A stretch of DNA of 57,735 nt, from IMG/VR virus record IMGVR_UViG_3300025070_002730, positions 1-57,735 of that record. The stretch is one strand, 5' to 3'. This document shows, piece after piece, positions 1 to 57,735 of this stretch. The position numbers and the translations under genes are program-made. Positions within the stretch are counted from its first letter, which is position 1. Each line of letters starts with the position of its first letter. Below the pieces are notes generated by a model. The model worked only from the letters and a program-made list of their open reading frames with translations. It made no database searches and was not told the origin of the DNA. Source of the DNA: a virus.

Positions 1-737
1 ATCAAAGCCACCTTGTTGCATCCATTGTTTGCAACGTTCGATCCGTTTAAATTGTGTGTCATAATCAATAGCATGTAAAACAAAAAAGAAACTAGGACTA
101 AATTGTCTTAGAGGCACAGCATCTTTAGGCTCGCGTTCACTCTTATAAGTTTTAATAAAGTCTTCTCCTATTGCATTATAATTTAAATACATTATACTAG
201 GATGTACAATAGGATCAAATAAATTATAATCTAAATCTTGAAAATCTTCTTTACGAGCATTAGGCACGCCTGTTTCAGGATTAACAATTCTAAATCTAAC
301 TCTTGGAGTTATTCTTTTTTGAAAATTTAAATTACTTCCAGCTCTGCTTTCTGCTTGATGAATAAAATCGTTTAGTAAGTCTCTTGCTTTTATAGCATCA
401 TTTTCATTTAACAATCCGTTAAGCCATTCGGGCTGTTGTGCTATTTCTTCATAGATATAGTGTACTTCGCTTAATTCTTGTAATGTGTATTCTGCTTTAT
501 TAACATAATGATCTGGAATTGTGTTTGCACGATGTTCATTACATTTGTCAATAATTTTATTAAGGCGTTTAAATTCGTCAGCAGGACCTAATCCTTGTAA
601 TGTAAGCTCATAGTTATGTAATTTAGGAACATTAACAATATGTTCTTGTAACATGCTTACCCATTTTTTTACAAATGAATTGTTATGCATGTGCCAATCA
701 AAAACAGTATCGTCCTCAAAAATTATTTGAACTCTCA
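1..737 (-). CDS. Hypothetical phage protein, partial (C-terminus beyond window)
   Basis: An open frame starts with ATG at 737-735 and runs without a stop off the left edge, giving 245 codons. A purine-rich Shine-Dalgarno sequence (GGGTGGAG) directly precedes the start. The protein begins MRVQIIFEDDTVFDW. It is charged and mainly soluble-looking, with several Trp and His residues and no signal peptide or membrane segment. I recognise no family. Its first 22 bases overlap the end of the auxiliary-domain gene upstream, so it is translationally coupled as the last visible gene of the radical SAM/glycosyltransferase operon. That position is the only clue to its role. The reading frame is well supported by its length and the coupled start; the function is unknown. 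Confidence 0.75.
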
Positions 738-1084
738 TCTCCACCCTTTCCTATTACTACTTGTTTAACTTTACTTTCTAATTTGTTTCTTGTTTCTTGG
801 TCTTTATACCTAGTACTTTTAATATCAGCTACACAAGTACAGCTATTCTTATTACACTCAATAAAGTCTGTAGGCAAATTCCAAACTTCATCATCGATGT
901 GTCCGATAGGACCTCCTATCCTGCACGTGCCTCTGTAAATATCTCCATTGCTTTTTATGTCAATACTTTCTAAGCCAATGCCACAGAGCCAGCCTTCAAA
1001 ATTTACTTCTTCTGCTTTGACCATATCGTTAGCCCAAACTTCTTGAGTATTACCGTCTTTGTCGTAAACAATTATATCACTCAT
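716..1084 (-). CDS. Stand-alone SPASM/twitch-like Fe-S auxiliary domain protein
   Basis: A 122-residue protein whose five cysteines (about 34, 54, 77, 82 and 84) sit in a pattern like the N-terminus of the 312-residue radical SAM protein encoded at 2394-3332: GW-x-CG-x-G, then G-x5-CR, an LP pair, and C-x4-C-x-C-x2-DI. SPASM and twitch domains bind auxiliary iron-sulfur clusters in radical SAM enzymes, so this is probably a cluster-binding partner without its own catalytic core. I chose ATG 1084 because a TTG three codons earlier lacks a ribosome site, whereas a GGA-rich stretch precedes the ATG. It overlaps the PP-loop gene by 8 bases and may serve the 231-residue radical SAM core two genes upstream. 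Cluster binding is inferred from the cysteines only. Confidence 0.7.
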   Translation of the reverse strand: MSDIIVYDKDGNTQEVWANDMVKAEEVNFEGWLCGIGLESIDIKSNGDIYRGTCRIGGPIGHIDDEVWNLPTDFIECNKNSCTCVADIKSTRYKDQETRNKLESKVKQVVIGKGGDESSNNF

Positions 1085-1709
1085 ATTTTCCAAATCCCCA
1101 TTTACGTTCTATACACCACCAACATTCACCGCAATGCTTTGTAAAGTCAAAGGTTTTATTTTCGCAACTTCTAGTCATACTAAAAAGTTCCATAATGTCT
1201 AATTGCTTATAAATGTTAGCAATATCTTTCTTATCGTAGTTAATCCACGGTGTAATTTTAGTATCAGTATATACTAGTTTATTTCTATCGTGTGTGCGTT
1301 CTAAATCTTCTTGTTTTATTCCTGTTTCGATTGGAGGATTAGCAGTTATACCCATATAATGCTTACCAAACATTAAACTATTTTTTGTTTTTTGTACTAT
1401 AGCACTACTGTTCATGTTGTATTCTTCTGCACTTGGAGAAAACACAGAACATCTATATTCAAAAACACTTCCTGTTTTTTGTGTAATGTAGTTTAGTATT
1501 TTGTTAGTATAATCTATCTGATAAGGACGATCATGATGCTCATTGGTCATTGTAATTATTTGGCTTTTAATTAAACCTTGTGATTTTAGTAATCCTAAAA
1601 TGTATGCTATTAAACTACTATCTGCTCCACCGCTGATTTTTAAGCCTACTTTTTCTAATGTAGGATCATAAGGAAATTGATAATCACCTATCTTAAAAAA
1701 TTCAATCAT
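1077..1709 (-). CDS. PP-loop ATPase, QueC/ExsB-like
   Basis: A 210-residue protein with the N-type pyrophosphatase loop SGGADSS at residues 26-32, typical of enzymes that adenylate a substrate with ATP. The C-terminus carries C182, then C193-G-x-C196-x2-C199-x2-R202. This matches the four-cysteine zinc site of 7-cyano-7-deazaguanine synthase (QueC). Length and architecture also fit QueC (about 220-230 residues), but the middle is divergent and the pathway partners QueD, QueE, FolE and a DNA or tRNA transglycosylase are absent from the window. It lies between a radical SAM core and an auxiliary-domain gene, overlapping both by 8 bases. A related amidation, thiolation or nitrile-forming step on another substrate is equally possible. 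The PP-loop assignment is firm; the substrate is open. Confidence 0.75.
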   Translation of the reverse strand: MIEFFKIGDYQFPYDPTLEKVGLKISGGADSSLIAYILGLLKSQGLIKSQIITMTNEHHDRPYQIDYTNKILNYITQKTGSVFEYRCSVFSPSAEEYNMNSSAIVQKTKNSLMFGKHYMGITANPPIETGIKQEDLERTHDRNKLVYTDTKITPWINYDKKDIANIYKQLDIMELFSMTRSCENKTFDFTKHCGECWWCIERKWGFGKYE

Positions 1710-2397
1710 CGTATTCCTCTAGCACTACATTTCTATATTCATTATCAGTTAAAAATTTTATTTGATTTTCTGTATAAACAGGCGAATATGGATTCTTACC
1801 TTCATGTACAACACTTTTGGGTCTTATGCGTTTCATATGATAAGGAATATTATGAGCTATACAATACTTAACCATTCTTACTGCTTTATCCCAATGCTCC
1901 GGTTCCATCATTAGATTAAGACTCATGCTTTTTCCATGTTTGTCACTTACATAATTGCTTATCGCTTTCATTGAAGGGAGAAATTTGTCTTCCTCTACAT
2001 ACTCAAAATGACTGCTAAATTGAATAATGTTGATATAGCTCATAAGTTCTAATAAGTATTCTTTGGTCCTGCTACCATTAGTGTTTAACCCTACTACAAA
2101 TCTTCCGTCATTGTTTAACCATTTACAAAACTTAAGAAAATTTGGATTAACTGTTGGTTCGCCGCCTGTAAACCATATTCTAATCTTTTTACTTGAAGGA
2201 ATGTTTGCTTTAAGTTTTTCTGCTATTTCAATTAAATTTTCAAGACTGCGGTGCGGACTTTTAAAATCATGTAAACTGTCAGGACAATAACTACAATCGT
2301 AATTACATCGTCTTCCTATGTTCCAATGTACATAAAAAAAATCCTGTGGTCTATTGCTTTGTATAGCAATTACATTTTCTGGTTGTTTAAAAGTCAT
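1702..2397 (-). CDS. Radical SAM enzyme, minimal core
   Basis: A 231-residue radical SAM protein with the CxxxCxxC cluster motif at C31, C35 and C38 (RRCNYDCSYC) and the SAM-binding TGGEP motif at about residues 77-81. The core closely resembles that of the next upstream gene (312 residues): both share W-N-x-G-x-RCNYDCSYCP, an HD-x2-SPH segment and TGGEPT-x-NP. Unlike that protein it has no auxiliary cysteine domain. The similar domain is instead encoded separately at 716-1084, with the PP-loop gene between them. It probably generates a 5'-deoxyadenosyl radical on a peptide or small-molecule substrate, perhaps working with those two proteins. The start ATG overlaps the stop of the 312-residue gene by 4 bases. 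Confidence 0.85.
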   Translation of the reverse strand: MTFKQPENVIAIQSNRPQDFFYVHWNIGRRCNYDCSYCPDSLHDFKSPHRSLENLIEIAEKLKANIPSSKKIRIWFTGGEPTVNPNFLKFCKWLNNDGRFVVGLNTNGSRTKEYLLELMSYINIIQFSSHFEYVEEDKFLPSMKAISNYVSDKHGKSMSLNLMMEPEHWDKAVRMVKYCIAHNIPYHMKRIRPKSVVHEGKNPYSPVYTENQIKFLTDNEYRNVVLEEYDD

Positions 2398-3332
2398 TTG
2401 GGTGTTCTCAGATATTCTAGTTCTTCTTGTGTATAATCTAGTATTTTGTTACCGTTAGCTTTATCAACTAGAGGCTCTATATTGATTCTGTATGATCCGT
2501 TACTAGAAGGAAGCAAGTTGATAAAATCTTTACACTCTTGCAATCTTCCCGGTACTAACATATACTTAACAATGCATACTCCTTGTTCTAGTGATAACTG
2601 GCTGACTTTATCTGCTAATTTATTTGCTTGATAGAATTCAGTGTGTACACTAATATGCAAGCCGCCGGCATTACAAAGTTTTTTTAATTTATCTATACTA
2701 GCTGTTCCATTTGTATTTGTATAAACTCTTCCATTATGAGAAACTACATAATCTACAATTTGCATATACTCTGGATTAATAGTAGGTTCTCCTCCAGTAA
2801 ACGTTAATTTTAAATTTTCTTGTTTACCTATTTGATCTAATACTTTGTCAAATGCTAATTTAAATTGCTCAAATGTAATATGAGGACTATAATTATCGTG
2901 AACTGTAGCAGGACAGTAACTACAATCGTAGTTGCACCTTGGTCCTAAATTCCAATTAATTGCAAATTCTTTGTTAACAGATTCTAGTGCTAAAATTTCT
3001 TCGCCACTATACTTTGGAGCATTATAATCAATGTCATTTTTTAGTGTTTTAAAATTTTCAATAGATTTACTTTTGAGTATATTAATATCACTTGCACAAT
3101 AGCAACTTTTGACAGGACAAATCATAGGTTCTGTTGGCAGTGTAAAATTACTGAATACATTTCCATAAGATCCGCTATTCCTGCACACATTACCAAAAAC
3201 TTCGCCCTTGTTACTAATCCATAAGAAGTCCATACCTGCACCACAGTACCAACCTTTAAATTTATTATAGGTTGTCTTTGCTTCAGCAAGGTTAGATTGT
3301 TTTAATCCGTCTGCGGTTTTTATTAAAATCAT
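2394..3332 (-). CDS. Radical SAM enzyme with N-terminal auxiliary cluster domain
   Basis: A 312-residue two-domain protein. Residues 25-85 hold a cysteine-rich auxiliary domain (C30, C50, C72, C77, C79), and residues 120-312 form the radical SAM core with C133, C137 and C140 (PRCNYDCSYC) and a TGGEPT motif near 175. Placing the auxiliary domain before the core is opposite to canonical SPASM enzymes, where it is C-terminal. Both halves have counterparts elsewhere in the operon: the 231-residue core downstream and the 122-residue protein at 716-1084. The simplest reading is a fused paralogue of that split pair. Its substrate is unknown. It overlaps both neighbours by 4 bases, typical of coupled translation. 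Confidence 0.85.
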   Translation of the reverse strand: MILIKTADGLKQSNLAEAKTTYNKFKGWYCGAGMDFLWISNKGEVFGNVCRNSGSYGNVFSNFTLPTEPMICPVKSCYCASDINILKSKSIENFKTLKNDIDYNAPKYSGEEILALESVNKEFAINWNLGPRCNYDCSYCPATVHDNYSPHITFEQFKLAFDKVLDQIGKQENLKLTFTGGEPTINPEYMQIVDYVVSHNGRVYTNTNGTASIDKLKKLCNAGGLHISVHTEFYQANKLADKVSQLSLEQGVCIVKYMLVPGRLQECKDFINLLPSSNGSYRINIEPLVDKANGNKILDYTQEELEYLRTPK

Positions 3333-4513
3333 TTTAAATCTAAAAATCCTCTAGTTTTAAGTCCAAGCACATGTTCAGGTTTCATATTCCTTTGATCAAG
3401 ATAAAACTTTACGTCTTTTACAATAAGATCAAAATCAACATTTGATTCTGTATGCATAAGTTGTTTGATACTGTTTTTAATAGTTTCGTCTTTAACTTTT
3501 TCAAGTATTAGAAAAATAATTGGCAAAGGAAGATTATACCATTGTAACGGACTGTCTACAGGTTTTAATGTAAAGTCAAATCCATAATTTAAATTTTCAT
3601 TAACTAAAAATTCTTCTATCTGAGGTAGATATTCAAAATTCAATATATTAACAAGAATAGAAATCTGATAGTCACAGTTATCTGGTTTATTATCCCTTAG
3701 AAAAGTTAAATTACGTTTCATCTTTTCCCAATTATGAGGCCAGCGGATGAAATTATAATTCTCTCCTATTGAATCCATACTAATTCTTAATTTAGTATGT
3801 TTTGCTTTAGAAAGTCTTTTGATAATTTCATCATTCATTATTGTACCATTAGTAGTAATTTCTAAATTTAAATCGCTACAATAGTTTTCATCTAATACTT
3901 TTCCTATAGGTTCCCAGTTTTCAATTAAAAATGGTTCGCCTCCAATAATTTTAAAAGTATGGATTTTATATTTTTTTAGTAAATTAGCACATGTTTTTCC
4001 TACTAGTTTAGTATCAGGTTGTTCCAGTGTTCCTTTTTTCCAATGCATAGGCAAGTGCCATGTATATTTTTTTGCAAGTGTCTCAATTAAACTGCTAGAG
4101 CCTTGACTGCAAAAAGGACATGCTAAGTTACATTTATTAGACATCACTACATCTAATTTTAAATAATCAAAATCTGGATTTTCTTTTTCTAATTTATTAA
4201 GTTTTAATCTTACACTATCTTTGTTAGATTTTTCAGCATTTATACAACTTCCACAAGCAGGATGAAATGTTCCTTTTTTGAAATGTGACTTAAAATGTCT
4301 TAAAGTTATATGCTTTTCAATTGATTGTTTTTCTTCTAAAGGAGTGAATGATTTAAATCGGTCTTCGATAAAATCTTTATCTAAATGACAACAAGGTGTA
4401 GCACGTACATACGGGTGTCCAGATTTATTTAAAAAATTAACTCGTATTCCTTTTTCTACATATGCACAATGTATTTTATTTTTTCTTTTACTTTTTTTCA
4501 TGAATATATCCAT
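3329..4513 (-). CDS. Radical SAM protein with N-terminal twitch-like domain
   Basis: A 394-residue protein. An N-terminal auxiliary domain contains C16, C41-C42 (ATPCCHLD) and C87/C90, followed by a linker and a radical SAM core with C128, C132 and C135 (NKCNLACPFC) and an IIGGEPF motif near 190. A PCC pair and a later CxxC are typical of twitch/SPASM auxiliary clusters. N-terminal-twitch radical SAM proteins are common in marine phage genomes and bacterial islands but remain uncharacterised as far as I know. The annotated start is ATG 4513; a second in-frame ATG at 4501 has a GGA seven bases upstream and could be the real start. The gene overlaps the radical SAM core gene upstream. Confidence 0.85.
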   Translation of the reverse strand: MDIFMKKSKRKNKIHCAYVEKGIRVNFLNKSGHPYVRATPCCHLDKDFIEDRFKSFTPLEEKQSIEKHITLRHFKSHFKKGTFHPACGSCINAEKSNKDSVRLKLNKLEKENPDFDYLKLDVVMSNKCNLACPFCSQGSSSLIETLAKKYTWHLPMHWKKGTLEQPDTKLVGKTCANLLKKYKIHTFKIIGGEPFLIENWEPIGKVLDENYCSDLNLEITTNGTIMNDEIIKRLSKAKHTKLRISMDSIGENYNFIRWPHNWEKMKRNLTFLRDNKPDNCDYQISILVNILNFEYLPQIEEFLVNENLNYGFDFTLKPVDSPLQWYNLPLPIIFLILEKVKDETIKNSIKQLMHTESNVDFDLIVKDVKFYLDQRNMKPEHVLGLKTRGFLDLK

Positions 4514-5165
4514 TACCGGTATGACGAGTTGTAGGCTTGAACTTTTCTGTAGGTTCTAATGGATCAAACTTTCCTTGTCTGCTGTCCCACCTATCACTTA
4601 AACGTAATAGTAGATGTATACCATTGTCTTCTGCTAATTTCTTTGCTTCTTCAATCTGATGTTCATTGAAACTAAACGGAATCCATTGCCATATTATTTC
4701 TTGATTCATCTTAACACCTAAACACATTGCATCGAAAACTTCTTTCCAATTTGTGTTTACACGATATAAATGTGCAGTATCTTCTAATCCATCTAATCCA
4801 AACCACACTGTACTTTTAATTTCTTTTCTTCCGTATGGTTTATTTTCATAACAGTTATAAAACTCTTCCCACCAGGATACTTTTTTGCCAGAGCCATTAG
4901 TGTGAAATTCAAATGGGATGTCCGAATCATGTAGAAATCTAACTGCGTCTAAAATTTTAGGATGATATAGCGGATCTCCATAGTTACCACAAAAAGTAAC
5001 TCTCCTAGGATTTGTAGCATTGACTATTGTCTTCATATGTTCAATTGGCAGATCATCAATTTTATAATGTCCTGTATATTTTGTACGAGGACATTTAGGG
5101 CATTGCAATAAACAGCGTTTACTCATCTCTAAATGGAGTGTCATGTCTTGTAGTTCACGTTTCAT
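4488..5165 (-). CDS. Radical SAM core protein, partner of a split SPASM protein
   Basis: A 225-residue radical SAM core with C18, C22 and C25 (KRCLLQCPKCPR). In place of GGEP it has a CGNYGDP motif near residues 60-66, which matches the YGDP variant seen in some SPASM-family enzymes. There are no auxiliary-cluster cysteines after the core. The gene overlaps the upstream 102-residue SPASM-type protein, so the pair looks like one enzyme split over two genes with the auxiliary half translated first. Start choice: TTG 5177 and ATG 5171 are in frame, but GGAG at 5175-5172 is correctly spaced (six bases) only for ATG 5165. Substrate unknown. Confidence 0.83.
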   Translation of the reverse strand: MKRELQDMTLHLEMSKRCLLQCPKCPRTKYTGHYKIDDLPIEHMKTIVNATNPRRVTFCGNYGDPLYHPKILDAVRFLHDSDIPFEFHTNGSGKKVSWWEEFYNCYENKPYGRKEIKSTVWFGLDGLEDTAHLYRVNTNWKEVFDAMCLGVKMNQEIIWQWIPFSFNEHQIEEAKKLAEDNGIHLLLRLSDRWDSRQGKFDPLEPTEKFKPTTRHTGNGYIHEKK

Positions 5166-5463
5166 CTTCATCTCCAAATATCACATATTGCTGTGTAGGG
5201 TTTGCTGTTTCTGTAAAAGGTTGATTGCACTTTCTATAACACATTTTGCAAGCAAATTTTTCAGGATTTTCTTTTAACCCTTGAACATAAGCAGAAAGTT
5301 CATTTTCTAAAATATGTTCTATAGTATTGGTTTTCAAATTCCAATTTTCATCCATTGAAACTTCTTCCCATTCACTTAACCAACAGCAAGGACGCACTTG
5401 GCTATTAGATGTAATATATAATTTTCTTGCATTTTCGCATTTAGGATATATGTTATCGCTCAT
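5155..5463 (-). CDS. Stand-alone SPASM-like iron-sulfur domain protein
   Basis: A 102-residue protein with cysteines at 9, 26, 27, 72, 75 and 79, including a V-x-PCCW segment and a C-x2-C-x3-C cluster at the end. This resembles the SPASM auxiliary domain of radical SAM peptide-modifying enzymes, where such cysteines bind one or two 4Fe-4S clusters. There is no radical SAM core in the protein. The next gene encodes a core without auxiliary cysteines and overlaps it, so the two products probably form a complex. The start ATG shares a base with the stop of the methyltransferase-like gene. The protein is unlikely to be a broken remnant, because the frame is intact and the coupled start is preserved. 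Confidence 0.72.
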   Translation of the reverse strand: MSDNIYPKCENARKLYITSNSQVRPCCWLSEWEEVSMDENWNLKTNTIEHILENELSAYVQGLKENPEKFACKMCYRKCNQPFTETANPTQQYVIFGDEDET

Positions 5464-6146
5464 TATTTTCTTCCAATTAACATAAATCTTGTGTATTTAG
5501 ACATCTCTTTCTGACCTGTATAATGTAGTTCATTCATCGGTGCCATATCTTTAAACTCGTAAATGTCTTTAACACAGTTGACATGTTCTTTAATTTCATA
5601 GTAATTATTACTCTGTAAAATTACCATCTTACCACTAGGTATTTTTGCATACCAATCTGCAAAATTTTTAATATGTTCACAACTAGTATTAATAATAGTA
5701 TCAGGCATTTCTGTAAGTTGTAAACTACTGCCATCTGCTCTATAAGTTGTATGTGTAGTTGGATATTCCATATTAAGAATATCTAATGTACTTGCTTTAA
5801 ATTGCCACCCGTCCATTACCCAGGGTCTATTCATATTATCGGCAACAGATGCACAACTACTATCAATATCAAAACTACGTATTTTGTCAAATTTGTCTCT
5901 TGCACGTTCAAACATAAAACTTGCAAGTGTACCATACCAGCCTGCACAAACAAATACAGTTCCTAACTTGTCGGGTAAATTTTCAATAAGCCACAGTTTA
6001 CTTTCTAATTGTCCTAAACTAAAAGCATCTACCATAGCAGTTTCACTTTCAGGAAACATAGTAAGAGTACGCTTCATTTGTGAAACTACTTTATTTTCAG
6101 GATAAAGATATTCTAATCCGTTAAGTAGATTAACTGTATTGCTCAT
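5463..6146 (-). CDS. Class I SAM-dependent methyltransferase-like protein
   Basis: A 227-residue protein with a Rossmann-type layout. Around residues 60-75 is VFVCAGWYGTLASF, which fits motif I of class I methyltransferases in degenerate form. About 25 residues later DIDSS gives the acidic end of strand 2, and DTIINTSCEH near 150 fits the motif IV strand. The order and spacing suit a small-molecule or protein methyltransferase, but the glycine motif is atypical, so catalytic competence is not certain. It lies in the operon between a glycosyltransferase-like gene and the split SPASM/radical SAM pair, with a 17-base overlap at its start and a 1-base overlap at its end. The substrate is unknown. 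Confidence 0.6.
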   Translation of the reverse strand: MSNTVNLLNGLEYLYPENKVVSQMKRTLTMFPESETAMVDAFSLGQLESKLWLIENLPDKLGTVFVCAGWYGTLASFMFERARDKFDKIRSFDIDSSCASVADNMNRPWVMDGWQFKASTLDILNMEYPTTHTTYRADGSSLQLTEMPDTIINTSCEHIKNFADWYAKIPSGKMVILQSNNYYEIKEHVNCVKDIYEFKDMAPMNELHYTGQKEMSKYTRFMLIGRK

Positions 6147-6819
6147 TAAATTTTTCCTTTAACCAATCAAAATTATTAATTAACTTAATATCAGACTTGT
6201 TAGAAAGCCCAAACTCCCTGCCAGCAATAGCACCTGCAATAGCGTAATCGCCGAAGGGAACATCCCCTCCAACTGTTGTCCATATGTGTAGTCTTTCTTC
6301 TGTTTCGTCATTTTTTTGTCCTTTGATCGTTTTACTGCTTAATTTTGTACATTCTCTAAAAGCACTTTTCCAAGTACTAAAAGGATCAGTGTTAAATGCT
6401 GTGGTGTTACTTACTTCGTTCATCACCTTAAACTTATCACTAATACTCGTAGTCATGTCATTAGTAGTTGTGTCCATGTTAAGTGTTAGTGTTGTAGGTA
6501 ACAGTTTTACACCGCCATACCCATACGTTAAATTATTGATAGGATTAGCACTACGGTAAACATGTACAATATCCTTTTCCTTTGCTATATAAGCAAATTT
6601 GAAGTCTTGTACGATCTTTGCGTCACCGTCAACTACATAGAAGTAACTAGTTCTTACAAGTTTAGCCGCTTCAACGTGAGCATTGTGTATACCTTTGACA
6701 TTAGTAACACGCTTTACTCTGTCACCAAATACTCCAACAGTATTAAATCTATTGTACAAATCGTCAAAATTTTGTTCCGCATTTGGCTCAAAGTAACTTA
6801 TAAAGATTATATCATGCAC
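6130..6819 (-). CDS. Glycosyltransferase-like protein (GT-A, DGD motif), short paralogue
   Basis: A 229-residue protein paralogous to the 306-residue product of 8156-9076. Both begin with an IIFISY/IIYLSY strand followed by EPNA, have an aligned F-x-VDGD near residues 67-70, and share a GG-LK/GG-VKLLP segment and a late W-x-x-VG-x-D-x4-G-x-x-AI-x-GA block. The VDGD matches the metal-binding DxD of GT-A glycosyltransferases. The start is GTG 6819, supported by GAGGAG eight bases upstream; the overlapping ATG at 6815 is out of frame and closes at once. It overlaps the long radical SAM gene by 13 bases. I infer sugar transfer from the fold hints; donor and acceptor are unknown. Confidence 0.65.
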   Translation of the reverse strand: MHDIIFISYFEPNAEQNFDDLYNRFNTVGVFGDRVKRVTNVKGIHNAHVEAAKLVRTSYFYVVDGDAKIVQDFKFAYIAKEKDIVHVYRSANPINNLTYGYGGVKLLPTTLTLNMDTTTNDMTTSISDKFKVMNEVSNTTAFNTDPFSTWKSAFRECTKLSSKTIKGQKNDETEERLHIWTTVGGDVPFGDYAIAGAIAGREFGLSNKSDIKLINNFDWLKEKFNEQYS

Positions 6820-8156
6820 TTTTTACACTCCTCGTAAAAATCTTTCATTTGAGGGAATACTTCTAAAAAATTAACATCTCGTCGTTTATCGTATTGTTGT
6901 ATCCATTCATAAAACATTCTTCGACCTTCAATTGTCTCTTGTTTGAACTTAGTATTGTCTTGTCTTACATCTAAGTCTTTTACAATACGCTTCATTTGAG
7001 ACTTTTCTCTATCATTAAAATTGTTTTCTTCCATATAAGGAATACACGGATGTAAGTAATCTTGAATTAAATTACTAGTAGCAATTTTAGCATCTAAGAA
7101 TCCTGGACTTCTTACATAAGGTATATCTACTATAATATCATTTTTGTATCCGCCTTTAAGTCTAGCGACATACTTAAGAAAAGGTAAAAATGTAGGAATA
7201 CTTAACACATTAAATGCACTCATAAACACTAAACTACCTGTTGCTTGTTTTAGATAATACTTAACATTGTCTGTAAACATTGTCCAGTCCATACCATATC
7301 TATTATATTCTGCTTGATCTCCTTTACTTTCTGCACTTACGAACAAAACAAATCTTTGTATACAATTATTATCTTCTAAAATTTTAATTTTATCTACAAA
7401 TTCTTTCCATTGGTTTGCTAATGGAGGGCATCCATTTGTGTTTATAGAAAATTCTAATTGAGGTTGAGGATTATTCATCAAGTACTCTATTACTCTATTA
7501 GTATGTTTGCTCATCAAAGGTTCACCACCTGTAATACGAAACGTGTGCATATGTGTTACTGCTTCTGGGAACCATTTCCAAAATGCTTCAACATACGGAT
7601 TAGCTTCTCGTTGTGGTATTTGTTTTTGATGTTCGTCTGGTTGATTATATCTCCAATTAGTATCTTTGAACGTGTAAGGGCCATGCTCTTTAATTTCGTC
7701 AGCCCATTTACTACTAAAAGAAGGACTACAATATCCACATTTAAAATTACAAACATTACTAAAACTTACTTCAACATAACGAGGATAAAAGTTTTCATCA
7801 CCAGTCATCTTAGATATAGTATCAAAATCTGGCCAACTAAATGGATCGCTACTTTTAAAAACTCTATCACTATATTCGTCTGTATTATCCTCAATACGCC
7901 AACAGTAATCACACTCGTTTGGTCGCTCGTTGTTAAGCATCTGTTTTCTTACGTTCTTTTTAAATCCAGTGTTATGTAATGTACCAGGATTTTTTGCAAG
8001 TTCGTTTAAATCAATTGGATGTGCTTTAACATGATGACAACTGTGCGTTAATCCTGATCCTAAATGAATAGTTACTTGTGTCCATTTAGCCAGACAGAAT
8101 CCACAACCTACTTTATCTAATTTTTCTTTGACCTCAATTAGTTGCGGTTGTTGCAT
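6807..8156 (-). CDS. Radical SAM protein with N-terminal twitch-like domain (long)
   Basis: A 449-residue protein. The N-terminal auxiliary domain carries C18, C21, C40 and a C82/C85 pair (NECDYCWR) and is followed by ED-x8-SDR, the usual lead into N-terminal-twitch radical SAM proteins. The catalytic core has C136, C140 and C143 (NVCNFKCGYC) and ITGGEPL near 209. A long C-terminal helical part ends in KKCMI with one extra cysteine. This family is widespread in marine phages and is annotated only by domain. It is the largest radical SAM protein here and is flanked on both sides by paralogous glycosyltransferase-like genes, which suggests a shared pathway. It begins on the last base of the upstream gene's stop. 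Confidence 0.87.
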   Translation of the reverse strand: MQQPQLIEVKEKLDKVGCGFCLAKWTQVTIHLGSGLTHSCHHVKAHPIDLNELAKNPGTLHNTGFKKNVRKQMLNNERPNECDYCWRIEDNTDEYSDRVFKSSDPFSWPDFDTISKMTGDENFYPRYVEVSFSNVCNFKCGYCSPSFSSKWADEIKEHGPYTFKDTNWRYNQPDEHQKQIPQREANPYVEAFWKWFPEAVTHMHTFRITGGEPLMSKHTNRVIEYLMNNPQPQLEFSINTNGCPPLANQWKEFVDKIKILEDNNCIQRFVLFVSAESKGDQAEYNRYGMDWTMFTDNVKYYLKQATGSLVFMSAFNVLSIPTFLPFLKYVARLKGGYKNDIIVDIPYVRSPGFLDAKIATSNLIQDYLHPCIPYMEENNFNDREKSQMKRIVKDLDVRQDNTKFKQETIEGRRMFYEWIQQYDKRRDVNFLEVFPQMKDFYEECKKCMI

Positions 8157-9076
8157 TATTTTTCCTTGTCTATAAACTGCTGATTACTACTTCTACTAGG
8201 ATTTTGATAAACAGTTTTAAAGAACATGCTTTGTTCTTCAGTAAAAGGTTGGATAGCAATAGGGCAATCTAGTTGATTAATTAACTCGCTTCCATAATTA
8301 AAAATTTCATCGTGTAAAACATCTGCAGGCATTTCGTCTCTTCCGCCCCAAAGCTGATTAAGATATTCAAAATCACGTACTTGTACGTAATCCCAATCAC
8401 TAAGCATTGTCATACTAAGGCCTTCTCTAGCACCTAATATTGCCCAGTTACCGTTTTTAGCATCAGCACCAACCATTAACCAAATCCATAGTCTGTGTAA
8501 ATTCTTCCAATGTCCGTTTAAAAATTCTTCCTTAGTTGGTTTGACTCCTTGATCAAGTGCCATTTTTACACCTTCACGGAATCCTGCTCGCCAGGCCTGA
8601 TGTGCTGTTTCGTTATTATGTACATCTGAATAGCAACTATTTTGTTGGATATACTGTAAGTCCCAACAAAAGTCTACTTGTGCTTGTTTATTATTAGGAT
8701 CAGCGTTTTCGTGTGTTTTCATATCTAACACATATTGTTTTGGCCAGCATTTTAATCCTCCATTGCCATATAGCAATCCGTTAACAGAATTTCTACCACA
8801 CCAACTAATTACACTATGTTCTAAGTCTGTATGTTCATCAAAGTCTAATACTTGATTAATAAAATCTTGCCGTATAGTATTATCACCGTCTACTGTAATG
8901 AATCTATCTGTTTCAGAAAGTTCAGCACAGGCTTTATGTGCCGCATCAGAACCTTCTACACCATGTACACGCTTTGCCCACGGAACTTTAGTTAACAAGT
9001 CTGCATAATTTTTATCAGCGTTTGGTTCGTCATAACTTAAATAAATTATATCTATTTCTGCAATTTTTACTTTCAT
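8156..9076 (-). CDS. Glycosyltransferase-like protein (GT-A, DGD motif), long paralogue
   Basis: A 306-residue protein related along its length to the 229-residue product at 6130-6819. It opens with KIAEIDIIYLSYDEPNADKN, has a VDGDN motif near residues 63-67 that suits a DxD metal site of GT-A enzymes, and a W-x-MVGADAKNG-x-WAILGA block near 205-220. The extra C-terminal 70 residues are not present in the short paralogue. No membrane segment or signal is visible, so it should be cytosolic. It is coupled by one-base overlaps to both neighbours (unknown 179-residue protein upstream, long radical SAM downstream). Glycosyl transfer is an inference from the motif; the duplication flanking the radical SAM gene is directly visible. 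Confidence 0.68.
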   Translation of the reverse strand: MKVKIAEIDIIYLSYDEPNADKNYADLLTKVPWAKRVHGVEGSDAAHKACAELSETDRFITVDGDNTIRQDFINQVLDFDEHTDLEHSVISWCGRNSVNGLLYGNGGLKCWPKQYVLDMKTHENADPNNKQAQVDFCWDLQYIQQNSCYSDVHNNETAHQAWRAGFREGVKMALDQGVKPTKEEFLNGHWKNLHRLWIWLMVGADAKNGNWAILGAREGLSMTMLSDWDYVQVRDFEYLNQLWGGRDEMPADVLHDEIFNYGSELINQLDCPIAIQPFTEEQSMFFKTVYQNPSRSSNQQFIDKEK

Positions 9077-9615
9077 TATAATTCCTTATACATACAAGTT
9101 GCCATATCACTACTTGCATAGATACTATACGTATCTTTAATATTAATTGTATGTTCTTTTGGATCTGCAATATTAAACGTAATCATATCGTATAATACAT
9201 GCGGATCGCCTTTCTTTGTAAAACTAAAAGTAATTTCTTTTTGGAAATCTACGTTAGTTGTTTTCATTGTATCTAATAGTTCTATACCTGTACTAATATA
9301 ACATCTTTTAGCCTTATTGTCAACCGTTAAAAGCAAATCATACATTGCAGATTCATCTACAGGCATGATCTGTGTAAACTGTGCTTCGTGTTCGATATAG
9401 ATATTCTCTTTAAGTACAAATGCCTTTTCAACTCGATTGTAAGCTACAACATAATCGGTCATATTTTTTTTAAAAGTTTTAATAGGCTCAATCTCTTCTT
9501 CAGTAACTTCAACATACTGATAGCCTGGCTCAATACTAGGTCCTACACTAAAAATTTCTCCAGTCTTTTGATTAAAACAAACATACTGCGGAGTATCTAT
9601 TTTAACATGTTGCAT
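9076..9615 (-). CDS. Hypothetical protein in biosynthetic operon
   Basis: A 179-residue protein with no family I recognise. It is beta-rich in appearance, with many Val/Ile/Tyr/Thr strands, and has no cysteine motif, signal peptide or membrane helix. Two short pieces look like small sheet domains: YVCFNQKTGEIFSVGP near the start, and a C-terminal stretch ending in TCMYKEL. The start ATG 9615 is well supported by GAGGAG five bases upstream. It overlaps the glycosyltransferase gene before it by 19 bases and shares one base with the gene after it, so it is made together with them. It could be an accessory or substrate-presenting protein, but nothing in the sequence decides this. Confidence 0.7.
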   Translation of the reverse strand: MQHVKIDTPQYVCFNQKTGEIFSVGPSIEPGYQYVEVTEEEIEPIKTFKKNMTDYVVAYNRVEKAFVLKENIYIEHEAQFTQIMPVDESAMYDLLLTVDNKAKRCYISTGIELLDTMKTTNVDFQKEITFSFTKKGDPHVLYDMITFNIADPKEHTINIKDTYSIYASSDMATCMYKEL

Positions 9616-10391
9616 AACATCTCCTCACAAAAACTATTTTCAGTATAATGAAAAAGTCCGTGTTGTGTATAATTTCCAATTTTTAATTCGTCACTAATAT
9701 AATATGGCACAGTATCAGTCCAAGTATCGGTTGGGTTATCCCATCCTTGTACTTTACTTTTCATATGTACAAACGATGCAGAATTAATAGTATAATCATC
9801 TATATTACTGTCAAGTAATGCAATAGCATGATTCACATCCATACTACTTAAGGTAGGTGTTTGCTTAGGGGCATATACTTCATAATACTTTTGATAATTA
9901 TCACATACTCTATTCAATACTTTATAATAATCTAATGCTGTGTTGTCTTTCTTAAAATAATGAAAAGCACAATATATGTTAGGTAAGTTATTTGCTGTAA
10001 ATGCTTTCCTATAGTAGTCATTTGTAATTGTATTTCCTCTATAGTCTGTTACGTTACTAATAAAGCCTATACTTTTTTGTGCAAAGTATTTCCACCAGTG
10101 CGAAATATCTGATAGAAATATCATATCAGTATCTAGTACAACTGTTTCATCATACGGAGTTAAATGAAACACTTTCCAACGATGTTCTGTTATATAAAAA
10201 CTTTGTGGGTCGTCGTGCCAAGGTACTTCAATAATTTTATCGAAAACACTTTTATATTCTTCTGGAACTGCGTCACTTGTTACTATTGATACGTTGTTAA
10301 TTGCCTGTGTTTTCTTAATGCTCACAGCACACAAATATGCTTGGCGTACATAGTCGTCGCCCATAGCTACCATAATATATCCCTTATCCAT
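9597..10391 (-). CDS. GT8-like glycosyltransferase
   Basis: A 264-residue protein resembling small glycogenin/GT8-type glycosyltransferases. An N-terminal strand (YIMVAMGDDYVRQAYLCAVS) is followed by V-x-LDTDMIFLSD near residues 82-92, the classic DxD environment that binds the divalent metal and nucleotide sugar. An FH-Y pair and a DVNHAI-x-LLDS segment follow. It shares this layout with the next upstream gene (274 residues, LVLDTDYIICND), so the two are paralogues. No membrane segment is present. It overlaps the upstream gene by 8 bases and the downstream unknown by 19. The position just after the tail-fibre genes suggests glycosylation of virion or host-surface material, which is inference. 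Confidence 0.75.
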   Translation of the reverse strand: MDKGYIMVAMGDDYVRQAYLCAVSIKKTQAINNVSIVTSDAVPEEYKSVFDKIIEVPWHDDPQSFYITEHRWKVFHLTPYDETVVLDTDMIFLSDISHWWKYFAQKSIGFISNVTDYRGNTITNDYYRKAFTANNLPNIYCAFHYFKKDNTALDYYKVLNRVCDNYQKYYEVYAPKQTPTLSSMDVNHAIALLDSNIDDYTINSASFVHMKSKVQGWDNPTDTWTDTVPYYISDELKIGNYTQHGLFHYTENSFCEEMLCNMLK

Positions 10392-11208
10392 TTATAAGTT
10401 CTCCCAAACTAAACTTATTCATGACATGTACATTACAGTCTTTTGTTGATGCTAAAATGTATTCTCCTACATAGTTTTCTTTTTGTAGTAAAAATGTAAG
10501 TGAATTATCTTTAATAGTTTTTACAATATCTCTATCTAATGTATAAAACATTTTGCCTGGTAGAGTTTTTGCCCAATTACCATCTGTAAATCCATTCATC
10601 ATATGTATAGCAATACTAAACACATGATCATTTCTAAAGTTTCTACTTCCTAAATTATACACGTGATCATAATGTTTCCAGTTACTTACTAAGTGTTGTA
10701 ATAGGTCAAAAAATATTTTTGTTTCTTGTGTTTTTGTAAAGCAAAAACAAGTTGCCCAATAAAAAGGAATACCTGTATCATTAATGTAATCAAATTCTTT
10801 ATGTTTACGCCAATCACATAAATCGATACCGTTCCTATATATTTGAAAATCGTGTGTACTATTAAATGCATTGTTGAATACATCATTACAAATTATGTAA
10901 TCTGTATCAAGAACAAGTGTAGTATCATAAGGAGATAATTCATAACTTCTTACTCTGTCATTATTTTTGAATGGTAATCTTTCATGATGTAAAGAGCCGT
11001 TATAATAACGTTTTACGTTGTTATTATCATCTGCTATTTCAATTACTTGATCAAATACTGTGTTGTCGTCTAGCCCGTGTGGAGTAGACGTGACTAACGT
11101 AGTTGGTAAATTCAAATGTTGCTTTACACGTTTTGCAAGAAACTCTGCTTGCTTTATATAATTTACTTTTCCGTTATTGTGTGCAAAGCATAGTACACCA
11201 TTAGTCAT
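10384..11208 (-). CDS. GT8-like glycosyltransferase, paralogue
   Basis: A 274-residue protein with the same outline as the 264-residue gene that follows it: an N-terminal strand with A-x-NNG-x-V-x-Y, ELSPYDTTLVLDTDYIICND near residues 90-110 (DTD metal-binding motif), a later F-x-FT-x-T block, and a C-terminal H-V-MNKFSLGELI. The pairing 'PYDTTLVLDTDYI' versus 'PYDETVVLDTDMI' shows common origin by tandem duplication. Substrate and donor cannot be named. The start overlaps the stop of the 115-residue gene by 8 bases. Cytosolic, with no signal sequence. Glycosyltransferase is the best reading; the exact GT family is less sure. Confidence 0.73.
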   Translation of the reverse strand: MTNGVLCFAHNNGKVNYIKQAEFLAKRVKQHLNLPTTLVTSTPHGLDDNTVFDQVIEIADDNNNVKRYYNGSLHHERLPFKNNDRVRSYELSPYDTTLVLDTDYIICNDVFNNAFNSTHDFQIYRNGIDLCDWRKHKEFDYINDTGIPFYWATCFCFTKTQETKIFFDLLQHLVSNWKHYDHVYNLGSRNFRNDHVFSIAIHMMNGFTDGNWAKTLPGKMFYTLDRDIVKTIKDNSLTFLLQKENYVGEYILASTKDCNVHVMNKFSLGELING

Positions 11209-11548
11209 CCACTAAACCTTCTACATTACGTTTGGTGCTAAGAATCTTATATTCTTGTAAGTACTTACTAGTTACATCTGTGTAATGTTGAGTTGCTTTT
11301 AACATAAATTCTTCAACATCATTAATTTCAATAGGAGTTCTATTACTATCTATTAATACAGTTTTGTTTATGTTTGTAGAAGTTAGCATAAAACAAAAAT
11401 TCAAAAGTTCTTTTGAAATTGTAAACATGCCATTATTAGAGTACATTACTAGTTCATCTAAATACTTTTCATGCAATATACGTTTTTGGGCGTTGAGTGT
11501 AGAAGTAAAATTAGAAAAATCTAATGCCTTCTCTAGTGCTTCGTCCAT
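11201..11548 (-). CDS. Hypothetical small protein, first gene of the accessory operon
   Basis: A 115-residue acidic, mostly helical protein (MDEALEKALDFSNF at the start, ending RNVEGLVDD). I recognise no family; small proteins of this sort occur near tail-fibre genes in marine T4-like phages. Its ATG (11548) and ribosome site lie inside a perfect inverted repeat (11547-11578), so its translation may be controlled by RNA folding. It follows the 304-residue fibre-like gene after a 36-base gap, the last real gap before the fully overlapping series that runs to the left edge. It is therefore the likely first gene of that unit, unless transcription reads through from the fibre genes. Confidence 0.65.
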   Translation of the reverse strand: MDEALEKALDFSNFTSTLNAQKRILHEKYLDELVMYSNNGMFTISKELLNFCFMLTSTNINKTVLIDSNRTPIEINDVEEFMLKATQHYTDVTSKYLQEYKILSTKRNVEGLVDD

Positions 11549-11578
11549 AGTTATACTCCTAGTTTATAGTATAACTAT
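11547..11578 (-). promoter_or_regulatory. Inverted repeat enclosing the start of the 115-residue gene
   Basis: Two perfect 11-base arms (11547-11557 and 11568-11578) surround a 10-base loop. On the minus-strand transcript the ribosome site (AGGAG) straddles the loop and descending arm, and the AT of the ATG start codon lies in the stem. Folding would therefore hide the translation start. It could also be a weak terminator or attenuator after the fibre genes, but no run of U follows. The hairpin is seen directly in the sequence; the regulatory role is inference. Confidence 0.5.
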
Positions 11579-11584
11579 TTACTC

Positions 11585-12499
11585 TTATAGGTTGTCTGTG
11601 TTGGCGAAAGTTGGTGCCGCAATGTTTACACTGCTTGCATTGTTAGGTCTATTTAACTGTACAGTACTAGTTGTAGTTGCTGTAACTGCTTCGTCATAGT
11701 TTGGATTAGGACCTTTATCTTCGTTAAATGTAACACGGAATGTTAAAACTGCACCGCTTTTCTTTGCTTCAATTAAATAATCGTTAGCACTATAAGCACT
11801 TGCTGTCTTGTTAAAAATTGTTGTATAGCTAGTAGGTAAGTTTGAATAACCGTAGTTAGTACCTGTTGAACCATTTGAAGTAGTTGATCTTCCAACTATA
11901 ACTGTACCTACTGATGTCATTAAGTTACGCCAGTCGTTATTAATAGTTGAACTACCTGAACCAATTGTACCACTTAAATTTATTGTGCCGCCTGCATTAA
12001 AAAATACACGCATATGTTCTGCGCCACTAACTGTTGTAGTACTTCCGTCTCCATTAGTAACTGCATATCCACCAAAAGTAACAGTAAAAATATGATTAAT
12101 ATCTGTTGACCAGCTTGATGTTCTTTGGCTACTTGTACCTGCTTGCAATCCTAGTTGGCTTGCATTTGCAGTTAATCTTGATGCTTGGCATGTTGTACTT
12201 AATGTTTCGTACTGTACATAACCTTCTTTTGAAGTATTATTTGAATCTTCAACTGTATCACCTACACTTGGTGCTATAATTTCTGTAGGAACTGATCCTG
12301 TTTGATGTAATCTGATCTTGTTCATATCAGTAAACAAATTTGCCATATCTTGTGCTGTAATTGTAGCACCTACTGCCGCTGTACTACTTGCACGAGCTTG
12401 TCCGTAACCTTCATCACCAGAACCTAATCCAATAACTGCCGCTACTCTTGCTTGAATAATGTTGTACCGCGCCGCGGTAATTGTATCGCCTACTGCCAT
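11585..12499 (-). CDS. Fibre-like virion structural protein
   Basis: A 304-residue protein with a composition typical of phage adhesins: rich in Thr, Ser, Asn, Gly and Ala and poor in charge. It starts MAVGDTITAARYNIIQARVAA, a start I associate with virion structural proteins of marine T4-like phages. The middle is beta-rich with many TSST/GSGSST runs. It does not share the N-terminal domain of the three fibre proteins upstream. No enzymatic motif is visible. It is the last of the tail-fibre group and ends just before the accessory operon. It probably forms a trimeric fibre tip or whisker-like element, but the exact position in the particle is not known. Confidence 0.7.
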   Translation of the reverse strand: MAVGDTITAARYNIIQARVAAVIGLGSGDEGYGQARASSTAAVGATITAQDMANLFTDMNKIRLHQTGSVPTEIIAPSVGDTVEDSNNTSKEGYVQYETLSTTCQASRLTANASQLGLQAGTSSQRTSSWSTDINHIFTVTFGGYAVTNGDGSTTTVSGAEHMRVFFNAGGTINLSGTIGSGSSTINNDWRNLMTSVGTVIVGRSTTSNGSTGTNYGYSNLPTSYTTIFNKTASAYSANDYLIEAKKSGAVLTFRVTFNEDKGPNPNYDEAVTATTTSTVQLNRPNNASSVNIAAPTFANTDNL

Positions 12500-12515
12500 A
12501 ATAGTTCCTTTTTAA

Positions 12516-12523
12516 TACTTATA
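12516..12523 (-). promoter_or_regulatory. Possible late promoter (TATAAGTA)
   Basis: On the minus strand GTATAAGTATTAAA lies just upstream of the 304-residue gene. It differs by one base from the T4 late element TATAAATA. The implied leader before the ATG at 12499 would be very short, with AAGGAA as ribosome site. This is weaker than the other late-type motifs of the window and might be chance in AT-rich DNA. Confidence 0.3.
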
Positions 12524-14003
12524 CTTTAAGTACACACTCGATTAGCTTTTCTGACTCATCGTCACTAGCTTCTAATGCAATACCGACTAAACCTGTTGTT
12601 TCTATAGTTGAACATACACCATCTTCCCAAGCATACACTGGTTGTCCTTTTGATACAACACCTTTTACTCTTACAGGAACACGGCCTTTAAGTCCAATTG
12701 CTTGGCCTTCTGATTCTGCGTTCATTAAGTGTGCTGGATTTTCAGAAATTACACCAATACACATTGTACTTGATTTAGCCGCTGTTGTTTCAGCGTCTCC
12801 ACCTACTGCCATTGCTGTACCTACTGGATACTCATTGTCTGTTGTGTATTTTTCTGCTAAGTCAGCATATCTTGCACTTGTTGATACACCATTAAATACA
12901 TTTGCTGATATATTACCACTTGAGTCACGCACTGCAACTGTATTATTTGTTGCATTTACATCACCTGTTCTATAATTTGATCCAACTTGTAGTGCAATCG
13001 CCTGTGTTGCTAATCCGTTAAATGAAGTTGCATACATGTTTCTCCATTTATAATTTGCATCACCAATGTCATATGTTGCTGTTGTTGTTGGAATAAGTCC
13101 AATTGATTGTATTTGGAATGGCTCTGTAGTTACACCACCACTTGACTTAACTCTAAATCTAATCTTTTGTCCTGTAGTGTTTTCAATAACACCCTCATCA
13201 CCTGAACCTGCTGAATCTACAAATATTTTTAAATCGTTTGCCGCACCAACTGTATATCCTGCATCAGAAAATCTTACAGTTTCACCAAATGAACTTTCTT
13301 GGCCTGGTGTGTTTTGTACAAAGTTTGCCGCACTAACACCACCTAGTGATTCAGCATTTGTTGCTGTACCATGGAATCTGTGTGCTGAACTTGTAATACC
13401 ATTTGCTGAACTAGTTGTATTTCTTAGGGTAAGTCCTTGGCGTACTACATCAAATCCAGTAATGGCATTGGCTGGATCTGTAGTATCTATTGTAAATTCT
13501 GAATTACTTACAATAAACACAACACCATCATCAACAGTACCTTTAATTACAGTTCTGTTAACTTGATTGTTATCACGTACTTGAGCAGTTACCATAGCAC
13601 TTACTGTTTCACCAATTGATTGTGGACCAATTAGGACAAATCCACCATCTGCATTTTGTGCATATAATTGATTGTTGCTAGTATCCCACCAAAAATCACC
13701 TGTTGTTAATCCTACTGGTTGTGTTGTGGATATTTCCGCTCCACCTGTTGTTCTAAACTTAGTTCCGTCATAGAACTTTAATTTTTTTAATGAACTATCA
13801 AACCAAACTTGGCCGCTTATTGGACCTGCTGGTTGATTTCCGCTAGAAAAACTTTCTAGCAAATGGATAAAGTTTTCGTTCTGTATCTCACCATAGCCAG
13901 CATAGTTCTTACCTACTAATTTAAGTGAAGTACTCTGGTCAATGGTGCCGTCTTCAACCGTTACTAACGACCCTCCATTTGTTAAATTTATTACGTATGC
14001 CAT
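12519..14003 (-). CDS. Tail fibre protein, paralogue A (chaperone-like C-terminus)
   Basis: A 494-residue fibre protein. Residues 1-130 form the domain shared with the next two fibre genes: MAY-x-IN start, an I-x-GKNY-x-G-x-GE segment, ENF-x-x-LLE-x-F, then G-x-x-WFD and G-x-FWWDTSNNQLY. The middle is a repetitive beta region with remarks such as GDANYKWRNMYATSFNG, common in fibre shafts. The C-terminal 120 residues contain YADLAEKYTTD followed by a compact beta domain ending IECVLKV. That ADLAE box occurs at the end of many phage fibres and may be a trimerisation or autoprocessing module. Its role is probably host recognition. A late-type promoter lies 27 bases upstream of the start. Confidence 0.83.
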   Translation of the reverse strand: MAYVINLTNGGSLVTVEDGTIDQSTSLKLVGKNYAGYGEIQNENFIHLLESFSSGNQPAGPISGQVWFDSSLKKLKFYDGTKFRTTGGAEISTTQPVGLTTGDFWWDTSNNQLYAQNADGGFVLIGPQSIGETVSAMVTAQVRDNNQVNRTVIKGTVDDGVVFIVSNSEFTIDTTDPANAITGFDVVRQGLTLRNTTSSANGITSSAHRFHGTATNAESLGGVSAANFVQNTPGQESSFGETVRFSDAGYTVGAANDLKIFVDSAGSGDEGVIENTTGQKIRFRVKSSGGVTTEPFQIQSIGLIPTTTATYDIGDANYKWRNMYATSFNGLATQAIALQVGSNYRTGDVNATNNTVAVRDSSGNISANVFNGVSTSARYADLAEKYTTDNEYPVGTAMAVGGDAETTAAKSSTMCIGVISENPAHLMNAESEGQAIGLKGRVPVRVKGVVSKGQPVYAWEDGVCSTIETTGLVGIALEASDDESEKLIECVLKV

Positions 14004-14029
14004 TTATAAACCCCTAATTGTGTTATATG

Positions 14030-14037
14030 TATTTATA
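14030..14037 (-). promoter_or_regulatory. T4-type late promoter (TATAAATA)
   Basis: On the minus strand GGTATAAATACATA contains an exact T4 late promoter core, TATAAATA, placed 27 bases upstream of the ATG of the 494-residue fibre gene, with an AGGGG ribosome site between them. In T4 this sequence is read by RNA polymerase carrying gp55, and a gp55 gene is present in this window at 45040-45888. It also overlaps the last codons of the preceding fibre gene. Confidence 0.65.
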
Positions 14038-15874
14038 CCAAACTGCCCGGAGTAAGGTCTTGCACATAACCCCATGCTCCTGAACTTATTCTAAATAATT
14101 TTAGTGTTCGTGTTACTGTAGATGAAATATTACCAGTTGCATCATTAAATGTAGCACTTTGGATAACACTTACCGACCCATCATCGTTGCCGCCGTTGTC
14201 TTTTTGTTGTACTAGTACAGTACTTTCGTTAAATGCTGTGTTCAAAGCTGATCCAGTTAGCGTTGCTGTAGCACCTGTAGTGGTTGTACAGTGAATTCTA
14301 GCTTCTGTACCGTCTTGCTTTGTACTTGCAGGTGCAATATCATTCAAAATTGTAGCAATATTTGTATGCTGTTGTAATGTGCCTGCTGTTCCTAGCCCTG
14401 TAACGTCTAATGCTAGTGCTAATACTTCTAAATTAATACTACTATCAACATATGCTTTAGTAGCAACGTCTTGATCTGCTGTAGGATCACTAACATTTCT
14501 AATCTGTCTTGGTGTTACAAGGTTAATATTACCAGCCGCAGTTAAGTTTATACCATTACCACTACCATCAACTGTTGTTGTAGTTAGGTTGTTACCGCCT
14601 GTAAAACTAAAACTACCGATGTTAGCTGATGTTAACGCACCAATACTTGTAATACCAACACCTGCTGATCCTGTAATAATATCAACACCATTAAATTTAA
14701 GTGAACTTCCACCTGTTAGGTTAAGACTTACATTTGATGTAAATGCATTTGTTGCATTACGCCATAAAAATTCTTTAGTACCGTTTGACGATGCTATTGT
14801 AAATCCTGCTTCATCAACTCCTGCGTCATCTAATAATGTACTGTCGTCACCTTTTGCAAGTTCAATACTCTTATCTCTTACCAATAATGTTTGTACATCA
14901 ATACTAGTAGTATCACCATCAACAATTAGGTCTCCTGCAACACGCATATTGCCGCCAACATCTAATGTTTGTGTTGGACTTGTGTTATAGATACCAATTC
15001 TACTATTAGTAGAATCAATTGTCATTGCATCAGTCTTACCACTACTTGTGGTCATTCTAAATATGTAATTTTGGTTACTAACGTTGTTTTCGTTCACAAC
15101 ACCTTCTGATGTTACTTTTACAACATTGTTATCTGTTAGTCCTACTGTAAGTCCATTGTTATTTCTAACTGTTAACGCACCAGATGTTGCATCATCTGAG
15201 TCACTAGCAAGGAACTGTGCCGCTGTTCTTGCTACATTATTACTATCAACTAGTGCTGATGTTCTTGATGCTGTGCCAGCAAAAATAAAGTCTGCATCAA
15301 CAACATTAAAGCCTTTAACAACATCACCTGTAAATCCTGGAATAGTGTCTACGTTTTGTGGTATAAATGCAACCTTACTCCATAAGCCTACAAATGTGCC
15401 GCCTACCCAATATTTTACAATAGTTCTGCTTGTACCTGTTTGGTCAAGCACTGTGATTACTTCGGGTCCTGACTTACCTTGGAACGCATTATAAATTGGT
15501 CCTGCTAGTTCTAAGTCTGTACCGTCAAAGAAGTAAAGCTGATTTGCATCGTTATTAATCCACATATCGCCTGCAACCATTGTTGGTTGTGTAGGCTGTA
15601 CAATTGGTCCACCGCCTGTAGTCCAGTCAGTGCCTGTATAAACTTTTAATCTACTATTTGATGTATCCCACCAAATTTGTCCTGCAAGCGGATTAGCTGG
15701 AGAAGAAACATTTGCAAAATTTTCTAACATTTTAACAAAGTTTTCGTTTATGCTTTCACCAAACCCTGTATAGTTTTTACCAATTAGTGTGATATCAGTA
15801 GTTGCTACATCAATCTGCCCATCTGCTAGGTTAACAAGTAATGCACCGCTAGTCTTATTAATTTGATATGCCAT
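14033..15874 (-). CDS. Tail fibre protein, paralogue B
   Basis: A 613-residue fibre protein sharing its first 170 residues or so with the genes on both sides: MAYQIN start, LIGKNYTGFGESINENFVKMLENF, AGQIWWDTS and GDMWINNDANQLYFFDGTD. The centre contains SPTQTLDVGGNMRVAGDLIVDG, a motif seen in many phage fibre shafts, and an EFLWRN segment. Near residue 470 a TPRQIRNVSDPTADQDVATKAYVD stretch of the kind found in coliphage fibres precedes the C-terminal beta domain. The C-terminus differs from both paralogues, as expected for receptor-binding tips that diversify. It is separated from the upstream paralogue by a single base. Confidence 0.83.
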   Translation of the reverse strand: MAYQINKTSGALLVNLADGQIDVATTDITLIGKNYTGFGESINENFVKMLENFANVSSPANPLAGQIWWDTSNSRLKVYTGTDWTTGGGPIVQPTQPTMVAGDMWINNDANQLYFFDGTDLELAGPIYNAFQGKSGPEVITVLDQTGTSRTIVKYWVGGTFVGLWSKVAFIPQNVDTIPGFTGDVVKGFNVVDADFIFAGTASRTSALVDSNNVARTAAQFLASDSDDATSGALTVRNNNGLTVGLTDNNVVKVTSEGVVNENNVSNQNYIFRMTTSSGKTDAMTIDSTNSRIGIYNTSPTQTLDVGGNMRVAGDLIVDGDTTSIDVQTLLVRDKSIELAKGDDSTLLDDAGVDEAGFTIASSNGTKEFLWRNATNAFTSNVSLNLTGGSSLKFNGVDIITGSAGVGITSIGALTSANIGSFSFTGGNNLTTTTVDGSGNGINLTAAGNINLVTPRQIRNVSDPTADQDVATKAYVDSSINLEVLALALDVTGLGTAGTLQQHTNIATILNDIAPASTKQDGTEARIHCTTTTGATATLTGSALNTAFNESTVLVQQKDNGGNDDGSVSVIQSATFNDATGNISSTVTRTLKLFRISSGAWGYVQDLTPGSLV

Positions 15875-15875
15875 A

Positions 15876-17957
15876 TTAGCCCCCTACTCCTGTATAGATA
15901 ATATATTTGACTGTTAAGAACGGGTTCATAACATTATACGGAGTTCCTAGTTCTGTAATATCAAACGTTTCAAATTCTTCTAATCCTGTATTACTATTAT
16001 AAACAATATTTCTTCTGTTAAGTAATCCACCACTTGAAGTTCTTGCTTGACCTGCGCCTGATCCTGTTGGTGCATCGTATGGAATAGTATCAGCATCTTG
16101 TTGTGCTCCACTATCATCTAGTATAACATAGAACTGAGCACCTTTTGGTGATCTTAAATCATGTTCGTGTTCTGGTAAGTTTTTAACATCAATTGCTCTA
16201 CTTTCAACACCCGAACCAAGACCAACTGTATCAGCATTAACATCTGATACTCTGTTAGCACTTGACCCACCCATGTTGTCAGCACCTAATGCAAATCTAC
16301 CTCTAAAGTCTGGTAGTCCAAAAAATCCTGATGTAACCTGGCTTTGGTCTTTAAATTGATATTGTATAGCATTGTATAAACTCAAGTAATCAGCAATTCT
16401 AACTTCTGTACCATCACACAATACCCAACCTGCTGGAGTGTTAACTCCACCAAATGGTACAATAGTTCCAACTGGTATAACAGGAACACTACTAACTAGT
16501 GCCGCTTGTGAAATCTTAAACACACCTGTGTCATCACCTGAAATTCTGTTGATAATAATCTCATCATCTGTGTTAGGTGTTGTAGCAAGTGTTTTGTTAG
16601 CAATAAACGTATTACTAATTGCTGTATTAAATGTTTTTGTAGTTCCGCCAATTTGGCCATCAAATGTAATTTGATTAGAACTTACATCTCCTGTTAGTTC
16701 AAATGTTGATGCACTTGTAAGTTTGTTGGCGTTTGCCGCGCCACCTGTAACTGTACCTGTAATGTTACCAATTAAGTTACCTCTAAATTCAACTGCATGT
16801 ACTGCTGACCAACGCTTGTCGCTTGTACCTAAAGAATATTGTTGTGTTGCAAGTGGTGCTACTGCACCTACTGTGCTTGATCCTGCAACACTTAAATCTG
16901 TGCCTACAAATAGTTTCTTAGCAATACCAACACCGCCACTAATTTTAACAGCACCAGTTCCAATACTTGCACTATCTGTTGTACCTTGTACAATTAAGTT
17001 TGCACTTGTTTGTATTGATCCTGCTACGTCTAGTGCTTCTGCAGGTGATAGTGTGTTAATACCAACTTTTTCAGTTGAGTCAATTCTAATTACATTTGCT
17101 TGTACACCTAAGTTATTAACCTTAAAGTCAATTGGTGCACCTGATGTTAGGTTAGTAACAACACCTGATGTACCTTGCACATCAAATGTAACAATAGCAT
17201 CCTGTCCAACCTGTATACCTTGGTTGTTACTAATTGTTAATTTTTGTGAAGAAGTACTTGCTACGTCTGATCTTAAAAAGTTACTTGCCGCAACACTTGC
17301 GCCAGCAACAACTAAATTTTCTGCTTTTTCGCTTGTACCTAAATACTTGGCTATACCATCGCCGCCGATGTTTGCTGTAGATAAGTTTAGTCCAGGTTGA
17401 ATAATTGTAAATCCTGGAATAGTACTTTTTGGCTGGAATGTTCTTGTTGAATAAATTGCAATAGGATTACCGCCTACTTCAAGTTGTAGGATAGTATAAA
17501 GTACTTCGTCTTTACCTGTTACTACAACAGGCTTTGCACCTGTTAGCAAACCATCACTATATTCTGGTCCAACTAGTGTCCATCCACTACCTGTAAAAAT
17601 GTACAACTGATTATTATCAGTATCTGACCAAAGGTCACCTTGTAGTGCATTAGCAACATCTGGTGCTGTGTTTCCTTTTTTAAGTCCACTTGCATTAACC
17701 CAACCTGTACCGTCGTATAGTTTAAGTGTGTCAACTCCTGTTGAGCTATCGTACCATAACTGTCCTTGTATTGGATTCCTTGGTGCTGTTGTATTAGCAA
17801 AGTTTTCTAATTGCTTTAAGAAGTTTTCGGCAATAACTGACCCATAACTAGTAGTGTTACGTCCAGGAATATCTAGACTTGTTTGCTGATTAATTGTACT
17901 ATCTTCAATTGAGATAGTTCCCTTATTCGTGTCTGAGTAGTTAATTGTATATGCCAT
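15876..17957 (-). CDS. Tail fibre protein, paralogue C, with tail collar domain
   Basis: A 693-residue fibre protein with the shared N-terminal domain (MAYTIN, IPGRNTTSYGSVIAENFL, GQLWYDSS, GDLWSDTDNNQLYIF). A repetitive shaft contains NTLSPAEALDVAGSIQTSAN and V-x-GGVGIAKKLFVG, with LGTSDKRWSAVHA near 395. Residues 495-575 match the phage tail collar domain (PVGTIVPFGGVNTPAGWVLC, LPDFRGRFALG). The C-terminus NPFLTVKYIIYTG is the normal end of collar-domain fibres. It is likely a short-tail-fibre analogue of T4 gp12 in architecture. It shares one base with the stop/start of the 203-residue gene upstream. Confidence 0.87.
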   Translation of the reverse strand: MAYTINYSDTNKGTISIEDSTINQQTSLDIPGRNTTSYGSVIAENFLKQLENFANTTAPRNPIQGQLWYDSSTGVDTLKLYDGTGWVNASGLKKGNTAPDVANALQGDLWSDTDNNQLYIFTGSGWTLVGPEYSDGLLTGAKPVVVTGKDEVLYTILQLEVGGNPIAIYSTRTFQPKSTIPGFTIIQPGLNLSTANIGGDGIAKYLGTSEKAENLVVAGASVAASNFLRSDVASTSSQKLTISNNQGIQVGQDAIVTFDVQGTSGVVTNLTSGAPIDFKVNNLGVQANVIRIDSTEKVGINTLSPAEALDVAGSIQTSANLIVQGTTDSASIGTGAVKISGGVGIAKKLFVGTDLSVAGSSTVGAVAPLATQQYSLGTSDKRWSAVHAVEFRGNLIGNITGTVTGGAANANKLTSASTFELTGDVSSNQITFDGQIGGTTKTFNTAISNTFIANKTLATTPNTDDEIIINRISGDDTGVFKISQAALVSSVPVIPVGTIVPFGGVNTPAGWVLCDGTEVRIADYLSLYNAIQYQFKDQSQVTSGFFGLPDFRGRFALGADNMGGSSANRVSDVNADTVGLGSGVESRAIDVKNLPEHEHDLRSPKGAQFYVILDDSGAQQDADTIPYDAPTGSGAGQARTSSGGLLNRRNIVYNSNTGLEEFETFDITELGTPYNVMNPFLTVKYIIYTGVGG

Positions 17958-18568
17958 TATTCGTTAAACCCCGATAAACTTTGTACACGCACAGTATAAT
18001 CAATTTGAATAAGTCTATTCAAACTCTTTTGTACTGGGTGGAAAATTACATGTGTTAACAGTCTACCTTGTCCCGATGGTAGGTAACTTACTAATCCTAA
18101 TTCATCAAATACATATAAACTATCAGCATTAGTTGCATTGTCAATAGCATCTTGTCCTGAAGGTTCACCGTAATCAAGCAAACAACTAACAACAATATCT
18201 GTATAGTTAGTACCACTTACGTGTCTTGATTCAATCTTGTTTCTTGCAGGATCTGTGTTATTAACACTTCTGTCGTCAACAACTTTAATAAACGTTTGAT
18301 TATAAAGACTAGCATTAGTACCTGTACTGTTAGGTGTTAGGTATGTAATAATTCCAGTTGGGTCAATACTAGTTCCTCCGTTGCCAAACGCCATTTGATA
18401 AATGGTACCTTGTCCTGCATTAGCTAAACTTTCTGCAAGTGATATACTCATGTTCTCATAGTGGATAGCATTACGTTTATCGACTATAACTTCGCCCGTT
18501 TCAGGGTTAGAAATTTTAATATGTCCTTGGAGCATTACTCCGTTTTCTTCTTTTATGTTATCAATCAT
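17957..18568 (-). CDS. Virion structural protein, fibre/baseplate connector candidate
   Basis: A 203-residue protein starting MIDNIKEENGVMLQGHIKIS, with G-x-V-x-VDKRNAIHYENMS and a C-terminal HVIFHPVQKSLNRLIQIDYTVRV. I do not assign it to a named T4 protein. The pattern of a conserved 'N-x-IHYENM' start, a Gly/Asn-rich middle and a strand-rich end occurs in small structural proteins next to fibre genes in marine myoviruses. It lies between the giant 5013-residue protein and the collar-domain fibre, so an adaptor role is plausible. The ribosome site AAAGG precedes ATG 18568 and an AATAAATACAGT late-type motif lies just upstream. Confidence 0.65.
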   Translation of the reverse strand: MIDNIKEENGVMLQGHIKISNPETGEVIVDKRNAIHYENMSISLAESLANAGQGTIYQMAFGNGGTSIDPTGIITYLTPNSTGTNASLYNQTFIKVVDDRSVNNTDPARNKIESRHVSGTNYTDIVVSCLLDYGEPSGQDAIDNATNADSLYVFDELGLVSYLPSGQGRLLTHVIFHPVQKSLNRLIQIDYTVRVQSLSGFNE

Positions 18569-18585
18569 ACCTTTGTCCTATACTG

Positions 18586-18593
18586 TATTTATT
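18586..18593 (-). promoter_or_regulatory. Late-type promoter motif AATAAATA (+CAGT)
   Basis: On the minus strand AATAAATACAGT lies 18 bases before the ATG of the 203-residue gene. The same 12-base sequence occurs upstream of gp6 at 37213-37224. It resembles the T4 late core TATAAATA with one change at the first base. Two identical copies placed at the head of structural genes support a real promoter element more than either copy alone. Confidence 0.45.
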
Positions 18594-21500
18594 TGGGTAG
18601 CTCCACCTTTTCCGCCTTAAAGAAACGTGCTACCAAACTTTCCGCATCATTAAGTGAAATTCCTGGGTCTGTCCAGCGTTTTCCTTGTCTTCTGACAATT
18701 TTTATGTTAGCATTCACTGCTGGTGTATTTAACAGAATTACACTTGCTGTTGTGCCATCTACTGAAAACTCTGCTGGTGCTGTTTCATCAGCTTCGGGTG
18801 AGTCTTGATCTAATGTTGGATTAAACTGTTGTATTGCATTTTTACGTAATCGTTTGCCTGCAACAAATACTTCAAACTCATTTACACTGTTAGGAGTAAA
18901 TGCTAGTGGAAATACTGTTGTTGAGCCGTCACCTACTTGTTCATCTACAATAGTTTGGTCCATATAAGGTGCTGTTTGCATTGGTCCTTGATTGTATACA
19001 TCGCTACCTGCTTCGTGTATACTTGCAACACCAGTTCCTAGTGTTCCTCTTTGTATTTGACGTAACACATTACCTTGTTTAATCAAATATTCAATACGTT
19101 CACCATTAATAAACAAAATACCCGGAATACTACTGTTCTTATCAGGTTGACTTAGTTTGCTTGCATCGTCTAAGAATATTTCTTTATCAAGTGTTGCTAA
19201 ATCTTTTGCAAGTTTTAATGGTGCAACATCACCAAGTCGCTTATAAATGTTTCTGTTTAAAATATCTTTAAACTGACTAAATCCAAACTTAGGAGTAATT
19301 TCTCCAGTAGCACTAAATTGTATAACTTCAATTACATCATCATCTGCAAATGAACCGTTATATTTTACAAAGTTTCTATCATCTGTTAATTTATAATCAA
19401 CACTTGGTGTTTGTAGTATACCATTAATAGTTAACCAAACATATTGTGCATCAATTGCTGGATATCTTAATTTTACTAATCCTGCTTTAATATGATTAAA
19501 CTGTATATGATCTTCTGTACCTACAGCAATTACACTTCTTGCAACAATATCAAAATTCTGTCTTTCAAAATCCATACTGTCATGTTTATTAAATGTATAA
19601 ACTGTAAGTTTTTCGCCATCTGCTGGTGCAGTAGTCAACTGTAAATTTGATCCGCTGTCTACCCAAGAAGTTTGATTGTTAATAACTTGCACATCGCCAA
19701 ACGCATATTCGCCGTCAGTACGCAAGTAAACTTCTAAAATATCGCCTTCAGCTCCAATGCCTGGTTCAAGTATAACACTACTGTTTGCAGGACGTATGTT
19801 ATATTCAACTGCAATAGTAAGTGCCTTGCCATTAAGTAATACTAACAAGTCTGTGTTATCAAAACTACCAATTGGTGTTTGCCATATTTCTAAGAAATAT
19901 TCTCTTGCCGATGCTGTTACTGCAAACTGCTGGCTATATCCAGGATTTAAAATTTTATTTCCTTGCTTAACAATTACATTATGACTGTTAGGTAATGCAC
20001 TATAAGGAGTTGTTGCTAGATCAAATACTTTAGTACTTCCGTCACCAGTAAATTCTGTTGTTTCAATTTTACTAAATGAATCTACTGCTGTGTAAATTGC
20101 GTAATTGATTATACTATTGTCTGGTGGAGGACTACCAAATACAATCATTGCTTTTGGATCTTTGTCTGTACTGTCACCACTTGATGTTAGTACAGATTCA
20201 ACTGCTTCACCGTTAACAGTAGCATAATAATCTAGTTTCTTATCATAATGTACTTTAGTTATATAAGCAAGTGTACTGCCGTCACCTATAAATTCATTTT
20301 GCTCTAATGCATTTTTACCGTTGCCGCTGATTGATAAAATATTAATATCTTGGTTTACATTAGGTATTGTGTTGAATGTAACTGTTTTTAATCTGTAGTC
20401 TACTTTATATAAAGATTGTGATTGTATTATATCATTAACTTTAACAATCAAACCATCTCTGTTCTGTGGCTGTATACCAAAGTTATACGATCCTACTATA
20501 CCATCTGTTCTGTAGGAGTTACTTGATAATATACTGCCGCCGTCTTTTGGTCTGTGGAATACTCTAATGTTTACTGTGTCTAGCACCTGCCCTGGAACTT
20601 GTTCCTCAGGACCTTTTGATGTTGTTGGACTTATAAAGTCATCACCATCAATAATAATTTCTTCTGGGTTGATACCTTTTGCTGTACTAAATGCTAGGTC
20701 GCCGCCTGTTAGTACAGTATCATAAGATCTTGGATCTGGTAAAAACGCTCCGTCTGAAGTAGTTTTTCTAAATACTAGTATATCTCCTGGACCAGTTGAA
20801 ATAATATCTTCGTCAAATACAATTATGTCAGATGCTAAATCATCAGCATCATCATACAATGCAACTCCAGTTTGATTTGCACCTGTAATACTTGTCATCT
20901 TAGCGTTGACATTTTTTTGACTTGCTGTTCCGTAGTTAGGATCATCAATTCTTACACCGTTTTTATAAACATTGTAAACAGTTCCTGAAACTAACGGACT
21001 AGCAAAATTTAATACTCGTGTACTATCATCGCCAATTTGGAAAATTTCATCTTCAAACGTTGTATCAAATGTGTCATAAGTTGTTGTGAACCATTCGTCT
21101 GAATCCCATCCAGTACCTGTACCAAAATCAAAGCTACTTACTTCAACTCCGCCGTAGTCAATACCTTCCATTAACTGTCCGAGATCGTTTCCGTACATTC
21201 CAGTAGTTGGATTATAGTACAAATTAATTCTATCTTGTGCTTGTAGTAGTTCAGGTGCTTTATTATATGTAACAACAACTGTTTTGTTTACTGCAAGTGC
21301 ATTAGTAAATGTAATACGTCCTGAAGTTCGTGTATAACCTTTAGTAGTATCTTCAACATTACTAAATGCATATTCACTACGCAATGCTTCTAGTCCATCA
21401 ACTGTAACTTTAATTTCAGTCGCTTTTAGTTGTACTGGCCATTTTAAATTAAATATCTGTTGATCAATTGTTGAAGTAAATGTTTCAGTTTCGGCAAGTG

Positions 21501-24500
21501 TTTGGAACAAGTAAGTTCCTGTAACTCTATCAAACTTACATCTAATATGTGCTGATCTTGCTTTACCTTTGCCAAGTACAGGACTTAGTCTAGCAACTGT
21601 ACCAGTATCTCCAAATGACCCTACAATTTGTATAGTAGGACTTGTTAAGTAACCACTACCTGAATTTGTAACTTTAACACTTGTTACTTTGCCGTTAGTA
21701 CCAATAAATGCTTCTGCTGTTGCTCCTGTGCCGCTACCGCCACTAATAATAATCTTAGGTGGAACAGTATATCCCTGTCCTGCATCAGCAATGTTAAACG
21801 ATACAATTTCAAAGCCAACAGTATCAATCCAATGTTTACCTGGGTATGTTAAAACATTTGCATCACCTACAGAAATTTCACCATTAATAATTTTAACATC
21901 TTGTGGTATAATCTTTCCTTCTGAATCGCTATAGAAAGGTGAAAGATCAAAATCTGTTATAACATTACTTGCTGGATCAATCTTTTCATAAGAACTTAAA
22001 TATTCTCTAATTTTAGTCTTATAAGGTTTCATTTCCTCAACGTATTGTTGATAACTAGGTAAACTATCATTTTGGAAGGTAACTTTTTGTTGTAACTCAC
22101 CAATATTATGTTTTGCTTTTACAAAACTTGTCTTAAATACCCAATCAACATTTGGTTGTTCTGAGAACACATAACGTATACCTGCAAAGAATAATTCATT
22201 CCAATAAATTGCAAGATTATCTACGAAAATATCTGATTTTAAAATTTCAAGTATTTTTCTAAATTCTGTATTTGGTTCTGTATCATAAAATATTTTATCA
22301 AAACTTGCACCATCAAATGCTGTATTACTTGCATTAACATCATAGAGACTATTTTTAAATGCAATAGTTCCATTTTCTCTACCAATAGTTTGATAACTTA
22401 ATGTGTAATCTTGTGTATCTGCATTACTAATTTTTCTTAGTAATAGCCAACCGCCTGTACCAACATTATTAATTTTAATAATATCATCAATTTGATCATC
22501 AAGTGCATAAATTTCGTAACTAGAATCAATAGTATGGTTTACAAATGTAAACTGATTGTAACCCGGTGAATACCAATCTATATAATTCCAATATAAATTA
22601 ATATCGTAACTTTGGGTCAGTGTTCTTAAATATTCTGCGCCATCCCAGTGATATACGCTCCATTTGCCGCCAATAGTTTCATCACTCTTAACAAGTACTG
22701 CAAATTTTCTAATAGTAACTGCTACACTACTTGTATAATCTCTACCGCCGTTAACAATAGTAACGTTTGATATTGAGCCGTTGGCATCAAGTGTAAATTC
22801 TAATACTCCGCCGCTTCCGCCTGTGTCTGTAATTTTGTATGTAGGAACATTAATATATCCTGCACCAGCTTCATTAATTAACACATTAATGATTACACCG
22901 TTTTCAACTTCTAATGTTATACTAGCAGGTTTAACTCTAGCAACACTAACAAAACCTATTTCAGCATAACTATCTGATGTTGTGTCATACAATCCTGTTG
23001 CTAGTGTAGGCTGAGGATCAGACCCTGTTAATTTAGTTAAATCAAAATCATCGACAATTAAATGCTTGCTTAGAGATTTATTTGTTCTTTCAACAAACTG
23101 CTTACGTGCTTCTGTTCTATTTACAAACCAACTTTGTCTTGGTTCATTTAATGCACCATATTTTTCTTTAACTGGTAAACTAATATCTGGTACTGGTCTG
23201 TCATTCCTATCAAATCCAACTAAACTATCAAACCATTTTTGTTCAATTTCATTATTAGGTACACTTGTATCTAATCCGTCAGTTACTAGCTGATACTGAA
23301 GATGTGTTTGTTGTTGTTGATTTTCGATTGTCCACCAATTGAAACTAATTGCAGTATCTCTATCATTAATGAAAGATTCGCAGTTATGTAGTGCATATCT
23401 ATTAGATCCTAACATAGCAACAAATTTATAACCCAAACCTGCTGGATCTGTAATTAATCTTGTTACATTAGATGCACTTAGTGATCTATTTTCTACATTT
23501 GGAATTGTTGCTTTGTCTAATACCCAATAGTAATAATAAGTTGTAAATGTTTGTGATACTGTATCAAATTTTCTTCTGACACTGTATGCTCCGTCACCAT
23601 ATAATGTAGTTCCGCTGATACCTTGATTAAGTGCAGTTTCGTCACCGGTTTGTTCGTCCCATTGACTTGGTAATAATGTTGATTCTACCCATTCGTAAAC
23701 ATCTACTGTTGTTCCAGGGAAAAGTTTATTAAAGGTAGCAGTTGCTTCTGTAATATCACCTTGATGATGATTAATGAATCTAGCACTATCAATATCCCAC
23801 CATAACTTACCAATCCATTTATCACTTGTGTAATCTAAAGTGTGAGCAGTTATACCAGAAGCAGTTGTAGTATTTGAATATCTTGCTGGATCATAACTTG
23901 TTTTAAAAGTTAATTCTTGTTCTGCAGGTCCTGCAATTTTGCCTTGGATAGGATCAATGTAATCTAAGTATGTCTGTAAACTATTATCTTTTACATTGTA
24001 CAAATACACACCTTTAAACTTACTAGTATCTGCTGGTAATACTGGTTGTCTTGTAATTGCCCAAGATGTTGTGTTTACTGGTTTTCTATATTCTGCAACC
24101 ATACCTTTGTCAACTATACTACTGTTTGGTACTTGCTGTTTAGGTAACCCAATATAAACATGGTTATTACTTACAAGCATCCTACTACCAAAGTCTTGTG
24201 TATCTAAATCATAAGCAAAGTCTTGACTATATAGCAAAGTATTATTAACTGTTTCATATAAACTTACAACTCCACTTCCGCTGTCAATAATTTTAAATGT
24301 TGTTGAAGCATTATCTAATGAAGTACTGTTAGCATCAAATGTTGTTGATGTAATAATATCTCCACCTCTTGATGTAACTGCAAGAGTATTGCCATCAAAA
24401 TCTAATTTAGATCCAAATTGCGAATTAGGTTTAATTGTTGCAGGTCGAATAGTTTGACTATAACTAAATGTTGTTCCGTTTTGTGTATAAATGTATACTG

Positions 24501-27500
24501 CGCCAGCATTAGATTCTATTTCGCTATTTAATGGGGCGCCAATAGCAATTTTAGTACCATCAGCTGAAACTGCAATAGTAGTACCAAAGTCTTCTGTTTG
24601 ATTAAACGGTTCTAGTATTTGTGAATATTCATAACTTGAACCAGTAAGTCTATATACTACAACTTTTCTATTTGCAATACTACTATCTAAACCTAACGTA
24701 ACATCTCCTGATTCAATTTCATATACACTTGTATACATTGAATTAGCAACTAATACTTGACCATTATCGTTGACGTCAAAGTCTGTACCAAATGCTTCAA
24801 GATTGTTTTGATCAAGTGTACTTTCAACTAACGAGAAGTTTGTATCGTTAGGTACATATCCTAATAAATCTAGTCCGGTTGTTTGTGCAGTCCATTGACT
24901 AACATTAAATGTTCCTGGAATTAAATTAGTATTTGCTTTATATACTGTTTCACCAAATCTAACATATTCATTTTCAAAATAAGTTTCAGAACTTTTAAAG
25001 TTTCCTCTGTAGTTCTTTTGTACAGATAATGCCCAGTCTTCTGTAGAATTTTTATTTACAAAATATATTCTACCTTGATTATCTTCTGATCCATCACCTT
25101 GGGCATGAATGTAAAGTTTGTAACTATCTGAATCTGGTTGTACAAATCTTAATTTTGTTCCTAGCTGTCTGTTGTCTGCACTATTAGGAACTGTAAAGTA
25201 ATTAATAAGACTATATGTAACACCTTTAATTTCGTAGATTGCAAATGTGCCTTGCTCACTTAATCCTGTACCGTAACCCTCTGGAACTACAGGAAGGTTA
25301 TATACTCTTGTCCAATCTAAGTTAAGACTTGATGGAGGATTAGCAGTATCTGTAATACCTTCAATAGTGTTAGAAGAATAAATCCAGTACTCTAAATCTC
25401 TTAGATAATTTGCGCCGCCTACTACTACAGGAATGTTTGTTGCTGTATCTAATATTAATAATGGTCCTGAAACACTATTTTCCATTTGTGCTGAATTAAT
25501 AGGACCCATAGTTCTTACAGTTGAATCATTTTCAATAAATGTTGCATTTGAATTTGTACCAAAGTCTGATCCTACTGCCCAAGTGCCGTTTCTATTTTTA
25601 ACATAAATTTTTGCTGTAGCAAATGATCTTTCAATGTATGCAATTTCAGCTGTTGAACCTGTTGCAGTATCTGTTAATGTATCGCCAACATTTGGAATAA
25701 ACGGATCACCGTTCAAATCAAAGTTTGTTAATCTAACTTCTACATAACCATTCCATACATCAATTACAGTATGCTCTGTATCATTAATATAAGTTGATGT
25801 TAATCCAATAGCAGTTGGATCTTGCACTACTCCGTTAAGACGAATATCATTTAACCAAACTCTTGTCTTGTCACCTACACTAATACTGTTTCCGTGTTCT
25901 AACGGTGTTCTAATCCACCACTTGCTATCAAGCACTTGTACATTACTTTGTCCTTGTGTATGAGATAGTATTCCTAACTCTGAAACTTTAGTTGGATTAA
26001 GAATATTTTGTAGTTGTTTAGTATCTAAAATATTACTAAAATAAGGATCGTTAACTACATTACCTTCTAGTGTAATATTTTGTATTACTAGATTTGCATT
26101 TTTCTCTGTAAGCTCTGTTGAATTAAATGATGAACCAACATCAATATACCACCAACCTGTATGATAATCATCAGTAATTTGAAGTACTTCTTCATATTCT
26201 CCAACTAGAATGCCATTGGCATATATTGAACCTGATCCTGTAAATGCTCCGTTTACATTTTTAATATAAACTTGCATCTCGTTTTCATTATTAATTCTTC
26301 TATAGGCTAGTGTTGCTCTACAAGTATCTGTAGTAATTTCTGTGCCAGCGTCAGGAACACTTAATGCACTTTGAATATGTACAATGTGTTGTACTTTATT
26401 AGCAATAGTGTGTTGACCATTTAATAATGATTTAGTAAGTGTACTATCGTTGTTAAATGGTAGCGTACCTATTTGATTTGATGTTGTATATTCATTCCAT
26501 TTAAGAGTTAATATATCACCTATCTTAGTTCCTTCAAACTGTTCTTTTTCTGCTCTAACTAAAATATGATCTGTATCTGAATCAGCGCCTAATGTATAAT
26601 CGCCTCTTACAATATATTCAATTTCTGGATAGCTCTGCGTATCGCTTATGTAATCATTACCTTTAGATTGGGCGTTGGATGAATGATTTTGATACAACTG
26701 TAATGCATCAGCTTCAATGTTCCTTGCCGCTTTCCATAACTGATTTGAATATAGTACAATATCGTTCTGTACGTAAGAAATACTATTTTCAAAATCACCT
26801 TTTAATTTGCTTTTAACATTTGAAGCATGTGGCGAGCCAATTGCAAGATACTTGCCATCTGGGCTCATTGCAACACTTTGGCCAAATCCGCCATTTGAAT
26901 CAAACAAGAATAGTTGCTCGTCAATCTGTTGTATGAAACCAAATTCAGTATTATCACTAGGTCTTTGATAAACGTAAACGCTACCATTTAAATCTTTAGG
27001 CGCAGTAATTGCAATACGATTATTATTTTTTGTTACACTAAACGCACTACCAAAATCTTTTTCAGTTGAGTCTAGTAAACCTGCCGCGGTATTAATAATA
27101 TTAGGTTTTAATTCAAAAACTTGTTTATTTTTAAGTACAATCCATTTACCAGTATCATCGTCATCAACCCAAATTGTATTAGTTGCATTATTGTTTCCGT
27201 TTAAACTAAACAGGTTGTTTGGATCTTTCTTGATACTATCGTTAGCAAGTGATAGTGTAGATAGTCTTGCTTTTTTAAATTCAGTAATGAATCCATTTAC
27301 ATCGGCATTGTCTTCTGTTGCTTCAACATCTTCGCCTTCAACTGATGCTAGTTTAACAACATTAAGCTCAATACTGTTAACTTTATAATATCCGTTAGTT
27401 GCATCTGATATATCATGAATACCAATAATATCACCTTTTGTAAAATCAGCCTGTTTATCTAAAGTAATTGTAAATATATTTTGTTGGCTTTCAGTTACTG

Positions 27501-30500
27501 CTGTAATTCGATAATCTGTTGATTGGGTTTTATACACTCCCCATGTTTGTTGGCTTTTATCTGTAGCAGTCCAAATATAGCTACCTGAAGCATACAAAGG
27601 TTGATCTAAGATAGCATCATATGATGCTAATGATGCTGTAACATCTAAAGGATTAACATACCCTGCTGTTTTAATATAACTGTTGTCATCATTAAAATAT
27701 TTTGTTGGTAAGGGCTTATGATCATAATTGTCAGGTTTAACGTATACACCGTTTCTATCTAATCTATAAATTAAACTTGTATCTTGTGGATTAATTACAT
27801 CAACTAACTCGATCAGCTGTGGCTCTTGTCTATATTTTGCTTCGTCAAGTATAAGATCAAACTGTTCGTCGCCTGTTGTTGCTCCATAACGTCCTGCACG
27901 TATAGCCCATTCTTCATAAAACTCTAAACTATCTTTGTTAGCACTTCCTAATTTATCAAACAGTTTTGTAAGAACATTTCGTGTTCCTTTGTCTTGAATA
28001 GCACCTTGATAGAACTTAAATTGACTTACATCATCGTTAATGATATTTTCAAGATACTTACGTTTTTGATATCCAGTTAGATGTTGTGCTAACTTTTGTT
28101 GTTCCATATCAAAGTTATCAGAATCAAGATCGTAAAAATCTGCAAACTGTCTTGCTTTATAATCAAAGTTAGGTAGTAATTGTTGTTCTGGTTTTTCGTT
28201 TAATCTTACCCAGTTTGAATCTACAAACTTTTCTGTTCCTGTTACATTCTTAGTAGCAACATAATAAAATTGTTTGTGTTTTACTAATGCGCCAATTGAG
28301 TAATCTTGCCAAGAAACCCATTCAGTTGGTTTTGCATCATCAAAAATAAATCCTGGGATATTATATGAACCATTCCATTCATCTGAGCGATATCCTTTAA
28401 CTTTAATTCTTTCTTGTCTATAACCTTGAGCTCTATTATAAATTACATCACCAAATACTGTATTGTTATCAATAATGATTGCATGTTCATGTTGTACTAC
28501 AGGAATCTTAAGATGATATATTCCATCATTTGTATTTCTTACAAAGATTCCAAACTCGTTTGTATTATCACGCTCAGTTGTTGCAAAATCTGCAAGCAAT
28601 CGTTTACCGTCTGCTTTTAATAAACTATAATCATAAAAGTTATCATATATATCGTCAACAACAGTGTATTCTTTTGTAAATTCAATTTGTCTTGCACTTG
28701 GACTTAGTGTAAGAATAGTTCCACTATCCCAAGCCTGTGTAGTCCAGAATAAAAATTCTTTTGCACTCAGTACCCAATTTTCAATTTCTTCAATCTCTTG
28801 ATTAAAATTATTGAATTTAAATCCTGCTGTTTTTAAATATTCTTGGTATCCTAGTAATAAATCAACTACATCTTGTTTTTCTCTAAGCAATGTTCCATAT
28901 TGCATTTCTTGTAGTTCTTTTGCATAGTTAGTTGAGACGTATGCTGATGCACCACCTTCTTCTGGTAGTTCAGCTAATTTTTGAAAATTGTCTTGATTAA
29001 ATGCGTCACCTGCTGTATGAGAAACTTTAACTCTAAAATAAGAGTCAGCTACTTCAACAATCTGTCCTGATTCATATGTTTTTCCTGTTGTCCAAGTTAA
29101 GAAGTTTTCACTTACTCCACCAACATTAATTACTTGGTCGCTATTTTTTCTTCTTACAGGATAATATTTAAACACAGGATTATCTTTATCATATCCTTTT
29201 ACAATGTATCCACCTGGAGCAATTTCAATTATAACTCCGCTATAAGAATATACATCTAAAGGAATACTTTTAGTTAAATGTATTTTATAGTTTTCCTCTG
29301 GTACAAAAACATTACCTTCATTTGTTGGTGTTCTTGAATCTAATATTAATTTAAATTTTGACTTTTGTGTAAATCCGCCAATTTTAGATCCTAGTTTATT
29401 TTCGATTGCTTTTAAATTATTTGCATATTCAGTAAATCTAAGTGTATCATTATCAATTAAGTATCCTTGCATATAATTTACAATACCTGCTGTAAATACT
29501 CTTGCTGAATCCGTTGCACTATTTGGAAATACTAATTTATCTAATTCAATACGCTTACTTGTATCTTTATATACTAATTGGTTTGCACCGTTACGTACAA
29601 TTCTACTTCTGTCAAACGCTAATCCAAAAAACTGTGCTGGTTGATTTAACGCCCATGAAATCATTAAACTAAATGGATAGTGTGAACTTCTACGCCATGC
29701 AGTTTCTACAGGACCTTCGTCGCCAAATGCAAATTCGTTACCATTAGTAGTAGGAATGTTTCCTACAGCATAACCTGTGTCACTTGGTGCTAATAAATCT
29801 CCGTTAGCGTCAACTGGAATATATTTGTAAATATCTTCGTTTTTAAACTTGTTTCTATATGTTACCTTTGAACCTTCTGCACCTCTTACAATACCTTTAG
29901 ACAAATCTTCCCAAAGTAGTAAGTTATTACTTGTGTACGGTGCTGAACCGTATTCGTCATCAAACCAAGTTGGCTTTTCTTTAAATCCAAGTATTTCCCA
30001 CGGATGACTGTGTGGTCTATCTGTGTTATAGAAGTCTTTATAAATTGATCTCCAAAAACCTGTTAAAGGATTTCCATTTGGATCTCCTGCTGATGCATAG
30101 TTGTATGTGAATCCATCGCCGGATCTATAAATTGTATTAGATACATAGTCTGGACTACCAACAGTTTCTAACCAATTATTAAATTCAGATATCATTGTTT
30201 TAGAAACTTGTCTTCTAGTAAATCCTGTAGTTCTAGCTTTGCTAGGAATATAATCTACAATATCTAAGATATTTTCGTTATAAGGAAGTTTTAGATTATT
30301 GTAAATTCTTTTTTCAAGATCTAATAATAAGTTGTCTCTAAAGTCTCCAAAACATCTCCACAAAGATCCATCGTGTCCTTGCAACATTGGTTTTGCGCCT
30401 TCATACTCAAAATATGTTTGACTATCATTAGTAGCATGATTCATTGTGCCGTTGGGCATATAAAATATTTTGTTAGATCCTGCAAATACATGTGTATGTG

Positions 30501-33500
30501 CTGTTCCGTTACCACTATTTCTTAAATCTTCTTGTTGTGCAGATACTTCATCTGTATACAAAGGATAGAACCAACCAAGTTTGCCTTTGTAAGACTTAGT
30601 TGTTGTTTCGTCTCTGCCATATACTTTCCAAGGACCTGTACTATCTGTTGGTGTTTTGATATAAGTATCGTCTAAAAATATTTCAGGAGTAAACTTAGGA
30701 TACAATCCTAACTTAGTAGGAGTGGGCGGAACCCAACAACCATCAGTTGAAACATATTCATAAACGTCTAATACATCTCCAGCACTTGGAGCATTTAACA
30801 ATGTTAAAAATCCATCTGCACTAACTGTATAATCTTTATTAAGTACTAACTGTTTTTCATTTAGGTATGCTAATACTGCTTTTTCAGATAACGTTGTAAA
30901 GTCAATACCATTTGCTAGTGAAAATATTGTTTGTGACCCATCTTCAATTGCATGTCTTACTGTTGTTTCGCCACCGTGTGCTAACATATCACTAAAGTAA
31001 AATGCATCGCTATTAGTTTTGCTTGAATTAAGTTCAGTAAGCACCTTGTCAACGTGTACTTTATCAGTTCCTTCAAATCCAAGTTCGTTTGCTATTCTTA
31101 AAAATTCTCTTTTAAATTTAATATATTCAAAGCCTGACCATTTCATTGCCTCGATAGCATCATAGTCTTTATCTGTTAAATTATATAATGCAAGGTTAAT
31201 TGGTCCACTATGTTGTACAAATTTTAATCCGTATTTTGATGAAGCACCTAGATCACGTAGATTACTAACACCTGGATATACTCCTTCAAATCCGTTTATA
31301 TTATCAACAATACTATCAACATGGTCTAATACTTCGCCTAGTGTAAATGTTGTAACATTTTCGTTTTGTGGATTTTTTTCAAAGTTAATTGGAAATTCGT
31401 AATGCCCTAGCCCATCTACTTTTGGCGCACTAGATGTTGTTTTTAAAACAAGTTTATCAGATTCAACTAAGTCTGTATAAAATGCAACATATGCGTAACC
31501 GTTTATTCTATTAATTGTATAATCGACACCGTCATATTTACGGACACTGTTTACATAAACTTTAACATCTAAATCATTTAAATTACCACTGTTCAAATAA
31601 ACATCAACAATAAAATTATTTGTTCTTTCTAAAACTGTAAATTGCTCTACTACAGGTTGTTTAGATTTAGTTAATGCTTTAGTCCAACCTGATTCGTTAG
31701 TATAAGAAGTTCTGTCAGTATACTTTCTTAGTAATGCTGTATCAGTACTAACTGTAAGTACATCTACTGTCTCGTCATATTGATAAGTGTCTGCTAGTAG
31801 ATTAAAATCAAAAACAATGTCACCACTATTTTCAATAGTTCTATAACTTAACGGAAATCCTAATTCTGTATCATTTGTACCTGTACCAACTTTATAACTA
31901 AACACTTTGTTGCCAATAAATGTACTTGAATCTAGTGTAGAAAGTTGTGCTCCAGTATCGTCATATAAATCAAATAATGGTTGTTGATTAACTTTTATTT
32001 TATCTTGTGTTTGTTTCCAAGTAGTACCGTTATAGTAAAAGATCTTACCTTTAAAATTTGTACCTGCTTTTACAAGAACTGTTTCATTTTCTAATGGAAC
32101 AGCATCTGTAGTTTCTTTAAGTGCAATTTGAACTTGTCCGTTTTGACTAATAAAACTAACTTCATAAATTTTACCAGCAACAAAACTATCTGGGTCTGCT
32201 GTAAATAATACACGCATTCCTGATACAAGCTCAACACCGTCAACAAAATAACCTGCTTGTCCTTCAATGTCTGAAAATACATCTTTAGTAACTGTATCAA
32301 CTAAATCAACTGATGTTTTTGACTGTGTTCCAAAATTGTAAAGTTTTAGGCCTGCATCAAATTCAATAATTGGTCTTGTAGCTCTATAAGTTTGATCTAA
32401 TTCTACAGGAACATTGTTAATTTTGGCAACAGTTTCAATAACACTTTTATGTGTCCATTTATTATAACGTGACCACTGATTACTATCTTTAGACGATCTA
32501 TTAATAACAATATAGTCTTTTAGAGTAGCATAAGAAGTAGCGTCTCCAAATGGTAGTGAAGCAAATCCTTGTGCATCAAATTCAGTAGATACATCTGACA
32601 AATAGTCAGCAGTAATAACTAAGTCTTCTTCTGCTATTAATGTAATAGATTCGCCAACGCCTTCAACATACCAATTACCTTCACCGTACTTAGCTGGTGT
32701 AATTGTTCCGTAAAACTTAACTTTCATACCATTGGTTAATTCATAACCATTTTGCATAGTATAAGTTTTTTTGCCAACGATTTCGTTACCTACATTAAGT
32801 TTTGTATTGTCTCTAATATCTCTTATAATAATAAGTCCTGATGTTTCAATATCATTTCCGTTTGTGTAATATAAAGCATCGGGTGATTCTAAATCAATTG
32901 TCCAAGTTATTGTACCTTGTTCAACTTTTTGCTGGCTTACTCCAGTACTATATAAGTTTGTATCATCATCAATACTATTACTAGTTCTAATGCTAAAGGG
33001 CATATCAACAGCATCTATATCAAAATTATATGTTTGCCCTCTATATAAAGTAATTGTTGGATTGCTTACTTTGTTTTCTTCGCTAAAAATATAAGAATTA
33101 TTATCTACATTATCTTGACGCTTTACTGCGAACGTGCTAGTAATATTTCGTGCAGTTCCGTAAACAGGAACTTCGTTAGGTCCTGCGGGTAACCAGTAGT
33201 ATTCTCTAAAATTTACAAACTTATCCCAGTTGATGTGTGGGTTCCAAGCATAGTATTCTTGCGAATTATATAAACTATGATTAGCGTTATCTGTATTTCT
33301 AATTTTACTACTGTTTATGTAATCTCGATAGTCACCGTAGTAAGTTGTATTACCTAAGTTATCTGTAACTGTTGCAACAGGTTCTAGTTGATAATTTTCT
33401 CTGTCAGCTGAAACATCAGAAACATAATTATCAGTAGACTTAAATGCTTTTGAATCTCTACGTCCAATATAGCCGTCGATCTTTTCAATTGACCCAGGCT

Positions 33501-33630
33501 GAGTTAGCTGATCAATTGTACTACTTAGAAACTTCTTGTTTGCTGTTGTTCTAAAATATCTTGGTAGTAAATCAGCTGTTCTTCTTTTTGCATCCCCGCT
33601 TGTTGGGATTGGACTTTCATCTTGTGCCAT
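18589..33630 (-). CDS. Giant virion/baseplate-associated protein, 5013 residues
   Basis: One uninterrupted reading frame of 15 kb. The N-terminus (ADLLPRYFRTTANKKFLSST, then YRDYINSSK, NPHINWDKFVNFREYYWLPAG) looks like a particle-attachment region. Around residues 2190-2270 and 3010-3150 are FG-GAP-like blades (FGQSVAMSPDGKYLAIGSPH; FGTTIAVSADGTKIAIGAPL; FGSKLDFDGNTLAV), suggesting an interrupted beta-propeller. Residues near 3590 and 3950 carry G-x-GY-x-x-P-x-I-x-I-x-GGSG motifs. From about 4440 on, modules begin with a GDGST box (near 4442, 4525, 4893), with a related copy near 890. The gene starts on the last base of gp6 and takes the place where T4 has gp7/gp8. Whether it is a gp7 counterpart, a fused fibre network or a side appendage is not decided. 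Confidence 0.85.
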   Translation of the reverse strand: MAQDESPIPTSGDAKRRTADLLPRYFRTTANKKFLSSTIDQLTQPGSIEKIDGYIGRRDSKAFKSTDNYVSDVSADRENYQLEPVATVTDNLGNTTYYGDYRDYINSSKIRNTDNANHSLYNSQEYYAWNPHINWDKFVNFREYYWLPAGPNEVPVYGTARNITSTFAVKRQDNVDNNSYIFSEENKVSNPTITLYRGQTYNFDIDAVDMPFSIRTSNSIDDDTNLYSTGVSQQKVEQGTITWTIDLESPDALYYTNGNDIETSGLIIIRDIRDNTKLNVGNEIVGKKTYTMQNGYELTNGMKVKFYGTITPAKYGEGNWYVEGVGESITLIAEEDLVITADYLSDVSTEFDAQGFASLPFGDATSYATLKDYIVINRSSKDSNQWSRYNKWTHKSVIETVAKINNVPVELDQTYRATRPIIEFDAGLKLYNFGTQSKTSVDLVDTVTKDVFSDIEGQAGYFVDGVELVSGMRVLFTADPDSFVAGKIYEVSFISQNGQVQIALKETTDAVPLENETVLVKAGTNFKGKIFYYNGTTWKQTQDKIKVNQQPLFDLYDDTGAQLSTLDSSTFIGNKVFSYKVGTGTNDTELGFPLSYRTIENSGDIVFDFNLLADTYQYDETVDVLTVSTDTALLRKYTDRTSYTNESGWTKALTKSKQPVVEQFTVLERTNNFIVDVYLNSGNLNDLDVKVYVNSVRKYDGVDYTINRINGYAYVAFYTDLVESDKLVLKTTSSAPKVDGLGHYEFPINFEKNPQNENVTTFTLGEVLDHVDSIVDNINGFEGVYPGVSNLRDLGASSKYGLKFVQHSGPINLALYNLTDKDYDAIEAMKWSGFEYIKFKREFLRIANELGFEGTDKVHVDKVLTELNSSKTNSDAFYFSDMLAHGGETTVRHAIEDGSQTIFSLANGIDFTTLSEKAVLAYLNEKQLVLNKDYTVSADGFLTLLNAPSAGDVLDVYEYVSTDGCWVPPTPTKLGLYPKFTPEIFLDDTYIKTPTDSTGPWKVYGRDETTTKSYKGKLGWFYPLYTDEVSAQQEDLRNSGNGTAHTHVFAGSNKIFYMPNGTMNHATNDSQTYFEYEGAKPMLQGHDGSLWRCFGDFRDNLLLDLEKRIYNNLKLPYNENILDIVDYIPSKARTTGFTRRQVSKTMISEFNNWLETVGSPDYVSNTIYRSGDGFTYNYASAGDPNGNPLTGFWRSIYKDFYNTDRPHSHPWEILGFKEKPTWFDDEYGSAPYTSNNLLLWEDLSKGIVRGAEGSKVTYRNKFKNEDIYKYIPVDANGDLLAPSDTGYAVGNIPTTNGNEFAFGDEGPVETAWRRSSHYPFSLMISWALNQPAQFFGLAFDRSRIVRNGANQLVYKDTSKRIELDKLVFPNSATDSARVFTAGIVNYMQGYLIDNDTLRFTEYANNLKAIENKLGSKIGGFTQKSKFKLILDSRTPTNEGNVFVPEENYKIHLTKSIPLDVYSYSGVIIEIAPGGYIVKGYDKDNPVFKYYPVRRKNSDQVINVGGVSENFLTWTTGKTYESGQIVEVADSYFRVKVSHTAGDAFNQDNFQKLAELPEEGGASAYVSTNYAKELQEMQYGTLLREKQDVVDLLLGYQEYLKTAGFKFNNFNQEIEEIENWVLSAKEFLFWTTQAWDSGTILTLSPSARQIEFTKEYTVVDDIYDNFYDYSLLKADGKRLLADFATTERDNTNEFGIFVRNTNDGIYHLKIPVVQHEHAIIIDNNTVFGDVIYNRAQGYRQERIKVKGYRSDEWNGSYNIPGFIFDDAKPTEWVSWQDYSIGALVKHKQFYYVATKNVTGTEKFVDSNWVRLNEKPEQQLLPNFDYKARQFADFYDLDSDNFDMEQQKLAQHLTGYQKRKYLENIINDDVSQFKFYQGAIQDKGTRNVLTKLFDKLGSANKDSLEFYEEWAIRAGRYGATTGDEQFDLILDEAKYRQEPQLIELVDVINPQDTSLIYRLDRNGVYVKPDNYDHKPLPTKYFNDDNSYIKTAGYVNPLDVTASLASYDAILDQPLYASGSYIWTATDKSQQTWGVYKTQSTDYRITAVTESQQNIFTITLDKQADFTKGDIIGIHDISDATNGYYKVNSIELNVVKLASVEGEDVEATEDNADVNGFITEFKKARLSTLSLANDSIKKDPNNLFSLNGNNNATNTIWVDDDDTGKWIVLKNKQVFELKPNIINTAAGLLDSTEKDFGSAFSVTKNNNRIAITAPKDLNGSVYVYQRPSDNTEFGFIQQIDEQLFLFDSNGGFGQSVAMSPDGKYLAIGSPHASNVKSKLKGDFENSISYVQNDIVLYSNQLWKAARNIEADALQLYQNHSSNAQSKGNDYISDTQSYPEIEYIVRGDYTLGADSDTDHILVRAEKEQFEGTKIGDILTLKWNEYTTSNQIGTLPFNNDSTLTKSLLNGQHTIANKVQHIVHIQSALSVPDAGTEITTDTCRATLAYRRINNENEMQVYIKNVNGAFTGSGSIYANGILVGEYEEVLQITDDYHTGWWYIDVGSSFNSTELTEKNANLVIQNITLEGNVVNDPYFSNILDTKQLQNILNPTKVSELGILSHTQGQSNVQVLDSKWWIRTPLEHGNSISVGDKTRVWLNDIRLNGVVQDPTAIGLTSTYINDTEHTVIDVWNGYVEVRLTNFDLNGDPFIPNVGDTLTDTATGSTAEIAYIERSFATAKIYVKNRNGTWAVGSDFGTNSNATFIENDSTVRTMGPINSAQMENSVSGPLLILDTATNIPVVVGGANYLRDLEYWIYSSNTIEGITDTANPPSSLNLDWTRVYNLPVVPEGYGTGLSEQGTFAIYEIKGVTYSLINYFTVPNSADNRQLGTKLRFVQPDSDSYKLYIHAQGDGSEDNQGRIYFVNKNSTEDWALSVQKNYRGNFKSSETYFENEYVRFGETVYKANTNLIPGTFNVSQWTAQTTGLDLLGYVPNDTNFSLVESTLDQNNLEAFGTDFDVNDNGQVLVANSMYTSVYEIESGDVTLGLDSSIANRKVVVYRLTGSSYEYSQILEPFNQTEDFGTTIAVSADGTKIAIGAPLNSEIESNAGAVYIYTQNGTTFSYSQTIRPATIKPNSQFGSKLDFDGNTLAVTSRGGDIITSTTFDANSTSLDNASTTFKIIDSGSGVVSLYETVNNTLLYSQDFAYDLDTQDFGSRMLVSNNHVYIGLPKQQVPNSSIVDKGMVAEYRKPVNTTSWAITRQPVLPADTSKFKGVYLYNVKDNSLQTYLDYIDPIQGKIAGPAEQELTFKTSYDPARYSNTTTASGITAHTLDYTSDKWIGKLWWDIDSARFINHHQGDITEATATFNKLFPGTTVDVYEWVESTLLPSQWDEQTGDETALNQGISGTTLYGDGAYSVRRKFDTVSQTFTTYYYYWVLDKATIPNVENRSLSASNVTRLITDPAGLGYKFVAMLGSNRYALHNCESFINDRDTAISFNWWTIENQQQQTHLQYQLVTDGLDTSVPNNEIEQKWFDSLVGFDRNDRPVPDISLPVKEKYGALNEPRQSWFVNRTEARKQFVERTNKSLSKHLIVDDFDLTKLTGSDPQPTLATGLYDTTSDSYAEIGFVSVARVKPASITLEVENGVIINVLINEAGAGYINVPTYKITDTGGSGGVLEFTLDANGSISNVTIVNGGRDYTSSVAVTIRKFAVLVKSDETIGGKWSVYHWDGAEYLRTLTQSYDINLYWNYIDWYSPGYNQFTFVNHTIDSSYEIYALDDQIDDIIKINNVGTGGWLLLRKISNADTQDYTLSYQTIGRENGTIAFKNSLYDVNASNTAFDGASFDKIFYDTEPNTEFRKILEILKSDIFVDNLAIYWNELFFAGIRYVFSEQPNVDWVFKTSFVKAKHNIGELQQKVTFQNDSLPSYQQYVEEMKPYKTKIREYLSSYEKIDPASNVITDFDLSPFYSDSEGKIIPQDVKIINGEISVGDANVLTYPGKHWIDTVGFEIVSFNIADAGQGYTVPPKIIISGGSGTGATAEAFIGTNGKVTSVKVTNSGSGYLTSPTIQIVGSFGDTGTVARLSPVLGKGKARSAHIRCKFDRVTGTYLFQTLAETETFTSTIDQQIFNLKWPVQLKATEIKVTVDGLEALRSEYAFSNVEDTTKGYTRTSGRITFTNALAVNKTVVVTYNKAPELLQAQDRINLYYNPTTGMYGNDLGQLMEGIDYGGVEVSSFDFGTGTGWDSDEWFTTTYDTFDTTFEDEIFQIGDDSTRVLNFASPLVSGTVYNVYKNGVRIDDPNYGTASQKNVNAKMTSITGANQTGVALYDDADDLASDIIVFDEDIISTGPGDILVFRKTTSDGAFLPDPRSYDTVLTGGDLAFSTAKGINPEEIIIDGDDFISPTTSKGPEEQVPGQVLDTVNIRVFHRPKDGGSILSSNSYRTDGIVGSYNFGIQPQNRDGLIVKVNDIIQSQSLYKVDYRLKTVTFNTIPNVNQDINILSISGNGKNALEQNEFIGDGSTLAYITKVHYDKKLDYYATVNGEAVESVLTSSGDSTDKDPKAMIVFGSPPPDNSIINYAIYTAVDSFSKIETTEFTGDGSTKVFDLATTPYSALPNSHNVIVKQGNKILNPGYSQQFAVTASAREYFLEIWQTPIGSFDNTDLLVLLNGKALTIAVEYNIRPANSSVILEPGIGAEGDILEVYLRTDGEYAFGDVQVINNQTSWVDSGSNLQLTTAPADGEKLTVYTFNKHDSMDFERQNFDIVARSVIAVGTEDHIQFNHIKAGLVKLRYPAIDAQYVWLTINGILQTPSVDYKLTDDRNFVKYNGSFADDDVIEVIQFSATGEITPKFGFSQFKDILNRNIYKRLGDVAPLKLAKDLATLDKEIFLDDASKLSQPDKNSSIPGILFINGERIEYLIKQGNVLRQIQRGTLGTGVASIHEAGSDVYNQGPMQTAPYMDQTIVDEQVGDGSTTVFPLAFTPNSVNEFEVFVAGKRLRKNAIQQFNPTLDQDSPEADETAPAEFSVDGTTASVILLNTPAVNANIKIVRRQGKRWTDPGISLNDAESLVARFFKAEKVELPK

Positions 33631-36600
33631 TAGTAACCATATCCTCCGCTACCGCCGGAGCTTCCGCTACCGCCGCTTGATCCTGATCCGCTTGAACTGC
33701 TTGAACTACTCGAACTACTTGTTGTAGTAGTTGTAGATGTAGATGTAGTTGTAGTTGTAGTGCTTGTTGTTGACAATGCTTGACTCTTAATTCCTGTATT
33801 AATAGTTCCTGTTGATGTAACTACATTACCTGCTGATTGTATTCTAGATGCTGTTACACTATCAATAATTTCAATATCATCTACTGTTGCATCGTTAATA
33901 AAAATCTCGTTATTTTCTGCTTTAACTTCATACAAACTTCCAAACCCTTGAGATGATTGTTTTGGTACTAATAAAATATTAACAACATCTGGTGCTGTTC
34001 TATTCATTATGTATGTTGCAAGTTCAGTAAAATGAAATGTATTTCCAAAATCCCAATTTTGTAAACTAAAGAATGAATTAATTGCTCCAATTACTTGTGT
34101 TTTTACTTCATTGTTATTAACTACTTCTCCGCTATTTTTTACAATTTTAATTGTTGCTTGTAAATTTTCTTGTGCATGTTTTCCAAACAAAGGTTTGTAT
34201 TCTACTGAGTGATAAATTACTTCATCACTAATTGATTTATACTGAGCAATTTCTGCACCGTAGTTTTGAAATAATTCGTCTGTGCTTGGTGGCAAAGGTT
34301 TTGTAGCAATCGCTCCGCTAATAAACTTTCTATAATTTTGATCATATGTTTGTGTAAGCATATAAACATCAATAATATTACTTACACTTGGATCAATTCT
34401 ATTTCCGTCATCTGCACTATGTACATATTGGAATTTTAAATCTGCTCTACCAACGTGTGCTTTATAATCTGCTGTTACTACAAGGACATTATTAGTTAAT
34501 ACTTTAAAGTTATCGTTATCAATAATATAGAAAATCTGTCCTGACGAATACTGACTGTATGCTCCAATATCAGTTTCTGTTGTAACTGTTTTAATTGTAC
34601 TGCCTGCATTATAATAATTGTATTTGCTAAATCCTTGATCAGATGATTCTTTCTTTAAGAAGATATATTTTGTAGATGTATTTGTTAAAGGTGCAACTAC
34701 AACATCAAATATATCTGGATCATCAATACTGCCATCATCGTTTAGATCAAAGAAACTAACTTCTACTTTTTTACTATTAATATATCCATCTGCATTTCGG
34801 AAAGTATTAACAATTTCCCAATTAACGTCATTATTAAATGGTGTAAGTTCATCTGGCTTAGTATTAAAGTTCATAATTGCAACTTTATCTTTTACCAACT
34901 GTCCTGTTTGTGAATCATAAATTTTATTTTGTCCATCAAAGTAAAAAGAAAGTTCTTTATCACTTTCAAAAATATATCTTAGTCCTCGGTTTGTGACTGT
35001 ATATTTTTCACCGTTTGTTTCAAATAGTATTAGCCAACTTGAGTCAAGTTGGTTATTTGTTACATCACCTGTTTTACCATTACTAAAAACATCTACTGTG
35101 TTTAAGTTTTCGTTAATAATGATACGCCAATTTCTTGTAACTTGATCATATCTTAATGCAAATGTTTTGTACGAAAATACTTGATCAATAATTTGAGATC
35201 TAACATCAGATGTAATGTCTTTTACTAATTTTGGTTTAACTTCTTCTAGTATACTGTTTGCAGGTAATATTTCATTAAACACAACTGGACCTTCGCCTGT
35301 TGTAGTACTAACACTTGTACCTGCACCGTCTACACTTATAACTTTTACCCACTTATATGTACTTGCACCTTTTGCTGATGCATCGCTTGTAAGTTCTCCG
35401 TCTCCAATAAAATAAAATCCTACTGGTGGTTTAAATTTAAGTAATGCTCCTGCTTCTACATATTTTAATGAACCGCCTGTAAATGTTCCTAGTTGATATG
35501 CAACGTCATTAATATTGTTTAATAGTCCTGTTGAACTATTAGTTGTTTTAGTTGTTTGCTTCCATGTAGCATTAAGATCACTAACAATAATCTTAGCATA
35601 GTTTGCAAAGTAAAAATTACTAACTGCTCTATTTTGTATAATAGGTAATATTGTATTTTCAATAGTACCTTCAATATCTGTTTGAGTATTAAACGTAAAG
35701 GATTCTTTATTTTCATAAGGCTCTCTATAAAGTATGCCATCACTTCCGTACAAGTTTGTACTAGAATATTTTCCGGTAGCATCTTTAAGATCAAAATATC
35801 TACTAATACCACTAGCAACTCTATTTGTTGATTTTACTTTAATAATTTCTTGGTTAGTTGTTAAAGGAACAATATTATAATCTTCGCCTGTAACCATTCT
35901 ATTTTGTGTATAGTAAGTTTGCGGAGCATTAGTTCTAATACTTGATGTTGTTTCACTAATAGTAGCATTAGTTACTGCTGTTTTAAGCTCTAAGCCAACA
36001 GTCATTGTTTCTGTTGTTCCTGACTTAGAAAGATAAGGAAAACTAATAGTAATATTTGTTAACTCTGCCGGATTAATACTTAATGATCTGTTAGCACTAG
36101 TTCTATAATAAAGTCTAAATCCTCCCTGTGGTAAGTTACCAAATGTTCCATCAGCAAATACTAAACTAATTTCGTCATTTGATCTAGTTTGTACAACATA
36201 AAAGTCTTTAATCTTTTTGTTTAAACTATTATAAATTGCATTGTTTCCTTCAGTTGAACTTACCTTTGTCCAAATTTTACTAGGAACACCAGCACTGTTT
36301 AAACCATAAAGCCAAACATCACTATCATTAATATTTTCTGCTTCAATAGAAATTCTCTGGTTAGCCGAAGGACTAGAAATATCAAATGCATTAGATTTTA
36401 AACTACCTTGTCTAAAATGTAAAAAGTATCCTGAGTTTGAACTTCCGGATCCTCTTCCATCTTCTCTATATAAAAATGCTAAACTATTTCCTGGTACAGG
36501 ATTTTCTTCTGTTATTACATCAAAATCAGTATCAATACCTGTTGATACAATTTCAAACTGTGTTGTACTACCATTAACTGATTTACTAAAAGAGTATATA

Positions 36601-37190
36601 GGAACATCATTACCTGCAGATGTAAATCTATATTGTTGTGTAAGTACTCCATTAATTGCTTTAGTTATTGATGGCTTACCAATTGTTCCGTTTTGTGGCA
36701 GTGCTGAATTTAACACACGTCTAAACTGTTCTGACCAATTAGAATTACTAGGGTCATTCCAAATAATAGTTTGGTCTGCTAAGTTAATACCGTTGCTATC
36801 AGTTAGAGCTTCTGTAGTACTTACTGTTTCAAATTTAAGTAATCCGTTTGCACATTGATTACGTTTAGGATTGTACGATAGCATACGTGCTAAACGGAGA
36901 ACTGATTCTCTACGTTCAGCTAGTTCTAAAAAGTTTTCTCTTGCGTTTAGATCAACTCTGTAACTAATATTTTGCCCTAAGAATGCAATCATGTCAATAA
37001 GAGCAAGATACTCTGATGTGTCTACATAGTCGTTAAAATCTTCTGGGTAATTTTGTCTTAGATAGGTGATCATTGCCCGTCTAAGTGTGTCAAAGTCATA
37101 ACTACGGAATTCCGCATTACGGTAACTTTGATATACTTTCTGCCAATCTTCTGCAAGTAGCAGTCTATTTTGTCTGTCGGTTGATGACAT
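33630..37190 (-). CDS. 6: Baseplate wedge protein gp6
   Basis: A 1186-residue gp6-type baseplate wedge protein. The N-terminus is characteristic: LAEDWQKVYQSYRNAEFRSY, LRRAMITYLRQNYPEDFNDY, SEYLALIDMIAFLGQNISYR and ENFLELAERRESVLRLARML. In T4 (660 residues) gp6 dimers join the wedges into a ring and trigger sheath contraction; here the protein is nearly twice as long. The C-terminal domain near 1030-1100 (Y-x-PLFGKHAQENLQATIKIV, ATYIMNRTAPDVVNILLV) is the expected dimerisation part. After that comes a strange Thr/Ser/Gly-only tail of about 45 residues. It lies directly downstream of gp25, PAAR and gp5, as in other T4-like baseplate clusters. Confidence 0.92.
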   Translation of the reverse strand: MSSTDRQNRLLLAEDWQKVYQSYRNAEFRSYDFDTLRRAMITYLRQNYPEDFNDYVDTSEYLALIDMIAFLGQNISYRVDLNARENFLELAERRESVLRLARMLSYNPKRNQCANGLLKFETVSTTEALTDSNGINLADQTIIWNDPSNSNWSEQFRRVLNSALPQNGTIGKPSITKAINGVLTQQYRFTSAGNDVPIYSFSKSVNGSTTQFEIVSTGIDTDFDVITEENPVPGNSLAFLYREDGRGSGSSNSGYFLHFRQGSLKSNAFDISSPSANQRISIEAENINDSDVWLYGLNSAGVPSKIWTKVSSTEGNNAIYNSLNKKIKDFYVVQTRSNDEISLVFADGTFGNLPQGGFRLYYRTSANRSLSINPAELTNITISFPYLSKSGTTETMTVGLELKTAVTNATISETTSSIRTNAPQTYYTQNRMVTGEDYNIVPLTTNQEIIKVKSTNRVASGISRYFDLKDATGKYSSTNLYGSDGILYREPYENKESFTFNTQTDIEGTIENTILPIIQNRAVSNFYFANYAKIIVSDLNATWKQTTKTTNSSTGLLNNINDVAYQLGTFTGGSLKYVEAGALLKFKPPVGFYFIGDGELTSDASAKGASTYKWVKVISVDGAGTSVSTTTGEGPVVFNEILPANSILEEVKPKLVKDITSDVRSQIIDQVFSYKTFALRYDQVTRNWRIIINENLNTVDVFSNGKTGDVTNNQLDSSWLILFETNGEKYTVTNRGLRYIFESDKELSFYFDGQNKIYDSQTGQLVKDKVAIMNFNTKPDELTPFNNDVNWEIVNTFRNADGYINSKKVEVSFFDLNDDGSIDDPDIFDVVVAPLTNTSTKYIFLKKESSDQGFSKYNYYNAGSTIKTVTTETDIGAYSQYSSGQIFYIIDNDNFKVLTNNVLVVTADYKAHVGRADLKFQYVHSADDGNRIDPSVSNIIDVYMLTQTYDQNYRKFISGAIATKPLPPSTDELFQNYGAEIAQYKSISDEVIYHSVEYKPLFGKHAQENLQATIKIVKNSGEVVNNNEVKTQVIGAINSFFSLQNWDFGNTFHFTELATYIMNRTAPDVVNILLVPKQSSQGFGSLYEVKAENNEIFINDATVDDIEIIDSVTASRIQSAGNVVTSTGTINTGIKSQALSTTSTTTTTTSTSTTTTTSSSSSSSSSSGSGSSGGSGSSGGSGGYGY
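33636..33770 (-). repeat. Low-complexity Thr/Ser/Gly tail at the end of gp6
   Basis: The last codons of gp6 form imperfect triplet and hexamer repeats. On the plus strand these read as runs of gtagttgtagatgtagatg, then gaacta/gcttgaact units, then gccgctaccgcc units. The encoded tail is Thr-rich, then a run of ten Ser, then Ser/Gly, ending GGYGY. Such arrays are prone to slippage, so length may vary between relatives. It is clearly in frame and ends at the normal coupled stop. Confidence 0.8.
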
Positions 37191-37216
37191 TGATTATCCT
37201 TCTTTAAACTCTACTG

Positions 37217-37224
37217 TATTTATT
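37217..37224 (-). promoter_or_regulatory. Late-type promoter motif AATAAATA upstream of gp6
   Basis: In the 63-base gap between gp25 and gp6 the minus strand reads AATAAATACAGT, identical over 12 bases to the motif at 18582-18593. It lies 27 bases before ATG 37190, with AAGAAGGA as ribosome site. The spacing equals that of the exact TATAAATA upstream of the 494-residue fibre gene, which supports a gp55-type late promoter. Confidence 0.5.
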
Positions 37225-37253
37225 GAAAACAATAATACTAGTACTTAATTGTG

Positions 37254-37688
37254 TCACGAAAGTCCAACGCTTTTATCAAACTGTAACTTTAGTTGTTCGC
37301 TAATATTATAGTCTAAGTACATCAATGTACATTCTATTTGTAATCCGCTTTCATATTCTGAAACTTGAACACCTGTTGCTTGTGTTCTAGGGTCATAATT
37401 TACAATATTTGTAACATTAGCTGTAATTGCGTCTTTCAATTGTGATGTTAATGGCTCGTATAAGGCATCCCAAATAATACAACCAAATCTAGGATCAGAT
37501 AATTTTTCTCCTTGACGTATATTAAGATGATTTAATAAATTTTGTTTAATTAATGAAATATCAAACTGCTGAAAAGAATTATTATCAGGATTAACCGTAC
37601 TAAATCCTCTGTAGGCTTTTTGTGCTACAGGCGGTTTTGACTCTGTTTTAGGAGTAATTTTAATTGTTTTGTATAAGTCTGTTGCCAT
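37254..37688 (-). CDS. 25: Baseplate wedge protein gp25 (GPW/gp25 family)
   Basis: A 144-residue protein of the gp25 family, a lysozyme-like-fold structural subunit at the inner baseplate and sheath-initiating end of contractile tails. Supporting segments are DISLIKQNLLNHLNIRQGEK, then LSDPRFGC-x-IWDALYEPL (the family's core D-P-x-FG motif), LKDAITANVTNIVNYDPR and a C-terminal LMYLDYNI. T4 gp25 is 132 residues, so the length is normal. It lies between PAAR and gp6, as in many contractile injection systems. It is structural; no catalytic activity is expected. The start ATG follows a weak purine stretch. Confidence 0.93.
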   Translation of the reverse strand: MATDLYKTIKITPKTESKPPVAQKAYRGFSTVNPDNNSFQQFDISLIKQNLLNHLNIRQGEKLSDPRFGCIIWDALYEPLTSQLKDAITANVTNIVNYDPRTQATGVQVSEYESGLQIECTLMYLDYNISEQLKLQFDKSVGLS

Positions 37689-37706
37689 GTTAATATTTAC
37701 CTTATT

Positions 37707-37970
37707 TTAATCTCCGACCAAAACATCACCACTACCTGTAGCTGTATGGTCACACACTGTATTTTCATCGCCTGCATTGCATACTGCTATGCCACCAATA
37801 AAAACATTATTAGATCCAGCAATAATATTTTGAGGAATATGAGGTAGCACTCCGTGTCCTGCTACACCGTCATTGTCTACAATTACTTTTTCTCCATTAG
37901 CAAACACTGTTGTTTGACTAGGAATTAAGTCTCCTCCTGATGTATCGTTATCTCTGCTTATTCCTGGCAT
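37707..37970 (-). CDS. PAAR-domain spike tip protein
   Basis: An 87-residue PAAR-like protein. PAAR proteins form a sharp cone on the end of the spike trimer (gp5.4 in T4), usually stabilised by a metal. Visible features are MPGISRDND-x3-GG, a glycine-rich series of short beta turns, GHGVLPHIP with possible metal-binding histidines, VFIGGIAVCNAGDENT and a C-terminal HTATGSGDVLVGD. The length (about 90) and the position immediately after the gp5-like spike gene, overlapping it by one base, fit the role exactly. Cys and His residues in the second half could bind iron or zinc. Confidence 0.88.
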   Translation of the reverse strand: MPGISRDNDTSGGDLIPSQTTVFANGEKVIVDNDGVAGHGVLPHIPQNIIAGSNNVFIGGIAVCNAGDENTVCDHTATGSGDVLVGD

Positions 37971-40735
37971 TATTGTACCTGTGATGTTCCTGCACCTTTA
38001 TCAATAGGTGTCGTTGTTGTTAAACTTGCCAATGGTGTAAGTTCATTGTTAATAATTTTTTGATAGAATCCTTTTCCTAATCCAATTCTGCTTGCTGTGT
38101 TTGAACCGTTTGAATCAGCATATCCAACTGCTTTTTTAAATTGTGATCCTAGAGAACTAAAACTTGTACTTGTCCAATCTACACTTTTACTTTTTAAGTA
38201 TGCTACTGCAACTTTTGTAGCAACTGTAGGATCGTTTGCCATGTCAGCATTGTTGTAAATATCAACACCTGCTAGTCCGCCATATTTTTTATAGTTATAT
38301 GTTCCTGTAATTTGTATAAGTCCTCTACCTCTATATCTAAATCCATCGCCTGTTTCTGGAGGACCGTTACCCATTCTGTTTCCGTATACTGAATTTGCAA
38401 TAGCTGGCGGTCCGCCAGCAACTAGTGCTTCTGCTTTACGCTTACCTGCTGATCCACCAAACCTATTTGGCCATACACGCTGTAGAGTTGATACTCTATA
38501 GTTCATATTTTCTGACCTTGGTTCAAAATTACATTCTTTTTGTACTTGGGCACAAGCCATTGCTACTGCATAAGCATTAGTTGATTTCCAAGTTAATGGA
38601 TCTAATCCTAAACCTTTTATAAGTTCGCTTAAGAAATACCGTTGCATATCATCTACTGGTACTGGATCTGCTGGCTGGTTGCCTGATGCATTATCTGTAT
38701 TTTTAGTTGGAACTTTGTCAGCATCAAATGGTTCTCTTACACGCTCACCTGTTACTGGATCTTGGATGTATGCATCTTGTGCATTATAGATACCCGATGT
38801 TTCTGAGTAATCAGGTATATCACTATCTTTATCAATTTGAGGTTGTTGTAATCTAACTTCTGGTGACGGTGCTAATATACTTGCTGTAGCACTAGGAGTA
38901 TGTCCTGCTGGATTAATGTTTTCGTGTCCGTCCCATGGTTCATGTCTTGGAATACGTCTTGGTCTGTTTGCTTCAACTGCAACACTTGCTCTTGTTGCAT
39001 CTGCTGTTACTCTCAACGGATTTCCGTCAGCATCATTAATAATATTATCATCTTTATCTCGTACTTCGTTAGCATCGTCTAATACCGCATTAGTTGCTGA
39101 TTTAGTAAATGTATCACCGATTACATCTGCTGTGTCAGCCGCCGTAGCAGGCACTGTACTATTCATGTGTACTTGTGATGCTGTTTCAGAATGTGTACCT
39201 ATACTTAGAATACTTGTTGTTGTTCCTGCATCTAATTTATTTGCAAGAGTACTTTTAATTTGTGTGTTAGCGGCACTTGTAAATTTATTATCGCCTACAG
39301 TATTTAAATTAAACGCTCCATTTACAGTCTGTCTGTAATCGCCAACTACTTTACTATGTAAGTTTGCGTTTATAGCAATATGTCCATCTTGACTAACTTG
39401 TAAATTATAATCTCCGTTAATTGTTGAACGCTGTGTTCCTTTGATTTGAATGTCTTGATCACTACCCACTGCTACAGTATGATTATTACCTGTCCATTCG
39501 TTTTTGTCCATTCCAACAAATGTAGTTTCGTTTTTATTTGTTTTAACATCTCTATCATTATTAACCATTAACTTATAATTACGTCCTGCTGTAAAGTTAA
39601 TATCTTTACCAGACTCAATGTTTATATCTCTATCAGCTTTTATGTTAAGATCTGTTTCTGTTCTTAGGTTAATACTATCTTGTGCGTACACATCAATTTT
39701 GCCATTTGATGTTAATTCAATCCATGCTGTACCATTTGCATTACCAATGTAAATTAAATCTTCTGTGTTATGTAATAAAATTTGATGCCCTGTTCTTGAA
39801 CGTAATCTAATATGTTCATTGAACGGTAACGTAACATCTGACTTACTAATATTATCAGGAGTATTCTCAATATCATAATATAGTGCTGGATTTTCTTTTG
39901 CTATTCCATTTCTAAGAATAGTAGGATCTCCATCGTCCATTGTAAATGCTGATCCGCCTAGTCTGCTTCTAAACATATAAGATGCACTTCGTACATCTCC
40001 ATATTTTCCTTTTGGCTTGCCATCACGCTTATCTAAAGGTCCAGGAGTATTCCAACCATAAACAGTATTAGGAATGTCACGTCTTGAACTTGTAGTTGTT
40101 GTTCCTCTAATAACATCTTGTTCAAGTCCTTGTTTTGCAAGTGTCAAAGACATCATAGGATTAATAGGTCTTGGAAATTTATCTGGATTATTTCCTTTAC
40201 GTATATCTAAAGGTCCTGTTGCGTTAGCTCCAATACCTTTATTAAATTCTCCTACGGGTAAACTTTTACCTTTGAAGTCATCCAGTATCCCGTCTTGTAC
40301 AATATTAGTTGACTTATCTGCTGGATAACCGCCTGGAACCATCATGTTCATATATTCGTCTTGAATACATCCTATCCAATAACACTGGTTTGGTGATCCT
40401 TCTGCAAATATAACAAGAACTTTAGTTCCTGGATCAGGTGGTACTGCCCAAAATCCGTAACTCTGTTGCGTATTATAATAGTCGTTATTTTTTCCGTTAC
40501 TACGAACATCTGTAGTTCCGTAAAACGGTGAGCAATACCTAGCTGTAAATAATTGTCCATCGTCTAAATCGTCTGAGCCAGCAACTGTGTTAGGTAATAA
40601 CTGTACTCGTAATGCTCCCTGACGTTTAGGATCTAAATGATTAACTACTTTTGCTAGAAAAGGGCCTGGAGGCATTTTTGCAAGGCCAACACCCGACGAG
40701 CGTTTATTAATATTATTTGATTCTATTTGATCCAT
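37970..40735 (-). CDS. 5: gp5-like baseplate spike with C-terminal GH19 lysozyme/chitinase domain
   Basis: A 921-residue spike protein. Residues 20-130 form the gp5 OB-fold (AKVVNHLDPKRQGALRVQLL, then FWAVPPDPGTKVLVIF, NQCYWIGCIQDEYMN). Residues about 340-480 are triple-beta-helix repeats (DINIESGKDINFTAG, QDIQIKGTQRSTINGDYNL). Residues about 695-905 are a GH19-type muramidase/chitinase domain: AQVQKECNF with the likely catalytic Glu, ENMNYR, NRMGNG, then G-x-GFRYRGRGLIQITG. In T4 the lysozyme sits between OB-fold and helix; here it is at the C-terminus. It should trimerise, pierce the outer membrane and locally open peptidoglycan. It is followed by the PAAR tip. Confidence 0.92.
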   Translation of the reverse strand: MDQIESNNINKRSSGVGLAKMPPGPFLAKVVNHLDPKRQGALRVQLLPNTVAGSDDLDDGQLFTARYCSPFYGTTDVRSNGKNNDYYNTQQSYGFWAVPPDPGTKVLVIFAEGSPNQCYWIGCIQDEYMNMMVPGGYPADKSTNIVQDGILDDFKGKSLPVGEFNKGIGANATGPLDIRKGNNPDKFPRPINPMMSLTLAKQGLEQDVIRGTTTTSSRRDIPNTVYGWNTPGPLDKRDGKPKGKYGDVRSASYMFRSRLGGSAFTMDDGDPTILRNGIAKENPALYYDIENTPDNISKSDVTLPFNEHIRLRSRTGHQILLHNTEDLIYIGNANGTAWIELTSNGKIDVYAQDSINLRTETDLNIKADRDINIESGKDINFTAGRNYKLMVNNDRDVKTNKNETTFVGMDKNEWTGNNHTVAVGSDQDIQIKGTQRSTINGDYNLQVSQDGHIAINANLHSKVVGDYRQTVNGAFNLNTVGDNKFTSAANTQIKSTLANKLDAGTTTSILSIGTHSETASQVHMNSTVPATAADTADVIGDTFTKSATNAVLDDANEVRDKDDNIINDADGNPLRVTADATRASVAVEANRPRRIPRHEPWDGHENINPAGHTPSATASILAPSPEVRLQQPQIDKDSDIPDYSETSGIYNAQDAYIQDPVTGERVREPFDADKVPTKNTDNASGNQPADPVPVDDMQRYFLSELIKGLGLDPLTWKSTNAYAVAMACAQVQKECNFEPRSENMNYRVSTLQRVWPNRFGGSAGKRKAEALVAGGPPAIANSVYGNRMGNGPPETGDGFRYRGRGLIQITGTYNYKKYGGLAGVDIYNNADMANDPTVATKVAVAYLKSKSVDWTSTSFSSLGSQFKKAVGYADSNGSNTASRIGLGKGFYQKIINNELTPLASLTTTTPIDKGAGTSQVQ

Positions 40736-40741
40736 TATGTT

Positions 40742-43735
40742 CTATTGCACTCCATAGTCGCCGTCATCGCCTGGTAAGTCAGCTGTGTTATCTGCACCAT
40801 AGCCACCATCTATACCAGCATTTGGGTTACTTGTTTTTCCAAATGCTTCTCTTTGATAGTCGACATCTGAGTCAACCTGTGCATTTTTATCTACTTTTGG
40901 TTGTGATGGTTTTGGTTTATCTTTATCAGTTGCTAACTTAGCCGCTTCTTCTGTAGTTAAATTAGCTTGTTGTTGTTCGCTAACATCTATTATGCCATCC
41001 ATATTTTTATCAGCTACAGCAAAATCATGCTGAGGACTGTTTTCGCCAAATTTAGCTTTAGCTTCATTTTGTGCTTTTGTATAGGCTTCTTTTTGGTCTT
41101 GTATTTTCTTTTTGGCCGCTTCTTCTAGATCTTTTAAATCAAAGTTAGGACGTTTTACTAGTTCAAGTTCTTGTGTAAATAAGTTGCCTGAAAAATTATT
41201 ATTGACTCCAACAACTTGATACAATCCACTGAAGTTTGAAACTCCAACAGCTGGTCCGTCCATTTTATAATTTCCTGCTTGTGGATCAATATCTATAGGA
41301 GATAAAAAGTTTAGCAATATATCAACTTGTCCGTTTTGGTAACTAATACTTCCATCCGAAGTGACATTCGTCCATTCAGTTACACTTGCGTTATAATTTC
41401 CTGTTCCGCTATCTGCAATATAATAAGGATCTCCTAAAATTTTAATAGTCATTGTTAATAAGTCAACATCACTGTTTACAAGGGCTTCATTAAACTGTCT
41501 AGCCATTCTTCTTTCTGCTGTTTCAGTCACTGCACCAGCAAGTTCTTGTGATTTAGACTGTGATACATCGCTTTGTATGTTTGTTACGTTAGCACCAGTT
41601 TTATCTGAAGTATCGTTGTCTAATTCAAGTTCTGTACTTTTTTCTGTTGAAGACTGATTTGAAGCATCGTTGTTACCGCTGTTATTGTTATAATCAGTTG
41701 ATATAGATCTATAAAATGCATTATTAAATTCGATATTAAATTCTAAAATATCTTTATTAAGTCCTGTGTACATATAATTGTATGCTTTGGCCGCTTCTTC
41801 AACTAGTTTATTATATCCTGCTGGTGGGTCATTAGGTAATTTAAATATACTTGTATTTGCTCTATATGGTACAACTTTATATACGTAAATTCTTGGCATT
41901 CGTCCTAGTGCTTTTTCGGCTTCTTTATCAGCAACCATATATACATCAGCTTCAACTCTAAACCAAGGTATAGTACCATCTTTAGCTTGAAGCTCTTTTC
42001 TCATTATAGTTTCACCAAAGGCACTTAATAACACAAGCTCTTCAAGGACTCTTTGTATTGGTGTTCCGGCTCTAAACTGTATAGTGCGTTGTTGAGGATT
42101 AATTAGAGTGCCATTTTTTGAATATGTCATTGTTTTAGGATTTAAAGCAAATCCTGATTTGCCAAATGGAGTATCTCCATATGCTGTTGGTATTTCAGTT
42201 GTAATTTTATTTCTACCAATAGCATTAGTTCCTGTATCTCTATTTGCTATTGTTTTTTTAATTGTTTCGCTTAGATTACCTCTTTTAATACTATAACCTA
42301 ATAATGAATTAACATAGTCTTTTTTCTGCTTGCCTTTACTCTCGGCCCAATCTCTAGTGTCCTCAGCATAGCCTGCACCATCTTCTCGAGAATCAATTGT
42401 TGTATAGGCCGCATCATAATTAATTCCTTCTTTAATTATATAATCGTCCCCTTCAGTTGCAGTATTTTTACCATATTCTGTTCCAGAATTTGTAGCATCT
42501 TTCATTGCATCTGCCGCCGCCGCACTTGAAGTATCTGTTGGGAAAGAAAATACAAATTCATCTGTTTCAACTTTATTTTTTTGGAACTTTTGTTTTTGTA
42601 ATAAATGTGTGTTAATTTGTGTTGCTAAACTTCCTAATCCTGATTGACAAATTTCTTCAAGGTCTGTCCCGTGTATAGTAACATTACATGGCAAGTTTTG
42701 TGTTCCATCTTGAAATGCTTCGTCATTAAATGCACTACAAGAAAATCTATAAATTGAACCTTCTGTATCAACATTAAAATCAACACTTACAATTTTTAAA
42801 GGTAAAAGACGTTTAGCTGACGATAGTTGGGGATTAACTTCTCCTTCACCTATATCTTGCCAGCCTACAAAATTAATTGACAATAACCAAGGTGCTTCTA
42901 AATAATTAGTATATCCTGCATTGTTAGATGCTAATTGCATTGTTTGTAAAAGTTGGCCCATACTATATGGTTCTCTAATTTCAAAACTTAAATTATAAAA
43001 ATTAGTTGATCTACTTTTTTTGTTTGGTGCAATTACAGTTTGTATATCTACATTATCTATAAAATATTGTGTATCTATATTGTAGTGTTTTTCTGCATGT
43101 GTTCTTGGTTTTTGATCAGCATTAAATGATCCTCCAGATTTGAGCACCATGTGTCCATTTCTAAGACCGGTTTTTCTGTAGGTATCATCTGGAAAATTTA
43201 ATTCATCTGGACTTATGCATCCAAACGAAAATATATTATTATAAGATGCAAATGATTCTAATTCATTTGGTAACGGTAATGATCCTGGTTGTTGTGATAT
43301 TTGAGATGATAGAGCTTTAGGCGGTGTCTTAACTTTTGAAACATCGCCAAATGTTGCTGATTGTGATCCTCTGGCTCCATAGTTTTGTGATACTGGGTAC
43401 GGTTCATCTTGTTCTAAAACTTTAACTATAGGACTTGAAGTTTGATTAGCTTTACTAATAATTCCTGAAAACGGATGTCCTTGGAAGAAAGGAGGTATTT
43501 CGCCCTTCTTAGCGGCCTCTCCGTTTGTTTCATACATGTCGGCAAGACCATGCATGCCAAGAGCTCGCATAACCTTTTTAGCTTCTTCAGGATCGCCTTC
43601 GGCTGGCTTTGGTTGTTTGGGAGGTTTTGTACCCAACTCATTATATGTTTTACCGCTTTTGTCTTTTGGATCTACTTTATTACCTGGAGTGATTAGTGCT
43701 TCTCCAGTTTTAGGATCCGTTCGGTATGTAGACAA
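40742..43735 (-). CDS. Baseplate hub protein (gp27-like position) with EF-hand loop
   Basis: A 997-residue structural protein upstream of the spike gene. The central part (FEIREPYSMGQLLQTMQLAS, WLLSINFVGWQDIGEGEV, RLLPLKIVSVDFNVDTEGS) fits hub proteins of marine T4-like phages. A later segment NLFTQELELVKRPN is typical of the end of hub-type tail proteins. Residues 909-920 read DKNMDGIIDVSE, a textbook EF-hand calcium loop. The Lys/Glu-rich helix before it and the acidic Gly-rich tail are unusual. The start is TTG 43735, supported by GGAG seven bases upstream; no ATG fits. It is much longer than T4 gp27 (391 residues), so the match is by role and position only. Confidence 0.7.
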   Translation of the reverse strand: MSTYRTDPKTGEALITPGNKVDPKDKSGKTYNELGTKPPKQPKPAEGDPEEAKKVMRALGMHGLADMYETNGEAAKKGEIPPFFQGHPFSGIISKANQTSSPIVKVLEQDEPYPVSQNYGARGSQSATFGDVSKVKTPPKALSSQISQQPGSLPLPNELESFASYNNIFSFGCISPDELNFPDDTYRKTGLRNGHMVLKSGGSFNADQKPRTHAEKHYNIDTQYFIDNVDIQTVIAPNKKSRSTNFYNLSFEIREPYSMGQLLQTMQLASNNAGYTNYLEAPWLLSINFVGWQDIGEGEVNPQLSSAKRLLPLKIVSVDFNVDTEGSIYRFSCSAFNDEAFQDGTQNLPCNVTIHGTDLEEICQSGLGSLATQINTHLLQKQKFQKNKVETDEFVFSFPTDTSSAAAADAMKDATNSGTEYGKNTATEGDDYIIKEGINYDAAYTTIDSREDGAGYAEDTRDWAESKGKQKKDYVNSLLGYSIKRGNLSETIKKTIANRDTGTNAIGRNKITTEIPTAYGDTPFGKSGFALNPKTMTYSKNGTLINPQQRTIQFRAGTPIQRVLEELVLLSAFGETIMRKELQAKDGTIPWFRVEADVYMVADKEAEKALGRMPRIYVYKVVPYRANTSIFKLPNDPPAGYNKLVEEAAKAYNYMYTGLNKDILEFNIEFNNAFYRSISTDYNNNSGNNDASNQSSTEKSTELELDNDTSDKTGANVTNIQSDVSQSKSQELAGAVTETAERRMARQFNEALVNSDVDLLTMTIKILGDPYYIADSGTGNYNASVTEWTNVTSDGSISYQNGQVDILLNFLSPIDIDPQAGNYKMDGPAVGVSNFSGLYQVVGVNNNFSGNLFTQELELVKRPNFDLKDLEEAAKKKIQDQKEAYTKAQNEAKAKFGENSPQHDFAVADKNMDGIIDVSEQQQANLTTEEAAKLATDKDKPKPSQPKVDKNAQVDSDVDYQREAFGKTSNPNAGIDGGYGADNTADLPGDDGDYGVQ

Positions 43736-43737
43736 AT

Positions 43738-44025
43738 TTATTCTCCAATTGCTTCTTTAACACGTTTTGGATCTGGCAAATAAATTTGTACTCCAGGTAC
43801 CATGTCGTATACAGGGTCTTCAATAACGTCTAAATTTCTTTGTGCAAAAACCCACCATAGTTTGTTTGATCCATACATGTCATGAGCTAGTAAATCTGGC
43901 CTGTGTGTATACTGAGGCTCAATAGTATATAACGGATCATCAGCATATGCTGGCACAGGTCTGATTGATAATATATCAAGATTTCCGTTGAATTGTGTTT
44001 TTGTATGTTTGTATGGGCTACTCAT
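43738..44025 (-). CDS. 53: gp53-like baseplate wedge protein with LysM-like fold
   Basis: A 95-residue protein whose core (YTHRPDLLAHDMYGSNKLWW, V-x-AQRN, then MVPGVQIYLPDP) matches the LysM-like region of gp53, the wedge protein that helps join wedges around the hub in T4. LysM-type folds here act as a structural clamp rather than a peptidoglycan binder. It is shorter than T4 gp53 (196 residues), as is usual in marine relatives. It overlaps the upstream gene by one base and ends two bases before the hub gene's TTG start. Confidence 0.78.
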   Translation of the reverse strand: MSSPYKHTKTQFNGNLDILSIRPVPAYADDPLYTIEPQYTHRPDLLAHDMYGSNKLWWVFAQRNLDVIEDPVYDMVPGVQIYLPDPKRVKEAIGE

Positions 44026-44957
44026 TAAATATATCCTTGTCCAAGATTAGATCCATTAGTAAAGTCTGTATAATTAAATGTTGATTGTTTTGATCTACTG
44101 TATATAGGTTGGACTGTAATACTAAATTGTGATTCAGCTGGTGCCCAACCGTAATTTAGTTTTGTAGCAGACTGATCCATCATAGCTCGTTGTGCTTCTC
44201 GACCAGATAAACGTGGGCCTGTACTAAATCCTGTACTAATATAATCAACTTCATTAGGCATATCAACTGTAAAGTTTTGTATAATAACTGGAACATTGTT
44301 GAATACATAGTCACCATAACCATTTAATTTTGCAATAGGTGGTGGAGACCCTGTGCTGTTCATTCCATAATCCATTTTGGTCATTGTTCTTAAATAATGT
44401 AAACATGCCATCCAATATCTTGCTTCTGTTGCATTTTGGACGTAAAATTGTCCCACAATGGTCATTGCGTCCACTTGTGAGTTCTGATACGCAAAGAACG
44501 GATAATTATTATGTATAGGGCTTACAGTATTATATGCGGCTGAATGACTGATAATAATTGTAGGTGTATAAGGAAAAACCATGTTTCCACCTGTAGATGC
44601 TTCGTTTAACGGATTTAGTATTCCATCTGCGGCAATTGATGGAGGAACTGATAATTTGACACGCCAATCTTTGTTTTCAACATCTGTATTAAAAAATGCT
44701 TTTGATTTTGCTTCAAAGTTATTAGCACCTTTCTTTGGAAGGTTCACACCTCGCATTTTAGATCCTAGATCACCTGCAATATCACCAAATATGTCTTGTC
44801 CAATATCTTTTATAGTGTCAATACCACCTGATATAAAATCAGGAACATTACCGCTTGCTACATTCTGTCCTGCGGCGCCAGTGCCTGTAGGGGGTTTCTT
44901 TTGACCCGCCGCATAGTTGCGAGCAGATACGTAATCACTGTCTCTATTTCTTGCCAT
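44025..44957 (-). CDS. Tail tube/baseplate junction protein (gp48/gp54-like)
   Basis: A 310-residue protein with a Gly/Pro-rich N-terminus and a conserved core: DWRVKLSVPP, MVFPYTPTIIISHSAAYN, H-x-NYPFFAYQNSQVD, VGQFYVQNATEARYWMACLH and LNGYGDYVFNNVPVIIQNFT. This core belongs to tube-like baseplate proteins that cap the hub and start the tail tube in T4-like phages (gp48 or gp54); I cannot say which. The end (ESQFSITVQPIYSRSKQ) is also typical. It is the first gene of the minus-strand tail cluster and lies back to back with gp55. An AGGAG ribosome site precedes ATG 44957. Confidence 0.72.
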   Translation of the reverse strand: MARNRDSDYVSARNYAAGQKKPPTGTGAAGQNVASGNVPDFISGGIDTIKDIGQDIFGDIAGDLGSKMRGVNLPKKGANNFEAKSKAFFNTDVENKDWRVKLSVPPSIAADGILNPLNEASTGGNMVFPYTPTIIISHSAAYNTVSPIHNNYPFFAYQNSQVDAMTIVGQFYVQNATEARYWMACLHYLRTMTKMDYGMNSTGSPPPIAKLNGYGDYVFNNVPVIIQNFTVDMPNEVDYISTGFSTGPRLSGREAQRAMMDQSATKLNYGWAPAESQFSITVQPIYSRSKQSTFNYTDFTNGSNLGQGYI

Positions 44958-44988
44958 AATTTAATTGTCTCCTATATACATTATTTAG

Positions 44989-45017
44989 TTGACTTTATTA
45001 ACAGAGTAGTTTATAAT
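44989..45017 (+). promoter_or_regulatory. Sigma-70-type promoter for gp55
   Basis: TTGACT at 44989-44994 and TATAAT at 45012-45017 are separated by exactly 17 bases, close to the perfect bacterial housekeeping consensus. The expected start of transcription is about 15 bases before the GGAG ribosome site of the gp55 gene. A host-type promoter is what an early or middle gene encoding the late sigma factor would need. Confidence 0.85.
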
Positions 45018-45039
45018 ATAACAAACAATCGGAGAAAAT

Positions 45040-45888
45040 ATGAATAAACGTGTAAATTATCTAAACAACAAGGACATATTAAAGGAAATACACAAATCCA
45101 AGACTACATTCTGTAGTTATGTTGATCCTGAGTATGGCCAATATGATATAATCTTACCAGAAATTGGTAAAATTAATATTAGAACAATAGCTGAAGCAAA
45201 ACGCAATAAAGCAAAACGCTTACAGCAACAAGCCTTTGAAGCCGCTAAATTAGCAGGCAAGAGAGTAAAACTAGCAGAGTTTGAAATTGACTATCGAAAG
45301 ATAACAAAAGAAGAACTAGTATTTCGTATTATGTCATTTGACCATATTCCAGAAGAGCCTGGACGTAAGAAAAATCCTAAAACACCTGCAGACTATAGAG
45401 TAAAATTAAACTTTCCTCCCTTCCAACATTTTAAACATGATGAAGCTGGAGAACTAGTGTGTATAGGCAAAAGCCATTGGGAAGGTGGTATGGACAACGG
45501 ATACTTTAACAAATCACACGGTAAAGCAACTAATAAACTTGCTATGATGTGGATGAAACTTTGTGATCGTTATGCAACAAGAGGCAATGTACGTGGGTAC
45601 ACATACAATGACGAGATGCGTGGACAAGCAATTCTACAGTTAGCACAAATTGGTTTACAGTTTGACGAATCAAAGTCCAATAATCCTTTTGCTTATTATA
45701 CTGCGGCAGTTACAAATTCATTTGTTAGAGTTATTAATATTGAAAAACGTAATCAAAATATTAGAGATGATATATTAGAAATGAACAATATGAATCCTAG
45801 TTATACTAGACAAGCACAAGGCGAATGGGATCGTGTTAAAACACAAGATGCTAAACCACCTGTACCAAATCCTTCCAAAAACACTTGA
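45040..45888 (+). CDS. 55: Late transcription sigma factor gp55, with large internal insertion
   Basis: A 282-residue relative of T4 gp55, the sigma-like factor that directs RNA polymerase to TATAAATA late promoters. The first 15 residues (VNYLNNKDILKEI) match the T4 start NYVNNKELLQAI. The conserved core resumes near residue 160 (LCDRYATRGN, YTYNDEMRGQAILQLAQIGL, FDESKSNNPFAYYTAAVTNS, FVRVINIEKRNQ), the region that binds polymerase and the promoter. Between them lie about 135 extra residues, including a basic helix (KRNKAKRLQQQAFEAAKLAG) and a Pro-rich segment. T4 gp55 has 185 residues. A consensus sigma-70 promoter and GGAG precede it. Confidence 0.88.
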   Translation: MNKRVNYLNNKDILKEIHKSKTTFCSYVDPEYGQYDIILPEIGKINIRTIAEAKRNKAKRLQQQAFEAAKLAGKRVKLAEFEIDYRKITKEELVFRIMSFDHIPEEPGRKKNPKTPADYRVKLNFPPFQHFKHDEAGELVCIGKSHWEGGMDNGYFNKSHGKATNKLAMMWMKLCDRYATRGNVRGYTYNDEMRGQAILQLAQIGLQFDESKSNNPFAYYTAAVTNSFVRVINIEKRNQNIRDDILEMNNMNPSYTRQAQGEWDRVKTQDAKPPVPNPSKNT

Positions 45889-45913
45889 CTTATATCAAAT
45901 TATAACGTATAAT
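45885..45913 (+). promoter_or_regulatory. Sigma-70-type promoter for gp47-gp46
   Basis: TTGACT at 45885-45890 overlaps the gp55 stop codon, and TATAAT follows at 45908-45913 after 17 bases. This repeats the hexamers and spacing of the gp55 promoter. The AGAGGAG ribosome site of gp47 starts eight bases after the -10 box, so the leader is very short. Confidence 0.83.
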
Positions 45914-45932
45914 ATACAAAAGAGGAGTACGG

Positions 45933-46943
45933 ATGTTTAAAAAAGCGGCGGTGTTTACAGATATTCACCTAGGACTGAAGTCTAACAGTAGACTACATTT
46001 ACAAGATTGTGAAGACTTTGTAGATTGGTTTATTGAACAAGCAAAAGCAAACGGTTGTGAGACTGGTATTTTCTGCGGTGACTGGCATCACAATAGAAAT
46101 ACAATTAATGTACAAACACTAGACGCGACTACACGTTGCCTAGAAAAATTAGGTGCGGCTTTTGAAAAGTTTTACTTTTTTGCAGGTAATCATGACTTGT
46201 ACTACAAAGACAAACGTGATGTTTACAGTGTAGAGTTTGGCAAACATATTCCTGGTATTACATATGTAGATGAAATACTAGTTGAAGATGATGTTGCATT
46301 AGTCCCTTGGCTTGTTGGTGAAGAATGGAAAAAGATTAGCAATATTAAAACAAAATATATGTTTGGTCATTTTGAACTACCTAGTTTCTATATGAATGCA
46401 ATGGTGCAGATGCCTGATCATGGCGAACTAAAAGCTGATCATTTCAAACATCAAGAGTATGTGTTTAGTGGACACTTCCATAAACGCCAAGTACAAGGTG
46501 CAGTACATTATATAGGTAATGCTTTTCCACACAACTATGCAGATGCATGGGATGATAAACGTGGTATGATGATACTTGATAAAGAAAATAACGAAGAACC
46601 ACAATATATTGATTGGCTTGACTGTCCTAAGTATCGAACGGTTAAACTTAGTCAACTACTAGACGAAAAAGACACACTACTTAAAAACAAAATGTATCTT
46701 AGAGTAACACTTGATCTTCCAATTAGTTATGAAGAAGCAAGTTTTATAAAGGAAACATTTATTAACGAATACGATTGCAGAGAAATTACACTAATTCCTA
46801 GTCAACAAGACGAAGAAATACATACAGACATTGACATTAGTACATTTGAAAGTGTAGATGAAATTGTTACTAAAGAAATTACTGCATTGGATACAGAAAA
46901 CTACGACAAGAAGTTATTATTGGGAATCTATGACGAACTATGA
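45933..46943 (+). CDS. 47: Recombination endonuclease subunit gp47 (Mre11/SbcD-like)
   Basis: A 336-residue calcineurin-type phosphoesterase. Metal-binding motifs are in order: FTDIHLG (D10, H12), CGDWHHNRN (D50), AGNHD (N86, H87, D88), GHFE near 149 and SGHFHKR near 186. This is the Mre11 signature. Together with gp46 it forms the exonuclease complex that resects ends for recombination-dependent replication and degrades host DNA. T4 gp47 is 339 residues, so it is full length. The start is supported by AGGAG five bases upstream, and its stop overlaps the gp46 start (ATGA). Confidence 0.96.
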   Translation: MFKKAAVFTDIHLGLKSNSRLHLQDCEDFVDWFIEQAKANGCETGIFCGDWHHNRNTINVQTLDATTRCLEKLGAAFEKFYFFAGNHDLYYKDKRDVYSVEFGKHIPGITYVDEILVEDDVALVPWLVGEEWKKISNIKTKYMFGHFELPSFYMNAMVQMPDHGELKADHFKHQEYVFSGHFHKRQVQGAVHYIGNAFPHNYADAWDDKRGMMILDKENNEEPQYIDWLDCPKYRTVKLSQLLDEKDTLLKNKMYLRVTLDLPISYEEASFIKETFINEYDCREITLIPSQQDEEIHTDIDISTFESVDEIVTKEITALDTENYDKKLLLGIYDEL

Positions 46944-48715
46944 TTAAAATAAAAAGTTTAACCGTAAAGAACTTCATGAGTGTGGGCAATCAGACCCAAG
47001 CAGTTGATTTTGATAAACAACAACTAACACTTGTGCTAGGAGAAAACCTTGACCAAGGTGGCGATGATAGCGGATCACGTAATGGTACAGGTAAGACTAC
47101 TATTATAAATGCATTAAGTTATGCCTTGTACGGGCTTGCTTTAACAAATATTAAACGCAATAATTTAATTAATAAAACTAACAACAAAGGTATGTTGGTT
47201 ACACTGTCTTTTGAAAAGGACGGACAAAATTATAAGATTGAAAGAGGACGTGGTCCTAATATCTTAAAGTTCTATGTAAATGAACAAGAACAAGAGATGT
47301 TAGATGAGTCACAAGGTGATAGTCGCAAAACACAAGAAGACATTATACATCTATTGGGTATGTCGCATAATATGTTTAAGCATATTGTTGCACTAAACAC
47401 ATACACAGAACCGTTCTTAAGTATGCGAGTCAATGATCAAAAAGATATTATTGAACAGTTACTTGGTATTACAATATTATCTGAAAAAGCGGAAGTACTT
47501 AAAGAAAAAGTAAGACAAACTAAAGAAGCAATTACAGACGAAACTGCTCGTATAAATGCTATTGAATCTAGTAATACACGTATTGGTGAAACTATTCGTA
47601 GTTTGCAAACAAAACAAAGTGCATGGAATACAAAACAAAAAGAAGATATTGCTAAATTAGAACGCTCGATTGACGAATTAGAACACTTAGATGTAGATAA
47701 TGAATTAGATAAACACGAAAAACTAGCAAATTGGGCAGAACAAAATAATGCCATTTTGGCTCTTAAAAAGGAATTAAGCACATTAGAGCCAGCACTAGTA
47801 CGTGCAGACAGAAGTGTTGAAAAAGCACAAAAAGACTCTAAAAATTTAGATCAAGGCACTTGTCATACGTGTGGTCAAGAACTGCATGACGAGAAAAAAG
47901 ACGAACTACAAGGTAAAAAAGATAAAGAACTTAAAGACGCTATTGCATATCAGTCTGAAGTAAGTTCTAAAGTTACTGACGTAACAACTGCACTAGATAA
48001 TATTGGTGATATTAATGGTCAACCTACAACATTTTATGAAACACTTAAAGAAGTATATGATCATAAACAGAATGTAGCACAATTACAAGAAGCACTTGAT
48101 CGTTCTAAAACAGAAATTGATCCTTATCAAGAACAGATTGATGATTTAAATGAAACAGCAATACAAGTAATTGATTGGGATACTGTAAACAACTTAACAA
48201 GTTTAAAAGATCATCAAGACTTTATGTTAAAACTACTTACTAACAAAGATAGTTTTATTCGTAAAAAAATTATTGATCAAAACTTAGCATACCTAAACAA
48301 CAGACTTACTAACTATCTTGACAAACTAGGATTACCACATAGTGTTGTATTTCAAAATGACTTGACAGTCGAAATTACACAACTAGGACAAGATCTAGAC
48401 TTTGATAATTTAAGTAGAGGTGAGCGTAATAGACTTATACTTGGTATGAGTTTTGCATTTAGAGATGTTTGGGAAAGTTTGTATCAGAATATCAACTTAT
48501 TGTTTATTGATGAGTTAATTGATAGCGGAATGGATACTAGCGGAGTTGAAAACTCTTTAGGTATTTTGAAGAAGCTGGGTAGAGAAAGACAAAAGAATGT
48601 TTATCTTATATCCCATAAAGATGAACTAGTAGGAAGAGTAACACACGTTCTTAAGGTTATAAAGGAAAATGGCTTTACATCATATGAGAACGATGTAGAA
48701 ATACACAATGAATGA
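46940..48715 (+). CDS. 46: Recombination endonuclease subunit gp46 (Rad50/SbcC-like ATPase)
   Basis: A 591-residue SMC-like ATPase. The Walker A motif SRNGTGKTTI is at about residues 46-55, preceded by the usual LTVKNFMSVGN strand. Two coiled-coil arms (190-300 and 320-430) flank the zinc-hook CHTC near residue 307. The ABC signature NLSRGERNRL is near 490 and Walker B NLLFIDELIDSGMD near 518, followed by LISHKDE. It dimerises through the hook, and ATP-driven opening controls gp47 nuclease access. T4 gp46 is 560 residues. Coupled to gp47 by the ATGA overlap. Confidence 0.96.
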   Translation: MIKIKSLTVKNFMSVGNQTQAVDFDKQQLTLVLGENLDQGGDDSGSRNGTGKTTIINALSYALYGLALTNIKRNNLINKTNNKGMLVTLSFEKDGQNYKIERGRGPNILKFYVNEQEQEMLDESQGDSRKTQEDIIHLLGMSHNMFKHIVALNTYTEPFLSMRVNDQKDIIEQLLGITILSEKAEVLKEKVRQTKEAITDETARINAIESSNTRIGETIRSLQTKQSAWNTKQKEDIAKLERSIDELEHLDVDNELDKHEKLANWAEQNNAILALKKELSTLEPALVRADRSVEKAQKDSKNLDQGTCHTCGQELHDEKKDELQGKKDKELKDAIAYQSEVSSKVTDVTTALDNIGDINGQPTTFYETLKEVYDHKQNVAQLQEALDRSKTEIDPYQEQIDDLNETAIQVIDWDTVNNLTSLKDHQDFMLKLLTNKDSFIRKKIIDQNLAYLNNRLTNYLDKLGLPHSVVFQNDLTVEITQLGQDLDFDNLSRGERNRLILGMSFAFRDVWESLYQNINLLFIDELIDSGMDTSGVENSLGILKKLGRERQKNVYLISHKDELVGRVTHVLKVIKENGFTSYENDVEIHNE

Positions 48716-48908
48716 CGATATACATGATAAGCTAACAAAAGCATATATGTCATACTTTAAGGCAAACGAGAAATTTGAGGCTCGTAACTCTGTGCGAACG
48801 CACCGTGAAAGCAGAAAGTGGTTACGCGAAATACGTAGCCTAGCTAAACAGCGTATGGACGAGATACACAATAAGCATAATTCCAAAAAGGAAGGCCCCA
48901 AAACATAG
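48708..48908 (+). CDS. Small basic protein following gp46
   Basis: A 66-residue, strongly charged helical protein (MNDDIHDKLTKAYMSYFKAN; RTHRESRKWLREIRSLAKQR). Its ATG lies within the end of gp46 (8-base overlap), so it is translated with it. Small genes of this kind follow gp46 in several marine T4-like phages; I know no function. The amphipathic basic helix could bind nucleic acid or polymerase. The frame fills the space between gp46 and the GIY-YIG gene. Confidence 0.7.
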   Translation: MNDDIHDKLTKAYMSYFKANEKFEARNSVRTHRESRKWLREIRSLAKQRMDEIHNKHNSKKEGPKT

Positions 48909-48926
48909 GCAACGGTAAGTACCAGT

Positions 48927-49349
48927 ATGCAATGGACTTATCAAGGTAAAAAAGTGAAAGAAATGCCTGAAGGCGTTGAAGCATTTGTATACTTGATAAC
49001 AAATAAGTCTAATGGCATGAAATACGTAGGCAAGAAACTAGCAAAATTTAAGACAACTAAACCTCCGCTAAAAGGCAAAAAGAATAAAAGACGTGGAACA
49101 AAAGAAAGTGACTGGAAAACCTATTGGGGATCTAGTGATAGACTTAACGCAGACGTTGAAACATTAGGCGAAGACAACTTTACTAGAGAAATATTACATT
49201 ATTGTCCAAGCAGAGGCATTGCAAGTTACTTAGAGGCACGAGAACAATTTGAACGCAGAGTACTAGAAACTGATGATTACTATAATGGTATTATTAATGT
49301 TAGAGTTGGCGGGTCAAAGATTCTAAAAGAACACTTACAAAAAATATAG
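48927..49349 (+). CDS. GIY-YIG nuclease-like protein
   Basis: A 140-residue protein with a GIY-YIG fold signature: residues 20-37 read FVYLITN-x6-KYVGKK (VYL in place of GIY, YVG in place of YIG). A W-x-YWGSS block and FTREIL follow. The AREQFERRVLETD segment carries the Glu expected for metal binding, and the end is YYNGIINVRVGGS. T4-like phages carry similar Seg-type or free-standing homing endonucleases. No DNA-binding domain follows the nuclease fold, so it may be a small endonuclease with another role. The structured non-coding region that follows begins at its stop codon. Confidence 0.75.
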   Translation: MQWTYQGKKVKEMPEGVEAFVYLITNKSNGMKYVGKKLAKFKTTKPPLKGKKNKRRGTKESDWKTYWGSSDRLNADVETLGEDNFTREILHYCPSRGIASYLEAREQFERRVLETDDYYNGIINVRVGGSKILKEHLQKI

Positions 49350-49866
49350 GCAAGCCAATACAGCACATAAGGATAGCGGGCCAGATAGATAATTCCGCTG
49401 TGAAAGGGTGGCATGAAAACCACACACGTAACATATTGATTCATACGAACCATAACGATCAATATAGGCTAGTTGCTGTTAGTCAAGAACCACAATGTTC
49501 ATAAAAACTCTTTAGCAATAGGAACGAAGCGAGAGGTAATGTATTATAAACTGCACATTAACTTAGTTAATGTACTCTTTATGTTACATATGTCGACGTA
49601 GGTTGGGAAAGGTCAGAGCCCATTGAACAGTGAAAATACCTATTTCCGAATCTCGGCTGTGACGAACTCACATGAAGTGTCAAGATTAGATGGAACCACT
49701 AAACAGGTTCCGTCTGACTGAAACAATCTACATGAAGCAATTACAATATTACTACGTAATATTGCTTTAATTCATATCTATTAATTCTATCAACAAACGA
49801 AGTGTTATAGTTTGAGCGTAAGCGATAAACTAATTGTTACGAAGTAACAATTCTAATTGTTTTTAT
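49350..49866 (+). ncRNA. Candidate structured RNA or hairpin-rich intergenic region
   Basis: No convincing ORF lies here. At least nine base-paired elements can be read directly: 49373-49379 with 49395-49401 (one G-U), 49408-49411 with 49420-49423, 49433-49440 with 49458-49465, 49555-49562 with 49566-49573 (8 pairs, TTA loop), 49606-49612 with 49639-49647 (two-base bulge), 49658-49662 with 49668-49672, 49688-49697 with 49706-49715 (10 pairs, one G-U), 49744-49752 with 49756-49764 (9 pairs, TAC loop), and a hairpin at 49808-49832 with a GTAA tetraloop next to a tandem GA/GA step. A GNRA loop and G-A pairs point to RNA. I do not recognise a known RNA class. Confidence 0.4.
49832..49866 (+). terminator. 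Possible terminator at the end of the hairpin region
   Basis: A perfect 9-base stem (49832-49840 with 49844-49852, GAA loop) is followed about seven bases later by a run of five T. The stem is AT-rich and the gap to the T run is longer than ideal. If functional it would close transcription of the gp55-gp47-gp46-GIY-YIG unit before the minus-strand gene at 49934-50119. Confidence 0.4.
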
Positions 49867-49933
49867 AGATTATCCACATTAGTACTACTGTTAAAACTAA
49901 GAAGTAGAATATAGGTGAACACATGGCGAGTAT

Positions 49934-50119
49934 TTAGTGTAGATCAGGATCTCTTCCAAAACCCGACTTAACACTACTAACTTCAAATGATTCATATCTG
50001 AGCTGTAGATGAGGCTGTGTATCACGCATTGTTTCTATATATTGATGTACTTCGTCAATACTGTTTACAATTTCAATCTCATTATCGAGATTGTCTAGTA
50101 TTCGATATCTTGTAATCAT
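49934..50119 (-). CDS. Small hypothetical phage protein
   Basis: A 61-residue protein: MITRYRILDNLDNEIEIVNS, IDEVHQYIETM, and a C-terminus SSVKSGFGRDPDLH. The regular alternation of strands and helix gives a plausible small alpha/beta fold, and the codon use is like its neighbours. It stands alone on the minus strand between two plus-strand units. The ribosome site is weak. I know of similar short proteins in marine T4-like phages but no function. Confidence 0.6.
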   Translation of the reverse strand: MITRYRILDNLDNEIEIVNSIDEVHQYIETMRDTQPHLQLRYESFEVSSVKSGFGRDPDLH

Positions 50120-50155
50120 GTAGAGTTATTTAATAAGTATTTCTGTGTTGAAAAG

Positions 50156-50163
50156 TATAAATA
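50156..50163 (+). promoter_or_regulatory. T4-type late promoter (TATAAATA)
   Basis: AGTATAAATATAAT contains an exact TATAAATA core, 22 bases upstream of the ATG of the 257-residue gene, with CGGGAGC as ribosome site. It implies late expression of that gene, in line with a virion or head-associated product. Confidence 0.65.
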
Positions 50164-50184
50164 TAATTAATCGGGAGCTAAACT

Positions 50185-50958
50185 ATGAACGTACATGACA
50201 TTTTATCTGAATCTAAACAAGTTGACGAAGGTCCTATTAGATTTATGAAAAGAACACTAGGAAAAAACACAGCTATGGGCAAGGCCGCACAGTTAGATGT
50301 TGAACTAGATAAAGAAGTTGCAAATATTTACAAAGATTATTATGCAGTAAGTAAGCAAGACCCTAAACTACAAGGTATGACAGCTAAAGGTTTAGCTAAC
50401 TTTCTTGTTGCAAAAGGTTTTGTAAGCAAACCTAGTGCAGTAATGCAGTACATCAATCAAGAACCTAGTCTAGGTAGAAAAGCGGCTAAAGCAGGTAAAA
50501 AAGTTGCTAAAGGCGCTAAAGCGGCCGCAGGCGCGGCTAAGTCCGGAGCAAGCAAAGTAGGACAAGCGGCAAGCAAACTAAAACAAAAACTTTCTCCACA
50601 AGCATCAGGACTAACACCAGATCAACCTAATCTCCCAGGTATTGAATCTATGTATAGTGAATCAAGATTAAATGAAGTAGATGTACAATTATCAAGTGGA
50701 CAAGCTAAGAAAATTATCAAACGTTTTGTTCAACAAGGTTTTCAAAAACAACTAGGTGGTAGAGTTAATAAAAGTTCTTATGGCGATGCAGGCGCACAAG
50801 ATTCAAAAACTAGCAAGGCACAAGCAAGCACAAAGACTGCTAGTAGTAACAGTGATGCTAAAGATATGGCTACTCCAACAATGGATGTTAAGTCAGCAAT
50901 TAAATTCTTAAAGTCACAAGGTTATACTGTAACTGCACCTAAAAAAGTAAAAGCCTAG
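50185..50958 (+). CDS. Histone-like Lys/Ala-rich protein, candidate packaged internal protein
   Basis: A 257-residue basic protein. Residues 98-136 are almost entirely Lys, Ala and Gly with a little Ser (AAKAGKKVAKGAKAAAGAAK), like the tail of histone H1, and would bind DNA. The first 20 residues (MNVHDILSESKQVDEGPI) carry VDE-G at 13-16, and LNE-V appears near 164. Both resemble the L/I-x-E cleavage sites of the T4 prohead protease gp21. The C-terminal 30 residues (AIKFLKSQGYTVTAP) form a small helical domain. A late promoter precedes it. Packaging into the capsid with processing is an inference. An alternative is a DNA-condensing or anti-host protein. Confidence 0.7.
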   Translation: MNVHDILSESKQVDEGPIRFMKRTLGKNTAMGKAAQLDVELDKEVANIYKDYYAVSKQDPKLQGMTAKGLANFLVAKGFVSKPSAVMQYINQEPSLGRKAAKAGKKVAKGAKAAAGAAKSGASKVGQAASKLKQKLSPQASGLTPDQPNLPGIESMYSESRLNEVDVQLSSGQAKKIIKRFVQQGFQKQLGGRVNKSSYGDAGAQDSKTSKAQASTKTASSNSDAKDMATPTMDVKSAIKFLKSQGYTVTAPKKVKA

Positions 50959-50974
50959 TCTTACCAAAAAGGCT
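50952..50974. terminator. Weak hairpin between convergent genes
   Basis: AGCCT (50952-50956) can pair with AGGCT (50970-50974) across the stops of two convergent genes that are only two bases apart. On the minus strand the hairpin is followed by TTTTACTTTTTT. The stem has just five pairs, so this is a weak candidate. Confidence 0.3.
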
Positions 50975-51176
50975 GTCCAATTTCTTTGGCAGTATCTAAA
51001 TTCTCTTTAATGATATCATTTAAGATTAGGGTATCCTCACGACATAGTAAGTATGCGTCATTAAGTTGAATACCACCACGGAACCACCAAACTAGTTTCA
51101 TAACACTATGTTTGATTTCTTTTACCTCGTTTTCGAGGACCTTAACCTCGCTTAGGATTTTGTCGAGGCTCCACGT
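50961..51176 (-). CDS. Small protein downstream of gp26, non-ATG start
   Basis: An open frame of about 72 codons directly follows the gp26-like gene. The translation (SLDKILSEVKVLENEVKEIK, then MKLVWWFRGGIQLNDAYLLC, ending AKEIGQPFW) looks like real protein: an amphipathic helix, then a WWFRGG segment. There is no ATG at its head. AAGGA is followed five bases later by ACG at 51176-51174, a rare start codon, and an in-frame ATG at 51101 would give only 46 residues. An upstream in-frame TAA limits other choices. In T4-like phages a small baseplate-hub assembly gene often accompanies gp26, so a hub assembly role is possible. Confidence 0.5.
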   Translation of the reverse strand, partial: TWSLDKILSEVKVLENEVKEIKHSVMKLVWWFRGGIQLNDAYLLCREDTLILNDIIKENLDTAKEIGQPFW

Positions 51177-51184
51177 TAAGATCC

Positions 51185-52171
51185 TTAGCCGAAAAAATTA
51201 CTCTGATCGAATGTAATTGGTATTTCGTAGGTCTTACTAGCACCTGCTTCAATTTCTTCAGGAGTTGCTTCTACTACTAACGGCTTTTGCTCAAATCGTT
51301 CTTTTTGAGATTTGATATAATCAGCAATTTGATTATATGTTTTTGCTTCAGCACCTTCTAAAAATTCTTTTAGATACTTTGGATTAGTAACAGCTTCTTC
51401 TGCACCATCAGGTTGAATAGCAACTACATTAGCAACAACTGCATTAATATTAATATCAGTTAACTTTGCAAAACTTTTTTGAAAACGTTCTAGTTTGACA
51501 GTTTCATCAATGCTGTCATCGTTAACTGTAGTAAAAATACGCTGTTCCTCAAATGCTTTAATAGCTTGTTGAGTAACCATTCTGTAACTAGCTGGTTTTA
51601 TTTGAACTCTAAAGCCATCAATTTGAAATGTATCAGTGTATTCTGTATTAGTTAAGTTGTCGTAAATTGTTTGCAAATCTAATTGAAAGTCTTTAGTTAA
51701 GTTAGTTCCTGGAACAGTAGAAGACATATCAATCTTCTCTCCAAAACTAGCCATTCTAATAGCAACTAAAATTGCATCTAAGTCAATACTAGGAGTGTGC
51801 CAAGCGTCTTTAATGTTTGGCATACAACTTTGAATAACATCAACAGTTGCTTGACCGTTTAATAATGCATCTGGTGTTTTAAACGTAATCTCATCTTTGG
51901 CAGTCATTGCATATACAGGATATTCACCTGTTTCTGTTTTCTGCAATGCATTCTGCGGCCAGTATTGCCCTTCACTAGGTAACTTTACATAAATCTTAGG
52001 TTGTCTTAAATGTTTTATTAATGGGTTACCAGCCGGCTGTTGTACCGGTACTGGTTGAGCTTGCATCGGCGGCATCGGCGGTTGTGCCGGATTTTTTGCT
52101 GACGGTTGCTGAGGCATACCCATCTGCATGCCTTGATTTCCCATGTTTGGTGGGACATTATTATCTACCAT
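51185..52171 (-). CDS. 26: gp26-like baseplate hub assembly protein
   Basis: A 328-residue protein of the T4 baseplate (gp26) family. After a Gln/Pro/Met-rich N-terminal 50 residues comes the core IYVKLPSEGQYWP, then EYPVYAMTAKDEITF, TPDALLNGQATVDVIQSCMP and IDLDAILVAIRMASFG. These are typical of this family, which acts in hub assembly and resembles tape-measure chaperones of other tailed phages. T4 gp26 is 208 residues; the extra length is in the N- and C-termini. It lies divergent from the tape-measure-like gene. A late promoter is 40 bases upstream and GGAG precedes the start. Confidence 0.8.
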   Translation of the reverse strand: MVDNNVPPNMGNQGMQMGMPQQPSAKNPAQPPMPPMQAQPVPVQQPAGNPLIKHLRQPKIYVKLPSEGQYWPQNALQKTETGEYPVYAMTAKDEITFKTPDALLNGQATVDVIQSCMPNIKDAWHTPSIDLDAILVAIRMASFGEKIDMSSTVPGTNLTKDFQLDLQTIYDNLTNTEYTDTFQIDGFRVQIKPASYRMVTQQAIKAFEEQRIFTTVNDDSIDETVKLERFQKSFAKLTDININAVVANVVAIQPDGAEEAVTNPKYLKEFLEGAEAKTYNQIADYIKSQKERFEQKPLVVEATPEEIEAGASKTYEIPITFDQSNFFG

Positions 52172-52210
52172 GTTTATATCTCCTGCTAAATACTATTGTA
52201 ATAGCATACA

Positions 52211-52218
52211 TATTTATA
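52211..52218 (-). promoter_or_regulatory. T4-type late promoter (TATAAATA) for gp26
   Basis: In the 74-base divergent gap the minus strand reads GCTATAAATATG, an exact TATAAATA core, followed 40 bases later by ATG 52171 with a GGAGA ribosome site. Nothing equally clear serves the plus-strand tape-measure gene, although an AT-rich TATATATAAT lies just before it. Confidence 0.65.
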
Positions 52219-52245
52219 GCTATATATAATGTGAGTACTTAATAA

Positions 52246-54564
52246 ATGGCAGACGTAAAAATTGATATTCCAGGAATTGGAGAAGTAACAGCTGATAATG
52301 CGGCATCTGAAGCTACTTTAAGAGAAATCTTAAAAGCCTTAGGCGGACGTAAGATGAATCCTAATGCCGGCGGTGGCGGTACTGCTGGTACTAACCTTGA
52401 CAAAGCTGGAAAGTCTGCAAAAAACTTAGGTAAAGATTTTGACGATACTGGTGACGCAGTTGTTGGTTTTGGTGGGAAGTTAAAAAGTATAACAGGCGGA
52501 ATACTTAACGGACTACTTGCATCAGTTTCAGCGGTAGTGGGTGCAGTTCCAGGATTTGCAAGTGAATTAGCATTTGGTGGTCAACAATTATCTGATTTTA
52601 CTAAACATTTACCTATTCCAGGATTAGGAATATTATCTAATGTGTTAGACACACAAATTAATAGTTTTAGACAACTTACACAAACTGGTGCTAGTTTTGG
52701 TAACAGTATGTTTGAGATTACTAGAATTGCAGGACAAGCGGCAATACCACAACAAGATTTTATTGAACTTGTTAGTCAACAAAGTGAAAGCCTACGTATA
52801 TTTGGCAACACAGTTGGAGATGGTGCAAGACGTTTTGCAGGACTGTCAAAAGAACTTAGACAAAGTCCTTTAGGTACAAGACTAAGAGAAATAGGTTTTA
52901 CATCTGAAGAACTAAACGAAAACTTTATAAACTATAGTGAGTTGATGCAAGTATCAGGTAGACGACAGTTTATGACAGATAAACAATTAATTGAAGGCTC
53001 ATTAAAATATTCATCTGAACTTGATAAGATATCAAAACTTACAGGTAAAAGTCGTAAAGCACTAGAAGATGAAATGAAGGCAAAAAATCTAGATATTAGA
53101 CGCCAAATGGCAATTAATAAACACGGTGATGAATTTGCTTTGAGATTACAACAAATGGCGGCGGCATCTCCTCAACTTGAAGCGGCACTACTTGATATGG
53201 CTGACGGAGTTGCAAACGATCCATTGACAAAACAGTTAATGGCCAACAACGATACGTTTAGAAGAGAAGCACAAAATATACAAAACATGACTTCTGAACA
53301 AGCGGCTAACTTTATTGTAGGTGTTAAAGAAGACGGTATGAAGTTTGCCAAAACACTTGGTGATGCTGGAGTACAAGCCGCACTTGCTGGAGGAACTGCA
53401 ACAGGTGAACTACTTACAACCATTGGTAGTATTCAAACAGCACAAAAAACAGTAACTGATGCAACTACTGAAGAACAAGCCAAGCGTGATAAAGTAACAG
53501 AGAAAATGGGTACGTTTGCTGAGACAGTTGCAACAATACAAGGTGACATACAAGCGTCAATTGTTGACAGTGGAATATTTAAAACTTTATCAGATGACAT
53601 TGGAGACTTTTTACCTACTACTGAAGAAGCTCAAAAAATGTATGAAGAGGCTAGTAAGATATTTAAAGATCAAATACTACCATCATTGACTTCAACATGG
53701 GAATGGCTCAGAGGCGACGGTCTTAATAAAATGAAAAGTGGAATTGGTGATGTAGTAAATTTCCTTAAAGACTTGTTCCTAGGCAAAAAGGCAATGGAAG
53801 GTCCTCCAGGATCAGGTGGACGTACTGGAGAACGTGAAGGCGGATTGATAAAAACAATGGGCGATATGATGACTACTTTTAGTGAGTTATGGAAACAGCA
53901 TGGTCCTGCTATTAAATCTTTCTTTACAGATCTATTTGCTGACCCTAAAGCATTCTTTGACAAAAATATTAAACCAAAGATAGACGAAGCATTTAGTTCT
54001 TTATTAAGTGGCATAGGTTTCTTAGCAATTGGTGGTTCTATTACTTGGATGTTAGTTAAAGCTATAGCTAAATTAAATCCTTGGGTTAAAATCGCTGGAT
54101 TACTTATTGCTGGTGTTAGTATGTTTATAGATTGGGAGAACATAAAAGAGTTCTTTAGCATAGAAAATCTTAAGATAAAAATAAAATCAGCTTGGAAAAG
54201 AGTTGTTGATGGGTTTACTGGCTTGTTTAGTTGGGAATCGATCAAATCGTTTATTGGCGGTATTTTACCTGATAATAGATTAGGTGATTGGGCAAGAGGC
54301 AAACTAGGACTTAATGCAGGAGAAACTCCACAAACAGAGACTACAACTCAAAATCCAACTACTATTGAAGAAGTTGTTGCAGAATCCGGTGGCGGTAGTA
54401 AATCTACTGATAGTACTGGAACATTAGACAAACAGAATGAAGCCAGTAATGAAGAGAAAAGTTGGTGGGAATCGATAAGTACTAAGTTAGAAGAGTTAAT
54501 TAATGTTAATAAAGATACCAAAAAAGCCACACAAAACCTAAACGGTAATTTAAACGGTAGATAG
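52246..54564 (+). CDS. Tail tape-measure-like protein
   Basis: A 772-residue protein with tape-measure features. A Gly/Lys-rich N-terminal 60 residues precedes hydrophobic helix pairs near 85-105 and 580-625 (FLAIGGSITWMLVKAIAKLN; IAGLLIAGVSMFIDW), with long helical stretches between (ELDKISKLTGKSRKALEDEM; AINKHGDEFALRLQQMAAAS). The C-terminus is low-complexity (TETTTQNPTT, GGGSKS) and ends LNGNLNGR. T4's tape measure gp29 has 590 residues. It lies between gp26 and the portal; its length would set tail length. The ribosome site is poor (GAG only). Without a direct match, tape measure is the best but not only reading. Confidence 0.62.
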   Translation: MADVKIDIPGIGEVTADNAASEATLREILKALGGRKMNPNAGGGGTAGTNLDKAGKSAKNLGKDFDDTGDAVVGFGGKLKSITGGILNGLLASVSAVVGAVPGFASELAFGGQQLSDFTKHLPIPGLGILSNVLDTQINSFRQLTQTGASFGNSMFEITRIAGQAAIPQQDFIELVSQQSESLRIFGNTVGDGARRFAGLSKELRQSPLGTRLREIGFTSEELNENFINYSELMQVSGRRQFMTDKQLIEGSLKYSSELDKISKLTGKSRKALEDEMKAKNLDIRRQMAINKHGDEFALRLQQMAAASPQLEAALLDMADGVANDPLTKQLMANNDTFRREAQNIQNMTSEQAANFIVGVKEDGMKFAKTLGDAGVQAALAGGTATGELLTTIGSIQTAQKTVTDATTEEQAKRDKVTEKMGTFAETVATIQGDIQASIVDSGIFKTLSDDIGDFLPTTEEAQKMYEEASKIFKDQILPSLTSTWEWLRGDGLNKMKSGIGDVVNFLKDLFLGKKAMEGPPGSGGRTGEREGGLIKTMGDMMTTFSELWKQHGPAIKSFFTDLFADPKAFFDKNIKPKIDEAFSSLLSGIGFLAIGGSITWMLVKAIAKLNPWVKIAGLLIAGVSMFIDWENIKEFFSIENLKIKIKSAWKRVVDGFTGLFSWESIKSFIGGILPDNRLGDWARGKLGLNAGETPQTETTTQNPTTIEEVVAESGGGSKSTDSTGTLDKQNEASNEEKSWWESISTKLEELINVNKDTKKATQNLNGNLNGR

Positions 54565-54577
54565 GATAGGATAAGAT

Positions 54578-56317
54578 ATGAGTTGGAAAAGATACTTTAC
54601 ACCAGTTGAAGGCGAAGCAGGAACTCGCAGTCCTTTAAGCGTTGGTCAAGGTACACAAGCTGGCCCTGCAAGATCAAACTATTCAAGTTTTTTACCTGAT
54701 GTGTACACAGGCGCTCCTAATAGAGTTGAGCGATATGGTCAATATAATACTATGGACCAAGATAGTGAAGTTAATGCGGCATTAGATATTTTAGCTGAGT
54801 TTTGTTCACAGCAAAATCCAATTAATAAAACAAGTTTTAGTATTGATTTTAAAAAGATGGCTACTAATTCAGAAATTAAAGTATTAGAGCAATACTTACA
54901 GCAATGGACTAAACTTAATGATTTTAGTACACGCATGTTTAAAATTGTGCGTAACGTTTTTAAGTTTGGTGATGCTTTCTTTATTAGAGATCCTGAAACT
55001 AAAAAATGGCATCATGTTGATCCTGCAAAAGTTTCAAGTATTATTGTTAATGAATCAGAAGGTAAAACACCAGAACAATACATTGTTAGAGATCTTAATT
55101 TAAACTTTGTAGACAATGTAGCAACAACACCATATACTACAAACGGTAATGCAACTGGTGGTGGTGACGGATACTTAACCGGCGGTGTTCGCGGTATGGT
55201 TGGAAACACACAAACATCTGGCTCAAGTGCAGGACGCTTTGGTCATGATAAAACTAAAGAACATGCTATTGATGCAAAGCATATGGTACATATGAGTTTA
55301 AGCGAAGGCTTAGATAATAATGCACCTTTTGGCAATAGTTTGTTAGAAGGTATATTTAAAGTATACAAACAAAAAGAATTACTCGAAGATGCTATTATCA
55401 TTTACAGAACACAAAGAGCTCCAGAGCGTAGAGTATTTTACGTTGATGTTGGTAACATGCCAAGTCATTTAGCTATGCAATTTGTTGAGAGAGTAAAAAC
55501 AGAAATACATCAGAGACGTATACCAAGTAAAACAGGTGGTGGCACAAGTGTTATTGATAGTGCTTACAATCCATTATCTACTAACGAAGATTACTTCTTT
55601 CCGCAAACAGCAGAAGGACGTGGATCTAAAGTTGAAACACTACCTGGTGGTACTAACTTAGGTGAGATTGATGACTTGAAATACTTTACAAACAAACTAG
55701 TAAGAGGTTTACGTATTCCAAGTTCATACTTACCAGCCGCGGCACAAGATGAAGGTCAAAGTTCATTTAACGACGGCAGAGTAGGTACTGCATACATACA
55801 AGAGCTACGCTTTAACAAGTATTGCGAGCGTTTACAGAACCTTATAGCTGAAGTATTCAATCAAGAATTTAAACGTTACCTAATAGAAAAAGGTATTAAT
55901 GTTGACATTGCAATGTTTGACTTGTTATTTCAACCACCACAAAACTTTGCAAGTTATAGACAAAGTGAATTAGACAATCAACGTATTGGTACGTTTGCAC
56001 AAATTCAAAGTATTCCTTTTATTAGTAACAGATATGCAATGAAACGTTTCTTAGGAATGAGCGATTCAGAAATTGCAGACAATGAACGCTATTGGAAAGA
56101 AGAAAATGACGAGAACCTATCAACAGCACCAACTGACGCAAGTGCAGAAATGCGTGGAGCAGGTATTAGTGGAGCAGGTATTGAAGGTGACTTAGCAGGC
56201 GATGAACCAGTTGCAGACGATGTTGACGGAATGGTTACAGGTGAAACTGAAGGAGTTGATTCAGTAACAACACCAGACCCAGGGGGAGATGCTGGCGCAG
56301 AAACGCCTCCGGCATAA
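54578..56317 (+). CDS. 20: Portal vertex protein gp20
   Basis: A 579-residue T4-type portal. Typical segments are YNTMDQDSEVNAALDILAEF, then FVFGDAFF-like FKFGDAFFIRDPETKKWHHV, AKHMVHMSLSEGLDNNAPFG, SLLEGIFKVYKQKELLEDAI, IYRTQRAPERRVFYVDVGNM, PSHLAMQFVERVKTEIHQRR and LPGGTNLGEIDDLKYF. The portal dodecamer starts head assembly, carries the DNA channel and docks the terminase. T4 gp20 is 524 residues; the extra length is an acidic Gly-rich C-terminal tail with GAGISGAGIEGDLAGDEP. The start is supported by a GGATAGGATA run and follows the tape-measure gene by 13 bases. Confidence 0.96.
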   Translation: MSWKRYFTPVEGEAGTRSPLSVGQGTQAGPARSNYSSFLPDVYTGAPNRVERYGQYNTMDQDSEVNAALDILAEFCSQQNPINKTSFSIDFKKMATNSEIKVLEQYLQQWTKLNDFSTRMFKIVRNVFKFGDAFFIRDPETKKWHHVDPAKVSSIIVNESEGKTPEQYIVRDLNLNFVDNVATTPYTTNGNATGGGDGYLTGGVRGMVGNTQTSGSSAGRFGHDKTKEHAIDAKHMVHMSLSEGLDNNAPFGNSLLEGIFKVYKQKELLEDAIIIYRTQRAPERRVFYVDVGNMPSHLAMQFVERVKTEIHQRRIPSKTGGGTSVIDSAYNPLSTNEDYFFPQTAEGRGSKVETLPGGTNLGEIDDLKYFTNKLVRGLRIPSSYLPAAAQDEGQSSFNDGRVGTAYIQELRFNKYCERLQNLIAEVFNQEFKRYLIEKGINVDIAMFDLLFQPPQNFASYRQSELDNQRIGTFAQIQSIPFISNRYAMKRFLGMSDSEIADNERYWKEENDENLSTAPTDASAEMRGAGISGAGIEGDLAGDEPVADDVDGMVTGETEGVDSVTTPDPGGDAGAETPPA

Positions 56318-56325
56318 ATACAAGC

Positions 56326-56565
56326 ATGATACTAAGAGAATTATTTTATTTTGATAAAGAAACTATTGATCCTATTGAGGATAAACGTTATGATGCTACT
56401 GACGATCATAGCGTTGTAAATCGCGATGACACACGCAAAACAAGATTAACACTACGTCAAATAAACAAAGCTCGCAGAGCATCAGAGTTACATCAAGAAG
56501 AAAAGCAAAAAGAATTAGAATTTGTACGTCAAATGTACGGTATTCAAGGTCAACCTGAAGTATAG
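56326..56565 (+). CDS. Small conserved protein following the portal gene
   Basis: A 79-residue charged protein: MILRELFYFDKETIDPIEDK, then DDTRKTRLTLRQINKARRAS, and LEFVRQMYGIQGQPEV. Short proteins starting with RELFY and containing DDTRKTRLTL-x-QINK are familiar from the region between portal and prohead-core genes of marine T4-like phages, where they are taken to be head-associated. Function unknown. It starts eight bases after the portal stop without a strong ribosome site, suggesting translational coupling. Confidence 0.75.
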   Translation: MILRELFYFDKETIDPIEDKRYDATDDHSVVNRDDTRKTRLTLRQINKARRASELHQEEKQKELEFVRQMYGIQGQPEV

Positions 56566-56576
56566 GAAGCTCTACA

Positions 56577-57176
56577 ATGACTGTAGCCTTTGTAATAGGT
56601 AATGGCGAGAGCCGAAAAGACATAGATCTATACCCACTTAAAAATTACGGAAAAGTATATGCATGTAATGCAATGTTCAGACATTTTGAACCGCATTACT
56701 TAGTTGCGGTTGATGTAAAGATGGTACTTGAAATTAACCAAAGCAAGTGGCAAATGGAACACGAAGTATGGACTAATCCAAATAAACAATTTCACACGTT
56801 TCAAGGTTTTAATTATTTCCATCCAAGCAAGGGTTGGAGTAGCGGTCCTACAGCATTATGGCTTGCAAGCACACATGCACATGATACAATTTATATGTTG
56901 GGCATGGACTTTCACGGATCACTAGATACTCAAGGCAATCGAAGTAAGGTAAATAACTTATACGCAGGAACACACAATTATAAGAGACAAGGCGAGCCAG
57001 CAACATACTTTGGCAACTGGGAAAGGCAAACAGCATCAACTTGTGATGCACATCAAGGTAAAAAATACATTAGAATTGTAGCAGATGATGATGATTTTGT
57101 ACCTAAACAATTAAAGAAATGTACGAATTTATCTCACATAAAAGTGAGTGAGTTTAAAAGATACTATGATTTTTAA
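56577..57176 (+). CDS. CstII/DUF115-like Rossmann protein (possible sugar transferase)
   Basis: A 199-residue protein with the opening VAFVIGNGESRKDIDLYPLK, then YACNAMFRHFEPHYLVAVDV. This resembles GT42 sialyltransferases such as CstII, with the GNGPS-x-K-x-ID and CNQF-Y pattern, and also DUF115-type proteins. Later features are SSGPTALWLA, the HDTIYMLGMDFHG segment and a C-terminal ADDDDFVPKQL. CstII uses histidine and tyrosine for CMP-sialic acid; equivalents cannot be assigned with certainty. It lies between structural genes for the head, an odd place for a sugar transferase, and could modify virion proteins. It is separated from the preceding gene by 11 bases with AGGA. Confidence 0.6.
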   Translation: MTVAFVIGNGESRKDIDLYPLKNYGKVYACNAMFRHFEPHYLVAVDVKMVLEINQSKWQMEHEVWTNPNKQFHTFQGFNYFHPSKGWSSGPTALWLASTHAHDTIYMLGMDFHGSLDTQGNRSKVNNLYAGTHNYKRQGEPATYFGNWERQTASTCDAHQGKKYIRIVADDDDFVPKQLKKCTNLSHIKVSEFKRYYDF

Positions 57177-57214
57177 ACGGTTTGCGACTAAACGATTCGT
57201 TTTGACGCCGTTTT
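57175..57214 (+). terminator. Hairpin with T tract after the CstII-like gene
   Basis: AAACGG at 57175-57180 pairs with CCGTTT at 57208-57213. Inside, AAACG (57190-57194) pairs with CGTTT (57198-57202) around a three-base loop, and GCG may pair with CGC between them. The hairpin ends in TTTT. It directly overlaps the stop codon, so it could end the portal unit before the core gene's own promoter. Confidence 0.5.
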
Positions 57215-57235
57215 CCGTACATTTATTAAACATAG

Positions 57236-57243
57236 TGTAAATA
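57236..57243 (+). promoter_or_regulatory. Possible late promoter variant (TGTAAATA)
   Basis: TGTAAATA, one base from the T4 late core, lies 45 bases before the prohead-core gene, which has a good TAGGAG ribosome site. Its place after a terminator-like hairpin supports a separate promoter for the core gene, but a single-motif match in AT-rich DNA is weak evidence. Confidence 0.35.
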
Positions 57244-57288
57244 ATACTAGACAGCCTTACATACTAATTAAACATATAGGAGAAAACA

Positions 57289-57735
57289 ATGGCAGACAAT
57301 AAATTAGAGCAAATGCTCGAAAAACTTGTCAATAACGATCGTGCTGGAGCAGATGAACTGTTTCACGAATTTGTTATTGAAAAGTCACGTGGTATCTATG
57401 AAAAGATGCTAGAATCAGATTTAGAAGATCTTGACGAAGTTAAAGACGAAGAAGTAGATGAAGCGTCAAATGACGAAGAAACTAACGAAGCTTCAGATGA
57501 AGAAGTAGATGAGTCTTCAGACGACGAAGAGACTAACGAAGCAACAGACGAAGAAGTTGACGAAGCTACTGACGAAGAAGTAGACGAAGCTTCAGACGAA
57601 GAAGTTGATGAAAACTTCGACGAAATTACACCAGAAGCTGACCCAATGGGCGGCGACGCGGCTGACGATATGATGGCAGACATCGAAGCAGACGACGAAG
57701 AAGGTGAAGACGGCGATATGGACGGCGATGAAGAA
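57289..57735 (+). CDS. Acidic prohead core/scaffold protein, partial (gp67/gp68-like)
   Basis: An open frame from ATG 57289 runs off the right edge (149 codons visible). The N-terminus MADNKLEQMLEKLVNNDRAG, then FHEFVIEKSRGIYEKMLESD, is the pattern of T4-like prohead core proteins, which begin with a short helix and KS-x-GIYE. After residue 45 comes a long acidic repeat made of DEEVDEAS/DEETNEAT units, then Gly/Asp-rich sequence. Scaffold proteins are usually acidic and are cut up by the prohead protease. The place after the portal is right for gp67/gp68. TAGGAG is six bases upstream. Confidence 0.8.
   Translation, partial: MADNKLEQMLEKLVNNDRAGADELFHEFVIEKSRGIYEKMLESDLEDLDEVKDEEVDEASNDEETNEASDEEVDESSDDEETNEATDEEVDEATDEEVDEASDEEVDENFDEITPEADPMGGDAADDMMADIEADDEEGEDGDMDGDEE
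57439..57610 (+). repeat. Acidic 24-base repeat array in the core protein gene
   Basis: About seven imperfect units of roughly 24 bases encode (D/N)EE(V/T)(D/N)E(A/S)(S/T). Units such as gacgaagaagtagacgaagc recur with synonymous changes, so the repeat is kept at protein level while the DNA has diverged. Copy number may vary between relatives. Confidence 0.8.

Follow-up and report, generated by a model that had tools for sequence, protein, structure and literature searches.

Hypervariable islands that combine tail fibres with radical SAM enzymes are already known from pelagimyophages. The host recognition clusters of these phages (Kyanoviridae), placed between VrlC and gp14, are rich in GT8 glycosyltransferases, and remodelling of the host surface has been proposed for them (PMC7029224). 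The Campylobacter phages CP220 and CPt10 carry 11-12 radical SAM genes in an interchangeable module, although those of CP220 fall short of the twitch family cut-off and no glycosyl-type enzymes are mentioned in PMC2853527. Phage-encoded glycosylation of virion proteins is on record for mycobacteriophages (Freeman 2023, as cited in PMC12619734), and PMC12619734 itself describes four core glycosyltransferases in moraphages, a lineage that looks different from the present one. Our literature search returned no jumbo-phage paper reporting radical SAM enzymes together with glycosyltransferases. Here we analysed a 57,735-nucleotide stretch of phage DNA (the window), carried by large, T4-like marine phages of a widespread and uncultured lineage, whose portal protein, among best matches only, is 45-52% identical to those of Atu_ph07, Phosso and PBECO4-like phages. 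Like the clusters of pelagimyophages and cyanomyophages, its island is a hypervariable part of the structural region that lies beside tail fibres and carries GT8 and radical SAM cassettes. Unlike them, it has a fixed, fibre-linked glycosyltransferase block under a late promoter, with the variable part after it, and the comparison pelagimyophage HTVC008M has no twitch radical SAM enzyme. The constant block, the promoter and a link to Bdellovibrionota described below appear to be undescribed in the literature searched.

The island follows two structural genes, which like g01-g16 below lie on the minus strand: f1 (12519..14003), encoding a tail-fibre-like protein of 494 aa with which the constant synteny block starts, and f0 (11585..12499), encoding a structural or adhesin-like protein of 304 aa that precedes g01. 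The window also holds a 5,013-aa ORF at 33630-18589. The T4-type late promoter sequence TATAAATA lies on the minus strand at 14030..14037, 34 b before the start of f1, and it is likely the promoter of f1, f0 and the operon; the motif occurs 3 times in the window against 11 expected by chance. We found NATAAATA 32-36 b before f1 in all 47 non-redundant relatives, and it preceded g01, g02, g03 or g05 in none of 48 relatives, nor any of g01-g06. We therefore take the operon to be probably late and transcribed together with the fibres. Sigma70-type promoters and terminators within the operon showed no excess over chance.

From position 11548 to the left edge we called 16 minus-strand ORFs, g01 to g16. 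Every adjacent pair overlaps, as a preliminary description of this DNA had stated, at 15 of 15 junctions; the range it gave, 1-26 b, becomes 1-29 b when the longest ORFs are used (8, 8, 19, 1, 1, 13, 17, 1, 23, 26, 4, 4, 8, 17 and 29 b from g01 to g16). Taking nearer ATG starts for doubtful genes shrinks the overlaps (g10 to 11-17, g15 to 8 and g16 to 23 b), and all 15 junctions still overlap. In the rest of the window 5/19 same-strand pairs overlap (Fisher p = 1e-5). Along the complete island, in the same species, 31/33 same-strand pairs overlap, as do 62-78% in the stretches from relatives, so that overlap is a habit of the island and not of a pathway. Since shuffled modules overlap too, overlap by itself is weak evidence of coupling, and of the single coupled unit that had been proposed, what stands is one same-strand unit behind the fibres. 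The operon runs past the window edge and continues on contig G001, which over 13.6 kb is 99.7% identical.

Comparison with relatives established that the operon is a constant block followed by a hypervariable distal cassette, and not one fixed pathway. We fetched 60 loci independently, via the fibre gene and not via the operon, and all 60 had g01, g02, g03 and g05 downstream of it, with g04 in 58, in the order f0-g01-g02-g03-g04-g05; joint conservation thus holds for the proximal block. The first gene, g01 (11201..11548, 115 aa), had no match among 50,697 phage records. The next two resemble GT8 glycosyltransferases, weakly for g02 (10384..11208; glycogenin E 0.19) and more clearly for g03 (9597..10391; glycogenin/GT8 E 9e-7), and their DxD motifs (D101 and D103 in g02, D87 and D89 in g03) are invariant in the alignments. 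The product of g04 (9076..9615), a fast-evolving slot, has 179 aa and is mostly beta; a fold search gave no significant match (best VIA Z 5.4, C-terminal half only), and the Fn3/Ig-like arrangement of that half in the VIA match may be chance. For g05 (8156..9076) the predicted model (pLDDT 88) matched SunS/ThuS/WrtF (E ~1e-4) and a PBCV-1 glycosyltransferase (E 6e-4) in Foldseek and a GT-A fold in VIA (Z 10). D63 and D65 are invariant, and with this fold and a DxD-type motif g05 is a predicted glycosyltransferase. It is the longer of two GT-A fold paralogues (GTx), the shorter being g07 (6130..6819), at which homology to close relatives stops. Pfam gave nothing for g01-g05, g07, g08, g15 or g16, and cultured phages searched for g01, g03, g05, a relative of g07 and the 73-aa protein considered below yielded no match.

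Five genes of the distal part belong with the radical SAM family PF04055 (g06 and g10 score under the curated threshold), and CxxxCxxC is kept in all five. These are g06 (6807..8156), a twitch-domain enzyme matching NF033640 (N_Twi_rSAM) with 289 bits against a cut-off of 170; g10 (4488..5177), a core without auxiliary domain (PF04055 E 3e-4; phrog_21308 E 2e-17); the twitch-like g11 (3329..4513; PF04055 E 2e-16), which at 155 bits against NF033640 is a divergent relative and not a member; g12 (2394..3332; PF04055 E 7e-14), with an N-terminal SPASM-like extension read from the sequence; and g13 (1702..2397; PF04055 E 2e-15), a radical SAM core. Free-standing SPASM-like domains are encoded by g09 (5155..5463, an Fe-S domain; PF13186 E 0.0026, below cut-off) and g15 (716..1093; 39% identical to Bdellovibrionota B16a|18 over 118 aa). 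The best relative of g13, B16a|17, adjoins B16a|18, and g13 is likely the split partner of g15. The remaining genes are g08 (5463..6146), weakly methyltransferase-like (MJ0882 E 0.018); g14 (1077..1709), a PP-loop ATPase with a QueC-like C-terminal Cys motif (PF06508 E 4e-7, 30 bits against a cut-off of 22, covering the C-terminal 57 residues only); and g16 (1..744), which runs off the window edge and measures 288 aa in G001. The gene identities first proposed for the operon hold broadly: we recognise five radical SAM enzymes, SPASM-like domains, a PP-loop protein, GT8 for g03 and GT-A for g05 and g07, with g02 and g08 weak; the earlier placement of natural-product or glycan-type enzymes behind the fibre genes is also supported. 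In the cassette of the window itself we recognised no genes for nucleotide-sugar synthesis. When g06 and g11 were searched in cultured phages, only Vibrio phages K566/K567 matched (23%); K566 carries twitch radical SAM genes, but a glycosyltransferase block was not recognised in it. The genes tested are under purifying selection (dN/dS 0.06-0.44).

Strong selection for keeping the whole set together, as had been suggested, is not borne out, since the distal half varies and its genes can be missing individually, the very outcome that the preliminary description had named as its refutation. In five relatives homology ends at about window position 6140-6155 with a different cassette beyond; the cassette was swapped wholesale near 6140 between phages otherwise 82-90% identical. 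Another relative, L266, keeps g07, g08, g11, g12, g13, g15 and g16 in order, lacks g09, g10 and g14, and has an additional 283-aa gene. Genes closely related to g12 turned up in only 2 viral contigs and those closely related to g14 in 9, and a highly conserved 73-aa protein lying 3' of g08 in relatives is absent from the present phage. Distal cassettes contain radical SAM genes, free-standing SPASM domains, PP-loop ATPases and dioxygenases, as well as sulfotransferase-like genes; alternative ones add a DegT protein (E 2e-82, closest to PseC/LegC) and a NodU-type carbamoyltransferase (E 1e-65). We considered and rejected matching of fibre to cassette as a simple rule: phages with near-identical fibres differ in cassette, as in L033, which is 90% identical through the fibres.

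Chromosomal islands of Bdellovibrionota contain relatives of the cassette families, at 27-66% identity. N_Twi_rSAM is present in 30/114 Bdellovibrionota genomes against 2/299 Pseudomonadota. Relatives there reach 42% identity for g05, 41% over 450 aa for g06, 44% for g07 (B16b|9) and 45% for g08 (B23|9). Each of the 10 GTx-bearing Bdellovibrionota genomes that we examined contains the g08 family. Like the phage, these islands cluster relatives of g05, g06, g07, g08, g13 with g15 and many cassette radical SAM genes (up to 66%); unlike it, they have mixed strands and adjoin ordinary polysaccharide-type genes, with the shared families beside GT2, O-mannosyltransferase-like and flavin amine oxidoreductase-type proteins. 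In the radical SAM tree phage and Bdellovibrionota lineages interleave, with 24 label changes, at least 15 of them forced by well-supported branches. The island stretches that we examined gave no match to g01, g02, g03 or g04. Relatives of g05 in Streptomyces and Photorhabdus sit, by eye, among other glycosyltransferase-like genes. Our literature search found nothing tying Bdellovibrio to islands of radical SAM enzymes and glycosyltransferases.

We would give about an even chance to the reading that this is a late island for glycan assembly and tailoring, with a virion fibre or adhesin as the most likely acceptor and the host surface second. The products of g01-g05 (three glycosyltransferase-type genes and two small proteins), transcribed with f1 and f0, would lay down a basic glycan, which the exchangeable cassette would then diversify chemically through radical SAM enzymes whose SPASM domains are either built in or free-standing, another GT-A enzyme, the methyltransferase-like protein, the PP-loop ATPase, dioxygenases and sulfotransferase-like proteins. 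Cassettes of other phages would add the DegT sugar aminotransferase and the NodU-type carbamoyltransferase. The benefit may be an altered fibre display towards hosts, rival phages or grazers. Support comes from the fixed order of fibre and glycosyltransferase genes, the f1 promoter, the GT-A fold of g05 and the GT8 match of g03, the DegT and carbamoyltransferase cassettes, the sugar-gene neighbours in Bdellovibrionota, the interleaved radical SAM lineages and purifying selection. Phage-modified virion proteins that bear glycans, as cited for mycobacteriophages, are what we propose here; we know of no radical SAM cassette in that system. We count against this reading the weak assignments of g02 and g08, the lack of recognised nucleotide-sugar synthesis genes in the phage's own cassette and the different cassettes behind near-identical fibres.

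The same enzymes may instead act on the envelope of the host (LPS O-chain or capsule), where late remodelling would block superinfection or re-adsorption of progeny. This is a possibility, if an unlikely one: it has been proposed for the GT8-rich pelagimyophage clusters (PMC7029224) and the Bdellovibrionota islands resemble surface-polysaccharide loci, but the fibre late promoter and fixed fibre linkage suit virion modification better, and neither flippase nor polymerase was recognised in the annotated stretches. Exclusion functions are, moreover, usually early. Twitch and SPASM radical SAM enzymes act on peptides more often than on sugars, and the PP-loop ATPase and dioxygenases, also counted against a glycan, would fit a peptide product too. 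That the island makes a small natural product, ribosomally derived or other, by radical SAM/SPASM maturation, PP-loop ligation, dioxygenases and B12-radical SAM methylation nevertheless seems improbable. Many of the radical SAM matches are to peptide maturases (below cut-off), the radical SAM/SPASM pairs are likely split, and a B12-radical SAM enzyme is related to KedN5 (162 bits, where the cut-off is 700). However, neither a precursor peptide gene nor an exporter was seen in the operon, the ORF calls show no separate small ORF among the overlapping genes (a precursor that is very short or encoded far away would escape them), the conserved 73-aa protein after g08 in relatives is absent here, and the sole constant part consists of glycosyltransferase-type genes with g01 and g04.

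Mere compaction, in which a densely packed variable region gathers accessory genes that are unrelated and share no product, would account for overlaps that extend islandwide (31/33) and persist after gene gain and loss, and for the rapid turnover of distal content; we regard it as quite improbable, since a constant block and a set of g05, g07, g08 and radical SAM genes recurring in Bdellovibrionota islands are unexpected of random accessory genes. Least probable is 7-deazaguanine-type hypermodification of phage DNA or tRNA, suggested by the Pfam match of g14 to QueC and by radical SAM genes matching phage QueE-like families. That QueC match is confined to 57 C-terminal residues, and NCBIfam scores fall below cut-offs for both QueC (TIGR00364, 18 bits against 150) and QueE (TIGR03963, 40 and 34 bits against 260). 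For QueE, a stronger candidate is encoded elsewhere than in the island (L083:15402-16427); L266 lacks g14 but retains the genes around it, and the unit is probably late. We dropped the DNA-modification reading on the NCBIfam scores and the loss of g14.

More broadly, and rather doubtfully, large marine phages may decorate their own fibres with radical SAM-tailored glycans, swap the tailoring cassettes and share an enzyme pool with predatory-type Bdellovibrionota, which would apply this chemistry to their surfaces. A Bdellovibrionota host, should these phages have one, would account for the common repertoire. If late glycan assembly and tailoring is right, the radical SAM genes of marine phages, puzzling so far, would be placed late in the infection cycle, with the fibres, and would gain a concrete, testable substrate class. 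The constant block offers a ready marker for the present phage lineage, and the relatives link the phage enzymes to Bdellovibrionota chromosomal islands, in which this chemistry would be open to study. For phages to tailor virion or surface glycans with radical SAM enzymes would, if true, be new chemistry.

The window, an IMG/VR virus record containing T4-type genes, has a portal closest to those of Atu_ph07, PBECO4 and similar large T4-like phages (45-52% identity). Sixteen minus-strand genes (g01 to g16) lie between 11548 and the left edge and overlap at 15/15 junctions by 1-29 b, compared with 5/19 same-strand pairs in the rest of the window (p = 1e-5), bearing out the preliminary description's claim that all adjacent genes here overlap. 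Contig G001, 99.7% identical to the window over 13.6 kb, shows that the gene run extends past the window edge. On G001 it takes in g16 (288 aa), two further radical SAM genes, one of them B12-binding, a nitroreductase, TauD-type and additional dioxygenase-like genes, and a sulfotransferase-like gene; beyond these, convergent genes reach to about 26.7 kb of G001 and are followed by another fibre-like gene. Since 31/33 same-strand pairs overlap across this entire island, we regard overlap as a habit of the island. A perfect 8-b inverted repeat, AGTTATAC...GTATAACT (11549-11576, minus strand), lies immediately before the g01 start codon, with a likely ribosome-binding site in or beside its loop, and might control translation. 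Upstream of the fibres, a single ORF of 5,013 aa (18589-33630, minus strand) is possibly a baseplate VrlC-type protein.

We compared 80 relatives fetched with g05 and 80 fetched with the fibre gene f1, the latter providing a test independent of the operon. In all 60 f1-fetched loci that extend 5.5 kb or more downstream (near-copies included; profile models for locus content were built from alignments sharing some of the same loci), g01, the GT8-like genes g02 and g03, and GTx (the g05/g07 family) follow f0, the fibre-region gene directly preceding g01, in that order. g04 occurs in 58/60, and in a few loci an additional gene separates f0 from g01. Of the 60 loci, 56 also have a radical SAM gene, 30 a second GTx and 21 the methyltransferase-like g08, and gene content further downstream varies from phage to phage. 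The operon is thus two parts, not the single joint set previously proposed. The boundary is sharp in relative L033, where DNA identity is 90% between 19071 and 8204 and 85% as far as 6142, with unrelated sequence beyond. Four other relatives (L003, L006, L013 and L021) share about 82-85% identity with the window as far as g06, lose similarity at 6140-6155 and past this match it just in short stretches of g08. Relative L266 keeps g07, g08, g11, g12, g13, g15 and g16 but not g09, g10 or g14, and contains an additional 283-aa gene. The corresponding region of other phages holds a DegT aminotransferase closest to PseC/LegC with a NodU-type carbamoyltransferase, TauD-type dioxygenases or additional radical SAM genes. 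Those genes that allowed comparison are under purifying selection. A 73-83 aa protein with the motif ESARALSTMQATNNNIWQFNKQAHHNSQNWY, conserved far above its neighbouring genes, is encoded directly after g08 in L014 (g08 end 13766) and in 38 other loci (cluster c16); it was found in neither the window nor G001, had no match among cultured phages or the fetched Bdellovibrionota islands, and might serve as a substrate, a carrier or a structural protein.

The T4 late promoter TATAAATA is depleted in the window (3 in 1-57735 versus 11 expected), and all three sites lie 22-40 b ahead of a gene. Among non-redundant relatives, NATAAATA is found upstream of f1 in 47/47, by 32-36 b (distances listed for the first twelve exact TATAAATA sites); it also precedes the gene f4 in 26/27 relatives and f0 in 9/48. 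It was absent ahead of g01, g02, g03 and g05 (0/48 relatives each), g04 (0/26) and g06 (0/39). Because the motif precedes f1 and none of g01-g06, the operon is most likely transcribed from the fibre late promoter.

Of the encoded proteins, g03 is GT8-like (glycogenin match, E 9e-7) and g02 weakly so. The paralogues g05 and g07 represent GTx; the predicted structure of g05 (pLDDT 88) has a GT-A fold, and since some nucleotidyltransferases share this fold, sugar transfer by g05 is just probable. g06 scores above the curated cut-off as a twitch-domain radical SAM enzyme. g12 appears to carry an N-terminal SPASM-like extension, of which g15 resembles a free-standing copy, and g13 looks like a radical SAM core lacking such an extension; g13 and g15 (with g14 in between) therefore look like a split enzyme, as do g09 and g10. 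An adjoining pair in a Bdellovibrionota island (B16a|17 and B16a|18) supports this reading. A QueE-like radical SAM gene, below curated cut-offs, lies outside the island in the same phage species (L083:15402-16427, minus strand).

The g05/g07 profile, run against bacterial and archaeal genomes, matched Bdellovibrionota chromosomes, Photorhabdus, Streptomyces and others. All ten Bdellovibrionota genomes picked for carrying GTx have a g08-type gene and 6-33 matches each to the radical SAM family NF033640, partly in dense islands. These islands share the phage families, with identities of up to 62-66% for phage radical SAM genes and of 42%, 41%, 44% and 45% for g05, g06, g07 and g08. A tree built from 127 radical SAM proteins mixes phage and Bdellovibrionota rows: the label changes 24 times, and well-supported branches force at least 15 of these changes. 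The g05 lineage is split from that of g07 with full support, and both contain phage and Bdellovibrionota members, so the duplication predates the exchange between phages and these bacteria. Above cut-off, the radical SAM family occurs in 30/114 Bdellovibrionota, 2/299 Pseudomonadota and 1/198 Bacteroidota genomes; GTx is sporadic in Bdellovibrionota (7/114). By eye, in the L128, L149 and L158 set, Photorhabdus relatives of g05 adjoin GT-like genes, an ABC-type exporter and an HlyD-like gene, and Streptomyces relatives lie in small multi-glycosyltransferase clusters. The phage block or cassette also occurs on contigs binned in Neomarinimicrobiota, Rickettsiales, Gammaproteobacteria and Bdellovibrionales MAGs (L100, L104, L101-L103, L106, L107 and L127; one 335 kb long); since these are probably phage contigs in bins, the MAG labels give no phage host.

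Gene context points to an island that would make and tailor a glycan: the neighbours in Bdellovibrionota are of GT2, O-mannosyltransferase-like and flavin amine oxidoreductase type, those in Streptomyces and Photorhabdus include several glycosyltransferases, and alternative cassettes carry a sugar aminotransferase and a carbamoyltransferase. A peptide product is a rival reading, and DNA modification fits worst. The acceptor would most likely be a virion component: the fixed fibre linkage and late promoter point to the virion rather than early host takeover. The competing acceptor is the host envelope; this has been proposed for pelagimyophages, whose hypervariable islands, like this one, have GT8 and radical SAM cassettes beside the fibres (PMC7029224).

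Interchangeable radical SAM modules are described in Campylobacter phages (PMC2853527). The open-access literature searched gave no description of a constant fibre-linked glycosyltransferase block, its promoter pattern or a repertoire common to phages and Bdellovibrionota, an absence that is no proof of novelty. The sequenced Vibrio phage K566 (L099, OZ196521.1) has two twitch radical SAM genes above the cut-off and several more below, and is a possible laboratory model.

Follow-up and report, generated by a model that had tools for sequence, protein, structure and literature searches.

The locus considered here raises the question of what a 257-residue protein, encoded ahead of a baseplate gene and under a late promoter, does in its phage: whether it is packed into the head with the DNA, condenses that DNA in the manner of a histone, or belongs to the prohead scaffold or to the tail. 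The DNA analysed (hereafter, the window) is the whole of the IMG/VR virus record IMGVR_UViG_3300025070_002730, 57,735 bases, positions 1 to 57,735. Its source is an uncultured T4-like virus of bacteria, probably of marine origin, the marine setting being taken from its phage relatives.

The gene, its neighbours and its relatives

Around the gene under study (the target), the following features were read:

49590..49740, plus strand: conserved noncoding RNA of about 150 nt, marking the locus, between the SegE-like gene and the target
50156..50163, plus strand: T4-type late promoter TATAAATA, 29 nt before the target ATG
50185..50958, plus strand: coding sequence of a putative CTS-tagged internal head protein, 257 aa (ORF exact; distinct relatives in 53 IMG/VR loci)
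51185..52171, minus strand: T4_baseplate gene (PF12322, Pfam E 3.2e-11), downstream border of the slot that holds the target

The target sits in a T4-like module composed of a gene at the gp47 position and a gp46-like gene, a SegE-like GIY-YIG gene, the target itself, the baseplate gene on the minus strand, a gene whose 772-aa product (p772) weakly matches a structural protein, and the portal gene. The portal protein of the window has 2,487 INPHARED matches, all below 60% identity, the top-ranked ones belonging to jumbo phages of the T4-like kind, among them Atu_ph07, Phosso and GAP32, and the gp46 of the window is nearest to that of Pseudomonas phage Paride and its kin (about 49%).

Relatives of the target were collected by two overlapping IMG/VR searches (37 and 52 loci), which gave a working set of 53 loci with 35 distinct proteins, one of them identical to that of the window and 34 with an intact N-terminus. 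The gene order around the target is the same in 53/53 loci, as far as the neighbours are present. An earlier note on this DNA had described the gene as driven by a late promoter, and TATAAATA is indeed found upstream of the ATG; of the loci of the 35 distinct proteins, 30 have it unchanged and four with a single differing base, L110 being without its 5' end.

The target protein gave no INPHARED match at E ≤ 1 (T4 internal proteins included), no Pfam family at E ≤ 1, and a single weak PHROG match (0.036). A sequence search against solved structures returned nothing below E 1.2, and tblastn of three members of the family against INPHARED left two without matches. Judged by titles, the literature search found no report of this slot or of this protein family.

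Several matches were set aside. Those obtained with profiles for the target and 16 relatives were weak and scattered and were attributed to chance: in Pfam, PASTA in six proteins (best 0.018), GemA in four (0.002) and dockerin in two (0.00037); in PHROG, phrog_11519 in four (0.027) and phrog_28557 in one (0.00035). The remaining tblastn query, L032, retrieved microvirus and Listeria-phage matches only, at E 0.4 or worse.

Some other frames of the window may be recorded here. A small antisense ORF of 61 aa (49934-50119, minus strand) lies between the RNA and the target, and was detected in 45 of the 53 relatives' loci. At 50961-51197 (minus strand) there is a 78-residue open frame with no clear start, containing WWFRGGIQ, which looks by eye like Phosso gene 319 and like frames adjoining the baseplate gene at other loci. 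Elsewhere, a QueC-like match is followed by five genes with radical-SAM matches (1077-8156, minus strand), and a single ORF encodes 5,013 aa (18589-33630, minus strand).

Protein layout and predicted cleavage sites

The protein can be divided as follows, all coordinates being on the plus strand:

50185..50211: residues 1-9, MNVHDILSE, CTS-like tag with a predicted cut after E9 (L7 and E9 invariant in 34/34; compare T4 IPII and IPIII)
50212..50229: residues 10-15, SKQVDE, spacer with a second predicted cut after E15 (E15 in 34/34)
50230..50472: residues 16-96, conserved helical N-domain (from conservation; AlphaFold pLDDT 61 for residues 16-103)
50473..50601: residues 97-139, Lys/Ala/Gly-rich segment (from composition), net +12
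50602..50676: residues 140-164, acidic linker (net -3) ending in LNE164, third predicted cut (E164 in 34/34)
50677..50955: residues 165-257, basic C-terminal fragment, net +11 (charge count)

In the available part of PMC9026906, gp21 of T4 is described as cutting after L/I-x-E. Two sets of 34 distinct proteins, which differ by one protein, were read, one set for sites 1 and 2 of the target and the other for site 3. Site 1, D[IV]L[TVAS]E9/[SNTA] (the slash marks the predicted cut), shows no exception to L at P3 and E at P1 (34/34), and MKVYDILTE/S or MKVYDVLTE are common starts in the relatives. Site 2, [VTLI][DN]E15/[GLF], has the Glu in 34/34, with V (27), T (five), L (one) or I (one) at P3; site 3, [LIV][MNLT]E164/[VAQL], likewise has the Glu in 34/34, with L (23), I (nine) or V (two) at P3, while P2 and P4 vary. 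The spacer between sites 1 and 2 is short (6-10 residues) in 33 proteins; in L011 it reaches 53 through a long insertion, and both sites are kept, which is the pattern expected of an expendable propeptide.

It should be said that two [LI]xE triplets, as found in the target (LSE9 and LNE164), are unremarkable in a single sequence: shuffled versions average 0.75, and among 20,000 of them 17% have two or more, and 6% have one in residues 3-25. The case for the sites therefore rests on their conservation. In the earlier note, VDE-G and LNE-V had been singled out as gp21 sites. Both are present and LNE-V fits L/I-x-E, whereas VDE-G lies off the strict T4 rule; LSE9, the best match to that rule, was absent from the sites named there.

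The head proteins of the lineage bear on this point. In a survey of 12 records, several of them partial, gp21 (PF03420) was over the cut-off in six and gp23 (PF07068) in six; the window ends before both genes. Of the six gp23 proteins two were read, and in both the propeptide ends in YLAE, where T4 has LTE65. At its end the window holds a further relevant feature:

57289..57735, plus strand: gp67-like prohead core protein, acidic, cut by the window end (tandem VDE/TNE units; likeness to T4 gp67 by eye)

This core protein was also examined in L004, L005, L012-L016 and L022. Its units of about 8 residues, [VT][DN]E-A.., form a putative array of protease sites, whose copy number varies among relatives. 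Of eight core proteins in which the units were counted, seven have VDE-A, 2-5 times each, the contig stopping within two of those seven; four core proteins have TNE-A, and L012 has LDE-T instead. Site 2 of the target and its relatives likewise most often reads VDE or TNE, and this sharing of motifs suggests that the gp21 homologue of the lineage tolerates V or T at P3. The two motifs do not co-vary in L022, where site 2 is TNE and the core has VDE and no TNE. Given the same motif in the core protein, VDE-G would be a plausible cleavage site in the lineage of the target. Both predicted fragments are basic, one of 149 residues (net +14) with the Lys/Ala/Gly-rich segment as its tail, the other of 93 residues (net +11).

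The conserved RNA and the variable slot

Across 13 sequences selected through homology of the protein, the RNA hardly varies. Over 106 distinct sequences, in which a 31-base core is invariant by selection, a branched structure is predicted; changes such as A-U to G-U fit the plus strand only, and true covariation is little. No match was found in Rfam, and one weak match (E 0.9) in INPHARED.

A search of IMG/VR with the exact 31-base core found it in at least 120 stretches, 80 of them among the matches listed, where 78 RNA loci were read; L117 and L121 are the contigs of L026 and L005 of the target search. Among the matches listed, SegE lies upstream of the RNA in 74/78 loci, relatives of the target follow the RNA in 5/78 (L117 and L121 included), and 40 of the 48 loci bounded by a baseplate gene hold an ORF of at least 100 aa between the RNA and that gene; of the eight bounded loci without such an ORF, seven have 520-644 nt in its place and L142 (814 nt) has a 77-residue open frame. 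The 56 slot ORFs among the matches listed fall into 22 body clusters; as these may conceal distant homologues and one cluster is a second gene, there are at most 22 independent first-gene bodies. An earlier clustering of slot proteins, which had merged 68 of 88 through low-complexity sequence, was replaced by the present one.

The start of the slot proteins was examined with the [LI]xE rule taken from T4. With longest-ATG starts, the triplet occurs within residues 3-25 in 18 of the 22 slot clusters and in 10 of 53 control families (p=5e-7), the latter including reverse-strand ORFs that are possibly not genes. A CTS regex, drawn after seeing the data, matches 15/22 slot clusters and 0/53 controls. 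An earlier run, with another start rule and controls chosen to have a ribosome site, gave 18/20 against 10/25 for [LI]xE and 17/20 against 0/25 for the regex; L162 and L176 were left out of it, as they were of the ORF scan for tag and promoter. Its start rule missed the N-termini of L162, L168, L170 and L176, which the longest-ATG rule mends; the latter misreads L179 and L180 and picks the second gene in several loci (e.g. L134, L147, L167), and these rows are kept in the 56. L157 is a further locus that does not fit the tag pattern. A late promoter precedes 24 of the 56 slot ORFs. When nine sequences were scanned with a stricter tag regex, two unrelated starts also matched; no ORF other than the target combines this N-terminus with a late promoter in the window (31 ORFs) or in a 167.5-kb relative (113 ORFs).

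Nine slot proteins and one second-gene protein gave nothing over the Pfam cut-off and no PHROG at 0.01; the second-gene protein of L164 had no INPHARED match at 0.01, and the slot protein of L120 had one weak INPHARED match at 0.05. In Atu_ph07, GAP32, Phosso and Paride, the ORFs inspected in the syntenic stretch included none that by eye resembled a tagged cargo.

Two further observations concern the contents of the slot. Between the slot gene and the baseplate gene, a second gene was found in L125, L134, L135, L147, L150, L153, L156, L164, L167, L169, L173, L177, L184 and L187; where complete, its product has 591-941 aa, with a tag-like start of the kind MKLQEVTAYNLKSQAILTES..LTE and LTE sites. 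In addition, seven of 20 slot-cluster representatives (L116, L124, L132, L143, L178, L186, L188) have a hydrophobic 19-residue stretch with a mean hydropathy of 1.9 or more, and these proteins are possibly a membrane-acting cargo.

The slot can differ between close relatives. L165, L168 and L176 are 94.9-96.3% identical in gp46 and 97.1-98.6% in SegE, and their slot bodies have no blastp match to one another at 0.01. Apart from such cases, most nearly identical phages retain homologous slot proteins. In a pairwise comparison of slot bodies, with L157, L179 and L180 left out, homologous slot proteins are kept in 7/9 pairs at a gp46 identity of at least 95%, in 1/2 at 90-95%, 5/12 at 85-90%, 21/116 at 80-85% and 81/566 at 70-80%. 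Between L168 and L176, with gp46 and SegE 96-97% identical, the baseplate genes are only 37% identical and the portal genes 76%, so that the exchange of the slot took in its neighbour; an apparent recombination border thus lies at the SegE/RNA side of the slot. SegE, as a relative of homing endonucleases, might drive the exchange.

Function of the protein and of the slot

From these sequence comparisons, we consider it likely that the target is an accessory, CTS-tagged internal head protein of the T4 type, which a gp21 homologue would cut into two basic fragments and which may be ejected. That the protein is packaged in the head and cut there had been proposed in the earlier note, and the proposal now has indirect support from the CTS-like start and the three conserved Glu sites, and further from the gp21, gp67 and gp23 homologues in relatives and from what other phages hold at the same place.

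The closest known proteins are IPI-III of T4. T4 tags are short and begin MK-x-[YF] (IPII and IPIII start MKTYQEFIAE), as many relatives of the target begin MKVY; they end in Glu with L or I at P3 (in IPI, T-E after ITE19); the mature part is basic, with a net charge of +2 to +10 in T4 and of +14 and +11 in the target fragments; and diverse bodies stand behind a conserved tag, as the available part of PMC3012670 describes for T-even phages. For IPIII, PMC9026906 reports, in the part available, that the first 10 residues are sufficient for packaging, and that targeting depends mainly on residues 4 and 7, processing on residues 8 and 10. There are differences as well. The tag of the target is one residue shorter than those of IPII and IPIII (9; the T4 propeptides range from 10 to 19), and the target has an extra conserved site (E15) and an internal one (E164). 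One tagged gene was seen per sequence scanned here, against three ip genes in T4; it stands at a fixed place beside a conserved RNA, and has a TATAAATA promoter of its own, whereas the T4 ip genes have no TATAAATA within 60 nt. T4 Alt, likened here by description only, is also CTS-tagged and, according to the available part of PMC9026906, cut at both ends, but the target has no ADP-ribosyltransferase or other Pfam domain. The inner head (ejection) proteins of phiKZ and SPN3US likewise have propeptides cut after Glu by a gp21-related protease, although, in the parts of PMC9026906 and PMC5694885 available, these are mostly much longer and have other P3 residues (S/A in phiKZ).

It appears unlikely that the target is a histone-like architectural protein, chiefly condensing the phage DNA in the head. 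The Lys/Ala/Gly-rich segment pointed out in the earlier note is real (residues 97-139 have 26% Lys, 30% Ala, 14% Gly and no aromatics), and its net charge of +12 would suit such a role. The N-domain may have a histone fold: its model (pLDDT 61) retrieves almost only histone-fold chains, the best with Z 6.9 and rmsd 5.4 over 72 residues, but helical models give such Z scores without kinship, by the structure-comparison tool's own caveat, and the full-length model has calmodulin as its best match (Z 5.9), its third-ranked match being a histone-fold chain. For the two AlphaFold models (pLDDT 56.7 and 61.1), the best Foldseek E-values were 3.4 and 2.4 in PDB, where all were above 1, and 0.91 in a viral library. 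Profiles of histone families, linker histones included, find nothing in the target, in 16 relatives or in 28 N-domain fragments, so that a relationship to histone H1, as hinted at by the label given in the earlier note, has no support except a likeness in composition. Moreover, other phages have at this slot no such protein or a hydrophobic one (7/20 cluster representatives).

Somewhat less probable still is a basic component of the prohead core (scaffold) like T4 gp68, which would balance the acidic gp67-like core, be cut by the protease and leave the head. The target is basic, K/A-rich and has several predicted cuts, and the C-terminus of gp68 is strongly basic (K/R-rich) with LxE triplets; in L016, by eye, no gp68-like gene lies between the core and protease genes; and the target is present in 53/53 loci, albeit by construction, as these were found by homology. 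However, T4 gp68 has no CTS-like start, and gene 68 lies between 67 and 21, whereas the target is upstream of the baseplate, p772 and portal genes. Among the matches listed, 8/48 bounded loci have no ORF of at least 100 aa and others hold non-homologous ones, unlike what is expected of an essential scaffold, and peptides that leave the head would be expected to be smaller than the predicted fragments (149 and 93 residues). On the processing of gp68 itself the sources, each available in part, conflict: it is uncut in a table of PMC9026906 and cut according to PMC5694885.

The least probable alternative is a tail-lumen or baseplate-linked protein, its N-terminal motif serving tail assembly instead of head targeting: the slot adjoins the T4_baseplate gene, whose median identity is 58% in the 72 pairs with homologous slots and 34% in the other 523, gp46 (81 vs 78) and gp20 (77 vs 73) being similar, but this co-variation, which can mean a functional tail link, can also mean that adjacent genes are exchanged as one piece (L168/L176: gp46 96%, baseplate 37%), and the motif fits the head protease rule, the core protein sharing that of site 2.

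As an internal head protein, the target would be expressed late, and its first 9 residues, MNVHDILSE, would act as a capsid-targeting sequence, docking it on the prohead core. A gp21-type protease would then cut after E9 and/or E15, freeing the protein from the core, and a further cut after E164 would yield the two basic fragments. Both would remain inside the head, bound to the packaged DNA by their charge, and would possibly or even probably accompany it into the host. DNA may be held by the Lys/Ala/Gly segment; in the available part of PMC3012670, only lysines of the T4 internal proteins are reported to be seen contacting DNA phosphates. The slot would be a place for cargo: elsewhere in the clade it would be occupied by different proteins with a tag of this kind at their start, or left empty, and such variability fits accessory host-takeover or counter-defence proteins like IPI-III. 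A counter-defence role of the target itself is a guess by analogy with IPI, made reasonable by the swapping of the slot.

More tentatively, a large uncultured clade of marine T4-like phages may carry a cargo cassette, consisting of the conserved RNA, an exchangeable late gene with a prohead-address code of about 9-20 residues that is cut off there, and a co-varying baseplate gene. If this is true, capsid-delivered effectors would be predictable from the N-terminal code, and the SegE/RNA boundary would be the point of cassette exchange. If the target is an internal head protein, a cleavage code that includes V or T at P3 can be offered for a gp21 relative far from T4, and head addressing and trimming in the style of T4 would operate in an uncultured and apparently widespread lineage. 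One locus would then list uncharacterised proteins that are likely injected at infection, and would be a place to seek counter-defence and host-takeover functions.
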